A DNA stretch of 64,000 nt from contig NZ_CP049057.1 in NCBI RefSeq assembly GCF_011044175.1, positions 3,207,501 through 3,271,500 on the forward strand. Reading direction: 5' to 3'. The stretch's first letter is position 1. The number at the start of each line of letters is the position of its first letter. The notes beneath the pieces are model-generated. The model searched no databases. It had not been told where the DNA came from and saw only the letters and a program-made list of their open reading frames with translations. This document shows positions 1 through 64,000 of the stretch, in pieces. Source of the stretch: Rasiella rasia. GTDB taxonomy: Bacteria > Bacteroidota > Bacteroidia > Flavobacteriales > Flavobacteriaceae. The position numbers and the translations under genes were made by a program.

Positions 1-710
1 ACTGTAGCGGGTTGTGTTTCAAATGGGCCGCCACCATCTTCAGAGCTTTGTTGAAGTAAGGTGAACATAAAGTTATAGAATTGTTGATCTACTCCGCTTA
101 AAAAGAAGGTTACTTCGTCGTTGGGTTCAATGTCTTCAACTAAGTAGAAACCAAAGATTTCATTGCCATCAAAGAATTCATCATAAAAAGTGTCGTAAAC
201 ATTACCAGCTTCACTTAAGCCTTCAAAAAAGTAGTAATTTTCTACACCGGCTGGGTCTGTAAAGAATGCTTTTAGCTCTATGTCTTCACCAGAGAAGCCG
301 CCATCATTGCGCTGTTCTACAAATTCTAAGGGAGGTACGGTATTTAGAACTTCAGATGCCGTATAAACTTGGCCATTGTAATTAATCTCTAAGGTATAAG
401 TCTCATTGTCTTCTACCGAAATATTTGCCGTGTACACCCCGTTGGAGGTGTGTGTTAATTCACTTGTTCCAGACGCATCTGTAATTGTAACTATTGCATT
501 AGAAACTGTTGGTATTGTTGTTCCAAAAAATGGTGCTGTAGTGGTAATGCGCACATAAACCTGTGATTCATTGGTAGCTAAATCTCTAGTTAGTTTCGCA
601 TCTATAACTACTTTTGGAGTGTCTTCATTTAGCTCTATTTCAACAACATCTTCGCATGAAATACTCACAATTGCTACTGCGATAAGTATAAATAGCTTCT
701 TCATCATCAT
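1..710 (-). CDS. DUF4249 family lipoprotein, C-terminus beyond window
   Basis: Read on the minus strand, the frame starts with three consecutive ATG codons (710, 707, 704) and stays open to the left edge, so the C-terminus is missing. The protein begins MKKLFILIAVAIVSISC, a lipoprotein signal peptide ending in a lipobox Cys, followed by EDVVEIEL and an Ig-like beta-rich region. This pattern fits the DUF4249 family of Bacteroidota outer-membrane lipoproteins, which commonly sit beside a TonB-dependent receptor. The first ATG overlaps the stop of the upstream receptor gene (TGATG), suggesting translational coupling. The function is unknown; a surface lipoprotein partner of the receptor is an inference. 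Confidence 0.82.
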   Translation of the reverse strand, partial: MMMKKLFILIAVAIVSISCEDVVEIELNEDTPKVVIDAKLTRDLATNESQVYVRITTTAPFFGTTIPTVSNAIVTITDASGTSELTHTSNGVYTANISVEDNETYTLEINYNGQVYTASEVLNTVPPLEFVEQRNDGGFSGEDIELKAFFTDPAGVENYYFFEGLSEAGNVYDTFYDEFFDGNEIFGFYLVEDIEPNDEVTFFLSGVDQQFYNFMFTLLQQSSEDGGGPFETQPAT

Positions 711-3094
711 CAAAATTTAAAGTTATAAGTAATTGCGGGGATAATACCGAAAATAGACAAGCGTACAGCTTCATTCTGACCAATATCTGTATTTTCTCTA
801 AAGGAAAGGGAGGCAGCATTTCGTCTATTGTAAATATTGTAAACACTAAATACCCACTCACTCTTCCAACGTTTGGGGTTGTTGGGTTTTGGAGTCCAAG
901 TTGCAGCAATATCTATATGATGAAAAGCTGCGAGTCTACTGCTATTTCTTGCTTCGTACACTGGCACAACAATGTTGTTAAATTCGTATTGCCCGTTGGG
1001 AAATGTACTTGGGCGCCCGGTTTGATATATTCCATTTGCGCTAAATGACCATTTTTTGTTAAGCTCGTATTGTGCGGTAACAGAAATATCATGGGGTTTA
1101 TCCCAAGCAGAATTGTACCATTGTCCGTTGTTGATTCCAATTTCTTCTGTAGTTCTTCCTGGGGTGCGTTGTTCACTTTTTGACAAGGTGTAGGCTATCC
1201 AACCCGTTAATTTTCCTTCAGTCTTTCTAAATAATAATTCTAATCCGTAGGCTCTAGCTTCACCGTTTAATAAAATTTGCTCTACTGCATCGTTGGCAAT
1301 TAGGTCTGCATCATCTACATAATCGAGACGATTTGAAACTGTTTTATAAAATGTTTCAACTTCAAAAGAATAGTTTTCAAATTTTTTAAAGAAGCCAGCT
1401 GCCACTTGATCTGCTAATTGTGGTTCTATAAATTTTCCGCTGGGAGCATAAATATCGAAAGGAGTTGGGGAGGTGGTATTGCTTATAAGATGAATATATT
1501 GTGCTGTGCGATTGTAACTGGCCTTTACTGAAGACGTTTCATTAAGTTGAAATGCCGCAGCAATACGGGGCTCGAGATTTGCAAAAGACTTAATGGTCTC
1601 ACTTCTTTTAAATGAAATGGTATCAATTGGTGTTGCCTTTTGGTAAATATCTAAATCTGAATTATACAGAATAGGGTTGTCATTACTGTAAACATTTAAG
1701 GCGTCCTGCCCAAGTCTATTGAAAGTAGAAAATCTTAGTCCCGCTTGAACAGAGAGTTGGTCTGTTACTTCAATTTCTGCGTCTGCATACAGTGCATTTT
1801 CTGTGGCGTATTTGTCAGTAAGTTTAAACGGATTGATGCCTGAAGTTTCGGTTGTAGGATTAATTTCACCTGGGTTAAACTGGTAATAAATACCATTAAG
1901 ACCGTACTGGAGTTTTAAATTGTCAGAAAGGTAGTGGGTAAAATCATATTTTAAGTTGAAATTTTGAATGCCACTGTCAAAATCGAATTCTACGAAATTT
2001 AATTCAAGACCGTAATAATAGTCTGAATAAATTAGGGATAGATTGCTAAAGAGCTTGTCGTTAAAAATATGATTCCAGCGTAAATTGATAGTTGCATTTC
2101 CGAAGTTATTACTGAAACTATCTGCGATTGAAAATACATCTCGACCAAAATAACCAGAAAGAAATATCCTGTTTTTCTCGTTAAGGTTGTAGCTAATTTT
2201 GGTATTAAGGTCGTAAAAGTATGCAATGTTATCGTTGTCAAAGAGCGGTAAGAATAAGTGAGCATAACTACTGCGACCACCCACTAGAAAAGATGCGGTG
2301 TCTTTTTTAATAGGTCCTTCAAGCAACAGCCTGCTCGCTACTAGACCAATACCGCCATTGGCTTTAAATTGTTTTTTATTTCCGTCTTTTTGATAAATGT
2401 CTAAGACTGAAGAAATACGCCCTCCATAACGAGCAGGAATACCTCCTTTGTAAAGTGTTAGATCTTTAATAGCATCGGGATTAAAAACCGAGAAGAAACC
2501 AAATAAGTGTGAAGAGTTATAGAGTGTGGCTTCATCGAGTAGAATCAAATTTTGATCGGCTGCGCCACCACGAACGTTAAATCCGCTGGCACCCTCACCA
2601 GCATTTGTAACGCCAGGTAACAATGTAATGGCCTTAATTACATCTTTCTCCCCTAATACCACAGGTATTTTTTTAATGGTTTCTGCAGTGAGTCTATTAA
2701 CACTCATCTCTGGTTTTCTAATATTGAGAGCTTCAATATCTGTTTTAATAATCACTTCATCCAATTGTTGGGTATCTATGGCTAGTGCATTATTTAGCGT
2801 GGTGTTTTCTGAAAGGGTTACACTGTTTTTAACAGTGGCAAAACCTATCGTGCTGAAATAGACATCGTATGTTCCTTCGGGAAGTGTGATAGAGTAGAAG
2901 CCGTATTCGTTGGTAATGGCTCCAGTTTCGAGAGCAGGTATTACAACATTTACCCCGAAAAGTGTCTCGCCAGTATCGGCTTCAGACACAATCCCGCTAA
3001 GGGTGTATTTTTCTTGAGAAAAAGCTGTGATGCCTATAAATAAGCATACAACCCATAATATGTTTTTCAATTTCAATTTTTTATCAGACAACAA
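710..3094 (-). CDS. TonB-dependent receptor with carboxypeptidase-like N-terminal domain
   Basis: An outer-membrane TonB-dependent receptor of 794 residues. After a signal peptide ending near AFSQ comes a carboxypeptidase-regulatory-like beta domain (about 30-110), containing GVNVVIP and GAITNEYGFYSI. The plug domain follows (about 130-230, with GEGASGFNVRGG and DEATLYNSSHLFG), then a beta-barrel ending in aromatic F-K-F. The substrate cannot be read from sequence. No ATG lies between the upstream in-frame TAG and the signal peptide, so the start is one of several TTG codons; TTG at 3094 is the outermost and those shortly downstream are also possible. Its stop overlaps the start of the DUF4249 gene, so the two probably form a transport pair. 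Confidence 0.9.
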   Translation of the reverse strand: MLSDKKLKLKNILWVVCLFIGITAFSQEKYTLSGIVSEADTGETLFGVNVVIPALETGAITNEYGFYSITLPEGTYDVYFSTIGFATVKNSVTLSENTTLNNALAIDTQQLDEVIIKTDIEALNIRKPEMSVNRLTAETIKKIPVVLGEKDVIKAITLLPGVTNAGEGASGFNVRGGAADQNLILLDEATLYNSSHLFGFFSVFNPDAIKDLTLYKGGIPARYGGRISSVLDIYQKDGNKKQFKANGGIGLVASRLLLEGPIKKDTASFLVGGRSSYAHLFLPLFDNDNIAYFYDLNTKISYNLNEKNRIFLSGYFGRDVFSIADSFSNNFGNATINLRWNHIFNDKLFSNLSLIYSDYYYGLELNFVEFDFDSGIQNFNLKYDFTHYLSDNLKLQYGLNGIYYQFNPGEINPTTETSGINPFKLTDKYATENALYADAEIEVTDQLSVQAGLRFSTFNRLGQDALNVYSNDNPILYNSDLDIYQKATPIDTISFKRSETIKSFANLEPRIAAAFQLNETSSVKASYNRTAQYIHLISNTTSPTPFDIYAPSGKFIEPQLADQVAAGFFKKFENYSFEVETFYKTVSNRLDYVDDADLIANDAVEQILLNGEARAYGLELLFRKTEGKLTGWIAYTLSKSEQRTPGRTTEEIGINNGQWYNSAWDKPHDISVTAQYELNKKWSFSANGIYQTGRPSTFPNGQYEFNNIVVPVYEARNSSRLAAFHHIDIAATWTPKPNNPKRWKSEWVFSVYNIYNRRNAASLSFRENTDIGQNEAVRLSIFGIIPAITYNFKF

Positions 3095-3116
3095 AAATTC
3101 CTAAAAATGAGTGGCA

Positions 3117-3154
3117 AAGGTTGCACAGGCAAGTGCATTTGCCTGTGTAACCTT
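3117..3154 (-). terminator. strong hairpin between icd and the TonB receptor gene
   Basis: A 16-bp stem with one G-U pair (3117-3132 with 3139-3154) and a 6-nt loop lies 8 bases past the icd stop. On the minus strand it is followed only by CTTT, a weak U-tract; on the plus strand it is followed by four more T. It is most likely the icd terminator, but it also sits about 20 bases before the receptor start, so a leader or attenuator role is possible. Confidence 0.55.
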
Positions 3155-3162
3155 TTTTATTT

Positions 3163-5421
<2,259 letters not shown>

Positions 5422-5457
5422 TTAATAGTGTTGAAATTCCCTCTAAAAGATGGGTTG

Positions 5458-5465
5458 CAAAGATA
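5458..5465 (-). promoter_or_regulatory. -7 promoter element for icd
   Basis: On the minus strand the bases read TATCTTTG, an exact match to the Bacteroidota -7 consensus TAnnTTTG. No clear -33 TTTG was found at the usual distance. The implied 5' leader of icd is about 60 bases. Confidence 0.6.
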
Positions 5466-5957
5466 CGGATTTAGTCGGTGCTTAAAAAGGGAAGTTGTGC
5501 CATGAATTGAAAGTTTAGCACTTTTTTATAATAAATAATAGAAACGTATTCTTGCTTTACTTTGGGGTGGGTATAAAAACAAGAAAAGCCATAACAATGT
5601 GCTAGGCACTCTGCTATGGCTCCTTGTGAAAACGTGTCGTTACCAACTCATCTTGACGATGTATAGCAAGTTTATTAAAACCTTGCAGTTGTGACCGTAT
5701 TTCAAAAAGAAGTATTATTGTTTTTGTGATAGGCGATTCTTTAATTTACATTATTGAATACATCCTCAAAAACTACTTCCGTACTTTTTAAAAATCTCCA
5801 AAGTAACCATCTACAAGAAATCGTTAGCTTGTCAAACAATTTTCAAAAAGAAATAAAGAACGTTACTTTATGTTTACAAAACAATGGTTGCATTGTTTCG
5901 ATAGTGCTAATGTACTACACTAATTTAAATTACCAAGAAATGTAAGGTGTTAGATAT
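5466..5957. other. long intergenic region with one imperfect hairpin, no convincing gene
   Basis: About 490 bases without a supported gene. An imperfect hairpin spans 5587-5621: AGCCATA pairs with TATGGCT at the base and GTGC with GCAC near the tip. A short frame opens from TTG at 5754 and ends at 5945, but it has no recognisable features. No transposase remnant or tRNA was seen. Confidence 0.5.
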
Positions 5958-5992
5958 GAACAATTTATAAACCTCAGTTATAAACAATTGTT
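5958..5992. repeat. inverted repeat downstream of rplS
   Basis: GAACAATT (5958-5965) pairs with AATTGTTC (5985-5992), and the inner TATAA pairs with TTATA, giving a hairpin of about 13 bp with a small bulge. It lies just beyond the rplS terminator, and no poly-T follows on the minus strand. Its right arm overlaps TTGTTCACA (5988-5996), a one-mismatch match to the DnaA box consensus TTWTNCACA. Its role is unknown. Confidence 0.4.
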
Positions 5993-5995
5993 CAC

Positions 5996-6027
5996 AAAAA
6001 AAAGCGACCCTAAAATGGAGTCGCTTT
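5996..6027 (-). terminator. rho-independent terminator of rplS
   Basis: On the minus strand, AAAGCGAC and GTCGCTTT form an 8-bp stem (6020-6027 with 6001-6008) followed by a run of T. It starts about 19 bases after the rplS stop. Confidence 0.85.
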
Positions 6028-6045
6028 ATATACGGTAGGTACAGC

Positions 6046-6396
6046 TTATTGACGCTTTTCGCGGATTCTAGCTTTTTTACCTGTAAGACCTCTAAAGTAG
6101 TAGATACGCTTTCTACGAACGCTACCTTTTTTGTTTATCTCAATTTTTTGTAATGCAGGTAAGTTCATTGGGAAGATACGCTCTACACCAACAGTTCCTG
6201 ACATTTTTCTAATAGTAAAGGTTTGAGTTGTTCCTGTTCCTCTTAATTGAATAACAACACCTCTAAAAAACTGTGTTCTTGTTTTTTCTCCTTCACGGAT
6301 TTCGTAGTACACAGTAATTGTGTCTCCAGCTCCAAATTTTGGAAATTCTTTTTTCGTTACGAATTCGTCTTGTACAAATTTTATTAACGCTTCCAT
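6046..6396 (-). CDS. rplS: 50S ribosomal protein L19
   Basis: This large-subunit ribosomal protein sits at the subunit interface. The start is placed at the ATG at 6396, giving 116 residues beginning MEALIKFVQDEFV, the usual L19 length. A longer frame runs upstream to 6561, but it passes through the promoter at 6470-6499, so the extension cannot be translated from that transcript and has no L19 homology. Family segments include FRGVVIQLRG, ERIFPMNLP and RRKRIYYFRGLTGKKARI. The neighbour trmD is a common partner of rplS in bacteria, but here rplS has its own promoter and terminator. Confidence 0.97.
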   Translation of the reverse strand: MEALIKFVQDEFVTKKEFPKFGAGDTITVYYEIREGEKTRTQFFRGVVIQLRGTGTTQTFTIRKMSGTVGVERIFPMNLPALQKIEINKKGSVRRKRIYYFRGLTGKKARIREKRQ

Positions 6397-6469
6397 GTTT
6401 ACTTTTTTGATAATGTTATGTTTACAGCAACATTCACGAAGATCGTCAGAGGTTGGTATAAATCGAGTG

Positions 6470-6499
6470 CAAAGATACTCTTTTTTTAAAATGAGCCAA
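6470..6499 (-). promoter_or_regulatory. complete Bacteroidota promoter of rplS
   Basis: On the minus strand: TTG, then 19 bases, then TATCTTTG. This matches both the -33 and -7 elements of the Bacteroidota housekeeping sigma factor at the expected spacing. It gives rplS a leader of about 65-70 bases and decides the rplS start in favour of 6396. Confidence 0.8.
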
Positions 6500-6629
6500 C
6501 TGTCTAAGCGATAAATTACAAAGTGTACTTGGTTATTCGTGTTTTGTTCTGAAATATCCAAACATGATACATGCTACCTAGTTTACAATCACTCGCTTAT
6601 AGTCTATAAATGAACTTTACAAAAAGGTC

Positions 6630-7307
6630 CTAATCCTCTAATAAATCGGGTCTTCGTTCTTCGGTGCGCTTATATGCTTGTTCTTCACGCCACACATCTA
6701 TTTTGGGAGTATTGCCACTGGTTAAAATTTCAGGAACTTTCCAGCCTTTGTAGTCTGCTGGCCGCGTATAAATAGGTGGGGCTAATAAGTTGTCTTGAAA
6801 ACTATCTGTTAAGGCACTGGTTTCATTACCCAGAACACCAGGTATAAGTCTTATGACAGCATCACATACAATGGCAGCTGCTAATTCACCTCCGCTTAAA
6901 ACGTAGTCACCAACTGAAATTTCTCTAGTAATGAATTGATCTCGCACCCGCTGATCGACTCCTTTGTAATGACCACACAAAATAATAATGTTTTCTTTCA
7001 GTGAAAGCTCATTAGCATCGCCCTGAGTTAGCGTTTTGCCATCTGGAGTCATGTATATTACTTCGTTGTAGTCTCGTTGCGATTTCAACTTAGTAATACA
7101 TTTATCAATTGGTTCAATCATCATAACCATACCCGCACCTCCTCCAAATTGGTAGTCGTCTATTTGCTTGTATTTATTGGTTGCAAATTCGCGCAAATTA
7201 TGAAAATGTACTTCTACCAAGCCTTTTTCGATAGCGCGTTTTAAAATTGACGCTTCAAACGGACTATGTAATAACTCTGGTACAACACTGATGATGTCTA
7301 TGCGCAT
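6630..7307 (-). CDS. trmD: tRNA (guanine-N1)-methyltransferase
   Basis: TrmD methylates G37 at N1 in tRNAs reading CNN codons, using SAM, which prevents +1 frameshifting. The 225-residue protein starts [13 protein letters not shown] and carries the SPOUT-class deep-trefoil knot segment [14 protein letters not shown] (about 112-125), then [12 protein letters not shown]. The C-terminal [19 protein letters not shown] is typical of the family. It is followed on the same strand by rplS after about 230 bases. Length and motifs are complete. Confidence 0.97.
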
Positions 7308-7349
7308 TGAAATGGTTTAAATTAGACTACTATAGCCTTGTTTATTGCG

Positions 7350-8717
7350 TTAGAAGGGTTTTTTTCCTTTGTTTTTGTTACGCTGATTAAAATTTTTATC
7401 GCCTTTTGTTTTTGCCTTTTTATATTTCTTTTTGATGGTGCGTTTGTAACTACCTCCTTGATTTGTCTTACTGTTTTTTGCGCTTTTCTCATGAAAACTA
7501 GCTCCTACTTCCTCTGTATTTCTTTTGTGCGGATTGTCTCGCTCTATAATTTTTGGCTGTTCTTCCCAGGTTAATTTGGTACTTATCTTGAGGTCTTCGG
7601 GAAGGGGAAGTCCATTAATTTTCATGTCCATTAAGTCTTCAATAACGGTTTTTAATGGCTGTTCTTTTTCCGTAGAAAAAAGCATAGAAACCCCTTGTGC
7701 CTTAGCCCGCCCTGTACGTCCAATACGATGCATGTAATTTTCGGGATAGCGCGGAGTGTCTACATTAATAACATGACTAATTGCGTCTAAATCTAGTCCG
7801 CGAGCCATAACATCTGTAGTCACTAAAATTCGGGTGACTTTGTTATTAAAGTTGTTTATTGAACGTATTCTATAATTCTGAGTTTTATTAGAATGAATAA
7901 CAGCGACTTCTTTGCCAAATTTGACTTCAAGTAATTCGAAAAGTAAATCGGCCGACTTCTTGTTAGGTACAAAAACCAGAACCTTTTTGTAAGTCTCTTT
8001 TTTCTTTAATAGATGAAGCAATAAATTTGCTTTCGTATAAAAATTGGGTACGTTATAGGCAAACTGCTCAATATTGGTGAGCGGAGTTCCGCTAACGGCA
8101 ACCGAAATCGTTTCTGGATTTCTAAAAAACACATCGATAAATTCGGCAACATCTTCGGTCATAGTTGCAGAAAATAAAATATGCTGCCGAGGTTCAGGAA
8201 GTACTTCAAGAATATTAGTTAGTTGAAACCTAAAACCGAGGTCTAGCATAATATCTACCTCGTCTATTACTACTTTTTTTACTGCCTTTACTTTTAAGGC
8301 TCTGCATAAAATTAAATCGTATAAACGTCCAGGGGTTGCTACTACAATGTCGGCTCCTTGCATTACTAGCTCTTTGTGAGTGTTCATATTTACGCCACCA
8401 TATACCCCAGCAACCTTTATAGAAGAGTAGGCGCCAATCTTTTCAATTTCATGGGTAACTTGTAACACCAATTCGCGCGTAGGTACAATAACAATGATTC
8501 GCGTTTCTTTCTTTTTTGAAAACTTTAAACCATTAATAAGTGGAAGTGTATAGGCAAGGGTTTTACCTGTTCCTGTTTGTGCAATACCAACTACATCTCT
8601 ACCTGCCATAATGGGGCTAAACGTACGCGACTGAATGGGCGTAGATTGTGTAAACCCCAAATCTTCAAGGGCGAAATGTAATTGCTTTGTAAGATTAAAA
8701 TCCTGAAAGGAATTCAT
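7350..8717 (-). CDS. DEAD-box RNA helicase, RhlE-like
   Basis: An ATP-dependent RNA helicase of 455 residues. Motifs in order: Q motif near TPIQSRT; Walker A AQTGTGKT (46-53); PTREL (79-83); TPGR; motif II reads DEVD (152-155) rather than DEAD; SAT; and motif VI HRIGRTGRA. A basic, Lys/Asn-rich tail follows from about residue 380, typical of RhlE-type proteins and likely to bind RNA. It probably acts in ribosome assembly or RNA decay; which one cannot be told. It has its own -7 element upstream. Confidence 0.92.
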   Translation of the reverse strand: MNSFQDFNLTKQLHFALEDLGFTQSTPIQSRTFSPIMAGRDVVGIAQTGTGKTLAYTLPLINGLKFSKKKETRIIVIVPTRELVLQVTHEIEKIGAYSSIKVAGVYGGVNMNTHKELVMQGADIVVATPGRLYDLILCRALKVKAVKKVVIDEVDIMLDLGFRFQLTNILEVLPEPRQHILFSATMTEDVAEFIDVFFRNPETISVAVSGTPLTNIEQFAYNVPNFYTKANLLLHLLKKKETYKKVLVFVPNKKSADLLFELLEVKFGKEVAVIHSNKTQNYRIRSINNFNNKVTRILVTTDVMARGLDLDAISHVINVDTPRYPENYMHRIGRTGRAKAQGVSMLFSTEKEQPLKTVIEDLMDMKINGLPLPEDLKISTKLTWEEQPKIIERDNPHKRNTEEVGASFHEKSAKNSKTNQGGSYKRTIKKKYKKAKTKGDKNFNQRNKNKGKKPF

Positions 8718-8734
8718 TTTTAGCTGCTTTTCTG

Positions 8735-8742
8735 CAAAACTA
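8735..8742 (-). promoter_or_regulatory. -7 promoter element for the DEAD-box helicase gene
   Basis: Minus-strand TAGTTTTG matches TAnnTTTG. The G lies 18 bases before the ATG at 8717, implying a short leader of about 10-13 bases. Confidence 0.5.
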
Positions 8743-8789
8743 CCACAATGAACTGGTTAACATACCTTTTTTAGGGTATTATCGCAGTT

Positions 8790-9284
8790 TTAAAAAAGTT
8801 CTTTTTTCGACTTACAGCGTTCAATAGACTTTTTAGCGCGGTCTAAGGTAGCCTGATCTAAGGTGTTAAGGCCTGCATTTCTGAATTGCTCTATAGCTTG
8901 GTCTAGTTTACCTTGCTGCTCGTACATGATGGCGTATTCGTTATAAATGGTAGATTTTGTAACACCCGGAATATTTAAGGCTTGGTCTAAGAGTTCTTTT
9001 AATTCATCCCATTTACCAAGTGTAGATAAAAGCACCGAATAGTTGTAATAGATGGCCGGATACATAGGTGATTTCTCTAAACACAATTTGTAGAGTGTCT
9101 CTCCTTTTTCATATTCCTTAAATTTTGTCTCATATAAAAACCCCAAATGGTTGTATGTTTTTCCGTAGTTAGGATCGATTTTTATCATTTCTTCTAAGAT
9201 GTTTTCAGCTTTTTCATAGTGCCCATTTTTAATAGCTGCGTTGGCATTATCCAACATCTCTTCTAGTTTTGTAAGGTGGTCCAT
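8790..9284 (-). CDS. tetratricopeptide repeat protein
   Basis: A 164-residue soluble protein made of TPR-like helical pairs. Typical signatures are AENILEEMIKIDPNYGKTYNHLG near 26-48 and PAIYYNYSVLLSTLGKWDEL near 75-94, with a third repeat around LDQAIEQFRNAGL. No signal peptide or membrane segment is seen, so a cytoplasmic scaffold is likely. It sits between a helicase and an acetyltransferase on the same strand, with no obvious operon logic. The specific role is unknown. Confidence 0.8.
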   Translation of the reverse strand: MDHLTKLEEMLDNANAAIKNGHYEKAENILEEMIKIDPNYGKTYNHLGFLYETKFKEYEKGETLYKLCLEKSPMYPAIYYNYSVLLSTLGKWDELKELLDQALNIPGVTKSTIYNEYAIMYEQQGKLDQAIEQFRNAGLNTLDQATLDRAKKSIERCKSKKELF

Positions 9285-9322
9285 GTATTGAAGTTTAAGA
9301 ATATAAAAATAAGGAAAATTCT

Positions 9323-9766
9323 CTAGTGTATTTCCCAGGTATAATGAAAAACTGCGGTATCTTTTTTCCAGCCAATTCGTTCATACAAGTGTTGTGCTGG
9401 ATTGTGAGTTTCTGTTTCTAATGTAATTCCCTTTGCACCTTTTAAAATAGCAAATTGTTTAGCATGCTGCATTAAGGCTTCACCAACCCCCTTTTTTCTA
9501 TGTGCTTCGGAAACGTACAAATCGTTTAAAATATAGGTGCGTTGGGTTGAAACCGAAGAAAATGACGGATAGAGCTGTGTAAATCCCATAGCTTCTTCGT
9601 TTTCTGAAATCGCTATAAATATGGTAGAGTCGCCCTTTTCTAATCGTTCTGTAAGAAATTTTTCGGCCCGGGCTATGTCTGAAGGTTGTTTGTAAAAAAC
9701 CCTGTAGCCATTAAACAGTGGAGTAAGTTTATTGAGATGACTAAGAGTAGCCGCTTGTATTTTCAT
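9323..9766 (-). CDS. GNAT family N-acetyltransferase
   Basis: A 147-residue single-domain acetyltransferase using acetyl-CoA. The pyrophosphate-binding loop is visible as VSEAHRKKGVGEALM (near 90-104), preceded by the beta-strand LNDLYV and followed by GITLETETHNPAQHLYERIGW, the usual C-terminal part of the fold. The acceptor is unknown. It begins 7 bases after the stop of the DUF748 gene, so the two are probably co-transcribed. Confidence 0.88.
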   Translation of the reverse strand: MKIQAATLSHLNKLTPLFNGYRVFYKQPSDIARAEKFLTERLEKGDSTIFIAISENEEAMGFTQLYPSFSSVSTQRTYILNDLYVSEAHRKKGVGEALMQHAKQFAILKGAKGITLETETHNPAQHLYERIGWKKDTAVFHYTWEIH

Positions 9767-9772
9767 ATCAAT

Positions 9773-10999
9773 TTAGTTGTCGTCGTTTTTATCTTCGTCT
9801 TCGGCACCATCAAAAATACGTTTTAATAATCCATCTGTGGTATCATTTTTACGTGCTTCACGTTTTTTTTCTCGTTGCTTTTTGCGTAGTTCTCTTTTTT
9901 CTTTTTTGGTAAGATTGGAGTCGTTAAAGGCATCTTCAAATTCGATGTCATCATCAACATCACCTTTAAAAGCACTAATCCATGCGTTTTCAAAAATGTT
10001 GAATACGGTAGCCCAAACCCCTGCTTTCGTATTATTTAAATCGCCTTCTATAGGTACTTTAGTTGCTATAGTATTGGTTCCTTGATTTTTCAGAATAAAT
10101 TTAAAAAAACCAACAAGTCCTTCCCATAAAACGCCTAAAAAACCATCTTCTTTTCCTATGAGTTTAGAGTCTTTTAAAAGCGGTTTTATGTATCCTTTAA
10201 GGTAACCATCTGCAATAGCAATTTCACTGTAGAGGCTAAAATCTCCTTCTTCAAAATCTATACCTGCATAATGTCTGGTAAATGGGTTTAGTGCAGTAAC
10301 ATTAGAATGTTCTAAGGCAAAATTGAGATTCAAGTCTGGTATTTCTTTAATAATATTTACGTTTCCGTCTAGTTTTACATTTCCACCACCAATAGAGATA
10401 CCTGTGGCTGTTACTGGCGAAGGCAATACACGTTCTTTTTCTACTACATTACGCAGATTGCTTGCAGTAAGGTGAATTTTATCAATATGAATATCAATGT
10501 TTGGGTCGCTGTCTAATTCAACAAAGGCAAATTTGCCGTCAAAAACTTCAAACTTGTTTATTTCTAGCGGGACAATATCGGTAAGAGCTTTGGTCCAGTC
10601 GTCTATATTTGCTTTACCCTCTACAGGTGTAGTTTCCTGGTCTTCTAGAATATAGATTACCTCAGGGCTAGTCATAATTATTTCTGCTACTATGCTACCA
10701 TCAAAAAGTGCGCCCCATTCGATAGAGATATCTGTTTTAGGAAAATTTAAAAAAGGTACTTGGGTATCTGCGTCTACTTTGTCTAAATACATTCCTTCTA
10801 CAACATAAGCCCCACGATAAAGAGCCATGTCTACATCTTCTACTTGGCCGTAGTATCCTGGAATGTCTGCTAGTACCTCGTTTATGTAGTCTTTCACCCA
10901 ATACGGAAGGTATATTCTTGCCGCAATTAATAACGCCAAAATAATTATAGGGATTGTATACCGCTTCTTCTTATATGCCTTTCGCTTGTTCTTAGTCAT
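9773..10999 (-). CDS. DUF748 / AsmA-like membrane-anchored protein
   Basis: A 408-residue protein with a basic N-terminus (KNKRKAYKKKRY), one membrane segment (about 15-30, IPIIILALLIAARIYLPYWV) and a long periplasmic beta-rich region. Segments such as VEGMYLDKV, NIDDWTKAL and INKFEVFDGKFAFVELDSDP resemble the DUF748 family, related to AsmA/TamB-type envelope proteins thought to span the periplasm. The C-terminal 60 residues are highly charged and low-complexity (Lys/Arg/Glu, then Asp), an unusual tail. A role in envelope lipid or protein homeostasis is an inference. Confidence 0.72.
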   Translation of the reverse strand: MTKNKRKAYKKKRYTIPIIILALLIAARIYLPYWVKDYINEVLADIPGYYGQVEDVDMALYRGAYVVEGMYLDKVDADTQVPFLNFPKTDISIEWGALFDGSIVAEIIMTSPEVIYILEDQETTPVEGKANIDDWTKALTDIVPLEINKFEVFDGKFAFVELDSDPNIDIHIDKIHLTASNLRNVVEKERVLPSPVTATGISIGGGNVKLDGNVNIIKEIPDLNLNFALEHSNVTALNPFTRHYAGIDFEEGDFSLYSEIAIADGYLKGYIKPLLKDSKLIGKEDGFLGVLWEGLVGFFKFILKNQGTNTIATKVPIEGDLNNTKAGVWATVFNIFENAWISAFKGDVDDDIEFEDAFNDSNLTKKEKRELRKKQREKKREARKNDTTDGLLKRIFDGAEDEDKNDDN

Positions 11000-11061
11000 T
11001 ATATCTTTCTCTGTATCACAAAATTGAAAGAATACCGACTAATATTGAGTTAAGGGAGTCA

Positions 11062-11090
11062 TAAAAAAGCCCAGTCTTATGGACTGGGCT
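11062..11090 (-). terminator. rho-independent terminator of the GAPDH gene
   Basis: On the minus strand AGCCCAGTCC pairs with GACTGGGCT around a 4-base loop, a 9-10 bp GC-rich stem, followed by TTTTTT. It lies about 24 bases past the GAPDH stop. Confidence 0.9.
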
Positions 11091-11113
11091 AAAATTATAT
11101 TATGTAGATACTA

Positions 11114-12562
11114 TTAGTAATACGTATATCTTCTAACATTAGAAATATACTTTGCCAATCTAATTACCTGATGGCTGTACCCGTATTCATTATCGTACCA
11201 TACGTATAAAACAGCGTTTTTTCCATCTGCAGCAACTATTGTTGCATTGCTATCAAAGATTGAGGGTGCCGAAGAACCAACAATATCGCTTGACACAAGT
11301 TCATTATTGAGGCTGTATTTTATTTGTTCTACTAGGTTGCCCTCTAATGCATACTTTTTCATGATAGCGTTAATACCATCGATTGAAGTTTTTGCTTCAA
11401 GTTCAAGTTTTAAAATAGCCAATGATCCATTAGGAACAGGCACTCGTATGGCATTTGAGGTAAGCTTTCCTTCAAAAGAAGGTAGTGCCTTACTTACAGC
11501 CTGACCAGCTCCAGTTTCGGTAATAACCATGTTAAGCGCGGCCGCACGACCACGTCTGTATTTTTTATGCATGTTATCTACCAAGTTTTGATCGTTGGTA
11601 TATGCATGAATAGTTTCTAAATGTCCTTGTACTACGCCAAAGCTATCTTCTATTGCTTTTAAAACTGGTGTGATTGCATTGGTTGTACATGACGCCGCAG
11701 AGAATATATTAACCTTTGCAGGATCGTGCTCTTCATGATTTACACCATGAACAATATTCGGTACATTTTTTCCAGGAGCTGTTAATAATACTTTGCTCGC
11801 TCCATTTGGTACAAGGTGACGTGCCAAGGCAACATCATCTCTAAAGGCACCTGTATTGTCTATAATTAGCGCGTCGTTAATTCCATAGTCTGTATAGTCT
11901 ATATCTTCTGGCTGATTCGCAGAGATTATATGTACAGTCGTACCATTAATAATTAGTGCTTTGTTTTCAACATCTACACTAACAGTTCCTAAAAAATCAC
12001 CATGAACCGAGTCGTATTGTAATAAAGATGCTCTTTTTTCTAGCACTGTTTGATCTACATTTCCTCTAGTTACGATAGCACGAAGGCGCATTTGGTTTCC
12101 TTTACCAGTACGTGTCATTAACTCACGTGCCAATAATCTACCAATACGTCCGAAGCCATATAAAACCACATCTTTTGGAGTTATATCTTTTACGTCCTTA
12201 GCATCTTTTAGTTTGTCTGAAACAAATGCTAAAGCGTTCTCGTATTGATTGTCTTCTAGGTGATACTCATAGGTTAGTTTTCCTATGTCTAGTTTTGCTG
12301 GAGGAAGATCTAGTGTTTGAATTGCCTGAGCAATCTCTACACTATCGAAGATTGAAATTGGTTTTTGAACAAATTCGCCCGCATATTCGTGTAAGTTTAA
12401 AATTTCACTCACGTTACGGTCGATTAGTTGATTGCGAAAAAGCACGAGTTCAATCGACTTATCGTACCAAAGGTCGCTAACGGTTTTAATAAATTCTACG
12501 GAAGCCTTACGGCGATCGGTTTGAAAAGACAGTTCTTTTTCATAAACGTCATCAAAACTCAT
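11114..12562 (-). CDS. gap: glyceraldehyde-3-phosphate dehydrogenase, long N-terminally extended form
   Basis: This enzyme interconverts glyceraldehyde-3-phosphate and 1,3-bisphosphoglycerate with NAD(P). It has 482 residues, about 145 more than classical GAPDH. The extra part is an N-terminal, mostly helical and acidic region of about 125 residues. The Rossmann loop GFGRIG is at 136-141, the catalytic Cys in SAASCTTNAITP at C292, and the C-terminal domain ends with WYDNEYGYSHQV. Such long forms are known in Bacteroidota. Which direction (glycolytic or gluconeogenic) it serves cannot be told. It is monocistronic with its own promoter and terminator. Confidence 0.93.
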   Translation of the reverse strand: MSFDDVYEKELSFQTDRRKASVEFIKTVSDLWYDKSIELVLFRNQLIDRNVSEILNLHEYAGEFVQKPISIFDSVEIAQAIQTLDLPPAKLDIGKLTYEYHLEDNQYENALAFVSDKLKDAKDVKDITPKDVVLYGFGRIGRLLARELMTRTGKGNQMRLRAIVTRGNVDQTVLEKRASLLQYDSVHGDFLGTVSVDVENKALIINGTTVHIISANQPEDIDYTDYGINDALIIDNTGAFRDDVALARHLVPNGASKVLLTAPGKNVPNIVHGVNHEEHDPAKVNIFSAASCTTNAITPVLKAIEDSFGVVQGHLETIHAYTNDQNLVDNMHKKYRRGRAAALNMVITETGAGQAVSKALPSFEGKLTSNAIRVPVPNGSLAILKLELEAKTSIDGINAIMKKYALEGNLVEQIKYSLNNELVSSDIVGSSAPSIFDSNATIVAADGKNAVLYVWYDNEYGYSHQVIRLAKYISNVRRYTYY

Positions 12563-12619
12563 AGTGGTTGTTTTTTAGAGGCCCCTTTTTGTTGAACAGG
12601 GCGGGTTTAAATTTGGGTG

Positions 12620-12627
12620 CAAAAATA
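12620..12627 (-). promoter_or_regulatory. -7 promoter element for the GAPDH gene
   Basis: Minus-strand TATTTTTG matches TAnnTTTG, about 58 bases before the GAPDH ATG. No clear -33 element is seen. Confidence 0.5.
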
Positions 12628-12660
12628 CAGATTTTTACGCTCTTATAGAAGTATATTTAT

Positions 12661-12700
12661 AAATAAACACCCCATCACTAATTAAAGTTTAGGGGTGTTT
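12661..12700 (-). terminator. probable terminator of htrA
   Basis: On the minus strand AAACACCCC (12700-12692) pairs with GGGGTGTTT (12673-12665) around a loop of about 18 bases, followed by a T/A-rich stretch. It lies just after the htrA stop. Confidence 0.6.
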
Positions 12701-12727
12701 GTATTTAACAGAATAATTATGATTATT

Positions 12728-14110
12728 CTACCTAAATATGTATGAATTTAGTTGGCCATTACCATCGACAAAGGTCAATTTTACAGCTTCTCCAAATCCG
12801 CCAGTTCTCATAATTTGTTTTACGTCGTCAATATTGCTAACATCTTTATCGTTTACTTTTACAATAATTGCCCCTTTAAGCACCGCTAGATCTTGCGATT
12901 GCGTATCTGAAACCACAACGCCATTTTCTACACCAAATGCTTTTAGTTGTGCCCGATTGGCGTTTCGTATTTCTAGTCCTGTGTCTTCAATAGTAAATGT
13001 TTCAAGTTTAATAAGGGTAACAGGTATAGTTTTATTATTTCCGTTTCGCACAACAGTTACATCTACCACATCATCTGGTCTTTTTGAACCTAAATAGCCA
13101 ACAAGGTCAGAGAATTTCGCCACTTTATAACCATCGATATTTTTTATAATATCTCCTTTTTTTAGTCCGCCTTTATCGGCACCACTTCCTTTTTCAATAT
13201 CTGCAATGTATACGCCTTCGGAAATATCTACTCCTTGTCGCTGCGCGAGTTTAGTATTTATGGTAGAAATTCCTAGAATACCGCGTTGCACGTTTCCAAA
13301 TTCCATGATGTCTTCTATCACTTTTCTAGCGTTGTTGCTAGGTACAGCGAAAGAATACCCTACATAACTTCCCGTTTCCGAAGTAATGGCTGTGTTAATA
13401 CCTACTAATTCGCCCCGTGTGTTTACCAAGGCTCCTCCACTGTTTCCGCGATTAACGGCGGCATCGGTTTGGATAAACGATTGCGGATTGCGGTCAAATT
13501 CGTTTAAGTCACGTGCTTTTGCGCTCACAATACCAGCTGTAACAGTAGATGTAAGGTTAAACGGATTCCCAACGGCGAGTACCCATTCTCCAATTTTTAT
13601 CTCGTTGCTATCGCCAAACGGAACATATGGAAATTCGTCATTACTATCTAGTTTAATTAAAGCAATATCGGTCTTAGGGTCTGTGCCAACCAGTTCTGCA
13701 TTATACGTTCTGTTATCGTTTAAAGTAACCTGCAATTGTGCGGCATTTTCGATTACGTGATTATTGGTTACTATGTAACCGTCTGGTGAAATAATAACAC
13801 CACTACCTGAACCAACAACAGGTTTGCTTTTACCACCACCATAAAAATATTCCATCATATTAGAGGGGCGACGATTTGTAGTTGTGTTTTGAACATGTAC
13901 CACGGCATGTACTGTTCTTTCTGCAGCATCTGTGAAATCGGTATTTATCGCAGCCGAATTTACCCCAGCGTAGTTTGTGGGTATAAATGAAGATTCGTTT
14001 TGAGTGACGTAAGCTGTCGGTGTGTCAGATTCAACAAAAAACTTGTATCCTCCTAAAGTTACTGCTCCTGCGATTAGAGCAACCATGAATAATTTAGCAG
14101 TCTGTTTCAT
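12728..14110 (-). CDS. htrA: HtrA/DegP-like periplasmic serine protease with two PDZ domains
   Basis: An envelope quality-control protease/chaperone of 460 residues. An N-terminal membrane/signal segment (about 7-23) is followed by a trypsin-like domain with the complete triad: His118 (TNNHVIE), Asp148 (TDIALIKLD) and Ser224 (GNSGGALV). Two PDZ domains follow (about 275-360 and 375-455), the first containing GSGADKGGLKKGDII. The Gly-rich insert YFYGGGKSKP resembles the LA loop region. It is divergent from dapF across a 131-base gap. No stress promoter could be identified. Confidence 0.95.
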   Translation of the reverse strand: MKQTAKLFMVALIAGAVTLGGYKFFVESDTPTAYVTQNESSFIPTNYAGVNSAAINTDFTDAAERTVHAVVHVQNTTTNRRPSNMMEYFYGGGKSKPVVGSGSGVIISPDGYIVTNNHVIENAAQLQVTLNDNRTYNAELVGTDPKTDIALIKLDSNDEFPYVPFGDSNEIKIGEWVLAVGNPFNLTSTVTAGIVSAKARDLNEFDRNPQSFIQTDAAVNRGNSGGALVNTRGELVGINTAITSETGSYVGYSFAVPSNNARKVIEDIMEFGNVQRGILGISTINTKLAQRQGVDISEGVYIADIEKGSGADKGGLKKGDIIKNIDGYKVAKFSDLVGYLGSKRPDDVVDVTVVRNGNNKTIPVTLIKLETFTIEDTGLEIRNANRAQLKAFGVENGVVVSDTQSQDLAVLKGAIIVKVNDKDVSNIDDVKQIMRTGGFGEAVKLTFVDGNGQLNSYIFR

Positions 14111-14228
14111 ACGTTTTTCTTTTAATTATAATTTAGTAACACTTTTAAGACGATACTATTGTAGTAACATTTCGTATTTAACGCACATTTAACAGCTATA
14201 AAATATGATGACACGCCGCCGCAATTTG

Positions 14229-14236
14229 TACATTTG
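14229..14236 (+). promoter_or_regulatory. -7 promoter element for dapF, nearly leaderless
   Basis: TACATTTG matches TAnnTTTG. Only 5 bases separate it from the dapF ATG, so transcription would start at or next to the start codon. Confidence 0.6.
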
Positions 14237-14241
14237 CAGTC

Positions 14242-15018
14242 ATGACCATTCAGTTCTATAAATATCAAGGTACGGGCAACGATTTTATACTTGTAGATAA
14301 TCGTCTGTTACAATTCCCCAAAAACAATACCAAATTGGTGGCACAATTATGTGACCGAAAATTTGGCATAGGAGCAGACGGACTCATATTGCTTGAGCGT
14401 CATGAGACGGCAGATTTCACAATGATATACTATAATTCTGACGGAAATAGTAGTAGCATGTGTGGCAACGGGGGTCGATGTATTGTTCATTTCGCTAATT
14501 TTCTGGGTTTAATTGAAAATGAAACTCATTTTGAAGCCGTCGATGGTATGCATGAGGCGTTGCTTAAAGACGGGCTTGTACACCTAAAAATGACAGATGT
14601 ATTTAAAGTTTCCGAAGAAAAAGAACATACGTTTGTAGATACAGGTTCGCCCCATCATGTACAATTTGTCACCAATCTTGAAAGGTATGATGTGTTTAAG
14701 GAGGGTAGGCAAATTAGGAATAACCTGTACGGAAGCGCTGGAGCTAATGTGAATTTTGTTGAAAAACTTGCAGCAAACACGTTTGCCGTGCGAACATACG
14801 AGCGTGGAGTGGAAGACGAAACACTGTCGTGTGGTACCGGAGTTACTGCTGTGGCTATTGCAATGCATGCAGGAGGAAACGCCACCTTAGATAAAATTAC
14901 ATTACAACAACCTGGCGGCGAATTGTACGTTACATTTACTGAAGCTGAAGGTGTCTACACTTCCATTTATTTAATTGGTCCAGCTACACAGGTTTTTAAT
15001 GGAGCTATTACAATTTAA
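14242..15018 (+). CDS. dapF: diaminopimelate epimerase
   Basis: DapF converts LL- to meso-diaminopimelate, the last step before lysine and the cross-linking residue of peptidoglycan. The 258-residue protein begins with the family's FYKYQGTGNDFI and has both catalytic cysteines: C74 in MCGNGGRC and C197 in SCGTGVTA. FGIGADGLI (41-49) is also typical. The next gene starts on the base after its stop (TAA-ATG), so it is translationally linked to the GNAT gene and probably to mltG. Confidence 0.97.
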   Translation: MTIQFYKYQGTGNDFILVDNRLLQFPKNNTKLVAQLCDRKFGIGADGLILLERHETADFTMIYYNSDGNSSSMCGNGGRCIVHFANFLGLIENETHFEAVDGMHEALLKDGLVHLKMTDVFKVSEEKEHTFVDTGSPHHVQFVTNLERYDVFKEGRQIRNNLYGSAGANVNFVEKLAANTFAVRTYERGVEDETLSCGTGVTAVAIAMHAGGNATLDKITLQQPGGELYVTFTEAEGVYTSIYLIGPATQVFNGAITI

Positions 15019-15549
15019 ATGAAAACGCTAAAAGGAGAACATATAAGTTTAAGAGCATTAGAATCATCTGATTTAGAGTTTTTGTATGCGTTAGAGAATG
15101 ATGAAGGATTATGGGAAATTAGTAATACTACGCAACCGTATTCTAAATATGTACTACAACAATATTTAGACAATGCGCATAGAGATATTTATGAAGTAAA
15201 ACAATTACGTCTTGTAATTTGTGCTGAAGAAGACAACCGACCCATTGGTTTTGTAGATTTGTTCGATTTTGAACCAAAGCATCGAAGAGCAGGAGTAGGA
15301 ATTGTTGTTTTTAACCCTGAAGATAGGGGTAAAGGTATGGCAATGGAAGCATTAGAACTGTTGCAAAAATATGCTGCGGTACATTTAAATTTGCATCAGT
15401 TGTACGCGAATATTACCAATGATAATCAGAAAAGTATCGAATTGTTCGAAAAAGTTGGGTATAAGAAAGCGGGTGTAAAGAAAGATTGGATTCTAGCTAA
15501 CGGTAAGTATAAAGACGAATGGTTGTATCAACTCATCTTAGAAAAATAA
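15019..15549 (+). CDS. GNAT acetyltransferase, RimJ/RimL type
   Basis: A 176-residue acetyltransferase of the RimJ/RimL/SpeG group. Visible features are LRALESSDLEFLYALEND near 12-29, IGFVDLFDF, the acetyl-CoA loop NPEDRGKGMAMEAL (about 99-112), and the C-terminal NDNQKSIELFEKVGYKKAG. The substrate is unknown. The ATG follows the dapF stop directly, and mltG begins 19 bases downstream, so this gene is in the middle of a cell-wall operon, which hints at a linked role but does not show one. Confidence 0.88.
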   Translation: MKTLKGEHISLRALESSDLEFLYALENDEGLWEISNTTQPYSKYVLQQYLDNAHRDIYEVKQLRLVICAEEDNRPIGFVDLFDFEPKHRRAGVGIVVFNPEDRGKGMAMEALELLQKYAAVHLNLHQLYANITNDNQKSIELFEKVGYKKAGVKKDWILANGKYKDEWLYQLILEK

Positions 15550-15568
15550 ATAATAAGGTAAAGGGATT

Positions 15569-16612
15569 ATGTATATAAAGAAAATTCTCATCGCAATTGT
15601 GTTGCTCGGACTGGTAGGAATGGCAATTTTTTCGTGGTATGTGTATACTACAGTTTTTACGCCTAACACTGCTTTTAATAATACAGAAGCCCATATTTAT
15701 ATACCAACTAATGCGTCTTTTGCAGAGGTGGTTGAGGAAGTAGAGCCTTTGCTTGAAGATGTAGAAAGTTTTGTGGCGGTGGCCAATAGAAAAGGGTATG
15801 CAACTAACGTAAAGCCTGGACATTATGTTATTAAGAATGGGATGTCTAATAATGACATCATTAATAGTATTCGCAGCGGCAATATTCCAATTAAAGTGAA
15901 ATTTAATAACCAGGAACGTTTAGAAAATTTAGCAGGAGCCATTGCCAATCAGATTGAAGCAGATAGTCTTTCCTTATTGAGAGCTATGAAGGATGAGGTT
16001 TTCTTAGAAGCGCAAAAGTTTGATACCGCAACAGCCCTTGCTATGTATGTACCTAATACATACGAAGTCTATTGGAACACTTCTGCTGAAGGGTTTCGTG
16101 ATAAAATGGCTTCAGAATATAAGCGTTTTTGGAATGCAGAACGAATTGGAAAAGCGGCTGCATTAAAAATGACGCCAACAGAGGTGATTTCTTTGGCGGC
16201 TATCGTTCAGAAAGAAACGGCAAAGGTAGATGAGCGGAAACGAGTGGCTGGAGTGTACATGAATAGATTGAGTCGCGGAATGTTATTACAAGCAGACCCT
16301 ACGGTGATTTATGCCAAAAAGCGAGCAGAAAATGATTTTGATCAAATTATTAAAAGAGTCCTATATGCAGATCTTGAATTAGATTCTCCATACAACACAT
16401 ATAAATATGCTGGTGTGCCGCCTGGCCCTATCGCCATGCCTGATATTACTGCTATAGACGCTGTATTAAATTATGAAAAGCACGACTATTTGTATTTTGT
16501 GGCAAATGTTCAGAATTTTGGATATCATAAATTTGCAAAAACGCTTTCTCAACACAATAGAAACAAAGCCGAATACGTACGATGGATCTCCCAACAGGGG
16601 GTGAATAGGTAG
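15569..16612 (+). CDS. mltG: endolytic transglycosylase MltG
   Basis: A membrane-anchored lytic transglycosylase that cuts nascent glycan strands and is thought to set their length. The 347-residue protein has one N-terminal membrane helix (about 5-25), a LysM-like region (about 40-110), and the YceG catalytic domain with the key Glu at E216 in AAIVQKETAK. LDSPYNTYKYAGVPPGPIAMP near 271-290 is the family's C-terminal signature. Co-directional with dapF, it is likely the third gene of that operon. Confidence 0.95.
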   Translation: MYIKKILIAIVLLGLVGMAIFSWYVYTTVFTPNTAFNNTEAHIYIPTNASFAEVVEEVEPLLEDVESFVAVANRKGYATNVKPGHYVIKNGMSNNDIINSIRSGNIPIKVKFNNQERLENLAGAIANQIEADSLSLLRAMKDEVFLEAQKFDTATALAMYVPNTYEVYWNTSAEGFRDKMASEYKRFWNAERIGKAAALKMTPTEVISLAAIVQKETAKVDERKRVAGVYMNRLSRGMLLQADPTVIYAKKRAENDFDQIIKRVLYADLELDSPYNTYKYAGVPPGPIAMPDITAIDAVLNYEKHDYLYFVANVQNFGYHKFAKTLSQHNRNKAEYVRWISQQGVNR

Positions 16613-16716
16613 TATAGACGGGTTTCTTCTTTGTTTCGTTAAACCTTTATTAATCCTACGGTTAAAGAGTGTTAATAGCTCTAAATCTATCGGTATATGT
16701 AGTATATTGATTTCAA

Positions 16717-16738
16717 TGTTCTTTGATAATAAAGAACA
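16717..16738. promoter_or_regulatory. perfect palindrome upstream of the first lysozyme-like gene
   Basis: TGTTCTTT and AAAGAACA form an 8-bp perfect inverted repeat around GATAAT, within the 273-base gap between mltG and the next gene. No T-run follows, so it is not a typical terminator; an operator or processing site is possible. Two shorter hairpins (16783-16802 and 16838-16852) lie closer to the gene, both using the motif GCTAG. Confidence 0.35.
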
Positions 16739-16885
16739 CGAAAATATTTAGTTCATTGACGTACAGATTTCATAAAGCCTTTTAGCAAGCATGAATTTGC
16801 TAGCTACACTTTTATGTTTGTTTTAGGTAATTTCCTACTAGCACGAAGCTAGCGGGCAATAATTATAAACTAAAATAAATAGAAC

Positions 16886-17533
16886 ATGATAAATCGTTTT
16901 ATGAAATTGTCTGTGCTGCTCCTACTTGTGGCTTTTGCCATTGTAGGTTTTTCACCTAAGAAAACAGTGAAACGTAATAGCAGTTCTATATTTATCTCAA
17001 ATATTGCAGGAGAGCTAGCCTATGTTCCTAATGCATATGAGGTAATTATGAACCCAAGTGAGGATGTTCCTTTTCTTGGGAAGTCATTTCTTGGTTTTAG
17101 TGAAGACCTCGGCTTTAGTGAAAGCAGTGGTAATTATAAGGCTGTGAACAGACTTGGATACATGGGCAAATATCAGTTTGGCCGTTCTGCCCTTTCATGG
17201 GTAGGCGTGAAGAGTAAAAGAAACTTTTTGAACAATCCAGACTTGCAAGAAGAAGCATTTTCAACATTAATTTCTTTGAACAAGTTTGTTCTGAAAGATT
17301 ATATTACTCAATACGTAGGCGAGAATATAGCTGGTGTTGTTGTAACCGAATCTGGAATTATTGCAGCAGCCCATTTGGGAGGTGCTGGAAATGTTATAAA
17401 ATTTCTAGAATCTAAAGGGGATACAATTTTTGCAGACGCAAATAATATCCCTATCACAAAGTACATGATTAACTTTGGGGGCTACGATCTAGCCTCGATT
17501 CTCCCCGATGCAAACGCAAGAGTGACACTATAA
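16886..17533 (+). CDS. secreted lysozyme/transglycosylase-like protein, paralogue A
   Basis: A 215-residue exported protein; the N-terminal hydrophobic segment (about 6-22) ends near FSPKK. The segment from GFSESSGNY through GKYQFG (77-99) resembles the active-site region of lytic transglycosylase/lysozyme folds, with Glu79 in E-S-S-G-N-Y as candidate catalytic acid. A later ESGIIAAAHLGGAGNV fits the helical core of that fold. It sits directly after dapF-GNAT-mltG, and a paralogue follows. Peptidoglycan cleavage is an inference. It ends with its own strong terminator. Confidence 0.65.
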   Translation: MINRFMKLSVLLLLVAFAIVGFSPKKTVKRNSSSIFISNIAGELAYVPNAYEVIMNPSEDVPFLGKSFLGFSEDLGFSESSGNYKAVNRLGYMGKYQFGRSALSWVGVKSKRNFLNNPDLQEEAFSTLISLNKFVLKDYITQYVGENIAGVVVTESGIIAAAHLGGAGNVIKFLESKGDTIFADANNIPITKYMINFGGYDLASILPDANARVTL

Positions 17534-17540
17534 TTATTGA

Positions 17541-17573
17541 AAAAGTTGAGTTGACAAGCTCAACTTTTTTCAT
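17541..17573 (+). terminator. rho-independent terminator
   Basis: AAAAGTTGAG (17541-17550) pairs with CTCAACTTTT (17559-17568), a 10-bp stem followed by TT and further T-rich sequence. Confidence 0.9.
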
Positions 17574-17745
17574 TTTAGGATGTTCATAACTTAGTTCATT
17601 GTTTTTTAGGGGATTATCAATTTAAAGTCTATTTCATTGTTAATTTCACTTCTGGTAACAAGAACTACTACGAGTATGAAAAAAAGCCAAAAATCGCCTT
17701 TAACATTTTTTAACACCCTGAATATCAAAATTGTAAAATAAGTTG

Positions 17746-17753
17746 TACTTTTG
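17746..17753 (+). promoter_or_regulatory. -7 promoter element for paralogue B
   Basis: TACTTTTG matches TAnnTTTG. The expected transcription start near 17758-17760 lies downstream of a possible in-frame start at 17751, so translation must start at the ATG at 17802. Confidence 0.65.
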
Positions 17754-17801
17754 CACGCTGAAATTGAGGTGGGACTTTACCTACCAAAATTCAATATAGA
17801 A

Positions 17802-18452
17802 ATGAAAGTAAAATTTATACGAATTGGTATCCTATTGTTTGCAGTACTGTTTATTGCAACAGGATTTTCATTCAGAAAGAAAAAGGAAGTTTCTCTTTTT
17901 TCTACTGAAGGGTTAGAGCTTTATTTTCACGTACCTACACAAGATGAGGTACTAGAAAGTACACCGCTAGTTACTGAAAACTATAATTTGTTTCTTGGAA
18001 AAACCTATGTTGGGTTTCGAGAAGCATTGGGGTTTAAAGAATCTAGAGGAGATTACAGTATTATAAATGAGTTTGGTTATCTAGGGAAATATCAGTTTAA
18101 TATTAATACCCTAAAAATGGTTGGCGTCTATAGCGCAGATCGTTTTATGAACGATGCCAAGTTGCAAGAAGCCGCATTTAGTGCCTATACGTCTAGAAAT
18201 AAATGGATTTTACGACGTGATATTAAACGCTATGTTGGAAGAACCATTGGTGGCGTTCGCGTAACCGAGTCAGGTATTCTTGCTGCAGCTCATTTAGCAG
18301 GTGCTGGTAATGTGAAAAAATACCTTAGAAGTGGTGGTGCTGAAGGTTTCAGCGATGCCTTTGGTACTTCTATTGGATATTATCTTAAGAAATTTTCTGG
18401 GTATGATACTTCGTTTATCAAGCCAAATCAGAAAGCAAAAGTACGCGTGTAA
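17802..18452 (+). CDS. secreted lysozyme/transglycosylase-like protein, paralogue B
   Basis: A 216-residue paralogue of the preceding protein. The hydrophobic export segment is at about 6-22. The shared core runs from LGKTYVGFREALGF to GYLGKYQFN, with Glu80 in KESRGDY in the same place as Glu79 of paralogue A, and TESGILAAAHLAGAGNV near the C-terminus. The start is set by the promoter at 17746-17753 and by alignment with paralogue A. The C-terminal half is basic. The duplication, separate promoters and neighbouring mltG suggest two differently regulated cell-wall enzymes; the activity itself is inferred. Confidence 0.65.
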   Translation: MKVKFIRIGILLFAVLFIATGFSFRKKKEVSLFSTEGLELYFHVPTQDEVLESTPLVTENYNLFLGKTYVGFREALGFKESRGDYSIINEFGYLGKYQFNINTLKMVGVYSADRFMNDAKLQEAAFSAYTSRNKWILRRDIKRYVGRTIGGVRVTESGILAAAHLAGAGNVKKYLRSGGAEGFSDAFGTSIGYYLKKFSGYDTSFIKPNQKAKVRV

Positions 18453-18459
18453 TAAGCGC

Positions 18460-19173
18460 TTATTTTTGAATAATAAATATAGTGGGTCTCTTATTGAGAT
18501 CCACTTTTTGTTTACTCCAAACCGAAGCTGGTAAAGTTTTTATATACTCTGTTGGCAAGGTGATATCGCAAGCAACACATATTTGGGTGTCTGCTTGTAC
18601 TGTTGAAAGAATACTCTCTAACAGTTGGTTGTTTCGGTAAGGCGTTTCAATAAATAGTTGCGATTGATTACGTTCTGCAGATAATCGCTCCAGTCTTTTT
18701 ATTTCAAGCCTACGCTCACGCTTGTCAATAGGGAGATAACCGTTAAAAGCAAAATTCTGACCGTTAAGTCCGCTACCCATCAATGCCAACAAAATAGAAG
18801 AAGGGCCCACCAACGGAACCACTTTTATGTTTTGTCGGTGCGCAGCTGCCACCACTAATGCCCCTGGGTCTGCAACTCCAGGACAACCTGCATCACTAAG
18901 AACACCTACATCAAACCCAGCATGACAAGGGGCAAGCATAGCCGGTGTTTCACTTTCGTCGGTGAATTTATTAATAAGACTTATTTGTAAGTCAGGCTGC
19001 GATTTACGAGGTGAGATGCTTTTAATGAAACTACGCACATTTTTCTCGTGTTCTGCAATGTAATGGTCAATTTCTTCAACGGCCTTTTTAACCAATAAGG
19101 GTAGTACTTCAAGGGGTGGTGTGTCACCCAATGTACATGGTATTAAATATAAATTACCTTTTTTTGCTTCCAT
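18460..19173 (-). CDS. RsmI-like SAM-dependent methyltransferase (tetrapyrrole methylase fold)
   Basis: A 237-residue protein related to RsmI, which 2'-O-methylates C1402 of 16S rRNA. Recognisable parts are GNLYLIPCTLGD at the N-terminus in place of the usual GTLYVVATPIGN, VGVLSDAGCPGVADPG (about 89-104), VVPLVGPSSILLALMGSGLNG, and FIETPYRNNQLLE. In Bacteroidota this branch coexists with a canonical RsmI, so the exact substrate is uncertain. Its 3' end is convergent with paralogue B of the lysozyme-like pair, only 7 bases away. Confidence 0.85.
   Translation of the reverse strand: MEAKKGNLYLIPCTLGDTPPLEVLPLLVKKAVEEIDHYIAEHEKNVRSFIKSISPRKSQPDLQISLINKFTDESETPAMLAPCHAGFDVGVLSDAGCPGVADPGALVVAAAHRQNIKVVPLVGPSSILLALMGSGLNGQNFAFNGYLPIDKRERRLEIKRLERLSAERNQSQLFIETPYRNNQLLESILSTVQADTQICVACDITLPTEYIKTLPASVWSKQKVDLNKRPTIFIIQK
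18481..18510 (+). terminator. terminator of paralogue B, lying inside the 3' end of the convergent methylase gene
   Basis: AGTGGGTCTC (18481-18490) pairs with GAGATCCACT (18496-18505) as a 10-bp stem with one G-U pair, followed by TTTT on the plus strand. The whole hairpin lies in codons of the minus-strand methylase gene, so the sequence does two jobs. Confidence 0.65.
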
Positions 19174-19181
19174 GGTAAAGT

Positions 19182-20570
19182 CTATTTTACCACTAATTTT
19201 TTTACAAACGTCTGGTTATTGTCGGTAGTTCCTTTCAATAAATAAATACCCTGCGATAAGCCGGCTACATTAATAGAAATGTTTGCTGCTGAAATATTAG
19301 ATTCAGATAGTAACACACTACCTTTCATGTCCATTATGGCAAAACTCGATAAGAGGTCGTTGCTGAGTAATAAGTTTACTTCATTTTCGGCTGGGTTTGG
19401 ATATAACTTAAAATCATTTGTGTTAAACTCATCAACTCCGATGATTGGTTTATCTTCGACGATACGAGAAATTGCTCCGCTATAGTTAACGATAAAAAGC
19501 TCATCTTCATTATTTACGCCAAAGGCCGACCAGTTTCCTCCAAACGTTCCGAGGTTGTTAAAATTGTTAGCGCTATCTACCGTACCAATAACTCCAGTTC
19601 CAAAATCGGCGAAAAAATAGTACCCTTGTAGTGAGGGCTGCAAGGTACCATTGTACACATAACCTCCAGTGATTGAAAACCCTACAGAGTGTGGATATTC
19701 TGCTACTGGAAACGTAAGTGTGCTACTAGGAGGGCATGTTGTTGGAGCCCCCGCGAACGGACTGCTACCTTCAAAACAATTCCACCCGTAGTTAAGTCCA
19801 TCTTCGCTGGCACCTGCTTTATTTATCTCTTCAATGGCGTTCTGTCCAACATCGGCTATCCAAAGATCATCTGTGGCACTATCGAACGAAAATTTCCAAG
19901 CATTTCTTAAGCCATATGCCCAAATCTCTTGTGCTTTAGAAGGGTCTCCAGCAAATGGGTTGTCGGCTGGTATACTATAGTTGGTTGAGCCTACTGTATT
20001 GTCAATATCAATTCTTAGAAGTTTTCCTAGCAGTAATTCTGTGTTTTGTGCTCTGTCGCCTGGATCACCACCCGAACCTCCATCGCCTGATGAAATATAC
20101 AAATAGCCATCTTGTCCAAATGCTATACAGCCCCCATTATGATTAGAAAAGGGCTGTTCGTAATCTATAATCTTTAATTCAGATCCAGATAACGCGCTAT
20201 TAGGGTCTCCTGGATCTACAGAAAATCTAGAGACTTGCGTTGTTAAAATACCTCCAACATTTACCGTGTAGTTAACAAAAAAGAAACCGTTTGTCGCATA
20301 GTTTGGGTGAAATGCAAGGCCTAAGAGTCCGCGTTCTCCACAGCACGCTACTTGTCCAGAAATATCTAAAAATGGCGTTGGTAGCGTTGTTCCAGAACCA
20401 TCTATAATTTTGATGGTACCTCCTTGTTCTACAACAAAAAGTCTATCGTCCCCGGCGTTTTTAAGTTCAATAGGGTCATCAAACCCAGATGCGTAGGGTT
20501 CTAAAAGTATATCTTGTGCAAAGGAAATCGTCGTTGCGAAAACCAGCAATAGTGTTGTAATTTGTTTCAT
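19182..20570 (-). CDS. PQQ-dependent glucose/sorbosone dehydrogenase-like protein with T9SS sorting domain
   Basis: A secreted six-bladed beta-propeller of 462 residues (GSDH/Hhip family). The signal peptide is MKQITTLLLVFATTISFAQ. Propeller signatures include VVEQGGTIKIID, GERGLLGLAFHP (about 78-89), FSNHNGGCIAFGQDGYLY, SSGDGGSGGDPGDRAQN and IWAYGLRNAWKFSFD. A type A T9SS C-terminal domain (about 385-462: LYPNPAENEVNL, QGIYLLKG, KKLVVK) directs surface display or release. The reaction on an actual sugar, and PQQ binding, are inferred from the family. It begins 9 bases before the methylase gene and may be co-transcribed with it. Confidence 0.88.
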   Translation of the reverse strand: MKQITTLLLVFATTISFAQDILLEPYASGFDDPIELKNAGDDRLFVVEQGGTIKIIDGSGTTLPTPFLDISGQVACCGERGLLGLAFHPNYATNGFFFVNYTVNVGGILTTQVSRFSVDPGDPNSALSGSELKIIDYEQPFSNHNGGCIAFGQDGYLYISSGDGGSGGDPGDRAQNTELLLGKLLRIDIDNTVGSTNYSIPADNPFAGDPSKAQEIWAYGLRNAWKFSFDSATDDLWIADVGQNAIEEINKAGASEDGLNYGWNCFEGSSPFAGAPTTCPPSSTLTFPVAEYPHSVGFSITGGYVYNGTLQPSLQGYYFFADFGTGVIGTVDSANNFNNLGTFGGNWSAFGVNNEDELFIVNYSGAISRIVEDKPIIGVDEFNTNDFKLYPNPAENEVNLLLSNDLLSSFAIMDMKGSVLLSESNISAANISINVAGLSQGIYLLKGTTDNNQTFVKKLVVK

Positions 20571-20623
20571 AGCATGTATTTTTTTCGAAATACTAAGATA
20601 CTTAAAAGTAGTCGAACCAAAAA

Positions 20624-21073
20624 CTAAAGTCTACGTGCAATTTTATCGCAAGCTGCGTCTAGCATGTTGTAAACATCTTTAAATCCTTGATCTCCACCAT
20701 GATAAGGGTCAGGTACGTCCCTTTTTTCTCCAGGATGTATTTCTTCTAAAATAAGTTGAACCTTTTTTTCTTCGGAAGGTGTGGTAGCAAGCTTAATGAC
20801 ATCTCGATAATTACTTTTATCCATCACAAAAATATGATCATAAATTTCAAAGTCGTATGTAGAGAATTGTTTGCCACGCTGGTCGGTTATGTCTAAACCA
20901 TGTGCATTTGCAACTTCAATGCTACGAGGGTCTGGGAGTTCGCCAACGTGCCAACCTCCTGTACCTGCAGAGCTTACCTCAATGCGGTTAGAGTCTACTT
21001 TCGATTTTAGGATGCCTTCTGCCAAAGGAGAGCGGCAGATATTACCAAGGCAAACCATGAGTACTTTTTTCAT
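20624..21073 (-). CDS. low-molecular-weight protein tyrosine phosphatase
   Basis: A 149-residue cytoplasmic phosphatase with the complete active site: the P-loop VCLGNICRSP with nucleophile Cys8 and Arg14, and the general acid Asp122 in DVPDPYHGG. Length and fold are standard for the family. Targets may be phosphotyrosine proteins, for example in polysaccharide export, but no tyrosine kinase is adjacent. It lies just downstream of dnaA, separated by that gene's terminator. Confidence 0.94.
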   Translation of the reverse strand: MKKVLMVCLGNICRSPLAEGILKSKVDSNRIEVSSAGTGGWHVGELPDPRSIEVANAHGLDITDQRGKQFSTYDFEIYDHIFVMDKSNYRDVIKLATTPSEEKKVQLILEEIHPGEKRDVPDPYHGGDQGFKDVYNMLDAACDKIARRL

Positions 21074-21114
21074 TCGATTAATTTATATTTTTCATGTAAA
21101 ATTTCAACTGTACG

Positions 21115-21143
21115 CATAAAAAATCCCGCAGAAAGCAGGATTT
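21115..21143 (-). terminator. rho-independent terminator of dnaA
   Basis: On the minus strand AAATCCTGC pairs with GCGGGATTT (one G-U) around a TTTCT loop, followed by TTT. It begins about 14 bases after the dnaA stop. Confidence 0.8.
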
Positions 21144-21156
21144 AATAGTTGGTCTG

Positions 21157-22584
21157 TTAGAGCGTTAATTTTTTCTGAAGATCTTCTACGTACTTTCTAA
21201 ATTGCTTGTCTGTACTGGAAAGATTATCTACAGTCTTACAAGCGTGTAATACTGTGGCGTGGTCTCTTTGGCCAATTTGCGAGCCAATTGAAGCTAAAGA
21301 CGCTTTGGTAAACTTCTTAGCAAAAAACATTGCAAGCTGTCTAGCCTGAACAATATGGCGTTTACGTGTTTTAGATTGCAGTGTTTCTACATCCATTTGG
21401 AAATATTCACTTACTACCTTTTGTATGTAGTCTATAGAAACCTCTCGCTTGGTATGTTTTACGTAGTTGTCTACTATTTTCTTAGCAAGATCTATGGTAA
21501 TGTCTTTCTTGTTGAAAGAAGAATGTGCGATAAGCGAAATAATGGCACCTTCTAATTCTCGAATATTAGTTTTAATATTATTAGCCAAGAATTCTACAAT
21601 GTCTTCTGGCATTTCAACACCATCGCGGTATAACTTATTTTTTATGATAGCTACACGTGTGTCGTAGTCTGGGTGGTTGAGTTCTGCTGAAAGTCCCCAC
21701 TTAAAACGAGATAAGAGTCGCTGCTCAATATCAATCATGTCTACCGGGGCTTTATCACTAGTTAAAATGACTTGCTTGCCGTTTTGATGTAAATGATTAA
21801 AAATATGGAAGAAAACATCTTGTGTTCCAGCCTTTCCAGAAAGCAACTGAATATCATCTACAATAAGTACATCAATAATCTGATAAAAATGTATAAAATC
21901 GTTTCTGTTGTTCTTTTTTACACTCTCAATATATTGTTGTGTAAACTTTTCCGCAGAAATATAAAGCACTGTTTTTTCTGGGTACTTATCTTTTATATCT
22001 ACCCCAATAGCATGCGCTAAATGTGTTTTTCCTAAACCAACACCACCAAAAACAAGCAACGGATTAAAACTTGTGCCACCTGGTTTATTGGCAACTGCCA
22101 TACCTGCAGAACGCGCTAACCGGTTTGATTCTCCTTCCAGAAAGTTTTCAAAATTGTACGAAGGATTAAGCTGTGATTCGATTTTTACATTACGAATGCC
22201 CGGAATTACAAATGGGTTTTTAAGCTGAGGGTTTTTATTTTTTATAGGTACGTCTACTTCTTGAGACTGAACACTAGAACGATTGGCACTCGGAATTTTT
22301 TCAGTAAAAGGTTGCTTGTTGCCATAGGTGTTTTCCATTTTAATAACATACACCAATTTGGCTTGAGACCCCAACTCTTTAGTAAGTGCAACTTTTAAAA
22401 TTTTCACATAGTGCTCTTCTAGCCACTCGTAGAAAAATTTACTTGGCACCTGTATGCTAAGCGCTGTATCTGTAAGCTTCACTGCTTTTATTGGTTCGAA
22501 CCAAGTTTTGTACGCTTGTGAAGTGATATTATCTTCAATAAAGGACAAACAGTTGTTCCAAACCGATGGTGCAGTTTTGCTCAT
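21157..22584 (-). CDS. dnaA: chromosomal replication initiator DnaA
   Basis: This AAA+ protein opens the replication origin. It has 475 residues: domain I (about 1-85, VWNNCLSFIEDNIT), a linker, the AAA+ domain with Walker A GGVGLGKT (180-187), Walker B VLIVDDIQLL, and the C-terminal helix-turn-helix with the DnaA signature IGQRDHATVLHACKTV. A DnaA-box-like sequence lies in its promoter region. No neighbouring dnaN or clear origin was found, so the origin may lie elsewhere. Confidence 0.98.
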   Translation of the reverse strand: MSKTAPSVWNNCLSFIEDNITSQAYKTWFEPIKAVKLTDTALSIQVPSKFFYEWLEEHYVKILKVALTKELGSQAKLVYVIKMENTYGNKQPFTEKIPSANRSSVQSQEVDVPIKNKNPQLKNPFVIPGIRNVKIESQLNPSYNFENFLEGESNRLARSAGMAVANKPGGTSFNPLLVFGGVGLGKTHLAHAIGVDIKDKYPEKTVLYISAEKFTQQYIESVKKNNRNDFIHFYQIIDVLIVDDIQLLSGKAGTQDVFFHIFNHLHQNGKQVILTSDKAPVDMIDIEQRLLSRFKWGLSAELNHPDYDTRVAIIKNKLYRDGVEMPEDIVEFLANNIKTNIRELEGAIISLIAHSSFNKKDITIDLAKKIVDNYVKHTKREVSIDYIQKVVSEYFQMDVETLQSKTRKRHIVQARQLAMFFAKKFTKASLASIGSQIGQRDHATVLHACKTVDNLSSTDKQFRKYVEDLQKKLTL

Positions 22585-22672
22585 AATTTATGCAGTGGTT
22601 GCGTTAGTTAATACTGGGTGGCTAAAAAAATAGAAAAAGAACATTTCTAACGGTTTCTTAGCGATGCAAATA

Positions 22673-22681
22673 TGTGAACAA
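22673..22681 (-). promoter_or_regulatory. possible DnaA box in the dnaA promoter region
   Basis: Minus-strand TTGTTCACA differs at one base from TTWTNCACA. It abuts CATATTTG (minus strand, 22667-22674), a one-mismatch -7 element, about 90 bases before the dnaA start. Autoregulation by DnaA is possible. Confidence 0.35.
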
Positions 22682-22788
22682 AAAATTGAAAAAAAAAACA
22701 CTTTAGGTATTGAATTTCTACTTTTTTTTTCTCATACTGTAATCTATTCAAACATACAAAAAACTTCCCCCTTTTTGGCATAAATTTT

Positions 22789-23184
22789 ATGAAAAAAAAT
22801 CTTACAAAATTAAGAGTGCGTTATGCAGAGACCGATCAAATGGGTGTGGTGTACTACGGAAATTACGCTCAATACTTAGAACAAGGAAGAACCGAATGGC
22901 TGCGCGAACTGGGCTTTTCTTACAAATGGATGGAAGAAAATAACGTGCTACTGCCAGTTACAAATCTCAACATAAACTATAAGCTGCCAGCGCGTTACGA
23001 CGATGTTATTTCCATTACAACGAGCCTAAAGAATATTCCTACATTTAAAATTGAGTTTTACTACGAAATTCACAATCAATTAGGCGAACTCCTCATTAGT
23101 GCAGAGACTACCTTAGTTTTTATAAATGCCACTTCAAATAAGCTCATGAAGGCACCTAATTATTTGTTGGAAAAATTGACGTAA
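22789..23184 (+). CDS. acyl-CoA thioesterase, YbgC/FadM hotdog family
   Basis: A 131-residue hotdog-fold thioesterase. The YbgC-type active-site segment is clear: RVRYAETDQMGVVYYGNYAQYLEQGRTE (split over residues 9-36), with Asp16 as the likely catalytic residue and the helix LEQGRTEWLRELG after it. It likely hydrolyses short-chain acyl-CoA; the substrate is not determined by sequence. It is divergent from dnaA across a 204-base AT-rich gap and convergent with the YigZ gene. Confidence 0.93.
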   Translation: MKKNLTKLRVRYAETDQMGVVYYGNYAQYLEQGRTEWLRELGFSYKWMEENNVLLPVTNLNINYKLPARYDDVISITTSLKNIPTFKIEFYYEIHNQLGELLISAETTLVFINATSNKLMKAPNYLLEKLT

Positions 23185-23207
23185 TAGTTAAACAAAAATA
23201 GCTGCTT

Positions 23208-23825
23208 TTAACTGTGGTTTTTTATGCCGACTTTGTAAAGGTTGTCAAACACGTTAAAAATACGTTCGGCATCTTTTTTTCGTACCGAAATCAAGATTTT
23301 GCAATTTAGCGCTAGCTTTTGTTCTATAATTTGAAGATTTTCGTCTTTAATGATACGCATAACAGCGTTCATTTCGGGATACTCAAAGGTGAGTAAAAAT
23401 TGCTCATCGATAGTTCGTGTCACTATTTTCGAACTTTCTAATGCCAATTGCGCAGATGTTTTGTAAGCCTGTATCAATCCGCCAACGCCTAATTTTGTAC
23501 CCCCAAAGTACCGAACAGAAACAACCAAAATGTTTGTTACATCAAATGCTTGTAGTTGTCCGTATATTGGCATTCCTGCGCTGTTGCTAGGCTCACCGTC
23601 ATCATTAGCGCGATAACTATCGTACTGTTTTCCTAACTGCCAAGCGTAGCAAAAGTGACGTGCTGAGTGATGCTGCTTTTTTAATTCGTCGAGACACGTT
23701 TTTACTGCATCTTCGGAAGTGACGGGAAAGGCATACCCATAAAACTTACTGCCTTTTTCTTTAAAAAAGCTTTCGGCTCCCGGCTTCAGTATTGTTTTAT
23801 AAGTATCTTTTTCTTCGGAAATCAT
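23208..23825 (-). CDS. YigZ/IMPACT family protein
   Basis: A 205-residue protein of the YigZ/IMPACT family. The N-terminal UPF0029 domain shows KEKGSKFYGYAFPV (about 21-34), HHSARHFCYAW (52-62), NDDGEPSNSAGMPI (75-88) and VVSVRYFGGTKLGVGGLIQAYK (about 102-123). The smaller C-terminal domain (about 142-200) is also present. Members are linked to ribosome or translation control and may bind nucleic acid, but no firm activity is known. It is downstream of the EamA transporter on the same strand. Confidence 0.92.
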   Translation of the reverse strand: MISEEKDTYKTILKPGAESFFKEKGSKFYGYAFPVTSEDAVKTCLDELKKQHHSARHFCYAWQLGKQYDSYRANDDGEPSNSAGMPIYGQLQAFDVTNILVVSVRYFGGTKLGVGGLIQAYKTSAQLALESSKIVTRTIDEQFLLTFEYPEMNAVMRIIKDENLQIIEQKLALNCKILISVRKKDAERIFNVFDNLYKVGIKNHS

Positions 23826-23912
23826 CTTATATTTTTACGATCCATAAAATGCATTCTTTCGCGTTCATTTTGTCTAACGGATTCTGATTGCAGAAAATTT
23901 CCGCAGTAAGCA

Positions 23913-24788
23913 TTATAGTAACTTATCTAAAGCAACCAAAAATATGCTTAAAACGGCTACTAGTATGCCAATCCAATTTTTTAGCAATAACTTTTCTTTA
24001 AAGAGCGCAATACCAACTAGGGTAGAAAGCATTACTATTCCTACATTGTTTATGGTGAAAATTCCAGAACTTTCCAACAGATCGCTTCGCAGTGCTTTCA
24101 CTAAAAAATAAATCGAAAAATAATTAGGCACACCAAGTACAATCCCACCAATGATATTTTTAAATTCGAACCTAAACTTACCTCGTATTGCTTGTGCTAT
24201 CACAACTAAAATACCAATACTAAATGCAGATGCGAATATGGTTGCAGAAAATATAGGGACATCATTTTCTGCTACAAAAGATCCTTCAATGTATTTTATG
24301 CTGGTGTCAATGATTCCACTACCAAGAAAAACCAAAATAGGAAAAATCAAATTTTTTGGCTGAATTGCTAATCCATCTTTTTGCTTTACCGAAGCTAAGT
24401 ATACAGCAACCAATGCCAGTAAAATACCAACTCCTTTATATATGCCTAAACTGTCCTTATAGTAAAGTAGTCCAAAAATTATAGGAATTACCACACTCAT
24501 TTTAGTGGCAACAGAAACTACAGATAGGCCGCTACGCTGGGTTGTTATTGCCATGAGGTTAAAAACAATGATAAACAAAGACCCTAAAGCAATGGCGTAA
24601 AAAAACCAATTGTAAGCAGGGATAGTTGCTAATGTGATTGTTCCATTGAAAGCTATGATACCGCTCACGCATGCCACAAAATAATTAACTACAATAGCAT
24701 GCAAGGTGTTTACTTTAAATATGCTGAAAAGCTTAAAGACTACAAAAATAAGCGTAGAAGCAAGCACGCTAAGTAAAAGGTACATCAT
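23913..24788 (-). CDS. EamA/DMT-superfamily transporter
   Basis: A 291-residue membrane protein with about ten hydrophobic helices arranged as two EamA repeats, typical of drug/metabolite transporters. The N-terminal helix is MMYLLLSVLASTLIFVVFKL; a second-half hallmark is LRSDLLESSGIFTINNVGIVMLSTLVGIALFKEKL. It overlaps the end of ribD by 4 bases (ATGA), so the two are translationally coupled. This raises the possibility of a flavin-related substrate, but the family is broad and that is only inference. Confidence 0.88.
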   Translation of the reverse strand: MMYLLLSVLASTLIFVVFKLFSIFKVNTLHAIVVNYFVACVSGIIAFNGTITLATIPAYNWFFYAIALGSLFIIVFNLMAITTQRSGLSVVSVATKMSVVIPIIFGLLYYKDSLGIYKGVGILLALVAVYLASVKQKDGLAIQPKNLIFPILVFLGSGIIDTSIKYIEGSFVAENDVPIFSATIFASAFSIGILVVIAQAIRGKFRFEFKNIIGGIVLGVPNYFSIYFLVKALRSDLLESSGIFTINNVGIVMLSTLVGIALFKEKLLLKNWIGILVAVLSIFLVALDKLL

Positions 24789-25828
24789 GCAATTGTGTTT
24801 TTGTAGTGAATTAGGGTGTCTGAATTGATTACATTTTTAGCAATAATTGCGCCTTCCAATTTTGGTGCAACAGTGCCAGTCTTAAAGTTATTACTTCCAG
24901 TATATACAAATGCCTCATCCCATAGTTTGGCATCAATAAAAGTTTGTAGGGTTCTAGAACCACCTTCTACAATAAGACTTTGTATGCCATCTCTATATAA
25001 AACATCGCAAATTTGCTGAGCTATATTTTCTCTGAAGTTAATAGTCTCAATCTTACAGTTGGCAGCATGTTCAACTGCTTGTTCGGTAAAAATATAAGTT
25101 GTGTCAGCGCCAGCAAAAATAGCGGCGTCTGCGGGCACTTTTAAATTGCGATCTAATACCAATCGTATGGGTGTTGCGCCATACCAATCTCTGGTGGTTA
25201 AGCTAGGGTTGTCGTCAAGCACCGTTTTCGTTCCTACTAAAATAGCTTGCTCTTGGGCTCGTAATTTATGTGTTTGTTGTCTGGTTAATTTGCTTGTAAT
25301 CCAAACTGGTTTTTGTTCATCTCTTACTTCTGGTGCAATAAAACCATCTGTAGTTTTTGCCCATTTCAAGAAAATATAGGGTCTTTTTTTCTGCTGAAAT
25401 GTAAAAAACCTTTTATTTAAGGCTTCGCATTGTTTTTCTAAAACGCCAACCACAACATCACAACCTACTGCCATTAATTTCTGAATGCCTTTACCCGCCA
25501 CTTTCGGGTTTGGATCTGTGGTTCCAATCACTACTTTTTTAATTCCCTTGTCAATAATTAAATCGGCACAGGGAGGAGTCTTTCCAAAATGACTACAGGG
25601 CTCTAAATTTACGTAAATGGTGGCTTCCGAAAGTAACGCAGAATTGGCTACACTAGAAATGGCGTTTACTTCGGCATGGGGTTGTCCGGCTTTATAATGC
25701 CAGCCTTCTCCAATAATTTTGTTGTTGTGAACAACAACACTGCCCACTAACGGATTGGGGTAGGTGGTTGCCAAGCCATTTTTGGCTAATTGAATGCAAC
25801 GAAGCATGTATTTTTCGTGTATCTTCAC
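24785..25828 (-). CDS. ribD: bifunctional riboflavin biosynthesis deaminase/reductase RibD
   Basis: RibD carries out the second and third steps of riboflavin synthesis: deamination of the pyrimidine and reduction of the ribose side chain with NADPH. The 347-residue protein has the zinc deaminase motifs HAEVNAI (His51) and EPCSHFGKTPPC (Cys78, Cys87), then a reductase domain from about 150 (KWAKTTDGFIA, VEGGSRTLQTFID). The start is GTG at 25828, supported by the conserved KIHEKYMLRCIQLA; the ATG at residue 8 would cut into it. A -7 element lies 17 bases upstream. Confidence 0.96.
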   Translation of the reverse strand: MKIHEKYMLRCIQLAKNGLATTYPNPLVGSVVVHNNKIIGEGWHYKAGQPHAEVNAISSVANSALLSEATIYVNLEPCSHFGKTPPCADLIIDKGIKKVVIGTTDPNPKVAGKGIQKLMAVGCDVVVGVLEKQCEALNKRFFTFQQKKRPYIFLKWAKTTDGFIAPEVRDEQKPVWITSKLTRQQTHKLRAQEQAILVGTKTVLDDNPSLTTRDWYGATPIRLVLDRNLKVPADAAIFAGADTTYIFTEQAVEHAANCKIETINFRENIAQQICDVLYRDGIQSLIVEGGSRTLQTFIDAKLWDEAFVYTGSNNFKTGTVAPKLEGAIIAKNVINSDTLIHYKNTIA

Positions 25829-25844
25829 ACCTTCAAGTAAGCGT

Positions 25845-25852
25845 CAAAAATA
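25845..25852 (-). promoter_or_regulatory. -7 promoter element for ribD-EamA
   Basis: Minus-strand TATTTTTG matches TAnnTTTG and lies 17 bases before the GTG start of ribD. The leader is too short for an FMN riboswitch. Confidence 0.55.
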
Positions 25853-25867
25853 CAAGGAATAACTGAG

Positions 25868-26353
25868 ATGAACGAACCTATTATTCGCCCGATTCAGAAA
25901 AAAGACAACCCTGCCGTTGCACAACTCATTAGAAGCGTTTTATTAGAGCTAAATGTTGCTAAAACTGGAACAGTGTACGAAGATGTTTCTTTAGACTGTA
26001 TGTACGAGACGTACAATCAACCTAAGGCTGCCTATTTTGTAGTAGAAGAGAACAACATCTTACTTGGAGGTGCGGGTGTTGCTCAACTAGCAAATTACGA
26101 TGGTAATGTCTGTGAACTTCAAAAGATGTATTACCTACCAGCTTCGCGTGGAAGAGGCATTGGTACTCAAATGATGCAAAAGTGCTTAGAGGTAGCAAAA
26201 AACTTCGGGTATGAAGGGTGTTACTTAGAAACCATGCCTTATATGAAAGCAGCACAAAAGCTTTATACCCGTAGCGGATTTGAGTACATAGATGCGCCAC
26301 TTGGCGATACGGGTCACTTTTCGTGCCCTGTGCATATGTTAAAAAAATTGTAA
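25868..26353 (+). CDS. GNAT family N-acetyltransferase
   Basis: A 161-residue acetyltransferase. It shows the beta-strand ELQKMYYLPASRGRGIGTQMM (acetyl-CoA loop near 94-108) and the C-terminal GCYLETMPYMKAAQKLYTRSGF. The acceptor is unknown. It is divergent from ribD, with only 39 bases between the two starts, and followed by prmC after 32 bases, so it may be the first gene of a short plus-strand unit. Confidence 0.88.
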   Translation: MNEPIIRPIQKKDNPAVAQLIRSVLLELNVAKTGTVYEDVSLDCMYETYNQPKAAYFVVEENNILLGGAGVAQLANYDGNVCELQKMYYLPASRGRGIGTQMMQKCLEVAKNFGYEGCYLETMPYMKAAQKLYTRSGFEYIDAPLGDTGHFSCPVHMLKKL

Positions 26354-26385
26354 CCAATAGAGCTGGAGCTTTTTATTAACCATTT

Positions 26386-27231
26386 ATGACCTTAAAACAA
26401 TTAAAATCTAATTTTACAGCAACACTTTCAGAGAACTATCCTCTAGAAGAAGTTGCTACTTTTTTTAATTGGTTAGCTGAAGCCTATCTAGGGTATTCAC
26501 GTTTCGATATTTCTTCAAATGGACCGCTAGAAGTCACGAGCAACATAGAAACTAAGTTTTTGGATGCTATGAAACGTCTTCAAAACTACGAGCCTATTCA
26601 GTATATCATTGGGGATACCGAGTTTTTTGGACTCCCATTTAAAGTAACTCCAGCTACACTCATACCAAGACCAGAAACCGAAGAGTTGGTACAATGGATA
26701 CTTTCTGATTTCGAAAACGTTGCCCCTAGCATTCTAGATATAGGCACGGGCAGTGGTTGTATAGCCATTTCTTTGGCAAAAAACCTTGAAAATGCCGCTG
26801 TTTCGGCAGTAGATATTTCCGAAGAAGCACTACACATTGCAAAGCAAAATGCCCTAGATAACGAAGTTTCGGTTAATTTTTACCAAGCTGATATTTTAGC
26901 ACTTAACACACTTCCTCATACATACGATTGTATCGTTTCTAATCCGCCATATGTTCGCGCCCTTGAAAAGGAATTTATGCAGCCTAATGTTTTAAAGCAT
27001 GAGCCCGAGAGCGCATTGTTCGTTTCAAATGATAATCCGTTAGTGTTTTATACCAAAATTGCACGACTCGCAGAAGCGCATTTAAGTGTGAACGGAACAC
27101 TATACTTCGAAATTAATGAGTATCTTGGAAAGGAAATGCAAGACATGCTAAAAGCCGAAGGTTTTGCTGAAATAGAACTTAGAAAAGACATTTTTGGCAA
27201 AGATAGAATGCTAAGGTGCAAGCGACACTAA
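26386..27231 (+). CDS. prmC: peptide chain release factor N5-glutamine methyltransferase
   Basis: PrmC methylates the glutamine of the GGQ motif in release factors RF1 and RF2, using SAM. The 281-residue protein has the N-terminal helical domain, TLIPRPETEELV (91-102), the SAM-binding DIGTGSGC (118-125), and the catalytic NPPY at 186-189. Length is normal. It follows a GNAT gene and precedes a LOG-family gene by 18 bases. Confidence 0.96.
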   Translation: MTLKQLKSNFTATLSENYPLEEVATFFNWLAEAYLGYSRFDISSNGPLEVTSNIETKFLDAMKRLQNYEPIQYIIGDTEFFGLPFKVTPATLIPRPETEELVQWILSDFENVAPSILDIGTGSGCIAISLAKNLENAAVSAVDISEEALHIAKQNALDNEVSVNFYQADILALNTLPHTYDCIVSNPPYVRALEKEFMQPNVLKHEPESALFVSNDNPLVFYTKIARLAEAHLSVNGTLYFEINEYLGKEMQDMLKAEGFAEIELRKDIFGKDRMLRCKRH

Positions 27232-27249
27232 ATACCATACGTAAGCCTA

Positions 27250-27840
27250 ATGAGTAAACTACAAAAAATATGCGTTTTCTGCGGAAGTAGTGATGGTAAT
27301 GACACTCAAATTACCGATGCTGCTATAGCCCTAGGCGAAACTTTTGCGCAACGAAATATTACCCTTGTTTACGGAGCTGCTAAAATTGGCGTTATGGGCA
27401 CCATTGCCGAAACCATGCTGCGCACCAACGGAAAGGTAGTTGGTATTATTCCTCAATTTCTCAAGAAAAAGGAGGTGGTTCATCTCGGACTTACAGAACT
27501 TATTACTACAGAGAACATGCACCAACGCAAGTTGAAAATGCAAGAAATTAGCGATGGTTTTATTGCATTGCCTGGCGGATTTGGAACTTTAGAAGAACTC
27601 TTCGAGATTATTACGTGGTTGCAACTTGGGTTGCACACCAAGCCAATAGGTCTTCTTAATACTAATGGTTTTTATGACGATTTATTACAATTGCTTGAGA
27701 CTATGGTACGGAAGGGCTTCTTAAAAATGGATAATTATGAGCTCTTATTAGTAGATACTTCTATATCTAATTTACTTCAAAAAATGGAAGATTTTAAGAC
27801 GCCAATGATTCCAAAGTGGCTTAAGCCTGAGCGAACTTAA
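27250..27840 (+). CDS. LOG family protein (cytokinin riboside 5'-monophosphate phosphoribohydrolase-like)
   Basis: A 196-residue Rossmann-fold protein of the TIGR00730/LOG family. These enzymes cleave nucleoside 5'-monophosphates to base and ribose 5-phosphate. The start CVFCGSSDGND and the signature PGGFGTLEE (108-116), which carries the catalytic Glu, are intact, with HQRKLKMQEISDGFIALPGG just before. The natural bacterial substrate is often not a cytokinin. It is co-directional with prmC. Confidence 0.93.
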   Translation: MSKLQKICVFCGSSDGNDTQITDAAIALGETFAQRNITLVYGAAKIGVMGTIAETMLRTNGKVVGIIPQFLKKKEVVHLGLTELITTENMHQRKLKMQEISDGFIALPGGFGTLEELFEIITWLQLGLHTKPIGLLNTNGFYDDLLQLLETMVRKGFLKMDNYELLLVDTSISNLLQKMEDFKTPMIPKWLKPERT

Positions 27841-27949
27841 TCTCCCAAATATTACTCCTAATCGAAAACCGCCTGTTTTTGAACATCATTATTTGAGAAT
27901 AAGTTTTAATTAACTAATTTGAAGTCTATTAACAACTTAAACTCACTAT

Positions 27950-28651
27950 ATGAAATCATTAAAAAAGTATTTTGCAGAAGGGCTAGGTACCTTTGCGCTT
28001 GTTCTATTTGGTTGCGGTGCTGCTACCATTGCCAGTGTTTCAGAATCTGGTCCAGAAGGAATTGGTCTCTTAGGTATTTCCCTAGCATTTGGACTAGCTG
28101 TTGTAGTAATGGCGTATACTATTGGGCCTATTTCAGGGTGCCATATTAATCCAGCCATTTCTATTGCTATGTTAGCAGCTGGTAAATTGTCTGCCAAAGA
28201 CACCGTAGGGTATGTAATCTCTCAATGTATTGGTGCTGTTGCTGCAGCAGGATTGCTCTATGTAATTGCAACAGGAAGTAGTGGCTTTGCTATGCCCGAG
28301 TGGGGCTTAGGAAGTAATGGTTGGGGCGAAGGTTATCTCGGCGAGTATAATATGACTTCAGCTTTGGTCACAGAATTTGTCTTTACGTTTATCTTTCTGC
28401 TAGTAATTTTTGGTACTACAGCAAAAAACGCTTCACCATTAATGGCAGGACTGGCCATAGGTATATCCTTGGCATTAATCCATATGGTTGCGATTCCTAT
28501 TACTGGAACTTCGGTAAATCCAGCAAGAAGCTTAGGACCGGCCTTGTTTGCGGGGGGAATGGCGCTAGAACAACTTTGGCTGTTTATTGTAGTGCCAATA
28601 GCTGGCGGACTATGTGCGGCGCTTACGCGAAATATTTTCTTAGACGATTAA
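27950..28651 (+). CDS. aquaporin / MIP family channel
   Basis: A six-helix water or small-solute channel of 233 residues in the inner membrane. Both pore NPA motifs are present: HINPAIS (N67) and SVNPARS (N190). The start FAEGLGTFALVLFGCGAA is typical of AqpZ-like proteins. The residue after the second NPA is Arg, as in all aquaporins. Water rather than glycerol selectivity is likely from its AqpZ similarity but not certain. A terminator follows. Confidence 0.95.
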   Translation: MKSLKKYFAEGLGTFALVLFGCGAATIASVSESGPEGIGLLGISLAFGLAVVVMAYTIGPISGCHINPAISIAMLAAGKLSAKDTVGYVISQCIGAVAAAGLLYVIATGSSGFAMPEWGLGSNGWGEGYLGEYNMTSALVTEFVFTFIFLLVIFGTTAKNASPLMAGLAIGISLALIHMVAIPITGTSVNPARSLGPALFAGGMALEQLWLFIVVPIAGGLCAALTRNIFLDD

Positions 28652-28672
28652 CAAGAATATTCATATTCATAA

Positions 28673-30730
<2,058 letters not shown>

Positions 30731-30806
30731 TTTCTGTGCTATGATTTTTGAAGTACTCTTACTTAAAAACACAGCCTATTTAGGCTAAAAAATAATGAGA
30801 ACGACC

Positions 30807-30814
30807 TATTTTTG
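30807..30814 (+). promoter_or_regulatory. -7 promoter element for the 30833-32399 gene group
   Basis: TATTTTTG matches TAnnTTTG, 18 bases before the ATG at 30833. It would drive three small same-strand genes. Confidence 0.5.
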
Positions 30815-30832
30815 TAACAGCTTACTACGTCT

Positions 30833-31354
30833 ATGATTTTAAATAAACTGAAACAAAAGTCCTTGCGAAAAGGAAAAGAGCGGCATCTGGAAAAGCGAGA
30901 CCGTTCTGGTGTTAATTCTAAGGTGAAAACCATTGGGTTTTTGGTAGATGAAGCACATTTTCAGGATTTCGAGGTGCTATACGATATTTATAAAGATCTT
31001 AATGTGCTTCCAAAAGATGTTAAAGTATTCTCGTTTATAGAAAGTAAAAAGAAACTTCCAAGCCTTCGGCAAAACCAAGTACAGAGTAAAGATTTTGACT
31101 GGAAAGGAAACATGCACAACCAAAATGCGCAAGAGTTTTTAGACAAACAATTTGACGTGCTTATTGGATTCTATGAAGGGCAGCATGAAATTTTAGACCA
31201 TCTGGTTGCTGCGAGCAGTGCTAATTTTAAAGTAGGATTCTCTGGTGCAGACCAACGATTGTACGATTTGTTATTAGCTGTAAAACCCACAGATATTTCA
31301 GCATTTAAAAGTGAATTAAAAAAATATTTGACAGCGTTGGGTAAGATGTCTTAA
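30833..31354 (+). CDS. conserved Bacteroidota protein, DUF6913-like
   Basis: A 173-residue soluble protein with a basic N-terminus (KLKQKSLRKGKERHLEKRDR). The central part, VKTIGFLVDEAHFQDFEVLYDI and FDVLIGFYEGQHEILDHLVAASSANFKVGFSG, alternates strands and helices in a way that suggests a flavodoxin-like or receiver-like alpha/beta fold. It resembles the DUF6913 family of Bacteroidota; its function is unknown. It is located upstream of an RDD membrane protein and near dapA. Confidence 0.65.
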   Translation: MILNKLKQKSLRKGKERHLEKRDRSGVNSKVKTIGFLVDEAHFQDFEVLYDIYKDLNVLPKDVKVFSFIESKKKLPSLRQNQVQSKDFDWKGNMHNQNAQEFLDKQFDVLIGFYEGQHEILDHLVAASSANFKVGFSGADQRLYDLLLAVKPTDISAFKSELKKYLTALGKMS

Positions 31355-31374
31355 AAACTTCTTAGCTTTAAATA

Positions 31375-31761
31375 ATGGATAAAACAGCGAATGCCCAATC
31401 TAGAAAAGTTGACAAAGGGGTTCGACTTACAAATTACCTTGTAGACACGTTTGTAATACTGTTGGCTTGGCTCTTAATCTCTGCTTTCTTGGGAGGCATT
31501 TATCAAAATTCAAGCTTGTTTTATGTTATTATGTTTCTTTATTACTTCGTGTTAGAAGTTGTTTTTCAAAAAACCTTGGGTAAAATAGTAACAAAAACCG
31601 TAGTTACCGACAAATATGGTAACAAGCCAAATGTTATTAAAGTGCTTATTCGTTCTTTTTTAAGACTTATACCAGTCGATTCGTTTTCGTACTTATTTGG
31701 AACCGAAGTTGGCTTTCATGATGCTGGGTCGTCCACAAGACTTTCTAAAGACCCGCAATAG
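31375..31761 (+). CDS. RDD family membrane protein
   Basis: A 128-residue inner-membrane protein with an RDD-type domain. The variant Arg-Asp-Asp region is R-L-T-N-Y-L-V-D-T-F (17-26) opening the first helix. A second helix follows around 49-63 (LFYVIMFLYYFVLEV), then FQKTLGKIVTKTVVTDKYG, a typical RDD loop, and RSFLRLIPVD near the end. Function unknown; transport or stress roles have been proposed for the family. It starts 20 bases after the preceding gene's stop. Confidence 0.85.
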   Translation: MDKTANAQSRKVDKGVRLTNYLVDTFVILLAWLLISAFLGGIYQNSSLFYVIMFLYYFVLEVVFQKTLGKIVTKTVVTDKYGNKPNVIKVLIRSFLRLIPVDSFSYLFGTEVGFHDAGSSTRLSKDPQ

Positions 31762-31787
31762 TTACGTTTTTCAAATATTTCTAACCT

Positions 31788-32399
31788 ATGCCCGGAGAAG
31801 GACACATATTGGCTATGATTCAGTCATTACGTTCAAACAAGAGTTTGTTGCGTAGGAAGGGCATGTATGATAAAGAGCGCCGTTTTTTAAACACCAAAAA
31901 AGACGCGTTAGCGTTTCAACAAGGTAAAATTGAGGTAGAAAAAGTAACCGAAGCGCAATTAATACAGATACGAAAGAAGATAACAAAACAACGGCAAAAA
32001 GAACTGTTGCTTACCGCAATAATTGCCGTGGTACTTGTTGCTATTGTGGTGTTTTTTGGCGTGAAGTTTGCCAATTCTGAGGCGAAAGTAAAAACTGATT
32101 TAAAGATTGAACAAGAAACAGAAGCGTATAACCAGTACCTTTATTTTATAGTAGATGGCGATTCTTGGTTTGAAAAGCGTAAGTGGCACAATGCCATGTT
32201 TCAGTACAGAAAAGCACTAGAACTTTACCCAAACGATTATGACGCTATGTTTAGATTAACCATGGCAATAAGTTATAAATGTGAAGAAACTGGAAAAGAT
32301 TGTGAATTGGGAAGCGCGTACTATAAGAAACTAGAAGCATTTAATCCTACAGACCCATTACTTGAGCCAATAGCATTGCGGTTGCAACGTTTGTTATAG
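31788..32399 (+). CDS. single-pass membrane protein with TPR-like C-terminal region
   Basis: A 203-residue protein not assigned to a named family. The first 70 residues are basic and cytoplasmic (QSLRSNKSLLRRKGMYDKERRF), then one membrane helix (about 75-95, LLLTAIIAVVLVAIVVFFGV). The C-terminal part, GDSWFEKRKWHNAMFQYRKALELYPNDYDAMFRL, looks like one to two TPR units, with two Cys (KCEETGKDCELG) shortly after. It likely faces the periplasm with its TPR part. It closes a three-gene group ahead of dapA. Confidence 0.6.
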   Translation: MPGEGHILAMIQSLRSNKSLLRRKGMYDKERRFLNTKKDALAFQQGKIEVEKVTEAQLIQIRKKITKQRQKELLLTAIIAVVLVAIVVFFGVKFANSEAKVKTDLKIEQETEAYNQYLYFIVDGDSWFEKRKWHNAMFQYRKALELYPNDYDAMFRLTMAISYKCEETGKDCELGSAYYKKLEAFNPTDPLLEPIALRLQRLL

Positions 32400-32472
32400 C
32401 GTGCGTTGAAAACGGAAGTTAATTTTAAGAAAATGATAGCAATCTAAAAGGTTTCAACTTCGGAAATCGCAG

Positions 32473-32480
32473 TATCTTTG
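32473..32480 (+). promoter_or_regulatory. -7 promoter element for dapA
   Basis: TATCTTTG matches TAnnTTTG, 31 bases before the dapA ATG. Confidence 0.6.
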
Positions 32481-32511
32481 TAATCTTTAGTCACCATACA
32501 AATTATAGAAA

Positions 32512-33387
32512 ATGAAAGAATTAATTGGAACAGGTGTAGCGCTAGTTACTCCTTTTACTTCGGAAGGAGCTGTTGATGTTGAAGGATTGAAAAATGTAGT
32601 CGAATTTCAGATAGAAAACGGCATCGACTATTTAGTGGTTTTAGGTACCACAGGCGAAAGTGTAACGCTTTCCGAAGAAGAAAAACAATTGGTGATAGCT
32701 ACCGTTGTTGCTACAAATAATGGAAGACTTCCGTTGGTGTTAGGTATAGGTGGAAACAATACAGCTAAAGTTTCCGAAGAAATGCAACGTAGAGATCTAA
32801 GTGCTTTTACGGCTATTCTTTCTGTGTCGCCAGCGTATAACAAACCTACCCAAGAAGGTATTTATCAGCACTTTGCTGCCTTAGCACGAGTAGCGCCAAA
32901 ACCAATTATTTTGTACAATGTTCCTGGCCGAACAGCAAGTAATATGGAGCCTGAAACTGTGGCTAGATTGGCTGTAGATTTCGATACTATTGTTGCGATA
33001 AAAGAAGCGAAAGGAGATTTAGTGCAGGCTATGCAGATGATACATAGCACACCTAATGGCTTTTTAGTGATTAGTGGTGACGATATGATAGCGTTACCTA
33101 TGACATTGGCCGGAGGTGCTGGCGTTATTTCGGTTATTGGTGAAGGCTTTCCAAGAGATTTCTCAGATATGATTCGATTAGGGTTGGAGAGAAGAGTAGA
33201 CGAGGCTTACACCTTGCACTACAAATTAGCCCCTTGTATCGATTATATTTTTGCTGAAGGAAATCCGGCGGGTATTAAAGCAGTGCTTGACCAACTTGAT
33301 GTTTGCGATGATTTTGTACGCCTGCCGTTGGTGGGGATTAGCAAAAAACTACGTGATTCTATTGATGCCTTTATCACGGCTTATTAA
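32512..33387 (+). CDS. dapA: 4-hydroxy-tetrahydrodipicolinate synthase
   Basis: DapA condenses pyruvate with aspartate semialdehyde at the branch point to lysine and diaminopimelate. The 291-residue TIM barrel has the GTTGES motif (45-50), Tyr135 in ILYNVPGRT and the Schiff-base Lys164 in VAIKEAKGD. Length and motifs are complete. The pathway's final epimerase, dapF, is also in this window but about 18 kb away on a different transcript. Confidence 0.97.
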
Positions 33388-33494
33388 GTTGAAACATTAC
33401 AAAATGGAAGACGTCTTTATACCGTTCCATAAAATTGCTTTGGCAACGCAATATCAAAGGCGATAATAAGTTTTTATAATCACGTATAATTCAC

Positions 33495-33502
33495 TACTTT
33501 TG
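33495..33502 (+). promoter_or_regulatory. -7 promoter element for bamD, nearly leaderless
   Basis: TACTTTTG matches TAnnTTTG, with only 4 bases before the bamD ATG, so the transcript should start at about the start codon. Confidence 0.6.
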
Positions 33503-33506
33503 CACG

Positions 33507-34349
33507 ATGTTTTTTAAATATGTAAAAATCAGTTTTCTGTTAGTAGTTGTTGGGGCGACGTTAGCCTCTTGTAGCAACTATCAGAAAATTTTAAAATCAG
33601 ACGACACTGCGGCTAAATATGCTGCGGCAGATTCATTGTATAAACTTGGCAAGTATAAAAAGTCGCTAAAGCTTATGGAGCAAATTGTTCCTGCGTATCG
33701 CGGTAAACCTCAGGCAGAGCGTTTAATGTATATTTATGCCAATACGTTCTATAATCTAGAAGATTATTATTTAGCTGGTTATCAGTTTGAGCGTTTTGCT
33801 ACCTCATATCCTAAAAGCGATAGTGTAGAGACTGCAGCGTATCGATCGGCAAAGAGTTATTACGAGTTGTCTCCCAGATATTCTCTTGCTCAAGAAGATA
33901 CATACCAAGCCTTAGAAAAATTGCAGGGGTTTATTAATAATTACCCCAATTCAGACTATAGAGTTGAGGCAAACAGTTTGGTAAAAGAGTTGCGAGGAAA
34001 ATTAGAGAAGAAAGATTACGAGATTGCATTGCAGTATTTAAACATTTCGGGGTACCTTAGTTCTTATGTTCCAGCTATTGAGGCCTTTGAGAACTTTATT
34101 GTGGACCACCCAGGATCAGAATATAGAAAAGAAGCCTTTTATGGAAGATTAGAAGCAGGCTACAAACGAGCCATCTCTGGTGTTCCCAGTCAGTTACAAG
34201 AACGTTTGGTTACAGCTTTAGACTATTACAACGCATTTAATAAATATTATAAAAACGATACTTCAGAGTATAAAGAAAAGGCAGATGAGATCTTGAGAGA
34301 GATTAATGAGCGAATTATTCCTGAGGAAGAAGAACCCACTACACGTTAA
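33507..34349 (+). CDS. bamD: outer membrane protein assembly factor BamD
   Basis: A periplasmic-facing lipoprotein of the BAM complex, which inserts beta-barrel proteins in the outer membrane. The 280-residue precursor has a lipobox ending LASC (Cys22), followed by TPR repeats: YKLGKYKKSLKLMEQIVPAY, DYYLAGYQFERFATSYPKS, and AIEAFENFIVDHPGSEYRKEA. It is first in a conserved order with rpoZ (12 bases on) and coaBC, so the three are likely one operon. Confidence 0.93.
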   Translation: MFFKYVKISFLLVVVGATLASCSNYQKILKSDDTAAKYAAADSLYKLGKYKKSLKLMEQIVPAYRGKPQAERLMYIYANTFYNLEDYYLAGYQFERFATSYPKSDSVETAAYRSAKSYYELSPRYSLAQEDTYQALEKLQGFINNYPNSDYRVEANSLVKELRGKLEKKDYEIALQYLNISGYLSSYVPAIEAFENFIVDHPGSEYRKEAFYGRLEAGYKRAISGVPSQLQERLVTALDYYNAFNKYYKNDTSEYKEKADEILREINERIIPEEEEPTTR

Positions 34350-34361
34350 TATACACCCATT

Positions 34362-34697
34362 ATGAGCGATATTAAAAATTCGGAAGCGCCTATCAACACT
34401 ACAACGATAGACAAAAACAAAGTAGATGCACCTACAGGGAACATCTACGAAGCTATTTCAATTATTGCTAAAAGAGCGAACCAGATTAATGGAGACATTA
34501 AGAAAGAGCTTTTAGAGAAGTTAGATGAGTTTGCTACTTACAACGATAGCTTAGAAGAAATTTTTGAAAACAAAGAGCAAATCGAAGTTTCAAAATTCTA
34601 CGAAAAACTTCCTAAGCCACATTCTTTGGCAGTACAAGAGTGGTTAGATGAGAAGATCTACCACCGTAACACTGCAGACGCAACTATAGAAGAGTAA
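34362..34697 (+). CDS. rpoZ: DNA-directed RNA polymerase omega subunit (Rpb6-like)
   Basis: A 111-residue small RNA polymerase subunit in its Bacteroidota form. The core, TTTIDKNKVDAPTGNIYEAISIIAKRANQIN (residues about 13-43), matches the Rpb6/omega signature in which the conserved helix begins at NIYEA. The C-terminal part, with FENKEQIEVSKFYEKLPKPH, is family-specific. It lies between bamD and coaBC, as in many relatives of this phylum, and it is often missed because of low similarity to the proteobacterial protein. Confidence 0.85.
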   Translation: MSDIKNSEAPINTTTIDKNKVDAPTGNIYEAISIIAKRANQINGDIKKELLEKLDEFATYNDSLEEIFENKEQIEVSKFYEKLPKPHSLAVQEWLDEKIYHRNTADATIEE

Positions 34698-34700
34698 AAG

Positions 34701-35912
34701 ATGTCTGTGCTTAGCGGTAAAAAGATTGTACTTGGCGTTACTGCCGGTATCGCCGCTTACAAAACAACATTCTTGGTTCGGTTGTTTGTAAAAGCGGGAG
34801 CTGAGGTAAAGGTGGTTATGACCCCTTCTGCCAAAGACTTTGTTACACCGCTAACGCTTTCTACCCTCTCTAAAAATGAAGTACACACTTCGTTTACCAA
34901 CGAAGATGATGAAAATGCCCAATGGAATAACCATGTTGAGTTAGCCCTTTGGGCTGATTTGTTTGTAATAGCACCCGCTACAGCAAATACATTGTCTAAA
35001 ATGGCACATGGTACTTGCGATAACTTATTACTTGCTGTATATCTTTCTGCAAAATGTCCGGTGTATTATGCGCCGGCTATGGATTTAGATATGTATCAGC
35101 ACCCCTCTACCAAAGCTACTTTTACTACGTTGGCTTCCTTCGGAAATATTCAAATTCCAGCTACTCATGGCGAATTAGCCAGTGGTCTTGTTGGGCAAGG
35201 ACGTATGGCAGAACCGGAAGCAATAGTTGCATTTATAGAGAATGACATTGCAAAAAATCTACCGTTACGGGGTAAAAAAGTGTTAATTACAGCCGGTCCT
35301 ACGTACGAAGCTATAGATCCTGTGCGTTTTATTGGTAACCACAGCAGTGGTAAAATGGGCTATGCTATTGCAGATGCTGCTGCCAATCTTGGCGCCGAAG
35401 TGGTTTTAGTCTCTGGACCATCGGTTGTTGCGCTACGAAACCCTTTTGTGAATAAAATTGCGGTTACTTCGGCAAAAGAAATGTACGAAGCGGTGCATGC
35501 CCATTTCGATAGTTGTAACGTTGCCATCTTAAGTGCCGCAGTAGCAGATTATAGGCCTGTTTCTGTCGCTTCAGAAAAAATAAAAAAGAAAGAAGGTTCT
35601 TTAACGCTTCAGCTAGAAAAAACGGAAGATATTTTAGCTTCCATAGGAAAAATTAAAGCCTCACAATTCTTAGTAGGATTCGCCCTGGAAACCCAAAACG
35701 AGTTGGAAAACGCAAAAATCAAACTTGAAAAAAAGAATTTAGATTTAATTGTGTTAAATTCGCTAAAAGATAAAGGAGCGGGATTTAAGGGAGATACCAA
35801 CAAAGTTACCTTTGTTACCAAAGACAATAAAGTGGTGCCTTTTTCAGTTAAACCAAAAACAGAAGTCGCCAAAGACATTTTAGAATATATTATAGCACAG
35901 ATTCATGCATAA
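34701..35912 (+). CDS. coaBC: bifunctional phosphopantothenoylcysteine decarboxylase / phosphopantothenate-cysteine ligase
   Basis: This enzyme catalyses two steps of coenzyme A synthesis: ligation of cysteine to 4'-phosphopantothenate (CoaB) and FMN-dependent decarboxylation (CoaC). In the 403-residue protein, the CoaC part (about 1-180) has GVTAGIAAYK, NHVELALWAD and APAMDLDMYQHP. The CoaB part (about 185-403) has KVLITAGPTYEAIDPVRFIGNHSSGKMG. It starts 3 bases after rpoZ and overlaps the next gene by 8 bases. CoaE, a later enzyme of the pathway, is at 53221-53805. Confidence 0.96.
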   Translation: MSVLSGKKIVLGVTAGIAAYKTTFLVRLFVKAGAEVKVVMTPSAKDFVTPLTLSTLSKNEVHTSFTNEDDENAQWNNHVELALWADLFVIAPATANTLSKMAHGTCDNLLLAVYLSAKCPVYYAPAMDLDMYQHPSTKATFTTLASFGNIQIPATHGELASGLVGQGRMAEPEAIVAFIENDIAKNLPLRGKKVLITAGPTYEAIDPVRFIGNHSSGKMGYAIADAAANLGAEVVLVSGPSVVALRNPFVNKIAVTSAKEMYEAVHAHFDSCNVAILSAAVADYRPVSVASEKIKKKEGSLTLQLEKTEDILASIGKIKASQFLVGFALETQNELENAKIKLEKKNLDLIVLNSLKDKGAGFKGDTNKVTFVTKDNKVVPFSVKPKTEVAKDILEYIIAQIHA

Positions 35913-36795
35913 ACTTATACTTACATTGGCCATAGTAGCAACGTGTTTTACAGTAAAAGCACAAGAACTAAATGCAACAGTTACTATAGATGCCGAGCAA
36001 ACGGGGCAACCTAATATGCAGGTGTTTAGAACGCTAAGCAGCCAGCTTACCGATTTTATCAATAACACTCAGTGGACCAATAGAAAATATCTTAATCAGG
36101 AGCGAATTGACTGTAATTTTACATTAATTATTAGCTCTTATGAAGGAGATGCTTTTGGAGGAACCTTGCAAGTACAGGCATCACGCCCTGTATTTGGGTC
36201 TACGTATGACAGTCCGATCTACAACTATAATGATAAACAGTTTTCTTTCGATTATGTTGAGTTTCAACCACTAACGTTTAATATAAATTCTTTCGATTCT
36301 AACTTAATGTCGGTGTTGGCTTTCCATATTTACACTGTAATTGGTCTAGATGCAGATACCTTCGAGTTAGAAGGAGGAGCAGAATATTTTGAAACGGCAA
36401 AACAAATCGTTAACACAGCCGCCTCAAGCAATTTTGCAGGATGGAAGGCTACAGATGGTACCCAGTCTCGTTTTAGATATAATGATGCATTGTTGAGTAA
36501 TGTTTACAGAGAGTTTCATGAAGCTATGTACGCGTATCACAGAGAGGGAATGGATGTAATGAATGAAAATCAAAAATTGGCTAAGTCCAAGGTTAGTGGG
36601 GCTATAGCGATGCTAAAAAGCATTAATGATAGAAGGCCTAATTCTTATATTTTAAGAACCTTTTTTGATGCAAAAAGCGACGAAATTGCTGCTATCTTTA
36701 GTGGAGGTCCAAAAGTTGATATTGTAGATTTATTAGACAATCTTAATAGAATGGCACCAACGAGACGTAGTACATGGGCTGAAATTCGTTTTTAA
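35905..36795 (+). CDS. DUF4835 / PorD-like T9SS-associated protein
   Basis: A 296-residue exported protein; the signal peptide is about 19 residues (LTLAIVATCFTVKAQ). Features such as LNATVTIDAEQTGQPNMQVFR, QWTNRKYLNQERIDCNF and the mid-region SFDSNLMSVLAFHIYTVIGLDADTFELEGG are typical of the DUF4835 family, which I recall being named PorD, a component linked to type IX secretion. It overlaps coaBC by 8 bases and is probably in its operon. If correct, it supports a T9SS able to export the proteins of the 39-51 kb array. Confidence 0.75.
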   Translation: MHKLILTLAIVATCFTVKAQELNATVTIDAEQTGQPNMQVFRTLSSQLTDFINNTQWTNRKYLNQERIDCNFTLIISSYEGDAFGGTLQVQASRPVFGSTYDSPIYNYNDKQFSFDYVEFQPLTFNINSFDSNLMSVLAFHIYTVIGLDADTFELEGGAEYFETAKQIVNTAASSNFAGWKATDGTQSRFRYNDALLSNVYREFHEAMYAYHREGMDVMNENQKLAKSKVSGAIAMLKSINDRRPNSYILRTFFDAKSDEIAAIFSGGPKVDIVDLLDNLNRMAPTRRSTWAEIRF

Positions 36796-36863
36796 TACTT
36801 CATTACATTTAAGCTTGTAGAAAGACAAACTTCTGCTATCTTAGTAGAACAAAAATTACTGTC

Positions 36864-38516
36864 TTGCTTACCACACTTTCCATAAAAAATTATGCGTTAA
36901 TTGAAGACGTGAAGGTAGATTTTGCCAACGGTCTCACTACAATTACTGGTGAAACCGGTGCTGGAAAATCAATTTTACTCGGGGCTTTATCGCTATTGCT
37001 CGGTAAACGTGCCGAAATGAGTAGCGTGAAAGATGCAGCTAAGAAGTGCGTTATTGAGGGGGAGTTTTTGATTACAGATTATGGTTTTGCTGAAATTTTT
37101 GCGCAATTGGCGTTCGATTACGAAGATCATACTATAATTAGGAGAGAGATTTTACCAAGCGGTAAATCGAGAGCCTTTGTGAACGACTCTCCTGTAAATT
37201 TAAGTCAGCTACAACAATTAGGGGAGCGATTGGTAGATATTCACAGTCAGCATGAGACGCGTTCTTTACTCTCTGAGGTAAATCAGTTAGAAGTGGTTGA
37301 TGCGGTTTCAGGAAATGAATCGTTACTACACGAGTACAGAGAGAGTCTCAAAGCCTATAGAAAGCTTCAGGCAGAATTAGCCCAACTTATTACAGAAAAA
37401 GAGACGGCAAATAAAGAGTTAGATTATCATACTTTTTTATATAACGAGCTGGAGGAGGCAAAATTAGGATCGATAGACCAGGATGAATTAGAAGAAACAT
37501 ATGAGAAGCTAAACAATGCAGAAACTATCCAAGAAGGATTAGCGGCAGCCCTACGTGTTTTAGCAGACGAGCCTATAGGAAGCATAGAAACAGCAAAGGA
37601 GGCTCGATTGCAGTTCAACAAGCTGAAAGGGTTTTCTTCAGAATATGAATCTCTATGGGAACGATTAAACAGCGTGATTATTGAATTGGAAGATATTTCA
37701 GATTCAATCACGAATGAAGCAGATGCTATAGAGGCAGACCCGTCTCAGTTATTTCAAACACAAGAGCGGTTGCAAACCTTGTATAAATTACAACAAAAAC
37801 ACAGTGCTGCGACTGTAGATGAGCTACTTGCCATTGAAGCAGATTTAGCGCTAAAAATAGAAACCACAAGCAATTTGGAGCAGCAAATTGAGTTGTTGCG
37901 AGCATCTATCGAATCGGCAAAAGAATCGCTTAAGACGATTTCAGAAAAGATTCGAAAAAAGCGTAAAGAAGTGCTGCCTCAATTACGAGAAAAGCTAGAG
38001 TTTTTATTGCGCGACTTAGGCTTGCCAAATGCGAATTTTCAATTTAATTTAGTGCCGGTTTCAGAATTTAAAGAAACAGGAGCAGATAGTTTACAGTGGT
38101 TATTTTCGGCAAACAAAGGAGTGGCGCCTTCGGCCATACAAAAAGTAGCTTCGGGCGGTGAGTTAAGCAGGATAATGCTATCTATAAAAGCAGTTTTAGC
38201 ACAGCATAAAAAATTACCCACATTAATTTTTGATGAAATCGATACGGGCGTTTCTGGTGAGATTGCACAACAAATGGCGTCTATAATGGAGCAAATGAGT
38301 AAAGGGATGCAGGTGTTTAGTATTACGCATCTACCACAAATTGCTGCCAAAGGAAATCAACAAATTAAGGTGTATAAGGAAGATGTAAACGATATAACTG
38401 TAACACAGTTGAAGCAGTTGTCTGAAGACGAGCGTATTGTAGAAATCGCCCAAATGATAGGGGGTCACACGCTTACAGATTCGGCTCTCGCCCATGCAAG
38501 GCAATTGCGTAATTAG
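36864..38516 (+). CDS. recN: DNA repair protein RecN
   Basis: An SMC-like ATPase for double-strand break repair, 550 residues. The Walker A GETGAGKS is at 29-36, a long central coiled coil spans about 150-360, and the C-terminal part has VASGGELSRIMLSIK (ABC signature), LIFDEIDTGVSGEIA (Walker B) and SITHLPQIA. The start is TTG at 36864: it gives LTTLSIKNYALIEDV, the family N-terminus, and no ATG or GTG fits. No clear own promoter was found; it follows the DUF4835 gene after 68 bases. Confidence 0.96.
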   Translation: MLTTLSIKNYALIEDVKVDFANGLTTITGETGAGKSILLGALSLLLGKRAEMSSVKDAAKKCVIEGEFLITDYGFAEIFAQLAFDYEDHTIIRREILPSGKSRAFVNDSPVNLSQLQQLGERLVDIHSQHETRSLLSEVNQLEVVDAVSGNESLLHEYRESLKAYRKLQAELAQLITEKETANKELDYHTFLYNELEEAKLGSIDQDELEETYEKLNNAETIQEGLAAALRVLADEPIGSIETAKEARLQFNKLKGFSSEYESLWERLNSVIIELEDISDSITNEADAIEADPSQLFQTQERLQTLYKLQQKHSAATVDELLAIEADLALKIETTSNLEQQIELLRASIESAKESLKTISEKIRKKRKEVLPQLREKLEFLLRDLGLPNANFQFNLVPVSEFKETGADSLQWLFSANKGVAPSAIQKVASGGELSRIMLSIKAVLAQHKKLPTLIFDEIDTGVSGEIAQQMASIMEQMSKGMQVFSITHLPQIAAKGNQQIKVYKEDVNDITVTQLKQLSEDERIVEIAQMIGGHTLTDSALAHARQLRN

Positions 38517-38519
38517 CCT

Positions 38520-38527
38520 TATATTTG
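38520..38527 (+). promoter_or_regulatory. -7 promoter element for fabI
   Basis: TATATTTG matches TAnnTTTG, beginning 4 bases after the recN stop and 36 bases before the fabI ATG. Confidence 0.55.
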
Positions 38528-38563
38528 TCAAACAACTAGAGAAAACACTAAACCAACATACCC

Positions 38564-39385
38564 ATGGCATACAATCTTTTAAAAGGAAAAAAAGGAATCA
38601 TTTTTGGAGCGCTAGACGCAAATTCTATCGCATGGAAAACAGCAGAGCGTATTCATGAAGAAGGCGGTCAATTTGTACTTACTAACGCGCCTATTGCCAT
38701 GCGAATGGGGCAGATAAATGATCTTGCTGAAAAGACAGGATCTCAAATCATTCCTGCCGATGCTACGAGTTTAGAAGATTTAGAGAACTTGGTAGAAAAG
38801 TCTATGGAAATTCTGGGAGGTAAAATTGATTTTGTGCTACACTCTATTGGCATGTCTGTAAACGTTAGAAAGGGAAGGCACTATACCGACCAAAATTACG
38901 ATTGGACTCAAAAAGGATGGGACGTTTCTGCGGGATCTTTTCATAAAACGATGCAAACACTCTATAAAAAAGATGCTATGAATGAATGGGGGAGTATCGT
39001 AGCGTTAACATATATGGCGGCACAACGAGTTTTTCCAGACTATAATGATATGGCAGATAACAAGGCTTATTTGGAATCTATTGCAAGAAGTTTTGGTTAT
39101 TTCTTCGGAAAAGATAAAAAAGTACGTGTTAATACAATTTCTCAATCTCCAACGCCAACTACTGCTGGTCAAGGCGTAAAAGGTTTTGATGGCTTTATTG
39201 CCTATGCCGAAAAAATGTCACCGCTAGGAAATGCTACTGCAGAAGACTGTGCTAATTATACTGTGGCTATGTTTAGCGATTTGACAAAACGAGTTACCCT
39301 TCAGAATCTTTTCAATGATGGTGGCTTTAGCAATATGGGGGTGAGTGATATGGTCATGGATACCTTTGTAAACAATCAAGAATAG
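38564..39385 (+). CDS. fabI: enoyl-[acyl-carrier-protein] reductase (NADH), FabI
   Basis: FabI reduces the enoyl-ACP double bond in the last step of each fatty-acid elongation cycle. The 273-residue SDR protein has the N-terminal LLKGKKGIIFGALDANSIAW typical of FabI, HSIGMS (about 95-100), and the FabI-type catalytic spacing Tyr-x6-Lys in DYNDMADNKAY. It appears monocistronic. Confidence 0.96.
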   Translation: MAYNLLKGKKGIIFGALDANSIAWKTAERIHEEGGQFVLTNAPIAMRMGQINDLAEKTGSQIIPADATSLEDLENLVEKSMEILGGKIDFVLHSIGMSVNVRKGRHYTDQNYDWTQKGWDVSAGSFHKTMQTLYKKDAMNEWGSIVALTYMAAQRVFPDYNDMADNKAYLESIARSFGYFFGKDKKVRVNTISQSPTPTTAGQGVKGFDGFIAYAEKMSPLGNATAEDCANYTVAMFSDLTKRVTLQNLFNDGGFSNMGVSDMVMDTFVNNQE

Positions 39386-39547
39386 CTATTTTTATAGTTT
39401 AAATCGAGTATTTGTAGGGTAATTTGAACTGTAAGATGTTGTTTGCATGTTAGTTGTCGAAATAATACTCATATAATCGAATTATTAGCTGATAAACCGT
39501 TTTTTTTAGATATTTTTAAGGGTTATTAATTAATTCTAAAATTTATT

Positions 39548-42433
39548 ATGAAAAAAACTACTTATTTGTGGGCAATTATGTGCTTAATGGTAAGCACGTT
39601 GGTTGCGCAAACCCCGGCCGAAATGTCCGAAATTCAAGCAGCAAATGCTGTCGAAAATTCTGACGTTAATGTTCAAGAGCTATTAGATAGACTAGCTGCT
39701 ACAGGTTCTTCACCTTTGGCAGATACGCAAGTGTTCTCGCTTGAAGAACGAATTGCGCTTCAGCAATACTACAGACAACAAAATAGTACCAGTACTAGAA
39801 TGGCGAATATCATTCCAAATGCTGGGCTTACTGAATCATTTGCAGTAGTTGTAGGTGACTTCTTTTACGATCCAACCGACGGAGTTAATGGAGGTCCTGG
39901 AGGTGATTGTACTACAACGTCTTCAGGTAACCCTGGAGATTACCCAAACTGTGGGTGTTTCACAACTACAACACTTACAGGAACAGACCTGGAAGTAGAG
40001 TTTTTATCATTTAACGTTTTTGGAACCTTTGATTCTCTTCAAATTTTTGACGGTCCAGATACGGCATCGCCAATGATATACGATAGTAACTTAAATGCCG
40101 ATACAGACACTTTAGCAGGTATGATAGCTGCTAATGGAGGTGACGCGGTATTTGTTTCTACTACTGGAGCCTTAACATTCTTGTTTGAATCAACTACAGT
40201 TGTGAATACTTGCGGCTGGGAAGTTGAAGTTGTTCCTCCTGGCACCGGTGGTGGTGGCGGAGGCGGCGGAGGCGGCGATAATGTTTTTGCCTATGACGCT
40301 GGTTTTTGTTCTATGGATATGGGAACATTTGATGTTGCAGGACCTTACACAATTAATGTAGTAGGAACTTCTAGTACTTCTATTTTTAGTGGTGATTATG
40401 ATGGAAGTGGAACTTTGTATGCAATGGATAACGATACACTTTCATTAATTACTGTTGATCCAACAACTGGAGCAGAAACTACGGTAGGGCCATTAACAAA
40501 TATTGTTGCTGGTCATAATACACGTGGTCTCGCTTGGGATAACTCAACAAGTACTATGTATTTGTTAAGTGGTCTTGGTGATGACGTAACGCTTTACACT
40601 GTAGATTTAGCAACCGGAACCTTAACTGAAGTAGGAACATCGACTATTGTTGGTCTTATAGGAATTTGGTTAGCGATAGACAATGATGGAAATGCATATA
40701 TGGCTGATATTGGTTTAGATAATTTTTATAGCATGGACCTTACTACAGGTGCTGCAACGTTAATTGGACCACTAGGAATTGATATTAGTTTTGCGCAAGA
40801 TGCCGATTTCGATCCAGCTACCAACATATTATATATGGGTGCCTACATCGGTGGAGGTGTAAATGAATGGGCTTCTGTAGATGTAACTACGGGAACAGCT
40901 ACGCCATTAGGGGCTGTAAATGCAAATTGTGCTGAGTTAGGTATTGTTGCGATTTCAGGTGCAGTTGCAGTATCAAATGACGAATGTGCAGGCGCTATCG
41001 CAATGTCATGTGGTGATGTAGAAGTAGGTGATACAAGTACAAACACAGACACTGGCGGATTTAATGATTCTCCAGATGCATGGTATTCTTATACAGGTTC
41101 AGGCGATCCTGAGTTCGTTACCTTCTCATTATGTGATGGAGGAACAGCATACGATTCTCGATTAACAGTATACGATGTTTGTGGTGGTGTTGAAATCGCC
41201 CTAAACGATGATGCTTGTGGATTACAATCAGAGGTAAGTTTCTTATCAGATGGTACTACTACGTATTTTGTAGCTGTAGAAGGATTTGGAACAGGTGATG
41301 CTGGAGCTTTCAGTTTAGAAGTTTCATGTAGCCCAGTTGCAGCCAATGACCTTTGTGACGATGCGATTGCCGTGAGTTGTGGAGATGTAATATCTGGTAG
41401 CACTAATTTTGCCACTATTGATGATGCTGTTGCAGGAAACTGTGATGATACTTTCGATCCAACACCGTTTTTACCAACAGTAGAGGTTGTATCACCAGGA
41501 GTATGGTACTCTTACACAGAGCCTATTCCAGGTTTTGTACAAGATATTACCTTAGATTTATGTGATGCTGCAGATTTCGACACTAAGATTTCAGTATACT
41601 CAGGAGACTGTGGTGCTTTAGTTTGTGTTGCTGCGAATGATGATAATGACGACTGTACAGGCTTTACTTCAACGGTAGAGTTCCAGAGTGATGGTATTTC
41701 AACGTACTATATTTTAGTACATGGATTTAACCAAACAGGAAACTTTGATTTATCAGTTAACTGTGCACCAGTACCTCCACCAAACGATATGATTGTAAAC
41801 TCTATCGATGTTGATGAGATAGGCTTCCCTTACACAGATCCAGCAGTAAACATGCCTGGTGCTACAGTAGAAGCTGGAGGAACTCCTGCCGACTGTGATA
41901 ATGCAGGTGTACGTGGAGTATGGTACAATTTTGTTCCAGAGATGGGGGGAACTGCTACCGCGAGTGTAACAACACCAGCAGCTTATACTTCTGTTACTTT
42001 CTATACGGCTCCAGATGAGGATTCAGTAGAGACAGATCTTGTATTGGTAGATTACTTTGATAACCAATGTGTACCGGGAGCAGATGCTTCTATATTAGTA
42101 ACTGCAGGTCAGCCATACTATGTGTATGTAGCAAACCAAGGTGGAGTTACCGATATTGTTATCGATGGAGACTTCTACTTAGGTATTGGAGATACAGAGA
42201 TTCAAGGATTTAGTTATTTCCCTAACCCAGCAGAGAATCAATTGAACCTACGTTCAGGAGGTGGTACTATAGAGAGTGCTATTATCTACAACATCTTAGG
42301 TCAAGAAGTATTGTCTGAGCGCGTAGGAAGTAGCGACGCTCAATTGAATGTAGCTAACCTAAGCGTTGGAACATACATTTTGAAAGTTGTTGTTGATGGC
42401 GAATTAGGCATCTACAAGATTGTAAAGCAGTAA
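39548..42433 (+). CDS. T9SS-exported modular protein 1 (CUB-like, Gly linker, propeller, repeated C-terminal module)
   Basis: A 961-residue secreted protein. After the signal peptide (to about VAQ, residue 21) and a short helical region come a CUB-like domain (about 95-225; FNVFGTFDSLQIFDGP), a run of ten glycines (234-243), and a DUF4394-like propeller (about 245-475; TLYTVDLATGTLTEVG, NFYSMDLTTGAATLIG). Then follow three Cys-containing beta-sandwich repeats resembling pre-peptidase C-terminal domains, and a type A T9SS sorting domain (about 885-961; SYFPNPAENQLNL, ILGQEV, YKIVKQ). From residue about 483 it is nearly identical in DNA to the next two genes. Adhesin or binding roles are inferred. 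Confidence 0.85.
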   Translation: MKKTTYLWAIMCLMVSTLVAQTPAEMSEIQAANAVENSDVNVQELLDRLAATGSSPLADTQVFSLEERIALQQYYRQQNSTSTRMANIIPNAGLTESFAVVVGDFFYDPTDGVNGGPGGDCTTTSSGNPGDYPNCGCFTTTTLTGTDLEVEFLSFNVFGTFDSLQIFDGPDTASPMIYDSNLNADTDTLAGMIAANGGDAVFVSTTGALTFLFESTTVVNTCGWEVEVVPPGTGGGGGGGGGGDNVFAYDAGFCSMDMGTFDVAGPYTINVVGTSSTSIFSGDYDGSGTLYAMDNDTLSLITVDPTTGAETTVGPLTNIVAGHNTRGLAWDNSTSTMYLLSGLGDDVTLYTVDLATGTLTEVGTSTIVGLIGIWLAIDNDGNAYMADIGLDNFYSMDLTTGAATLIGPLGIDISFAQDADFDPATNILYMGAYIGGGVNEWASVDVTTGTATPLGAVNANCAELGIVAISGAVAVSNDECAGAIAMSCGDVEVGDTSTNTDTGGFNDSPDAWYSYTGSGDPEFVTFSLCDGGTAYDSRLTVYDVCGGVEIALNDDACGLQSEVSFLSDGTTTYFVAVEGFGTGDAGAFSLEVSCSPVAANDLCDDAIAVSCGDVISGSTNFATIDDAVAGNCDDTFDPTPFLPTVEVVSPGVWYSYTEPIPGFVQDITLDLCDAADFDTKISVYSGDCGALVCVAANDDNDDCTGFTSTVEFQSDGISTYYILVHGFNQTGNFDLSVNCAPVPPPNDMIVNSIDVDEIGFPYTDPAVNMPGATVEAGGTPADCDNAGVRGVWYNFVPEMGGTATASVTTPAAYTSVTFYTAPDEDSVETDLVLVDYFDNQCVPGADASILVTAGQPYYVYVANQGGVTDIVIDGDFYLGIGDTEIQGFSYFPNPAENQLNLRSGGGTIESAIIYNILGQEVLSERVGSSDAQLNVANLSVGTYILKVVVDGELGIYKIVKQ
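40247..40276 (+). repeat. ten-codon glycine tract
   Basis: Ten consecutive glycine codons using GGT, GGC and GGA. It encodes a flexible linker between the CUB-like and propeller domains. Codon mixing makes frequent slippage less likely, but unit changes would stay in frame. Confidence 0.9.
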
Positions 42434-42489
42434 GCTTTAGATCATAAATTAATAATGACTAAGCCACCTCAAAATTGAGGTGGCTTTTT
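40994..42489 (+). repeat. tandem 3' module, copy 1
   Basis: This block covers the last 480 codons of protein 1 plus the stop, spacer and terminator. By direct reading it differs from copy 2 at about seven bases in 1496, with no insertions or deletions. Four of the five differences near the 5' part change amino acids (V to T, S to N); the rest are silent. Confidence 0.95.
42461..42489 (+). terminator. terminator of protein 1 gene
   Basis: AAGCCACCTC pairs with GAGGTGGCTT (10 bp, loop AAAATT), followed by T residues. The same hairpin recurs after the second gene. Confidence 0.92.
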
Positions 42490-42607
42490 ATTGTTGATAA
42501 TCCCTTGATTTATTAACTAATGGAGTAGAATTATTTTCAAACTTATACTAGAAACCGATTAATGTGTATATTAGTAGTTACTATAATCTATAACTAAATT
42601 TTTAATT

Positions 42608-45076
42608 ATGAAGAAAATTACAATTCTTATTGCCTTACTGGCATGTACTTTGGGATTTGCTCAAGAAAGTGTTCGGGAAACTAGCCGAATCACTATTGAA
42701 GATGTTCCAACTGAAAGATTGGCGAACTTGCCAATGTATCACAACGCATTTACACCTTTGCCAGGAGATACTCCAGAAGGTGGAGATATTTGGACTGTTA
42801 CTGTTTCCGTACCTGGATTTGGTGATGAAGTTTCATGGGAACTTAGAGATGATCTAGGTGTTGCAATTCTAAGTGGAGGTCCAATCGCTACAGGAGGTTC
42901 AGAAACTTTAATGGTGAACACTAGTTCAAGCCCTTTAGAATTCTTTATTGAATCTATAGGTACATTCAACGACAATACACCAACTTGGGAAGTTTCGTGT
43001 AGTGGTGTTGTTGCCACTACGGGTACTTTAGCTGGTGGTACAGATGCTACTGAATCTGGTTTAGTGTGTGGCGTAGGCTTGCCGCCAGTATGTGGAGGTG
43101 AAAACCTTACGAATGCTTTTGAAAATGCATTCTTTAGTTCTCCTGGAACCTTTCCGGATCAAGTAATTGCTGGTGATTTAACCGTTCCCGCAGATAGCGA
43201 TTTTACTCTAGACACTATGTTGACAGAGATTTGGGTTAATCCAGGACAAACTATTCTTTCGGTAGATATTACTATATATGGAGATGCAGCAGGATCTCCT
43301 GATACAGGTAATGTAATAACTACATTTGCTGGTCTTGCACCTGATTCACAAACAAATGTAGGTTCAAATTTTGGATTTGACATATATGATGTGTCATTTG
43401 ATATGGGCGGACTTTCTTTAAGTGGTCAGCCAGGGACAACTACAGAATATTGGGTAAGCATGTACATTTTTGCAAGTGACAATAATGATGCCGGATGGGG
43501 AGCTACTTCTGTATCATCTGTAGCCAACAACCTACATTTTTCATTAGATGGTGGTGTGACTTGGACTTTGGATACTGTAAACGATGTTGTTGCTACTTAT
43601 ATTGGTACTTGTGCTAACAACGATGAGTGTTCAGGAGCTATCGCAATGTCATGTGGTGATGTAGAGACAGGTGATACAAGTACAAACACAGACACTGGCG
43701 GATTTAATGATTCTCCAGATGCATGGTATTCTTATACAGGTTCAGGCGATCCTGAGTTCGTTACCTTCTCATTATGTGATGGAGGAACAGCATACGATTC
43801 TCGATTAACAGTATACGATGTTTGTGGTGGTGTTGAAATCGCCCTAAACGATGATGCTTGTGGATTACAATCAGAGGTAAGTTTCTTATCAGATGGTACT
43901 ACTACGTATTTTGTAGCTGTAGAAGGATTTGGAACAGGTGATGCTGGAGCTTTCAGTTTAGAAGTTTCATGTAATCCAGTTGCAGCCAATGACCTTTGTG
44001 ACGATGCGATTGCCGTGAGTTGTGGAGATGTAATATCTGGTAGCACTAATTTTGCCACTATTGATGATGCTGTTGCAGGAAACTGTGATGATACTTTCGA
44101 TCCAACACCGTTTTTACCAACAGTAGAGGTTGTATCACCAGGAGTATGGTACTCTTACACAGAGCCTATTCCAGGTTTTGTACAAGATATTACCTTAGAT
44201 TTATGTGATGCTGCAGATTTCGACACTAAGATTTCAGTATACTCAGGAGACTGTGGTGCTTTAGTTTGTGTTGCTGCGAATGATGATAATGATGACTGTA
44301 CAGGCTTTACTTCAACGGTAGAGTTCCAGAGTGATGGTATTTCAACGTACTATATTTTAGTACATGGATTTAACCAAACAGGAAACTTTGATTTATCAGT
44401 TAACTGTGCACCAGTACCTCCACCAAACGATATGATTGTAAACTCTATCGATGTTGATGAGATAGGCTTCCCTTACACAGATCCAGCAGTAAACATGCCT
44501 GGTGCTACAGTAGAAGCTGGAGGAACTCCTGCCGACTGTGATAATGCAGGTGTACGTGGAGTATGGTACAATTTTGTTCCAGAGATGGGCGGAACTGCTA
44601 CCGCGAGTGTAACAACACCAGCAGCTTATACTTCTGTTACTTTCTATACGGCTCCAGATGAGGATTCAGTAGAGACAGATCTTGTATTGGTAGATTACTT
44701 TGATAACCAATGTGTACCGGGAGCAGATGCTTCTATATTAGTAACTGCAGGTCAGCCATACTATGTGTATGTAGCAAACCAAGGTGGAGTTACCGATATT
44801 GTTATCGATGGAGACTTCTACTTAGGTATTGGAGATACAGAGATTCAAGGATTTAGTTATTTCCCTAACCCAGCAGAGAATCAATTGAACCTACGTTCAG
44901 GAGGTGGTACTATAGAGAGTGCTATTATCTACAACATCTTAGGTCAAGAAGTATTGTCTGAGCGCGTAGGAAGTAGCGACGCTCAATTGAATGTAGCTAA
45001 CCTAAGCGTTGGAACATACATTTTGAAAGTTGTTGTTGATGGCGAATTAGGCATCTACAAGATTGTAAAGCAGTAA
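42608..45076 (+). CDS. T9SS-exported modular protein 2
   Basis: An 822-residue secreted protein with signal peptide KKITILIALLACTLGFAQ. The N-terminal 340 residues are unlike those of protein 1. They include two beta-sandwich stretches: ELRDDLGVAILSGGPIATGG near 76-95, and a region (about 160-335) with DLTVPADSDFTLDTMLTEIWV and NNLHFSLDGGVTWTLD. Such segments are common in Bacteroidota surface proteins, but I cannot name a family. From NDEC (about residue 338) it carries the common C-terminal module: three PPC-like repeats and the T9SS sorting domain. No catalytic motif is visible. Confidence 0.83.
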   Translation: MKKITILIALLACTLGFAQESVRETSRITIEDVPTERLANLPMYHNAFTPLPGDTPEGGDIWTVTVSVPGFGDEVSWELRDDLGVAILSGGPIATGGSETLMVNTSSSPLEFFIESIGTFNDNTPTWEVSCSGVVATTGTLAGGTDATESGLVCGVGLPPVCGGENLTNAFENAFFSSPGTFPDQVIAGDLTVPADSDFTLDTMLTEIWVNPGQTILSVDITIYGDAAGSPDTGNVITTFAGLAPDSQTNVGSNFGFDIYDVSFDMGGLSLSGQPGTTTEYWVSMYIFASDNNDAGWGATSVSSVANNLHFSLDGGVTWTLDTVNDVVATYIGTCANNDECSGAIAMSCGDVETGDTSTNTDTGGFNDSPDAWYSYTGSGDPEFVTFSLCDGGTAYDSRLTVYDVCGGVEIALNDDACGLQSEVSFLSDGTTTYFVAVEGFGTGDAGAFSLEVSCNPVAANDLCDDAIAVSCGDVISGSTNFATIDDAVAGNCDDTFDPTPFLPTVEVVSPGVWYSYTEPIPGFVQDITLDLCDAADFDTKISVYSGDCGALVCVAANDDNDDCTGFTSTVEFQSDGISTYYILVHGFNQTGNFDLSVNCAPVPPPNDMIVNSIDVDEIGFPYTDPAVNMPGATVEAGGTPADCDNAGVRGVWYNFVPEMGGTATASVTTPAAYTSVTFYTAPDEDSVETDLVLVDYFDNQCVPGADASILVTAGQPYYVYVANQGGVTDIVIDGDFYLGIGDTEIQGFSYFPNPAENQLNLRSGGGTIESAIIYNILGQEVLSERVGSSDAQLNVANLSVGTYILKVVVDGELGIYKIVKQ

Positions 45077-45132
45077 GCTTTAGATCATAAATTAATAATG
45101 ACTAAGCCACCTCAAAATTGAGGTGGCTTTTT
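43637..45132 (+). repeat. tandem 3' module, copy 2
   Basis: This copy lies exactly 2643 bases downstream of copy 1 and aligns to it without gaps, including the 56 bases after the stop. Its distinguishing changes are GAGACA in place of GAAGTA (codons near the start of the block) and AAT in place of AGC at the end of the first beta repeat. Confidence 0.95.
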
Positions 45133-45136
45133 TTTT
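45104..45136 (+). terminator. terminator of protein 2 gene
   Basis: The same 10-bp stem and AAAATT loop as after gene 1, followed here by a longer T-run of nine. It is part of the duplicated block. Confidence 0.93.
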
Positions 45137-45221
45137 GAAATTTCTAATGTACTGATAACTTGTTAGCTACCATGTTTTTCATATCTTTACTGAAGTTTTC
45201 AATAACCAAAACCAATTTATT

Positions 45222-48209
45222 ATGAAAAGAATTACCATGTTAATGGGTCTTATGTTGTGTAGCATATTTGCTGTGCAGTCTCAGACAACAAATGTAAATA
45301 GTTCGCGAACAGTACAACCAAGTACACCAACTGTATCCATGGCAGATGTGTTGGAGCGCTACAACAATTTAGATACAAGCACTAATTTAGTACCCACAGA
45401 TGTGTTTACACCAGTTGAATTACAAATGTTAAGAGGGCATTTAAATTCAACTTCTGGAGAACGTATGGCGGTATTACTTACAGAAGATTTTGTAGATATT
45501 ACAACATTGCCTGGTGCGGGATATGATTTAATTAATGTTAGTGATGCCCCAGGAGCTACAGATTGGCTTCAAGGAAATGATGGTGTATTCCCAGCTCAAT
45601 CTGGAGCACCAACAGAATACATTGCAGCTAACTTTAATAATACAGGTGGATCTGTTATCAATAACTTTATGATAACCCCGCCACTTGATTTAGAGAATGG
45701 GGATGAAATCATTTTCTGGAGCCGATCTACAGAAACGACTCCTGGCTTTGATTTCCCTGATAGACTAGAAGTACGTATAGATCCTACAGGAGCAGATACA
45801 GATCCTGCAAATTCAACAGATGTAGGTTCTTATACCGAACTTTTATTAGAGATAAACCCAACTCTTGCGTCTATGGGGTATCCAGAAGTGTGGACTCAGT
45901 TTACAGCTACTGTATCTGGCCTATCCGGAACAGTAAATACACGCGTTGCCTTCAGATATTGGGTGACCAATGCGGGACCTTTTGGATCTAATTCAGACTA
46001 TATTGGTATCGATTCGCTCGTTATTCAGGAAGGTGGTACAACTCCGCCTCCAGCAACGGGGATGGCATTTGCTGCGGAAGGAATAGATGACGAATATATT
46101 AATTTTGACATAGCAACTCCAGCTGGATATAGTGTTGTAGGACCATCCACCATAATTTACGAATGTGGCACCGTGGTTGATCCAACAAATTCAAATCTTG
46201 GGATTGTATTAGGAGAAAATGGCGATGTAAGTAGCCTTGATTTTACTACAGGTGTTTACACACCCATTGGGAGTTTACCAGTCCCAGCAGGAACTTTTTG
46301 GGCAGCTATGGACGTAGATAGCTCTGGTCAAGTATACGCCCTGGCACTTGATTCTTTGACTGCCACTTCCACATTGTACAGTGTAGATTTAACAGCACTA
46401 ACGAGCACCATGATTGGCGCAACAGGTATAGCGTTTAATTTTGCGTTAGGTATTGATGAAAATGATGTTGCCTACAGTGTATCTAATACAACAGATTCTT
46501 TATATACTATAGACTTAACTTCAGGTGTTGCTACCTTAGTGGGGCCAACTGGAGTTGATACAGAGTTTGGTCAAGAACTTTCTTTCGATGGAAATACCAA
46601 TACAATGTATTTAGCCGCATTTAATAATGGAATTTTTAATGGAGAATGGAGAAGCGTAGATACTGCAACTGGGGCAACTACTTCTTTAGGAGAATTTGCT
46701 CCTGCAGGATTTAAGCAAATAACTTGGGTAGAGATACCTGTGGTTGTTACCAACGACGAATGTATGAATGCTATCGCAATGTCATGTGGTGATGTAGAAG
46801 TAGGTGATACAAGTACAAACACAGACACTGGCGGATTTAATGATTCTCCAGATGCATGGTATTCTTACACAGGTTCAGGCGATCCTGAGTTCGTTACCTT
46901 CTCATTATGTGATGGAGGAACAGCATACGATTCTCGATTAACAGTATACGATGTTTGTGGTGGTGTTGAAATCGCCCTAAACGATGATGCTTGTGGATTA
47001 CAATCAGAGGTAAGTTTCTTATCAGATGGTACTACTACGTATTTTGTAGCTGTAGAAGGATTTGGAACAGGTGATGCTGGAGCTTTCAGTTTAGAAGTTT
47101 CATGTAATCCAGTTGCAGCCAATGACCTTTGTGACGATGCGATTGCCGTGAGTTGTGGAGATGTAATATCTGGTAGCACTAATTTTGCCACTATTGATGA
47201 TGCTGTTGCAGGAAACTGTGATGATACTTTCGATCCAACACCGTTTTTACCAACAGTAGAGGTTGTATCACCAGGAGTATGGTACTCTTACACAGAGCCT
47301 ATTCCAGGTTTTGTACAAGATATTACCTTAGATTTATGTGATGCTGCAGATTTCGACACTAAGATTTCAGTATACTCAGGAGACTGTGGTGCTTTAGTTT
47401 GTGTTGCTGCGAATGATGATAATGATGACTGTACAGGCTTTACTTCAACGGTAGAGTTCCAGAGTGATGGTATTTCAACGTACTATATTTTAGTACATGG
47501 ATTTAACCAAACAGGAAACTTTGATTTATCAGTTAACTGTGCACCAGTACCTCCACCAAACGATATGATTGTAAACTCTATCGATGTTGATGAGATAGGC
47601 TTCCCTTACACAGATCCAGCAGTAAACATGCCTGGTGCTACAGTAGAAGCTGGAGGAACTCCTGCCGACTGTGATAATGCAGGTGTACGTGGAGTATGGT
47701 ACAATTTTGTTCCAGAGATGGGCGGAACTGCTACAGCGAGTGTAACAACACCAGCTGCTTATACTTCTGTTACTTTCTATACGGCTCCAGATGAGGATTC
47801 AGTAGAGACAGATCTTGTATTGGTAGATTACTTTGATAACCAGTGTGTACCGGGAGCAGATGCTTCTATATTAGTAACTGCAGGTCAGCCATACTATGTG
47901 TATGTAGCAAACCAAGGTGGAGTTACCGATATTGTTATCGATGGAGACTTCTACTTAGGTATTGGAGATACAGAGATTCAAGGATTTAGTTATTTCCCTA
48001 ACCCAGCAGAGAATCAATTGAACCTACGTTCAGGAGGTGGTACTATAGAGAGTGCTATTATCTACAACATCTTAGGTCAAGAAGTATTGTCTGAGCGCGT
48101 AGGAAGTAGCGACGCTCAATTGAATGTAGCTAACCTAAGCGTTGGAACATACATTTTGAAAGTTGTTGTTGATGGCGAATTAGGCATCTACAAGATTGTG
48201 AAGCAGTAA
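45222..48209 (+). CDS. T9SS-exported modular protein 3 (choice-of-anchor J-like, propeller, repeated C-terminal module)
   Basis: A 995-residue secreted protein. The signal peptide (to about SIFAVQSQ) is followed by a short helical region like that of protein 1 (DVLERYNNLDTS, DVFTPVELQMLRGHL). A cleaved-adhesin/choice-of-anchor J-like domain comes next (about 85-270; LLTEDFVDITTLPGAGY, NFMITPPLDLENGDEIIFWS), then a propeller (about 310-510; TLYSVDLTALTSTMIG, SLYTIDLTSGVATLVG) related to that of protein 1. The common module starts at about NDEC (513). Surface adhesion or ligand binding is an inference. Confidence 0.85.
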   Translation: MKRITMLMGLMLCSIFAVQSQTTNVNSSRTVQPSTPTVSMADVLERYNNLDTSTNLVPTDVFTPVELQMLRGHLNSTSGERMAVLLTEDFVDITTLPGAGYDLINVSDAPGATDWLQGNDGVFPAQSGAPTEYIAANFNNTGGSVINNFMITPPLDLENGDEIIFWSRSTETTPGFDFPDRLEVRIDPTGADTDPANSTDVGSYTELLLEINPTLASMGYPEVWTQFTATVSGLSGTVNTRVAFRYWVTNAGPFGSNSDYIGIDSLVIQEGGTTPPPATGMAFAAEGIDDEYINFDIATPAGYSVVGPSTIIYECGTVVDPTNSNLGIVLGENGDVSSLDFTTGVYTPIGSLPVPAGTFWAAMDVDSSGQVYALALDSLTATSTLYSVDLTALTSTMIGATGIAFNFALGIDENDVAYSVSNTTDSLYTIDLTSGVATLVGPTGVDTEFGQELSFDGNTNTMYLAAFNNGIFNGEWRSVDTATGATTSLGEFAPAGFKQITWVEIPVVVTNDECMNAIAMSCGDVEVGDTSTNTDTGGFNDSPDAWYSYTGSGDPEFVTFSLCDGGTAYDSRLTVYDVCGGVEIALNDDACGLQSEVSFLSDGTTTYFVAVEGFGTGDAGAFSLEVSCNPVAANDLCDDAIAVSCGDVISGSTNFATIDDAVAGNCDDTFDPTPFLPTVEVVSPGVWYSYTEPIPGFVQDITLDLCDAADFDTKISVYSGDCGALVCVAANDDNDDCTGFTSTVEFQSDGISTYYILVHGFNQTGNFDLSVNCAPVPPPNDMIVNSIDVDEIGFPYTDPAVNMPGATVEAGGTPADCDNAGVRGVWYNFVPEMGGTATASVTTPAAYTSVTFYTAPDEDSVETDLVLVDYFDNQCVPGADASILVTAGQPYYVYVANQGGVTDIVIDGDFYLGIGDTEIQGFSYFPNPAENQLNLRSGGGTIESAIIYNILGQEVLSERVGSSDAQLNVANLSVGTYILKVVVDGELGIYKIVKQ
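46770..48209 (+). repeat. tandem 3' module, copy 3
   Basis: This copy is gap-free against copy 1 at a shift of 5776 bases and ends at the stop codon, where similarity stops abruptly. By eye it differs from copy 2 at about eight bases. It shares GAAGTA with copy 1 but AAT and GAT with copy 2, a mosaic pattern that fits gene conversion. Confidence 0.95.
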
Positions 48210-48226
48210 ATAAAACTTTAATCTAT

Positions 48227-48264
48227 AAAAAGGTCCTCTCAATTTTTTTGAGAGGACTTTTTTT
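48227..48264 (+). terminator. terminator of protein 3 gene
   Basis: GTCCTCTCAA pairs with TTGAGAGGAC (10 bp or more) around a short T loop, followed by a T-run. It is unrelated in sequence to the terminators of genes 1 and 2. Confidence 0.9.
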
Positions 48265-48328
48265 ATGGGCTTTTGTCACTTCATTTAATTATAATGTCGC
48301 TATAATTAAGAACTTAAAGAAGAATTTC

Positions 48329-48336
48329 TATATTTG
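48329..48336 (+). promoter_or_regulatory. -7 promoter element for protein 4 gene
   Basis: TATATTTG matches TAnnTTTG. It lies 25 bases before the ATG at 48362 and downstream of a possible earlier in-frame start at 48248, which is therefore excluded. Confidence 0.65.
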
Positions 48337-48361
48337 TGTTAAATTTTTAACCAAATTAATT

Positions 48362-51160
48362 ATGAAAAAAATTACTTTTTTATCAGTTTTGTTGATAAGC
48401 GCATTGAGCTTTGGGCAAAACGGAGCAGTGGATGGCATTTCCACTACTTCAAACCAAAATGTCACTACGAGAGTGACTAATAATACTGTAGTATCCTTTT
48501 CTGGAGAGATGGGACGCAGTAATGCTTCTTTTAACGGTACTGTATACCATAATCCTGAGTCTACAAGACAGATGCCAGTATTGGCATACGAGTCGGGGCC
48601 ATACTTTAGTATAGCAGGTACACCAGATGTAAGTCTGTTGGAAGATACAACCCTATTAATGCAAAATTATGGGTACGGTGTTCAAGTTGTTAATGATAAC
48701 CGAATTGCTGAAGATATTATTCTTGCAGACGATTATGATGTAACTTCTATGGAGTTTTTCGCGTATCAATCTTTTACGCCAACGGCACCTCCAACTATCA
48801 ACGAAATTAATATGCAAGTTTGGGACGGAGATCCAAGTTTGCCAGGTAGCTCTGTTATATATGGTGATGCTACTACTAACGTACTTACTAGTGTAGTATG
48901 GAGTGGAGCCTACAGACAATTAGAAAGTGGTCCAAATACAGACCGTGCTATTCACAGAATTACAGTAGATACTCCAGGCTTATCTTTAGCTGCAGGTACG
49001 TACTGGGTAGACTGGCAAATTGGTGGTACAGCGACTTCAGGTCCATGGCAACCACCTGTTGCGATTTTAGGTCAAACAACAACAGGAAATGGAATGCAAT
49101 CTATTGCGGGTACATGGGGAATCATGGAAGACCCAGGAACACTTACACAACAAGGAGCTCCTATTCGTGTGATGGGTGATTGTACAAGTTGTGCGTCATC
49201 TGCAACTACATTTACTACTTTAGGTGACCTTGAAGCTGCATGTCCAAGTGCAGTAGATTTCACAATGGAAGATTTTGCAGATTCAAACTTTGGTCCAAAC
49301 AGTGTTTCTGCATGTGGTGTAGAATTAAGTAATGCTGGTGATGGTACATGTTATAATGCCGGTGTTTTAGAAGAAGGATTTAGTATTACCGTCGGTGCTG
49401 GCGGTGGTGGTGGACTCACAGTTTTGTTAACAACAGGATTTATAGGAGTACCAAGTGACTATGTAGGAGCAAACTCGTTTGCAGACTTTACTATTCTAAA
49501 TTTTACTGGGCCAGATGACGTTTATAGTGCAGGATTCGACATTTTTAATAACTCTAATGTTGATACTGAAATACGTTTGTTCGATGCTGGAGGCATTCTA
49601 ATAGATACTTTCACAGTTACTAATCCTATAAATACTGCAAATTTCTTTGGCTTTATTTCAGATGTTCCTGTAAGTCGTGTTGAAATTGAAGGTATTGCAG
49701 GATCAGGTGAATTAATCTCAAATCTTCTTTTTGGTGCGTGTATTGAAAATGATATTTGTACAGATCCGTTTGTGTTAACATGTGGTGATGTAGTTGCTGG
49801 AGATACTTCAGACAATACAGACCAAGGTGGTGCTAACGATTCTTTAGATGAGTGGTACTCTTTCACAGGAACTGGATTCGAACAAGTAGTTACTATTTCA
49901 CTTTGTGATGGAGGAACAGCATTCGATTCTTTATTAACTGTGTACGATTCTTGCGGAGGCGCTGTAGTTGCAGACAATGATGATTCTTGTGGATTACAAT
50001 CTGAAGTAAGTTTTACGTCAGACGGAACATCTACATATTATATTGCAGTTGAAGGTTTTGATGCTTCTGAATTTGGCGCATACAATCTAGAGATTAGTTG
50101 TGTTGTACCTTTTGATAACTGTGATATTGCAGGGTCTATTAGTTGTGGAGAAACCGTTGTTGGTTCTACTGCAAATGCTAGTCCAGATCTTGGTGTTCCA
50201 GATTGTGGTGGAGGAAATGATGCTCCAGGTCTTTGGTATGTAATTAATGATACTTCAGGATTAGTGACAGATTACACAGTTTCATTGTGTGATGGTGGAA
50301 CTACGTACGATAGTAAATTAGTAGTATATTCAGGTGACTGTGGTGCTTTAGTTTGTGTTGCTGAAAATGACGATTCTTGCGGTCTTCAGTCTGAATTAAC
50401 ATTCCAAAGTGATGGTAGTTCTACTTACTATATACTTGTAAATGGTTTTAATGCAGCAAGCTCAGGAGATTTCTCTCTTAACTTATCTTGCCTTCCTGTA
50501 CCTCCTTTCAACGATATGATTGCAAATTCTATAGACGTAGATGAGGCAGGACTTCCTTACACAGATCCAGCAGTGCCTATGCCAGCAGCTACAACAGAAG
50601 CAGGTGGTACTCCAGCGGTTTGTGATAATGCTGGTGTATTAGGAGTTTGGTACAATTTTGTTCCAGAACTTAACGGTACAGCTACTGCTGAAGTAATTAG
50701 CCCAGCAGGATATACTTCAGTTACTTTTTACACAGCTCCAGACGAAGATTCTGTAGAAACAGATCTTACGTTAGTAGATTGGTTCGATAACCAGTGTGTA
50801 CCTGGAGCAGATGCTTCTATCCCTGTTGTAGCAGGACAAGCATACTACGTGTACGTTGCAAATCATGATGGTATTACTGATATCGTAATTGATGGTGACT
50901 TCTATCTTGGAGCAGATGATAACGTAATTCAAGGATTTAGTTATTTCCCGAATCCAGCAGATAACCAACTAAACTTAAGTTCTGGTAATGGTACAATTGA
51001 AAGTGCTGTTATTTATAACATCTTAGGTCAAGAAGTATTGTCTCAAAAAGTAGGAAGCAGCAATGCTCAATTGAATGTTGCAGGTCTTACAGTTGGAACC
51101 TATGTTTTAAAGGTTGTTGTTGATGGCGAATTAGGCATCTACAAAATTGTAAAGCAGTAA
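48362..51160 (+). CDS. T9SS-exported modular protein 4, diverged member of the array
   Basis: A 932-residue secreted protein with signal peptide KKITFLSVLLISALSFGQ. The N-terminal half has a beta-sandwich region (about 115-265; ILADDYDVTSMEFFAYQSF, INEINMQVWDGDPSLPGSSV) and a second one (about 285-455) containing GVELSNAGDGTCYNAGVL, a Gly-rich turn and VSRVEIEGIAG. Three Cys-containing PPC-like repeats follow (SLCDGGTAFDSLLTVYD; CGLQSEVSF), then a type A sorting domain ending YKIVKQ. The C-terminal half is homologous to the common module but diverged at many codons. The start is fixed by the promoter at 48329-48336. Confidence 0.83.
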   Translation: MKKITFLSVLLISALSFGQNGAVDGISTTSNQNVTTRVTNNTVVSFSGEMGRSNASFNGTVYHNPESTRQMPVLAYESGPYFSIAGTPDVSLLEDTTLLMQNYGYGVQVVNDNRIAEDIILADDYDVTSMEFFAYQSFTPTAPPTINEINMQVWDGDPSLPGSSVIYGDATTNVLTSVVWSGAYRQLESGPNTDRAIHRITVDTPGLSLAAGTYWVDWQIGGTATSGPWQPPVAILGQTTTGNGMQSIAGTWGIMEDPGTLTQQGAPIRVMGDCTSCASSATTFTTLGDLEAACPSAVDFTMEDFADSNFGPNSVSACGVELSNAGDGTCYNAGVLEEGFSITVGAGGGGGLTVLLTTGFIGVPSDYVGANSFADFTILNFTGPDDVYSAGFDIFNNSNVDTEIRLFDAGGILIDTFTVTNPINTANFFGFISDVPVSRVEIEGIAGSGELISNLLFGACIENDICTDPFVLTCGDVVAGDTSDNTDQGGANDSLDEWYSFTGTGFEQVVTISLCDGGTAFDSLLTVYDSCGGAVVADNDDSCGLQSEVSFTSDGTSTYYIAVEGFDASEFGAYNLEISCVVPFDNCDIAGSISCGETVVGSTANASPDLGVPDCGGGNDAPGLWYVINDTSGLVTDYTVSLCDGGTTYDSKLVVYSGDCGALVCVAENDDSCGLQSELTFQSDGSSTYYILVNGFNAASSGDFSLNLSCLPVPPFNDMIANSIDVDEAGLPYTDPAVPMPAATTEAGGTPAVCDNAGVLGVWYNFVPELNGTATAEVISPAGYTSVTFYTAPDEDSVETDLTLVDWFDNQCVPGADASIPVVAGQAYYVYVANHDGITDIVIDGDFYLGADDNVIQGFSYFPNPADNQLNLSSGNGTIESAVIYNILGQEVLSQKVGSSNAQLNVAGLTVGTYVLKVVVDGELGIYKIVKQ

Positions 51161-51187
51161 GCGATACAAACCTATAAATAGATTAAC

Positions 51188-51223
51188 AAGTCATCCCAAC
51201 ATTAGTTGGGGTGACTTTTTTTA
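51188..51223 (+). terminator. terminator of protein 4 gene
   Basis: A 13-bp stem (51188-51200 with 51205-51217, one T-G pair) with a 4-base loop, followed by a T-run. Confidence 0.92.
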
Positions 51224-51228
51224 TTACG

Positions 51229-51236
51229 TAACTTTG
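51229..51236 (+). promoter_or_regulatory. -7 promoter element for the glycosyltransferase gene
   Basis: TAACTTTG matches TAnnTTTG, 7 bases before the ATG at 51244, so the leader is nearly absent. Confidence 0.55.
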
Positions 51237-51243
51237 CGTCCCT

Positions 51244-52245
51244 ATGAAGCGAAGTTATTCCTTTATCATTCCTGTATACAATAGACCCCAAGAAATTAAA
51301 GAGTTGTTGGAGAGTTTTTTAGTGCTGCAATCTAACCATGAATATGAAATTGTTATTGTAGAAGATGGTAGTAGTGAAACATCGGAAGCTGTAGTAAAAC
51401 AATTTGAAAACTCTTTAAATATATCGTACTACACTAAACCAAATTCAGGTCCTGGAGATTCTCGTAACTACGGAATGAAAAAGGCTACAGGTAACTATTT
51501 TATCATCCTCGATTCAGACTGTTTACTTCCTTCTCATTATTTGGAAACTGTAGATTATTTTCTTGACAATAAGTACTATGATTGCTATGGCGGGGCAGAC
51601 GCAGCACATCAAAACTTTTCAGATTTACAGAAAGCTATAAATTATGTTATGACCTCATTTTTAACTACAGGAGGTATTCGAGGCGCAAAAAAGAGCGTCA
51701 ATAAATTTGAGCCTAGAAGTTTCAATATGGGAATTTCTAAGGAAGCATTTAATGCCACTGGCGGATTTGCGAAGATACATCCAGGAGAAGACCCCGATTT
51801 GTCACAGCGTATTCTAAAAGCTAATTTTGAAACTACCTATATTCCAGATGCCTATGTATTTCATAAAAGACGAATTTCATGGCATAAGTTTTATACCCAG
51901 GTTAAGAAATTTGGCCTCGTACGCCCCATCTTAAATAAATGGCACCCAAATGCAGCAAAAATCACTTTTTGGTTTCCTACCCTTTTTCTCTTCTTTGTTG
52001 TAGCGACTTTAGTTTTAAGCATTTTGGTTTCTTGGCTGCTAGCTTTACCATTGGTAAGTTATATTTTCATGATTTTAATAGATGCTAGTATCAAGAACAA
52101 AAGTATCTCAATCGGATTTTTAGCCGTATGGGCAATGTTCGTACAGTTTTTTGGTTATGGGATGGCATTTTTGAAGTCCACCTTTTTTATTCATTGGCTG
52201 AATAAAGAACCCGAAAAGCAATTTCCGAAGTTATTTTTTAAGTAA
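51244..52245 (+). CDS. family 2 glycosyltransferase, membrane-bound
   Basis: A 333-residue GT-A fold transferase. The start RSYSFIIPVYNRPQEIKELLESF is typical of family 2, with VEDGSSE near 40, the DxD-like metal motif ILDSDC near 92-97, and EDP with the GEDPDLSQRI helix near 181. Two to three C-terminal membrane helices (about 238-315) anchor it. The sugar donor and acceptor are unknown; it may add sugars to a lipid or surface glycan. It is followed by a YbbR-like gene after 23 bases. Confidence 0.9.
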   Translation: MKRSYSFIIPVYNRPQEIKELLESFLVLQSNHEYEIVIVEDGSSETSEAVVKQFENSLNISYYTKPNSGPGDSRNYGMKKATGNYFIILDSDCLLPSHYLETVDYFLDNKYYDCYGGADAAHQNFSDLQKAINYVMTSFLTTGGIRGAKKSVNKFEPRSFNMGISKEAFNATGGFAKIHPGEDPDLSQRILKANFETTYIPDAYVFHKRRISWHKFYTQVKKFGLVRPILNKWHPNAAKITFWFPTLFLFFVVATLVLSILVSWLLALPLVSYIFMILIDASIKNKSISIGFLAVWAMFVQFFGYGMAFLKSTFFIHWLNKEPEKQFPKLFFK

Positions 52246-52268
52246 CTTTTACCACAAATAAATAATCA

Positions 52269-53219
52269 ATGGCAGTTTCAAACAAATCTTTTAAAAGCAT
52301 AAAAGTAAATATGTTTTTTTTCTTTCTGTTACTTGCTATTGTGTTCTGGGCACTTACTAAATTTTCTAAAGAGAATACAGCTCAGATAGAGACAGCTTTT
52401 ACGTACCAAAATATACCAGAAGAGTATTTGTTGGCTGAAGAGAACCCAAATAGCGTTAACTTTTATATCACCACAAATGGAATCGATTTTTTAATCTACA
52501 AAATAAAAAAACCTACGGTTGTAGTAGATGTGTCTAAATACTTTGATACCGATACAAAAGTTGCAAAACTAAGTGATGAAGAATTGAAAGATGAGCTCAC
52601 TAAACAAATTGGCTATACTGGAACCATACGAAATCTTTCAGAAAAAGGTATCACAATTCAATTACAAGGAGTACAAGCTAAAAAAATTCCTGTGGTGGTA
52701 AGAGCAAAGATTTCTTATAGAAACGGATTTAGAGCATTAGACAGCGTCTATGCAGATCCAGACTCTATTTTAGTTTCTGGACCATCACGTTATTTAGATT
52801 CTATTACTAGAATTGCAACCAAGGAAGTAATTATAGAGAATGTTGGAGCTAACCTTTCCGAAGAAATAGCCTTACTTCCTTTACCCTACAAAGATTTAGT
52901 AACCAGAACTACAAGTGTTACCCTAAAACAAGAGGTAATGGAATTTGCTCAGAAAAAAATTACACTGCCTATTTCCGTAGAAAACATACCCGCTAACACA
53001 AGTATTAAATTAATTCCACAGCGTATCACAGTAACTTGTGTAATGCCAATAGAGAAGTTTAATACCATTTCTGAACAAGATTTTCAAGTGGTTTGTGACT
53101 ATAACGACAGAAATACAGAAGAAAATTTTTTGTCTCCCACTTTAGTTAAAGTTCCTTCTTATGCAAAAAGTGTGGAGCTGTCACCTAAGAAAATTGATTT
53201 TCTCATCTTTAAAAAGTAA
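52269..53219 (+). CDS. YbbR-like domain protein
   Basis: A 316-residue protein with an N-terminal membrane helix (about 14-33, MFFFFLLLAIVFWALTKF) and an extracytoplasmic part of beta repeats resembling YbbR domains: KIPVVVRAKISYRNGFRALDSVYADPDSILVSGP is the most typical. In Firmicutes the YbbR protein regulates the diadenylate cyclase, but no cyclase gene is adjacent here, so the role is open. coaE begins on the second base after its stop. Confidence 0.82.
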   Translation: MAVSNKSFKSIKVNMFFFFLLLAIVFWALTKFSKENTAQIETAFTYQNIPEEYLLAEENPNSVNFYITTNGIDFLIYKIKKPTVVVDVSKYFDTDTKVAKLSDEELKDELTKQIGYTGTIRNLSEKGITIQLQGVQAKKIPVVVRAKISYRNGFRALDSVYADPDSILVSGPSRYLDSITRIATKEVIIENVGANLSEEIALLPLPYKDLVTRTTSVTLKQEVMEFAQKKITLPISVENIPANTSIKLIPQRITVTCVMPIEKFNTISEQDFQVVCDYNDRNTEENFLSPTLVKVPSYAKSVELSPKKIDFLIFKK

Positions 53220-53220
53220 T

Positions 53221-53805
53221 ATGAAGATTGTTGGACTTACAGGTGGAATAGGAAGTGGAAAAACTACGGTAGCTAAGATGTTTCAAGAATTAGGAGTGCC
53301 AGTTTACATTGCAGATATTGAAGCGAAGAAACTTACTAATTCGTCTAAAATAATTCATCGAAAGCTCACTCAGCTTTTGGGCAAGGAGGCATATACAGAT
53401 GGAGTGCTAAACCGCGTTTTTGTTGCAAAATTAGTTTTTAATGATGCTACCTTACTAAAAGCAGTTAATGAAATTATTCACCCCAAAGTGGCTCAACACT
53501 TTAAACGATGGGTTAAAAAACAACATGGACCCTATTGTGTGAAGGAAGCAGCAATTTTATTTGAAAATGGGAGCTATGTAGATTGCGACCTCACAATTTT
53601 AGTAACTGCCCCTGTAGAAGAGAGGATACGCCGTGTGCAGCAAAGAGATTACAATACTCGAGAGGCAATAGTGGCAAGGATGAACAACCAGTGGTCTGAT
53701 GAAAAGAAAATTAAGCTGGCAGATGTAGTTATACACAACCTTGACTTGGCAAGTACCAAAATTCAGATTAAAAACCTACATGCAAAACTCTCAGAAGCCC
53801 CGTAA
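53221..53805 (+). CDS. coaE: dephospho-CoA kinase
   Basis: CoaE phosphorylates dephospho-CoA, the last step of coenzyme A synthesis. The 194-residue protein starts at the ATG at 53221 (MKIVGLTGGIGSGKTT), with the P-loop GGIGSGKT at 8-15. A longer frame opens at 53161 but would overlap the YbbR gene by about 60 bases and add non-homologous residues. Other marks are ADIEAKKLT, a PKVAQHF segment and the lid QQRDYNTREAIVARMNNQ. Confidence 0.95.
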   Translation: MKIVGLTGGIGSGKTTVAKMFQELGVPVYIADIEAKKLTNSSKIIHRKLTQLLGKEAYTDGVLNRVFVAKLVFNDATLLKAVNEIIHPKVAQHFKRWVKKQHGPYCVKEAAILFENGSYVDCDLTILVTAPVEERIRRVQQRDYNTREAIVARMNNQWSDEKKIKLADVVIHNLDLASTKIQIKNLHAKLSEAP

Positions 53806-53867
53806 TTAAAGTAGATTATTACTGTTAACATTTGGTTAAACCACCATTTCGCTAAATGTTAAAATCT

Positions 53868-53875
53868 TACTTTTG
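53868..53875 (+). promoter_or_regulatory. -7 promoter element for the two-component system, nearly leaderless
   Basis: TACTTTTG matches TAnnTTTG, with 4 bases before the kinase ATG at 53880. Confidence 0.6.
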
Positions 53876-53879
53876 AGAA

Positions 53880-55442
53880 ATGAACAAAAGGCTATTTTCC
53901 CTTCTTATTGCGCTGATGTCCTTATCCCTTCTTGGGATTATTTTTGTTCAAGGATATTGGATTTCTAATTCTTATCAGACCAAGGAAGAATACTTTAGTT
54001 CAAATGTAAAAAACTCACTCTTAAATGTTGCTGCAAAAATACAATCTAGAGAGTTAGATGATTATTACTATATCTACAGCGATATGGTAGATAGTATTGG
54101 AAGCCCAGAAAGAGTAACAATAAATGAACTTTTATACGCTACACGTGATGGGGGGGTAGATGAAAAAAGTGTTTTCTACAATAGTATACTCGAAGAAGAT
54201 TTTAAATTGTCTACCAATATCTTAGATACAGAAATAGACAGTATTCAGTTTAAAAGATTAACCAATCGTAAAAAACGTATTATTTTAAAATCTGGTCTCG
54301 ATGGAAATAATAGCAGCACTTCCGAAATTGAAACAATAGATAGACTTACTGATTTTGAACGAAACCAGTTTGACGCCGCTTTTAAGAATATCTCAGGGAA
54401 AAAGCCTATCCATAAAAGAACAAACAAGTTAGAAATTGACACCCTTCTAACAAAGGAACTTGCAGATCATAATGTGAATACTCCCTTCGAGTATGCAATT
54501 TTTAGTAAAACCTTAGCTACCAAAGTACAATCTGAAAATTTTGAATTAGACCCTGGCAATACTTATAGTACTCCACTGTTTGTAAATGAAGATCTTAACA
54601 CCAAATACCAATTGTTTGTTGGGTTTCCTGGAAAAAAGAAGGAAGTGTTAAACAGTATTTTAGGTATGGCAGCGCTTTCTTTAGTGTTTACAGGAGTGAT
54701 TGTGTTGGCCTATAGTAGTGCCCTCTCTCAACTATTTAAACAACGTCAAATCTCTCAGATTAAGAGCGATTTTATAAATAACATGACGCACGAATTTAAG
54801 ACACCTATCGCAACTATAAATTTAGCCTTAGACGCGCTTAAAAACCCTAAAGTAAAAGATAACAAAGAATTTTTGAATCGATATTTAGGGATGATTCGTG
54901 ATGAAAATAGAAGAATGCATGCGCAGGTTGAAAACGTTCTGCGAATTTCTAAGTTAGAGAAAAATGAGCTCGATTTACCTAAAGAACGTTTAAAATTACA
55001 CGAAATAGTAGAAAGCGCAATTACCCATGTAGAATTAATCATTGAAGACCGGGGCGGCTATATTAAAACCCATTTTGGTGCCCTGAAATCGTCTATTCTT
55101 GCAAACGATTCTCATATGACCAACGTAATTGTGAATATGCTTGACAACGCTATTAAATATTCTGAGGATACCCCTAAAATTGATATTTATACTGAAAACG
55201 TTAAGAATAGTATCATTCTTAAAATTCGAGATCAAGGGATGGGAATGACGAAATCGGTTCAGAAACAAATTTTTGAAAAATTTTACCGTGAACATACGGG
55301 TGATATACACAACGTTAAGGGACACGGTTTAGGCCTTGCTTATGTTAAGCGGATATTAGACGATCACGACGCCGAGATATTCGTTGAAAGTGAGAAAGGC
55401 AAAGGAAGTACCTTCATTATTAAATTACACTTAATATCATAA
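53880..55442 (+). CDS. membrane sensor histidine kinase
   Basis: A 520-residue two-component sensor. Helix TM1 is at about 5-28, a periplasmic sensing region of about 230 residues has no known domain, and TM2 is at about 259-282. The dimerisation/phosphoacceptor motif NNMTHEFKTPIATI has His304, and the ATPase domain has the N box (MLDNAIKYSED), DQGMGM, FEKFYRE and GHGLGLAYV. It ends 3 bases before the response regulator gene. The stimulus is unknown; the arrangement resembles the RprXY-like systems of Bacteroidota. Confidence 0.95.
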   Translation: MNKRLFSLLIALMSLSLLGIIFVQGYWISNSYQTKEEYFSSNVKNSLLNVAAKIQSRELDDYYYIYSDMVDSIGSPERVTINELLYATRDGGVDEKSVFYNSILEEDFKLSTNILDTEIDSIQFKRLTNRKKRIILKSGLDGNNSSTSEIETIDRLTDFERNQFDAAFKNISGKKPIHKRTNKLEIDTLLTKELADHNVNTPFEYAIFSKTLATKVQSENFELDPGNTYSTPLFVNEDLNTKYQLFVGFPGKKKEVLNSILGMAALSLVFTGVIVLAYSSALSQLFKQRQISQIKSDFINNMTHEFKTPIATINLALDALKNPKVKDNKEFLNRYLGMIRDENRRMHAQVENVLRISKLEKNELDLPKERLKLHEIVESAITHVELIIEDRGGYIKTHFGALKSSILANDSHMTNVIVNMLDNAIKYSEDTPKIDIYTENVKNSIILKIRDQGMGMTKSVQKQIFEKFYREHTGDIHNVKGHGLGLAYVKRILDDHDAEIFVESEKGKGSTFIIKLHLIS

Positions 55443-55445
55443 CTT

Positions 55446-56162
55446 ATGGAAACTGAAAACAAAAAGATTCTCCTAGTAGAAGACGATCCAAATTTTGGAA
55501 CAGTCTTAAAAGATTACCTCGCTATGAACGACTACGATGTGGTTCATGCTAAAAACGGAATGGAAGGTTTCGAAAAATTTAAAAAAGACGATTACGATCT
55601 TTGTATCCTTGACGTCATGATGCCGTATAAAGACGGTTTTACACTTGCTAAAGAAATTCGCGAGAAGAACGAAGATGTTCCAATCATTTTCTTAACGGCT
55701 AAAGCCATGAAAGAAGATGTGCTAAAAGGGTATAAAGTAGGAGCAGACGACTATTTAAATAAACCTTTCGATAGTGAAGTATTGCTTATGAAGATTAAGG
55801 CAATTATTCAAAGGAAAGCGACAGATTCTCTTGCAGACAGTAAGCAGTTCGAATTTGTTGTGGGTAATTTTCATCTTAATTCTAAGCTTCGCTTTTTAAC
55901 CTATAAAAAGGAAGAGCCTAGTAAGTTATCCCCAAAAGAAAACGAGTTATTACGTCTATTAGCGTTGCATAAAAATGACCTGATGCCACGTGAATTAGCA
56001 CTCACAAAGATTTGGAGAGATGATAACTATTTCACCTCTAGAAGTATGGATGTGTATATTGCAAAACTCCGTAAATACTTAAGTAAAGACGATGGAGTTG
56101 AAATTATTAATATTCACGGTGAAGGCTTCCGTTTGGTAGTAAAAGACGAAGTAGACCAATAA
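55446..56162 (+). CDS. OmpR/PhoB-family response regulator
   Basis: A 238-residue transcription factor and partner of the preceding kinase. The receiver domain (1-125) has the acidic pocket VEDDP, the phosphoacceptor Asp56 in CILDVMMP, Thr in FLTAKAM and Lys in LNKPFD. The winged-helix DNA-binding domain (about 140-232) has SPKENELLRLLALHKNDLMPRELAL and SMDVYIAKLRKYLSKD. Target genes cannot be inferred. The pair has one promoter and one terminator. Confidence 0.96.
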   Translation: METENKKILLVEDDPNFGTVLKDYLAMNDYDVVHAKNGMEGFEKFKKDDYDLCILDVMMPYKDGFTLAKEIREKNEDVPIIFLTAKAMKEDVLKGYKVGADDYLNKPFDSEVLLMKIKAIIQRKATDSLADSKQFEFVVGNFHLNSKLRFLTYKKEEPSKLSPKENELLRLLALHKNDLMPRELALTKIWRDDNYFTSRSMDVYIAKLRKYLSKDDGVEIINIHGEGFRLVVKDEVDQ

Positions 56163-56183
56163 TATAAGTTAAATAAGTGTCAT

Positions 56184-56218
56184 AAACGCCACCTAATTTA
56201 GTTTGGGTTGGCGTTTTT
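56184..56218. terminator. bidirectional terminator between the response regulator and miaA
   Basis: AAACGCCA (56184-56191) pairs with TGGCGTTT (56209-56216), followed by T on the plus strand; on the minus strand TTT also follows the stem. It overlaps the last codons and stop of miaA and can serve both convergent genes. Confidence 0.75.
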
Positions 56219-57121
56219 GTGTTCTATAAACTCGCAAATTTCAGCGTGTGGCTTGGCATAATCGAACCAATGTATGGCTGTGTTTTTTCTAAACCAAGTG
56301 CCTTGTCTTTTGGCAAAACGCCTGGTGTTTTTTTTAATTTCTGAAACAGCTTTTTCTAGAGAACACTGTCTGTCTAAATATGTAAACAACTCTTTGTAAC
56401 CAACAGTTTGCAACGCATTAAGATCTTTGTGCGCGTATAAATTTTGCACTTCTTGTAGAAGCCCTTGTTTCATCATTTGGTCTACACGCATATTAATTCT
56501 ATCATACACCAATTGCCGGTCTGCTGAGAGTCCGATGTAAAGGGTATCGAATTTTCTTGCTTTTTTAGTTAGTGTTAGGAATGATGAGAAAGGCGTACCT
56601 GTGGCGCGTATAATTTCAAGGGCTCTAATTACCCTATGTTGATTGTCTATTGCTACAGTTTCAAAATATACGGGGTCTTTTTCTCGTAATTCTGTTTGTA
56701 ATTTTGAAATTCCGTAGGTGTTAAACTCTTCTATTAACTGTTGTCTAATTTCTGGTGCGACCTTCGGAAAAGCATCTAAACCTCGCACTACGGCGTCTAC
56801 ATAGAGTCCAGAACCTCCCACCATAACCACAATAGGATGTTTCTTGAATAATTGATTTAAGGTATCAATTGCATCTCGTTCAAAATCGCCTACATTATAG
56901 GGTGTGAAAATACTTCGGTCTTGAATAAAATGATGTGGGGCGGCTTCTAATTCTTCGGGAGAGGGAACCGCTGTACCAATTGCCATTTCAGCAAAAAACT
57001 GCCTAGAATCTGCAGAGATAATTTCCGTAGAAAAATACTTGGCAACCGAAATACTTAAAGCTGTCTTTCCAATGGCCGTAGGACCTACAATACAAACAAG
57101 CAATGGTCTCTTAGTGGGCAT
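56198..57121 (-). CDS. miaA: tRNA dimethylallyltransferase
   Basis: MiaA adds a dimethylallyl group to A37 of tRNAs reading UNN codons. The protein has 307 residues starting MPTKRPLLVCIVGPTAIGKT (P-loop GPTAIGKT at 13-20), with ISADSRQF, VGGSGLYVDAVVRGLD and the tail NTRRFAKRQGTWFRK. The ATG at 57121 is chosen because it gives the family N-terminus; an earlier in-frame start at 57160 would overlap the channel gene. It begins 2 bases after that gene's stop. Confidence 0.95.
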   Translation of the reverse strand: MPTKRPLLVCIVGPTAIGKTALSISVAKYFSTEIISADSRQFFAEMAIGTAVPSPEELEAAPHHFIQDRSIFTPYNVGDFERDAIDTLNQLFKKHPIVVMVGGSGLYVDAVVRGLDAFPKVAPEIRQQLIEEFNTYGISKLQTELREKDPVYFETVAIDNQHRVIRALEIIRATGTPFSSFLTLTKKARKFDTLYIGLSADRQLVYDRINMRVDQMMKQGLLQEVQNLYAHKDLNALQTVGYKELFTYLDRQCSLEKAVSEIKKNTRRFAKRQGTWFRKNTAIHWFDYAKPHAEICEFIEHKNANPN

Positions 57122-57123
57122 TG

Positions 57124-57984
57124 TTAAAAGATATCTTCTGGATGCAAAGGAGTTCCGCATTTATGACAATAATCTGCATCATCTCTATGTTTCTTTGCAT
57201 TGCAATTTCTACAACTCTGGCTATTTACGTGCACATAATCTGAGTCGTCTATTTTAGAACTTCCAGTGCTTTTAACATATTCTGCGCTTACAATTCCAGT
57301 AGGAACCGCAATGATACCATACCCCATAATCATAATCACCGCAGCAATTAGTTGCCCTAAGGGTGTTACCGGGGCTATATCGCCAAATCCAACAGTGGTA
57401 AGGGTAACAATACACCAATAAACGCTTACAGGAATACTAACAAAGCCACTTTCTTCTCCTTCAACAATATACATCAAGGTGCCTGCAATGATCGAAATAA
57501 TAAGTACGGCAAATAGAAATACCAGTATTTTTGGACGACTATCAAGCAATGCTTTTCTTAGCTTGTTAGATTCGCCTATGTAGCGTGTTACCTTGAGTAT
57601 TCTAAACACTCGTAGCAGTCGCAATGCTCTTACAGTTAGTAAGAAATTGCTTCCAGCTAAAATAAATGACAAGTACAACGGAATGGTAGATAGAAAATCG
57701 ATTACCCCGTAAAAGCTAAAAATGTATCGTGCAGGACGCTTAATGGTAATAATTCTGGCAATGTACTCGAATGAGAAGAAGATAGTAATAACCCATTCCC
57801 CATAATATAGATAGTCATACACCTCTGGTGGCCATCCTCGTACGCTTTCAACCATAACAAAGATAACACTCAGTAAAATAAGAATGAGTAGCACAACGTC
57901 AAAGAGTTTACCCATGGGCGTATCTGCCTCATAAATGATTGTATGTAAATCTCTGCGCCAGTTATGTTTTTGCGTTGGTTCCAA
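57124..57984 (-). CDS. voltage-gated-type K+ channel with C-terminal zinc ribbon
   Basis: A 286-residue six-helix ion channel. Helix S4 has regularly spaced arginines (LTVRALRLLRVFRILKVTRY, 116-135), and the selectivity filter TVGFGD (197-202) is the K+ type with Phe in place of Tyr. After the pore helix is a short linker and a C-terminal zinc ribbon with four cysteines (258, 261, 273, 276: CRNC ... CHKC). The ribbon is not part of the standard voltage-gated channel. It may sense metal or redox or assemble subunits; that is inference. It is upstream of miaA in the same direction. Confidence 0.9.
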   Translation of the reverse strand: MEPTQKHNWRRDLHTIIYEADTPMGKLFDVVLLILILLSVIFVMVESVRGWPPEVYDYLYYGEWVITIFFSFEYIARIITIKRPARYIFSFYGVIDFLSTIPLYLSFILAGSNFLLTVRALRLLRVFRILKVTRYIGESNKLRKALLDSRPKILVFLFAVLIISIIAGTLMYIVEGEESGFVSIPVSVYWCIVTLTTVGFGDIAPVTPLGQLIAAVIMIMGYGIIAVPTGIVSAEYVKSTGSSKIDDSDYVHVNSQSCRNCNAKKHRDDADYCHKCGTPLHPEDIF

Positions 57985-58025
57985 CTACAATTAGGTTTTG
58001 TATATATAAAAGTAAGTAAGTTTCT

Positions 58026-59405
58026 TTAATTTACAGTGTCTGTCGCTAACGGAATAATTTTTAGTACACGCCGTTTCTTTAGATATGACTGAATAATGTG
58101 TTGTGCATCTCTATTATTACTCATAGGAGTAATGATAGATTTAAGCACTTCTGGATTGTTTATTTGATAGTTTAAATTGTAAAATCCGAAGCCCTTATAG
58201 TTTCCATTTTCAATTAAAATTACAGATCGCTCGTCTACATCGCGCCCTCGGTCTACTATTAGCATATGTTGCTTTTCATAGCTATTGTCATCCAAAAATA
58301 GCTGTACTCTAACGTTATAGTCTTCAGATGCCTCTCTTTGTATGCAAGCTCCTTCACAATTCTGTACTGTATAATTAAAACAATTTCCTGATGTTTTGTG
58401 AAGACCAGTTAATTTCTGACATAGATTATATTTTTCTGTAATGGCAAAGAGCGCAGATTTTGCTTTTTGGTAATTCGTAAACGTAGTAATAGGCTTTTTC
58501 TCTTTGTGTGCCTTCTCAATCTTCAGGTTAATATAGCCCTCATCATCTTTAAAAGAAGCAAGCTGGTACTGAAATAATGTTTTGCGCAGTGCTCTATTGT
58601 ATATGGGCTTGTTTGTTTTTATCTCCTCACTTTCTTTAAGAAGTGCAATTAATTCATTTCCAGTGAGCTCAAAAGTTACTGTAGCTACCTCAAGTTGTAT
58701 TTTTTTAGACTTTCTATTATCACTTGTAAAATGCTGCGTAAGCCTTTTCTTGATGTTTTTACTCTTACCAATGTATATAATGGTGCCATCTTCTTTGTGC
58801 ATATAATACACACCTGTTTCTGAAGGAGCACTCGCAATAATATCTAGTAGTTTTGTATCTAAATGACGTTTTGGGTCTTTTCGAACCGATGCCTGAATAA
58901 TTTCTTTATTTACGTCTTTTTGAAGTAACATTTTAAATAACTCTACAGTTGCTTTTGCGTCACCTTGAGCTCTGTGCCTATCTGTAATTGGTATGCCTAG
59001 CGATCGCACCAATTTACCCAGACTATACGATGGCATATCCGGAATTAAATCTTTTGAAAGCTCTACTGTACAGAGTGTACTCTTATCAAAATCGTATCCC
59101 AACCGATCGAATTCTGTGGTTAGAATTCTATTGTCAAACTTGGCGTTGTGAGCTACAATTATGCAGCCTTCGGTAATTTCAATAACACGCTTAGCAATTT
59201 CATAAAATTTAGGGGCGTTGCGGAGCATTTCATTGTTAATACCTGTAAGATTCACTACAAACGGCTGTATTTTACGCTCCGGATTCACCAAACTACAAAA
59301 TTGATCTACAATTTTGTGTCCGTCAAATTTATAAATAGCAATTTCTGTTATGCCTTCTTCATTGTACTTACCACCGGTAGTTTCTATGTCTAGTATTGCG
59401 TAAAT
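58026..59405 (-). CDS. DnaQ-family exonuclease fused to GIY-YIG nuclease domain, non-standard start
   Basis: A fusion of a 3'-5' exonuclease with a UvrC/Cho-like GIY-YIG nuclease, likely in DNA repair. Exo I DIETTGG, the Exo II region AHNAKFDNRIL and Exo III HRAQGDAKA lie in the first 160 residues. GVYYM and YIGKS (about 198-222) form the GIY-YIG site, with a UvrC-like C-terminus beyond. The upstream in-frame stop is TAG at 59430-59432, and no ATG, GTG or TTG lies between it and DIETTGG. The start placed here is ATT at 59405, exactly where relatives are expected to have Met before YAILDIETTGG; ATT at 59414 is the alternative. A TTG at 59291 would delete Exo I. Confidence 0.75.
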   Translation of the reverse strand: MYAILDIETTGGKYNEEGITEIAIYKFDGHKIVDQFCSLVNPERKIQPFVVNLTGINNEMLRNAPKFYEIAKRVIEITEGCIIVAHNAKFDNRILTTEFDRLGYDFDKSTLCTVELSKDLIPDMPSYSLGKLVRSLGIPITDRHRAQGDAKATVELFKMLLQKDVNKEIIQASVRKDPKRHLDTKLLDIIASAPSETGVYYMHKEDGTIIYIGKSKNIKKRLTQHFTSDNRKSKKIQLEVATVTFELTGNELIALLKESEEIKTNKPIYNRALRKTLFQYQLASFKDDEGYINLKIEKAHKEKKPITTFTNYQKAKSALFAITEKYNLCQKLTGLHKTSGNCFNYTVQNCEGACIQREASEDYNVRVQLFLDDNSYEKQHMLIVDRGRDVDERSVILIENGNYKGFGFYNLNYQINNPEVLKSIITPMSNNRDAQHIIQSYLKKRRVLKIIPLATDTVN

Positions 59406-59447
59406 TCCTTGAATTTTAAAAGTTAGTTCCTATTCTTAATTCTTTTG

Positions 59448-60107
59448 CTAAATCGTATTGCGAGCTCCAAAAATTGCACTGCCTACACGTACCATGTTGC
59501 TACCTTCTTCAATAGCAATGGTGTAGTCACCGCTCATACCCATACTCACTATGGTTAGCTTTTTTTGTATACTTCGGAAATCGTCGAAAATGCGTTTTAG
59601 TTCTTTAAATTCACTACGCACCTGTTCTTCATTCTCGGTAAATGTAGCCATTCCCATAAGCCCAACCACCGAAACATTTTTATAATTCTGAAACGCTTCT
59701 GAAGTAATTAATGTTTTAGCCGCTGCTTCACTCATTCCAAACTTGCTGTCTTCTTTTGCAATCTTAATCTGAAGTAAACAGTTAATTACGCGGTCGTTTT
59801 TCTTAGCTTGCTTGTTTATCTCTTTTAGCAGTCGTTCACTATCTACAGCATGAATTAAACTCACAAAAGGTGCCATGTATTTAACTTTATTTCGCTGTAC
59901 ATGGCCAATCATATGCCACTCAATGTCTTTGGGCATTTCTTGCCATTTTCCTTCCATTTCCTGCACCTTATTTTCTCCAAACACACGCTGTCCTGCGTCA
60001 TAAGCCTGCATGATTTCGGCTACCGATTTGGTTTTAGATACCGCCACCAAGGCAACATGCCGTGGTAAACTTTTTTTTATGGCAATGCAATTTTCTGAAA
60101 TACTCAT
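59448..60107 (-). CDS. YggS family PLP-binding protein
   Basis: A 219-residue PLP-homeostasis protein (YggS/PLPBP family), a TIM barrel without known catalytic activity that keeps pyridoxal phosphate levels balanced. PLP Lys25 is in VALVAVSKTKSV; GENKVQEMEGKWQEMP and HMIGHVQRNK follow; the C-terminus has SMGMSGDYTIAIEEGSNMVRVGSAIFG. Its ATG directly follows the stop of the DUF1015 gene (TAA-ATG), so the two are translationally linked. Confidence 0.95.
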   Translation of the reverse strand: MSISENCIAIKKSLPRHVALVAVSKTKSVAEIMQAYDAGQRVFGENKVQEMEGKWQEMPKDIEWHMIGHVQRNKVKYMAPFVSLIHAVDSERLLKEINKQAKKNDRVINCLLQIKIAKEDSKFGMSEAAAKTLITSEAFQNYKNVSVVGLMGMATFTENEEQVRSEFKELKRIFDDFRSIQKKLTIVSMGMSGDYTIAIEEGSNMVRVGSAIFGARNTI

Positions 60108-61346
60108 TTAAAATTCATAAATGGTTACACCGCTTCGCAGTTTTGGTTCAATGTAGGTGCTTTTAGGAGGCATTATAAGTCCTTGGTCTGCAATTTCTTT
60201 CATTTCTTGAGTGGTAACTGGCAGCATTCCAAACCCAACGGTATACGTACCTTGGTCTACTAAAGATTTAATATAAACCAGATCTTTTTTTCCATCTGCG
60301 TAGCCAATTCTCGTGTCGTTGCGTACATCGTCAATACCTAGAATTGGTTTTAAGATGGTAGTGTATAGAATTTGAGTGTCTAATGCGTCAAGCGCATTGG
60401 TTATTTCGTAGTTGTTTTTCCGCAGGTAAAGGGAATAAAACTCCCCATCTAAATACATACTAAAATGATGCTTTTTAGAGGGTTTATAATACGCAGTACT
60501 TCTATTTTCAATACGGTACTGGGCATCTAACTGAATTAAAAACTCTTCTTTAGACAAGCCATTTAAGCCGTTAACCAGTCTATTAAATTCATATATTTTT
60601 AAGTCGCTTTCGGGTATTAAGAAGCTCATAAAATAGTTATACGTTTCTTCCCCGGTATGATTTTTATTCTGTTGCTTTTTATCATCTGCTAACAAGGCAG
60701 AAGATGAACTTCTATGGTGCCCGTCTGCAATATAAACAGCATCAATTTCGGCAAAATGTGTTTTTAACTTATTTACTATTTCAGGATCACTGATATTCCA
60801 AAGGTAATGTGTGTCGCGATACGTAGTTGTAAACTCATACTCTGCCCGTGTACTCATTACTGAGGCTATAATTTTTTCAATAGCAGGATTGTTTGGGTAG
60901 GTGAGGAGTACTGCTTCTGCATTAAAACCAACAGTTTCAAGATAATTTTTAAAGGTATTTTCTCTATACTCTATGGTCGCCTCGTGTTTTTTAATCCTAT
61001 TCTTCTCATAATCTTCTGCGCTCGCTGCCGCTACAATTCCTCTAAATTCGTCGCCATCACGATTTACGATTTTGTAAAAATAGTAACAAGGGAGATCGTC
61101 TTGCATAAAGATTTCATCCTCCTTAAACTCCTGATATCTGTTTCGAACTAGCTCATACCGCTGGGCACCAGAAATTTCCTTTTGATATTTAAAGCCTGGA
61201 TTTAGTATCTGTAGAAACGAAAACGGATTATCCCGTAATCTAGATTCTCGTTCTTCTGCTGTATAACTTTCATAAGAGCGAGACGCCAACAAGCTCACCT
61301 TATCTCGAGTAGGGCGTACCGCTTTAAATGGAAGTATTTTAGGCAT
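60108..61346 (-). CDS. DUF1015 family protein
   Basis: A 412-residue soluble protein of the DUF1015 family, often annotated as a hypothetical protein or HTH-like. Typical segments are FKAVRPTRDKV (5-15), NPFSFLQILNPG (40-51), VYIADGHHRSSSS (near 208-220), YNYFMSFLIPESDL and YADGKKDLVYIKSLVDQG. The His pair in DGHHR suggests a metal or catalytic site, but no activity has been shown to my knowledge. It is coupled to the YggS gene downstream. Confidence 0.9.
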   Translation of the reverse strand: MPKILPFKAVRPTRDKVSLLASRSYESYTAEERESRLRDNPFSFLQILNPGFKYQKEISGAQRYELVRNRYQEFKEDEIFMQDDLPCYYFYKIVNRDGDEFRGIVAAASAEDYEKNRIKKHEATIEYRENTFKNYLETVGFNAEAVLLTYPNNPAIEKIIASVMSTRAEYEFTTTYRDTHYLWNISDPEIVNKLKTHFAEIDAVYIADGHHRSSSSALLADDKKQQNKNHTGEETYNYFMSFLIPESDLKIYEFNRLVNGLNGLSKEEFLIQLDAQYRIENRSTAYYKPSKKHHFSMYLDGEFYSLYLRKNNYEITNALDALDTQILYTTILKPILGIDDVRNDTRIGYADGKKDLVYIKSLVDQGTYTVGFGMLPVTTQEMKEIADQGLIMPPKSTYIEPKLRSGVTIYEF

Positions 61347-61399
61347 TTTTTGTTTATGAATTTATAAGTTTAATAGTTGACGAGTAAAAGGTAGTACAT

Positions 61400-61407
61400 C
61401 AAAGTTA
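61400..61407 (-). promoter_or_regulatory. -7 promoter element for DUF1015-YggS
   Basis: Minus-strand TAACTTTG matches TAnnTTTG, about 54 bases before the DUF1015 ATG and within the 76-base gap after the dehydrogenase gene. Confidence 0.5.
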
Positions 61408-61422
61408 AACTTCTCTGGGTAT

Positions 61423-62310
61423 TTATTTAAACATTGTAGCTACGTTCTCTGCTTTTCTGCTTTCAGAATAATCGTAAAAACCTTCGCCACTCTTAACACC
61501 TTTCTTTCCAGCCATTACCATGTTAACCAAAAGTGGGCAAGGAGCATACTTCGGATTTTTAAAGCCGTTGTACATAACATTGAGTATAGAGAGACAAACA
61601 TCTAGGCCAATAAAATCGGCTAACTGCAAAGGTCCCATTGGGTGCGCCATACCAAGTTTCATAACCGTATCTATTTCTTCCACACCAGCAACACCGTTAT
61701 ATAAAGTTTCAATAGCCTCATTAATCATAGGCATTAAAATACGGTTGGCAACAAATCCTGGATAATCGTTTACCTCTACAGGTATTTTTCCTAGTTTTTC
61801 TGAAATTTCGGCAACAGTACTATACGTCTCCTGACTTGTACTATAACCCTTAATAATCTCTACCAGTTTCATGATAGGCACAGGATTCATAAAGTGCATT
61901 CCAATCACCATTTCAGGACGCGAAGTTGCAGCCGCAATTTGGGTTATAGAAATAGACGAAGTATTACTAGCTAAAATTGTGTCATCTGGGCAGAACGTAT
62001 CTAGATCTTTAAAAATCTTAAGTTTTAAATCCACGTTTTCAGTAGCCGCTTCTACCACAAGTCCGGCGTATTCTACACCTTCTTCTAAACTTGTATACGT
62101 AGTAATGTTACTTAGTGTACGTTGCTTCTCTTCTTCGGTAATACGTTCTTTAGCAACCATTCTATCTAGGTTCTTGGCTATAGTTGCCATTCCTTTGTCT
62201 AACGAAGCCTGAGAAACGTCGATGAGTTGAACTTTATAATCTTTTTGAGCGAAGGTGTGGGCGATTCCGTTGCCCATGGTTCCTGCTCCTATTACTGCTA
62301 CATTTTTCAT
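61423..62310 (-). CDS. 3-hydroxybutyryl-CoA / 3-hydroxyacyl-CoA dehydrogenase
   Basis: It oxidises L-3-hydroxyacyl-CoA to the 3-keto form with NAD+. The 295-residue protein has the Rossmann motif VIGAGTMGNGIA (6-17), the catalytic region GMHFMNPVPIMKLVEII (about 137-153) with His139, VNDYPGFVANRILMPMINEA, and a C-terminal helical domain with GVAGVEEIDTVMKLGMAHPMGPLQLADFIGLD. It is a stand-alone enzyme without hydratase fusion. Whether it serves butyrate, fatty-acid or aromatic-acid breakdown cannot be told. Confidence 0.95.
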   Translation of the reverse strand: MKNVAVIGAGTMGNGIAHTFAQKDYKVQLIDVSQASLDKGMATIAKNLDRMVAKERITEEEKQRTLSNITTYTSLEEGVEYAGLVVEAATENVDLKLKIFKDLDTFCPDDTILASNTSSISITQIAAATSRPEMVIGMHFMNPVPIMKLVEIIKGYSTSQETYSTVAEISEKLGKIPVEVNDYPGFVANRILMPMINEAIETLYNGVAGVEEIDTVMKLGMAHPMGPLQLADFIGLDVCLSILNVMYNGFKNPKYAPCPLLVNMVMAGKKGVKSGEGFYDYSESRKAENVATMFK

Positions 62311-62370
62311 ATTATTTTCCGCGAAAGCGAATATCTTTAGTAGGGTTAAACTTCTATTGTTTATACGTAT

Positions 62371-63345
62371 TTATAAACTTTTAAAATTTTCTATAATTTG
62401 CATGGCTACCGTTAATGCCTGAGCCCCTTGTTCTAGAGTAACTTTAGGCGTCGATTTTGTTTGAATGGCATCTGCAAAACTCTCTAGCTCATCTAAAATT
62501 GCATTGTTTGCATCTATCTTAGGGTTGTCAAAATAGATTTGTTTCTTTACACCTTCGGCATTGGTGAGAATCATGGCGAAATCGTCCGGATTTTTGGGCG
62601 CGTCTTTCATTTTTACCACTTCACACTTTTTCTCCAGAAAGTCTACTGAAATATACGCGTCGCGCTGGAAAAATCTAGCTTTACGCATCTTCTTCATTGA
62701 AATTCTACTTGCTGTTAAATTTGCAACACAACCATTTTCGAATTCAATACGCGCATTTGCAATGTCGGGAGTTTCAGAAATAACAGAAACACCACTAGCA
62801 TTAATAGTTTTTACATTAGACTTTACAACACTTAATATAGCGTCTATATCGTGTATCATTAAATCTAATACAACAGAAACATCTGTACCTCGCGGATTAA
62901 ATTCTGCCAGTCTATGTGCTTCAATAAACATTGGGTTATCTATCATATGGCTTACTGCCATAAACGACGGGTTAAAACGCTCTACGTGTCCTACCTGCCC
63001 TAAGACGTTATGCTTGGCGGCTAGTTCAAGTAAATCCTTAGCTTCTTGTACCGTATGTGTAATTGGTTTTTCAATAAAGAGATGTTTCCCTGCGGTTACT
63101 ACTTCTTTTGCACAATTGAAATGGTGTATGGTTGGTGTAACAACATCTACAACATCACAGGCATCTATTAGCGCTTCCATAGAGGAAAAGCTCTTATAGC
63201 CAAACTCTTCTTCAATTTTTTTTGAAGCTTCTTGGTCTGCATCATAAAAACCAACTAACTGATATTTAGAAGATTGGTTGAGTAACTTGAGATGAATTTT
63301 TCCAAGGTGACCTGCACCTAAAACTCCAGCGTTTAGCATGGGCAT
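62371..63345 (-). CDS. Gfo/Idh/MocA family NAD(P)-dependent oxidoreductase
   Basis: A 324-residue sugar-type oxidoreductase. The Rossmann motif GVLGAGHLGKIHLK is at 7-20, IEKPITHTVQEA (about 93-104) has the catalytic Lys of the family, and GHVERFNPSF follows. The C-terminal domain has beta strands around MIHDIDAILSVVKSN, whose His lies at the expected position. The substrate (often a UDP- or free sugar) is unknown. Initial residues MPMLNAG leave Met3 as a possible alternative start. Confidence 0.92.
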   Translation of the reverse strand: MPMLNAGVLGAGHLGKIHLKLLNQSSKYQLVGFYDADQEASKKIEEEFGYKSFSSMEALIDACDVVDVVTPTIHHFNCAKEVVTAGKHLFIEKPITHTVQEAKDLLELAAKHNVLGQVGHVERFNPSFMAVSHMIDNPMFIEAHRLAEFNPRGTDVSVVLDLMIHDIDAILSVVKSNVKTINASGVSVISETPDIANARIEFENGCVANLTASRISMKKMRKARFFQRDAYISVDFLEKKCEVVKMKDAPKNPDDFAMILTNAEGVKKQIYFDNPKIDANNAILDELESFADAIQTKSTPKVTLEQGAQALTVAMQIIENFKSL

Positions 63346-63355
63346 AAATTTTTAG

Positions 63356-63363
63356 CAAAGGTA
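63356..63363 (-). promoter_or_regulatory. -7 promoter element for the Gfo/Idh/MocA gene
   Basis: Minus-strand TACCTTTG matches TAnnTTTG, 10 bases before the ATG at 63345, giving a very short leader for the Gfo/Idh-3HCDH transcript. Confidence 0.55.
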
Positions 63364-63573
63364 AGAGTTTCAAAGTACAATTGCGAAAGTAGGTTGGCCA
63401 AATAGAGAATTGCAGCTGGCAAAAAATAACACGCCTCACTGCACAAAAGTTTTTATGTACAACCTCGTGGTAATGAGTTGATAATCAATTAATTCAAAAT
63501 AGGGCAATTGCCTTATGGATTATCTAAAAGCATCGTAATACGTTTACAAACGTAATCACGTAACAAATACGAT

Positions 63574-64000
63574 ATGAATTTTAAAAACAAGTTTTTATTT
63601 CTCACATTGCTAACTTTTTTGTTCTTACTCGGTTGTAAAGATTCAACTTCTCAAGTAACAAATGAAAAGGCTATAAAAAATGAGGTTGTTCTTAAAAAGC
63701 GCCCACAAACACCACCTATTAAAGTAAAACGCGAGTTTATAAGACTAGTTGGAGAAACCACTTCGCATACTGTTGAAGAAACAAAATACAATAAAGATGG
63801 AAACGCTGTAGAAATTACGGCATATGATTACTACGGTTCAGGGAAGCAAACGCGAACCACTTTAAACACCTATTCATCTGCTGGTAATCTAATTGCCTCT
63901 ACCGATACTAACGAAGGTGTTATCACCAATTATACGTACGCTTACAATACGGAGAATCAGAAGATAAAAGAAACTTGGAGTCGAGAAAACGGACAAGGAA
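63574..64000 (+). CDS. lipoprotein, C-terminus beyond window
   Basis: The frame starts at the ATG at 63574 and is open to the right edge (142 codons). The N-terminus is a lipoprotein signal, with FLFLLGCKDST placing the lipidated Cys at residue 21. After a basic stretch (LKKRPQTPPIKVKREF), segments such as TKYNKDGNAVEITAYDYYGSGK and TDTNEGVITNYTYAYNTENQK alternate in a way that resembles the YD-type repeats of Rhs-like proteins or repeated beta-hairpins in Bacteroidota lipoproteins. The family cannot be decided from the fragment. Confidence 0.75.
   Translation, partial: MNFKNKFLFLTLLTFLFLLGCKDSTSQVTNEKAIKNEVVLKKRPQTPPIKVKREFIRLVGETTSHTVEETKYNKDGNAVEITAYDYYGSGKQTRTTLNTYSSAGNLIASTDTNEGVITNYTYAYNTENQKIKETWSRENGQG

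Follow-up and report, generated by a model that had tools for sequence, protein, structure and literature searches.

The 3' stem shared by three neighbouring T9SS cargo genes is, as judged from the sequences, very probably kept alike by recurrent gene conversion (concerted evolution) and not by recent duplication. Stems homogenised within the genome were found in all eight genomes with tandem copies, representing five genera, and the ends of the identical tracts differ among them.

Organisation of the locus

The window, i.e. the whole stretch of 64,000 nt that was analysed (G000:C1:3207501-3271500), belongs to a single-contig Flavobacteriaceae genome of 3.39 Mb. Genes A, B and C are arranged head to tail on the + strand, with D next to them as fourth gene. 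The features are as follows.

38564..39385, +, fabI (enoyl-ACP reductase), bordering the conserved locus on the left; orthologues in the corresponding position in G001, G002, G004, G016, L049, L050, G104, G224, G280 and G300
39548..42433, +, gene A, 961 aa: leader, N-terminal region, DUF4394-type beta-propeller head (about 261-470) and stem (ORF; PF14339, PF18962; Foldseek propeller matches)
40976..42433, +, stem of A, 485 aa: three predicted PPC-like beta units and T9SS type A CTD; near-identity from 40994 onwards (repeat comparison, model)
42461..42501, +, terminator of A; B has an identical hairpin; the A/B tract reaches its 3' limit here
42608..45076, +, gene B, 822 aa: head (1-337) and stem (ORF)
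43619..45076, +, stem of B; 99.5% identical to A and 99.4% to C over 1440 bp
45222..48209, +, gene C, 995 aa: choice-of-anchor-J domain (85-268), DUF4394 propeller head and stem (ORF, domain matches)
46752..48209, +, stem of C; 99.4% identical to A and B
48362..51160, +, gene D, 932 aa: head (1-462) and diverged stem from 49748 (ORF, domain matches)
49748..51160, +, stem of D; 69% nt identity to A-C, outside the current homogenisation group
51244..52245, +, glycosyltransferase-like gene, bordering the conserved locus on the right; next come a YbbR-like gene and coaE

All four genes are full ORFs with their own start and leader. The real start of D is the ATG at 48362, the TTG at 48248 representing a mechanical extension. 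A hairpin-T terminator is located 3' of every gene (A, B and D by terminator scan, C by direct reading). Sigma-70 scans returned fewer sites than shuffled sequences and were thus uninformative. Judging from their sequences, we take the flanking genes to be recN-like and fabI on the left and glycosyltransferase-like, YbbR-like and coaE on the right.

The shared 3' stem

The first-pass annotation had read the three copies in register without gaps, at seven or eight base differences per pair. The register shifts of 2643 bases (A to B) and 5776 bases (A to C) were reproduced, as was the gapless alignment over 40994-42433 and its counterparts. The number of differences within these 1440 bp needs a slight correction to 7 (A/B), 9 (A/C) and 8 (B/C), corresponding to 99.4-99.5% identity. 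Identity of A and B runs past the stop codon and through the shared terminator to 42501. In C the tract goes no further than the stop codon, and its spacer and terminator differ. The B-C and C-D spacers are unrelated. The stem of D shows 69% nt identity to the A-C stem overall and 77% over the last 860 bp.

Upstream of the stem, the heads of A/B and B/C are unrelated except for the leader. A and C share a propeller region, which is only 37% identical. The first-pass reading of a common display stem under different heads is supported.

Positions 41331, 41332, 41650 and 41947 set A apart from both B and C. At 41023-41025 A and C agree and B differs. The small-scale SNP mosaic in the A/B/C stems is hinting at more than one conversion event.

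A T9SS sorting domain, annotated earlier, was found in all four proteins (PF18962, E about 1e-10, and TIGR04183, above the curated cut-off). SprA is present in the genome of the window together with 88 PF18962 (CTD) matches. By CTD and SprA, A-D are predicted T9SS type A cargo that is probably attached to the surface.

The stem without its CTD (410 residues) was modelled with ColabFold/AlphaFold2 and forms three beta-rich units at medium confidence (pLDDT 74, pTM 0.48). In Foldseek, this model matches ColG at its tandem collagen-binding domains (5iku, E 7e-9), which belong to the PPC-like jelly-roll group. In Pfam, the gathering score of PF04151 is missed by D (24.3 versus a cut-off of 25.9), and A-C have no reported match to this family. 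Hence the three PPC-like repeats proposed earlier are backed by the stem model, the Foldseek match and the sub-threshold PF04151 hit of D, and "PPC-like" is a statement on the predicted fold, not on membership in the PF04151 family.

The same locus in other genomes

The order fabI-[T9SS genes]-glycosyltransferase is conserved in three congeners with two genes each (L038, L039, L040). One gene each is found at the same locus in G016, L049 and L050. Moreover the locus recurs in four further genera, with two genes in G104, G224 and G300 and two plus a short third one in G280. The copy number of tandem T9SS cargo genes at this position hence ranges from 1 to 4, and the head domains vary (beta-propeller, choice-of-anchor J, P-domain, others). 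The stem is matched at E 1e-60 or better in 23 of 299 family genomes sampled and is therefore limited to part of the Flavobacteriaceae. No description of this locus was found in the literature published as open-licence papers.

The short third gene of G280 (L138, 2884-4608, - strand, 574 aa) carries a CTD-type end only (47% over 83 aa) and lacks the PPC-like stem.

Short-read assemblies fail at repeats as long as these, such that a collapsed or falsely copied repeat could mimic the pattern. Every unit is however anchored by unique head and spacer DNA, each copy has private SNPs and the genome of the window is one contig. Moreover the pattern recurs in eight assemblies, with the locus on chromosome-scale contigs in G280, G104 and G224. 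We consider an assembly artefact extremely improbable.

Evidence for gene conversion between the stems

The identical tract spans the whole stem in the window and in G280. In G104, G224, G2 and G300 its start lies within the stem; in G1 and G4 it is internal, with diverged stem on both sides. Within the tract, dS amounts to 0.009-0.024 for A/B/C, 0.12 in G4, 0.09 in G2, 0.08 in G1, 0.03 in G104, 0.00 in G280, 0.04 in G224 and 0.42 in G300, the latter being the highest of the eight. Outside the tract, the same stems show dS from 0.59 to saturated, whereby this part comprises only 7-18 codons where the tract equals the whole stem. The tract scores lie above all 1000 permutations, and an independent run with 500 permutations is concordant. 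Among 177 between-genome pairs the highest score is 37, compared to 148-1092 within genomes.

In trees of the 3' stem, tandem copies cluster by genome (in the window A, B and C, not D), with support of 99-100% for most branches. In the 5' stem tree, the G1 and G2 pairs do not cluster, whereby the AU test leaves their clustering unrejected (p 0.24, 0.14). A placement of D of the window (W_D) as sister of A-C is rejected (p 0.0003 and 0.003). Between these species, synonymous sites of the housekeeping neighbours are at or close to saturation, so that the within-genome stem identity has to be recent and to have arisen separately in each lineage. Paralogues are closer within a genome than orthologues between species, and sharp tract ends lie in diverged genes, both as expected for concerted evolution.

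The stems form direct repeats at a spacing of about 2.6-3.1 kb, and the tract boundaries are located at or after the head-stem junction. Same-family stems elsewhere (genome of the window and two congeners) are not homogenised and show 57-66% aa identity to the array of their own genome. Exchange seems to depend on similarity and/or proximity, because the same-family stem C1:452278, far off in the genome of the window, reaches only 58% identity and has not been homogenised.

Purifying or functional selection on the stem protein could in principle keep the stems alike without recombination, and stem dN is indeed well below dS between species. Synonymous sites are however near-identical too (dS 0.01-0.03), and the orthologous stems of congeners are highly diverged or saturated. 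The synonymous identity refutes selection as the sole cause, and we give it next to no credence.

Heads and their relatives

The heads of A and C are DUF4394 beta-propellers according to Pfam, and Foldseek returns propeller matches for A. The AlphaFold2 model of full-length A is weak (pLDDT 54) and was used for the propeller region only; whole-chain Foldseek matches to long multidomain proteins had low TM-scores and were disregarded. For the heads of B and D, Pfam returned nothing.

All four heads have relatives in congeners. Identity is 69% between the heads of A and G1_A and 58-61% between those of C and G2_B. In the D head, the first 311 residues are 67-71% identical to G2_A and the second part is 49-51% identical to G4_B. 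D and G2_A have the N-terminal domain in common, but not the second one (29% forced identity). The first 160 residues of the B head are 45-50% identical to G4_B, and this head is weakly related to the head of L049. dS between the window heads and their congener counterparts is high or saturated (1.5 or more). Hence the heads are older than the stem identity, as their counterparts occupy the same locus in congeners.

These data bear on the alternative that one whole gene was recently triplicated in tandem and its copies then received other heads. Such an event would account for whole-stem identity in the window and G280 as well as for the identity of A and B through the terminator, and the copy number at the locus does vary between 1 and 4. 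It would however require all heads to be replaced again, while the heads of A, B, C and D each have separate congener counterparts at the same locus. Furthermore, the B-C and C-D spacers are unrelated, and an identical tract flanked on both sides by diverged stem, as in G1 and G4, is not expected from duplication. We thus regard triplication as largely refuted and very unlikely. From the pair of causes offered by the first-pass annotation, gene conversion is favoured by the tracts and dS values, whereas very recent duplication as sole cause conflicts with tract ends inside the stem in six genomes and with the older heads.

Other T9SS families in the genome

At least two further T9SS families of this kind exist in the genome of the window. 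The first is a tandem T9SS pair in L089 (G000:C1:2938000-2949000; genes 693-5429 and 5609-10267) with a 1372-bp module at 99.93% identity. One head is a fungalysin M36 peptidase, the other contains a Cleaved_Adhesin domain. Here the shared module ends inside the CTD and the CTD ends are diverged.

The second comprises T9SS genes with HYR repeats, namely X and Y in tandem (L085, 4684-9018 and 9235-12945) and Z (L124, 1357-5250, - strand), located 150 kb from X/Y on the opposite strand. X is a clean mosaic of its neighbour Y and of Z. Between about 2231 and 2819, it matches Y at 97-100%. Over 2916-3510, X equals Z at 99-100%, with Y being only 40-59% alike. X and Z are near-identical over about 1.4 kb and all three genes over the last 800 bp. 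The inserted display domains differ (C-type lectin-like, P-domain, others). As read from the alignments, the X/Y/Z mosaic is direct evidence for recent domain exchange between intact genes. A requirement for tandem neighbours, considered at one point, was dropped since X and Z are near-identical despite lying 150 kb apart on opposite strands.

T9SS tandem clusters were sampled. Six other tandem clusters (L084, L086, L088, L090, L091, L092) have no repeat of 100 bp or more, and L087 has only short repeats of at most 83%; all seven serve as negative controls. Homogenised modules are therefore not universal among T9SS clusters.

Is the locus a dedicated variation system?

The first-pass annotation had seen in the array a candidate antigenic, phage-receptor or adhesion variation system with swappable heads. 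The swapping itself finds support, over evolutionary time by the comparison of W_D with G2_A and recently, elsewhere in the genome, by X, Y and Z; head-domain exchange, as far as these alignments tell, is real. A dedicated system is not supported. No inverted pairs of 40 nt or more were found, and the repeats that are present are short and imperfect. No recombinase is encoded among the flanking ORFs (34-56 kb), and there is no slippage tract, the glycine run in A being a mixed GGN stretch. Silent partial donor copies are absent as well, all copies being full ORFs with leader, start and terminator.

A dedicated system would swap heads by stem recombination at high frequency within a population. 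It would fit with heads that differ between species at one conserved spot, with the N domain but not the second domain being common to W_D and G2_A, with the recent display-domain exchange in the X/Y/Z mosaic and with the spontaneous hagA-kgp recombinants known in P. gingivalis (PMC9328147). Apart from the missing silent partial copies, recombinase, inverted repeats and slippage tracts, the locus however lacks an expression site, is flanked by housekeeping genes and consists of intact copies with their own terminators. Moreover crossing-over between stems would delete the intervening head and not switch an expressed one. A dedicated system is in our view unlikely. Slow evolutionary shuffling is the best-supported reading; with one genome per species compared, fast variation would still be conceivable.

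Proposed mechanism and significance

In part of the Flavobacteriaceae, the fabI-glycosyltransferase interval is a conserved site that houses between one and four tandem T9SS cargo genes. Each of them consists of a leader, a variable head that is probably extracellular and a common stem, the latter built from three PPC-like beta domains and a type A CTD of the kind recognised by T9SS. According to the gene conversion model, ectopic homologous recombination, presumably RecA-type, would repeatedly copy stem sequence between neighbours, by gene conversion with occasional unequal crossing-over between stems, and the tract would be halted by the heterology of the heads. Through a stem-stem crossover, one head unit would be lost or doubled, in line with the differing copy numbers at the locus. 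As an outcome, heads would diverge and sometimes be exchanged, stems would stay alike and copy number would shift. Uniform stems may either be selected, e.g. by T9SS or a surface partner, or merely be tolerated. The heads are likely displayed on the surface, and their exchange may supply new binding surfaces over evolutionary time rather than act as a programmed switch.

A bolder version, possible but rather doubtful to us, treats the interval as a diversification hot spot. Fast head recombination would then lead to within-species variation in binding or phage sensitivity, selection for T9SS display would hold the stem uniform, and many T9SS families of the genome (at least three here) would behave alike and draw on a genome-wide pool of exchangeable display domains.

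The CTDs of T9SS cargo are interchangeable in principle, and how flavobacteria evolve dozens of such proteins (88 CTD matches here) is poorly documented. The locus provides replicated natural evidence, from five genera at one position, that tandem cargo genes exchange stems while heads diversify. Head-stem modularity, tract boundaries and exchange rates thereby become directly testable. New surface proteins can arise in this way with the shared anchoring part unbroken. In turn, such genes are not treatable as simple orthologues, and short-read assemblies may scramble them.

Relation to known systems

The closest precedent is kgp/rgpA/hagA of Porphyromonas gingivalis, T9SS proteins in which different catalytic heads are combined with combinatorial, near-identical adhesin modules (PMC5266723) and for which spontaneous hagA/kgp recombinants were reported (PMC9328147). 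T9SS cargo, differing heads (Lys- or Arg-protease, or none in P. gingivalis), near-identical modules and recombination between copies are common to both. In contrast to the CAD and DUF2436 modules there, the stem here is PPC-like, and neither Cleaved_Adhesin/CAD nor DUF2436 has a Pfam match in A-D. The window genes also adjoin at one spot that is syntenic across genera, what they share is the 3' end, CTD included, and the host is a marine flavobacterium instead of Porphyromonas. A-D work like kgp/rgpA/hagA but are not members of the gingipain/HagA family because the domains differ.

The bab adhesin genes of Helicobacter pylori show locus and phase variation. These outer-membrane paralogues exchange sequence by gene conversion, as described in PMC4552749. 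Gene conversion is thus common to bab and the window array, but bab is not T9SS cargo and has another fold, and locus or phase variation is absent here.

Long-lasting concerted evolution is on record for prokaryotes (tuf and others), and the short-term cases often concern outer-membrane proteins, according to PMC6053082, which cites Santoyo and Romero 2005. As with tuf, paralogues at the present locus are closer to each other than to orthologues. Those cases extend over whole genes; here, homogenisation is confined to the 3' module, with a diverging 5' half. Concerted evolution of outer-membrane proteins over the short term is already known (PMC6053082); new is the fixed syntenic locus with a homogenised 3' display stem in each of the eight genomes of five genera.

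Further head domains at the locus

In G104 (L137, genes 8445-11588 and 5210-8257), otherwise unrelated heads contain an isolated patch of 96 aa with 98% identity, which may reflect conversion or transfer of a head domain. The single-copy locus member of L049 (6773-11104, 1443 aa) contains three tandem copies of one domain (about 361-534, 545-718 and 728-901). This triplicated domain matches the second half of the window B head at 35%.
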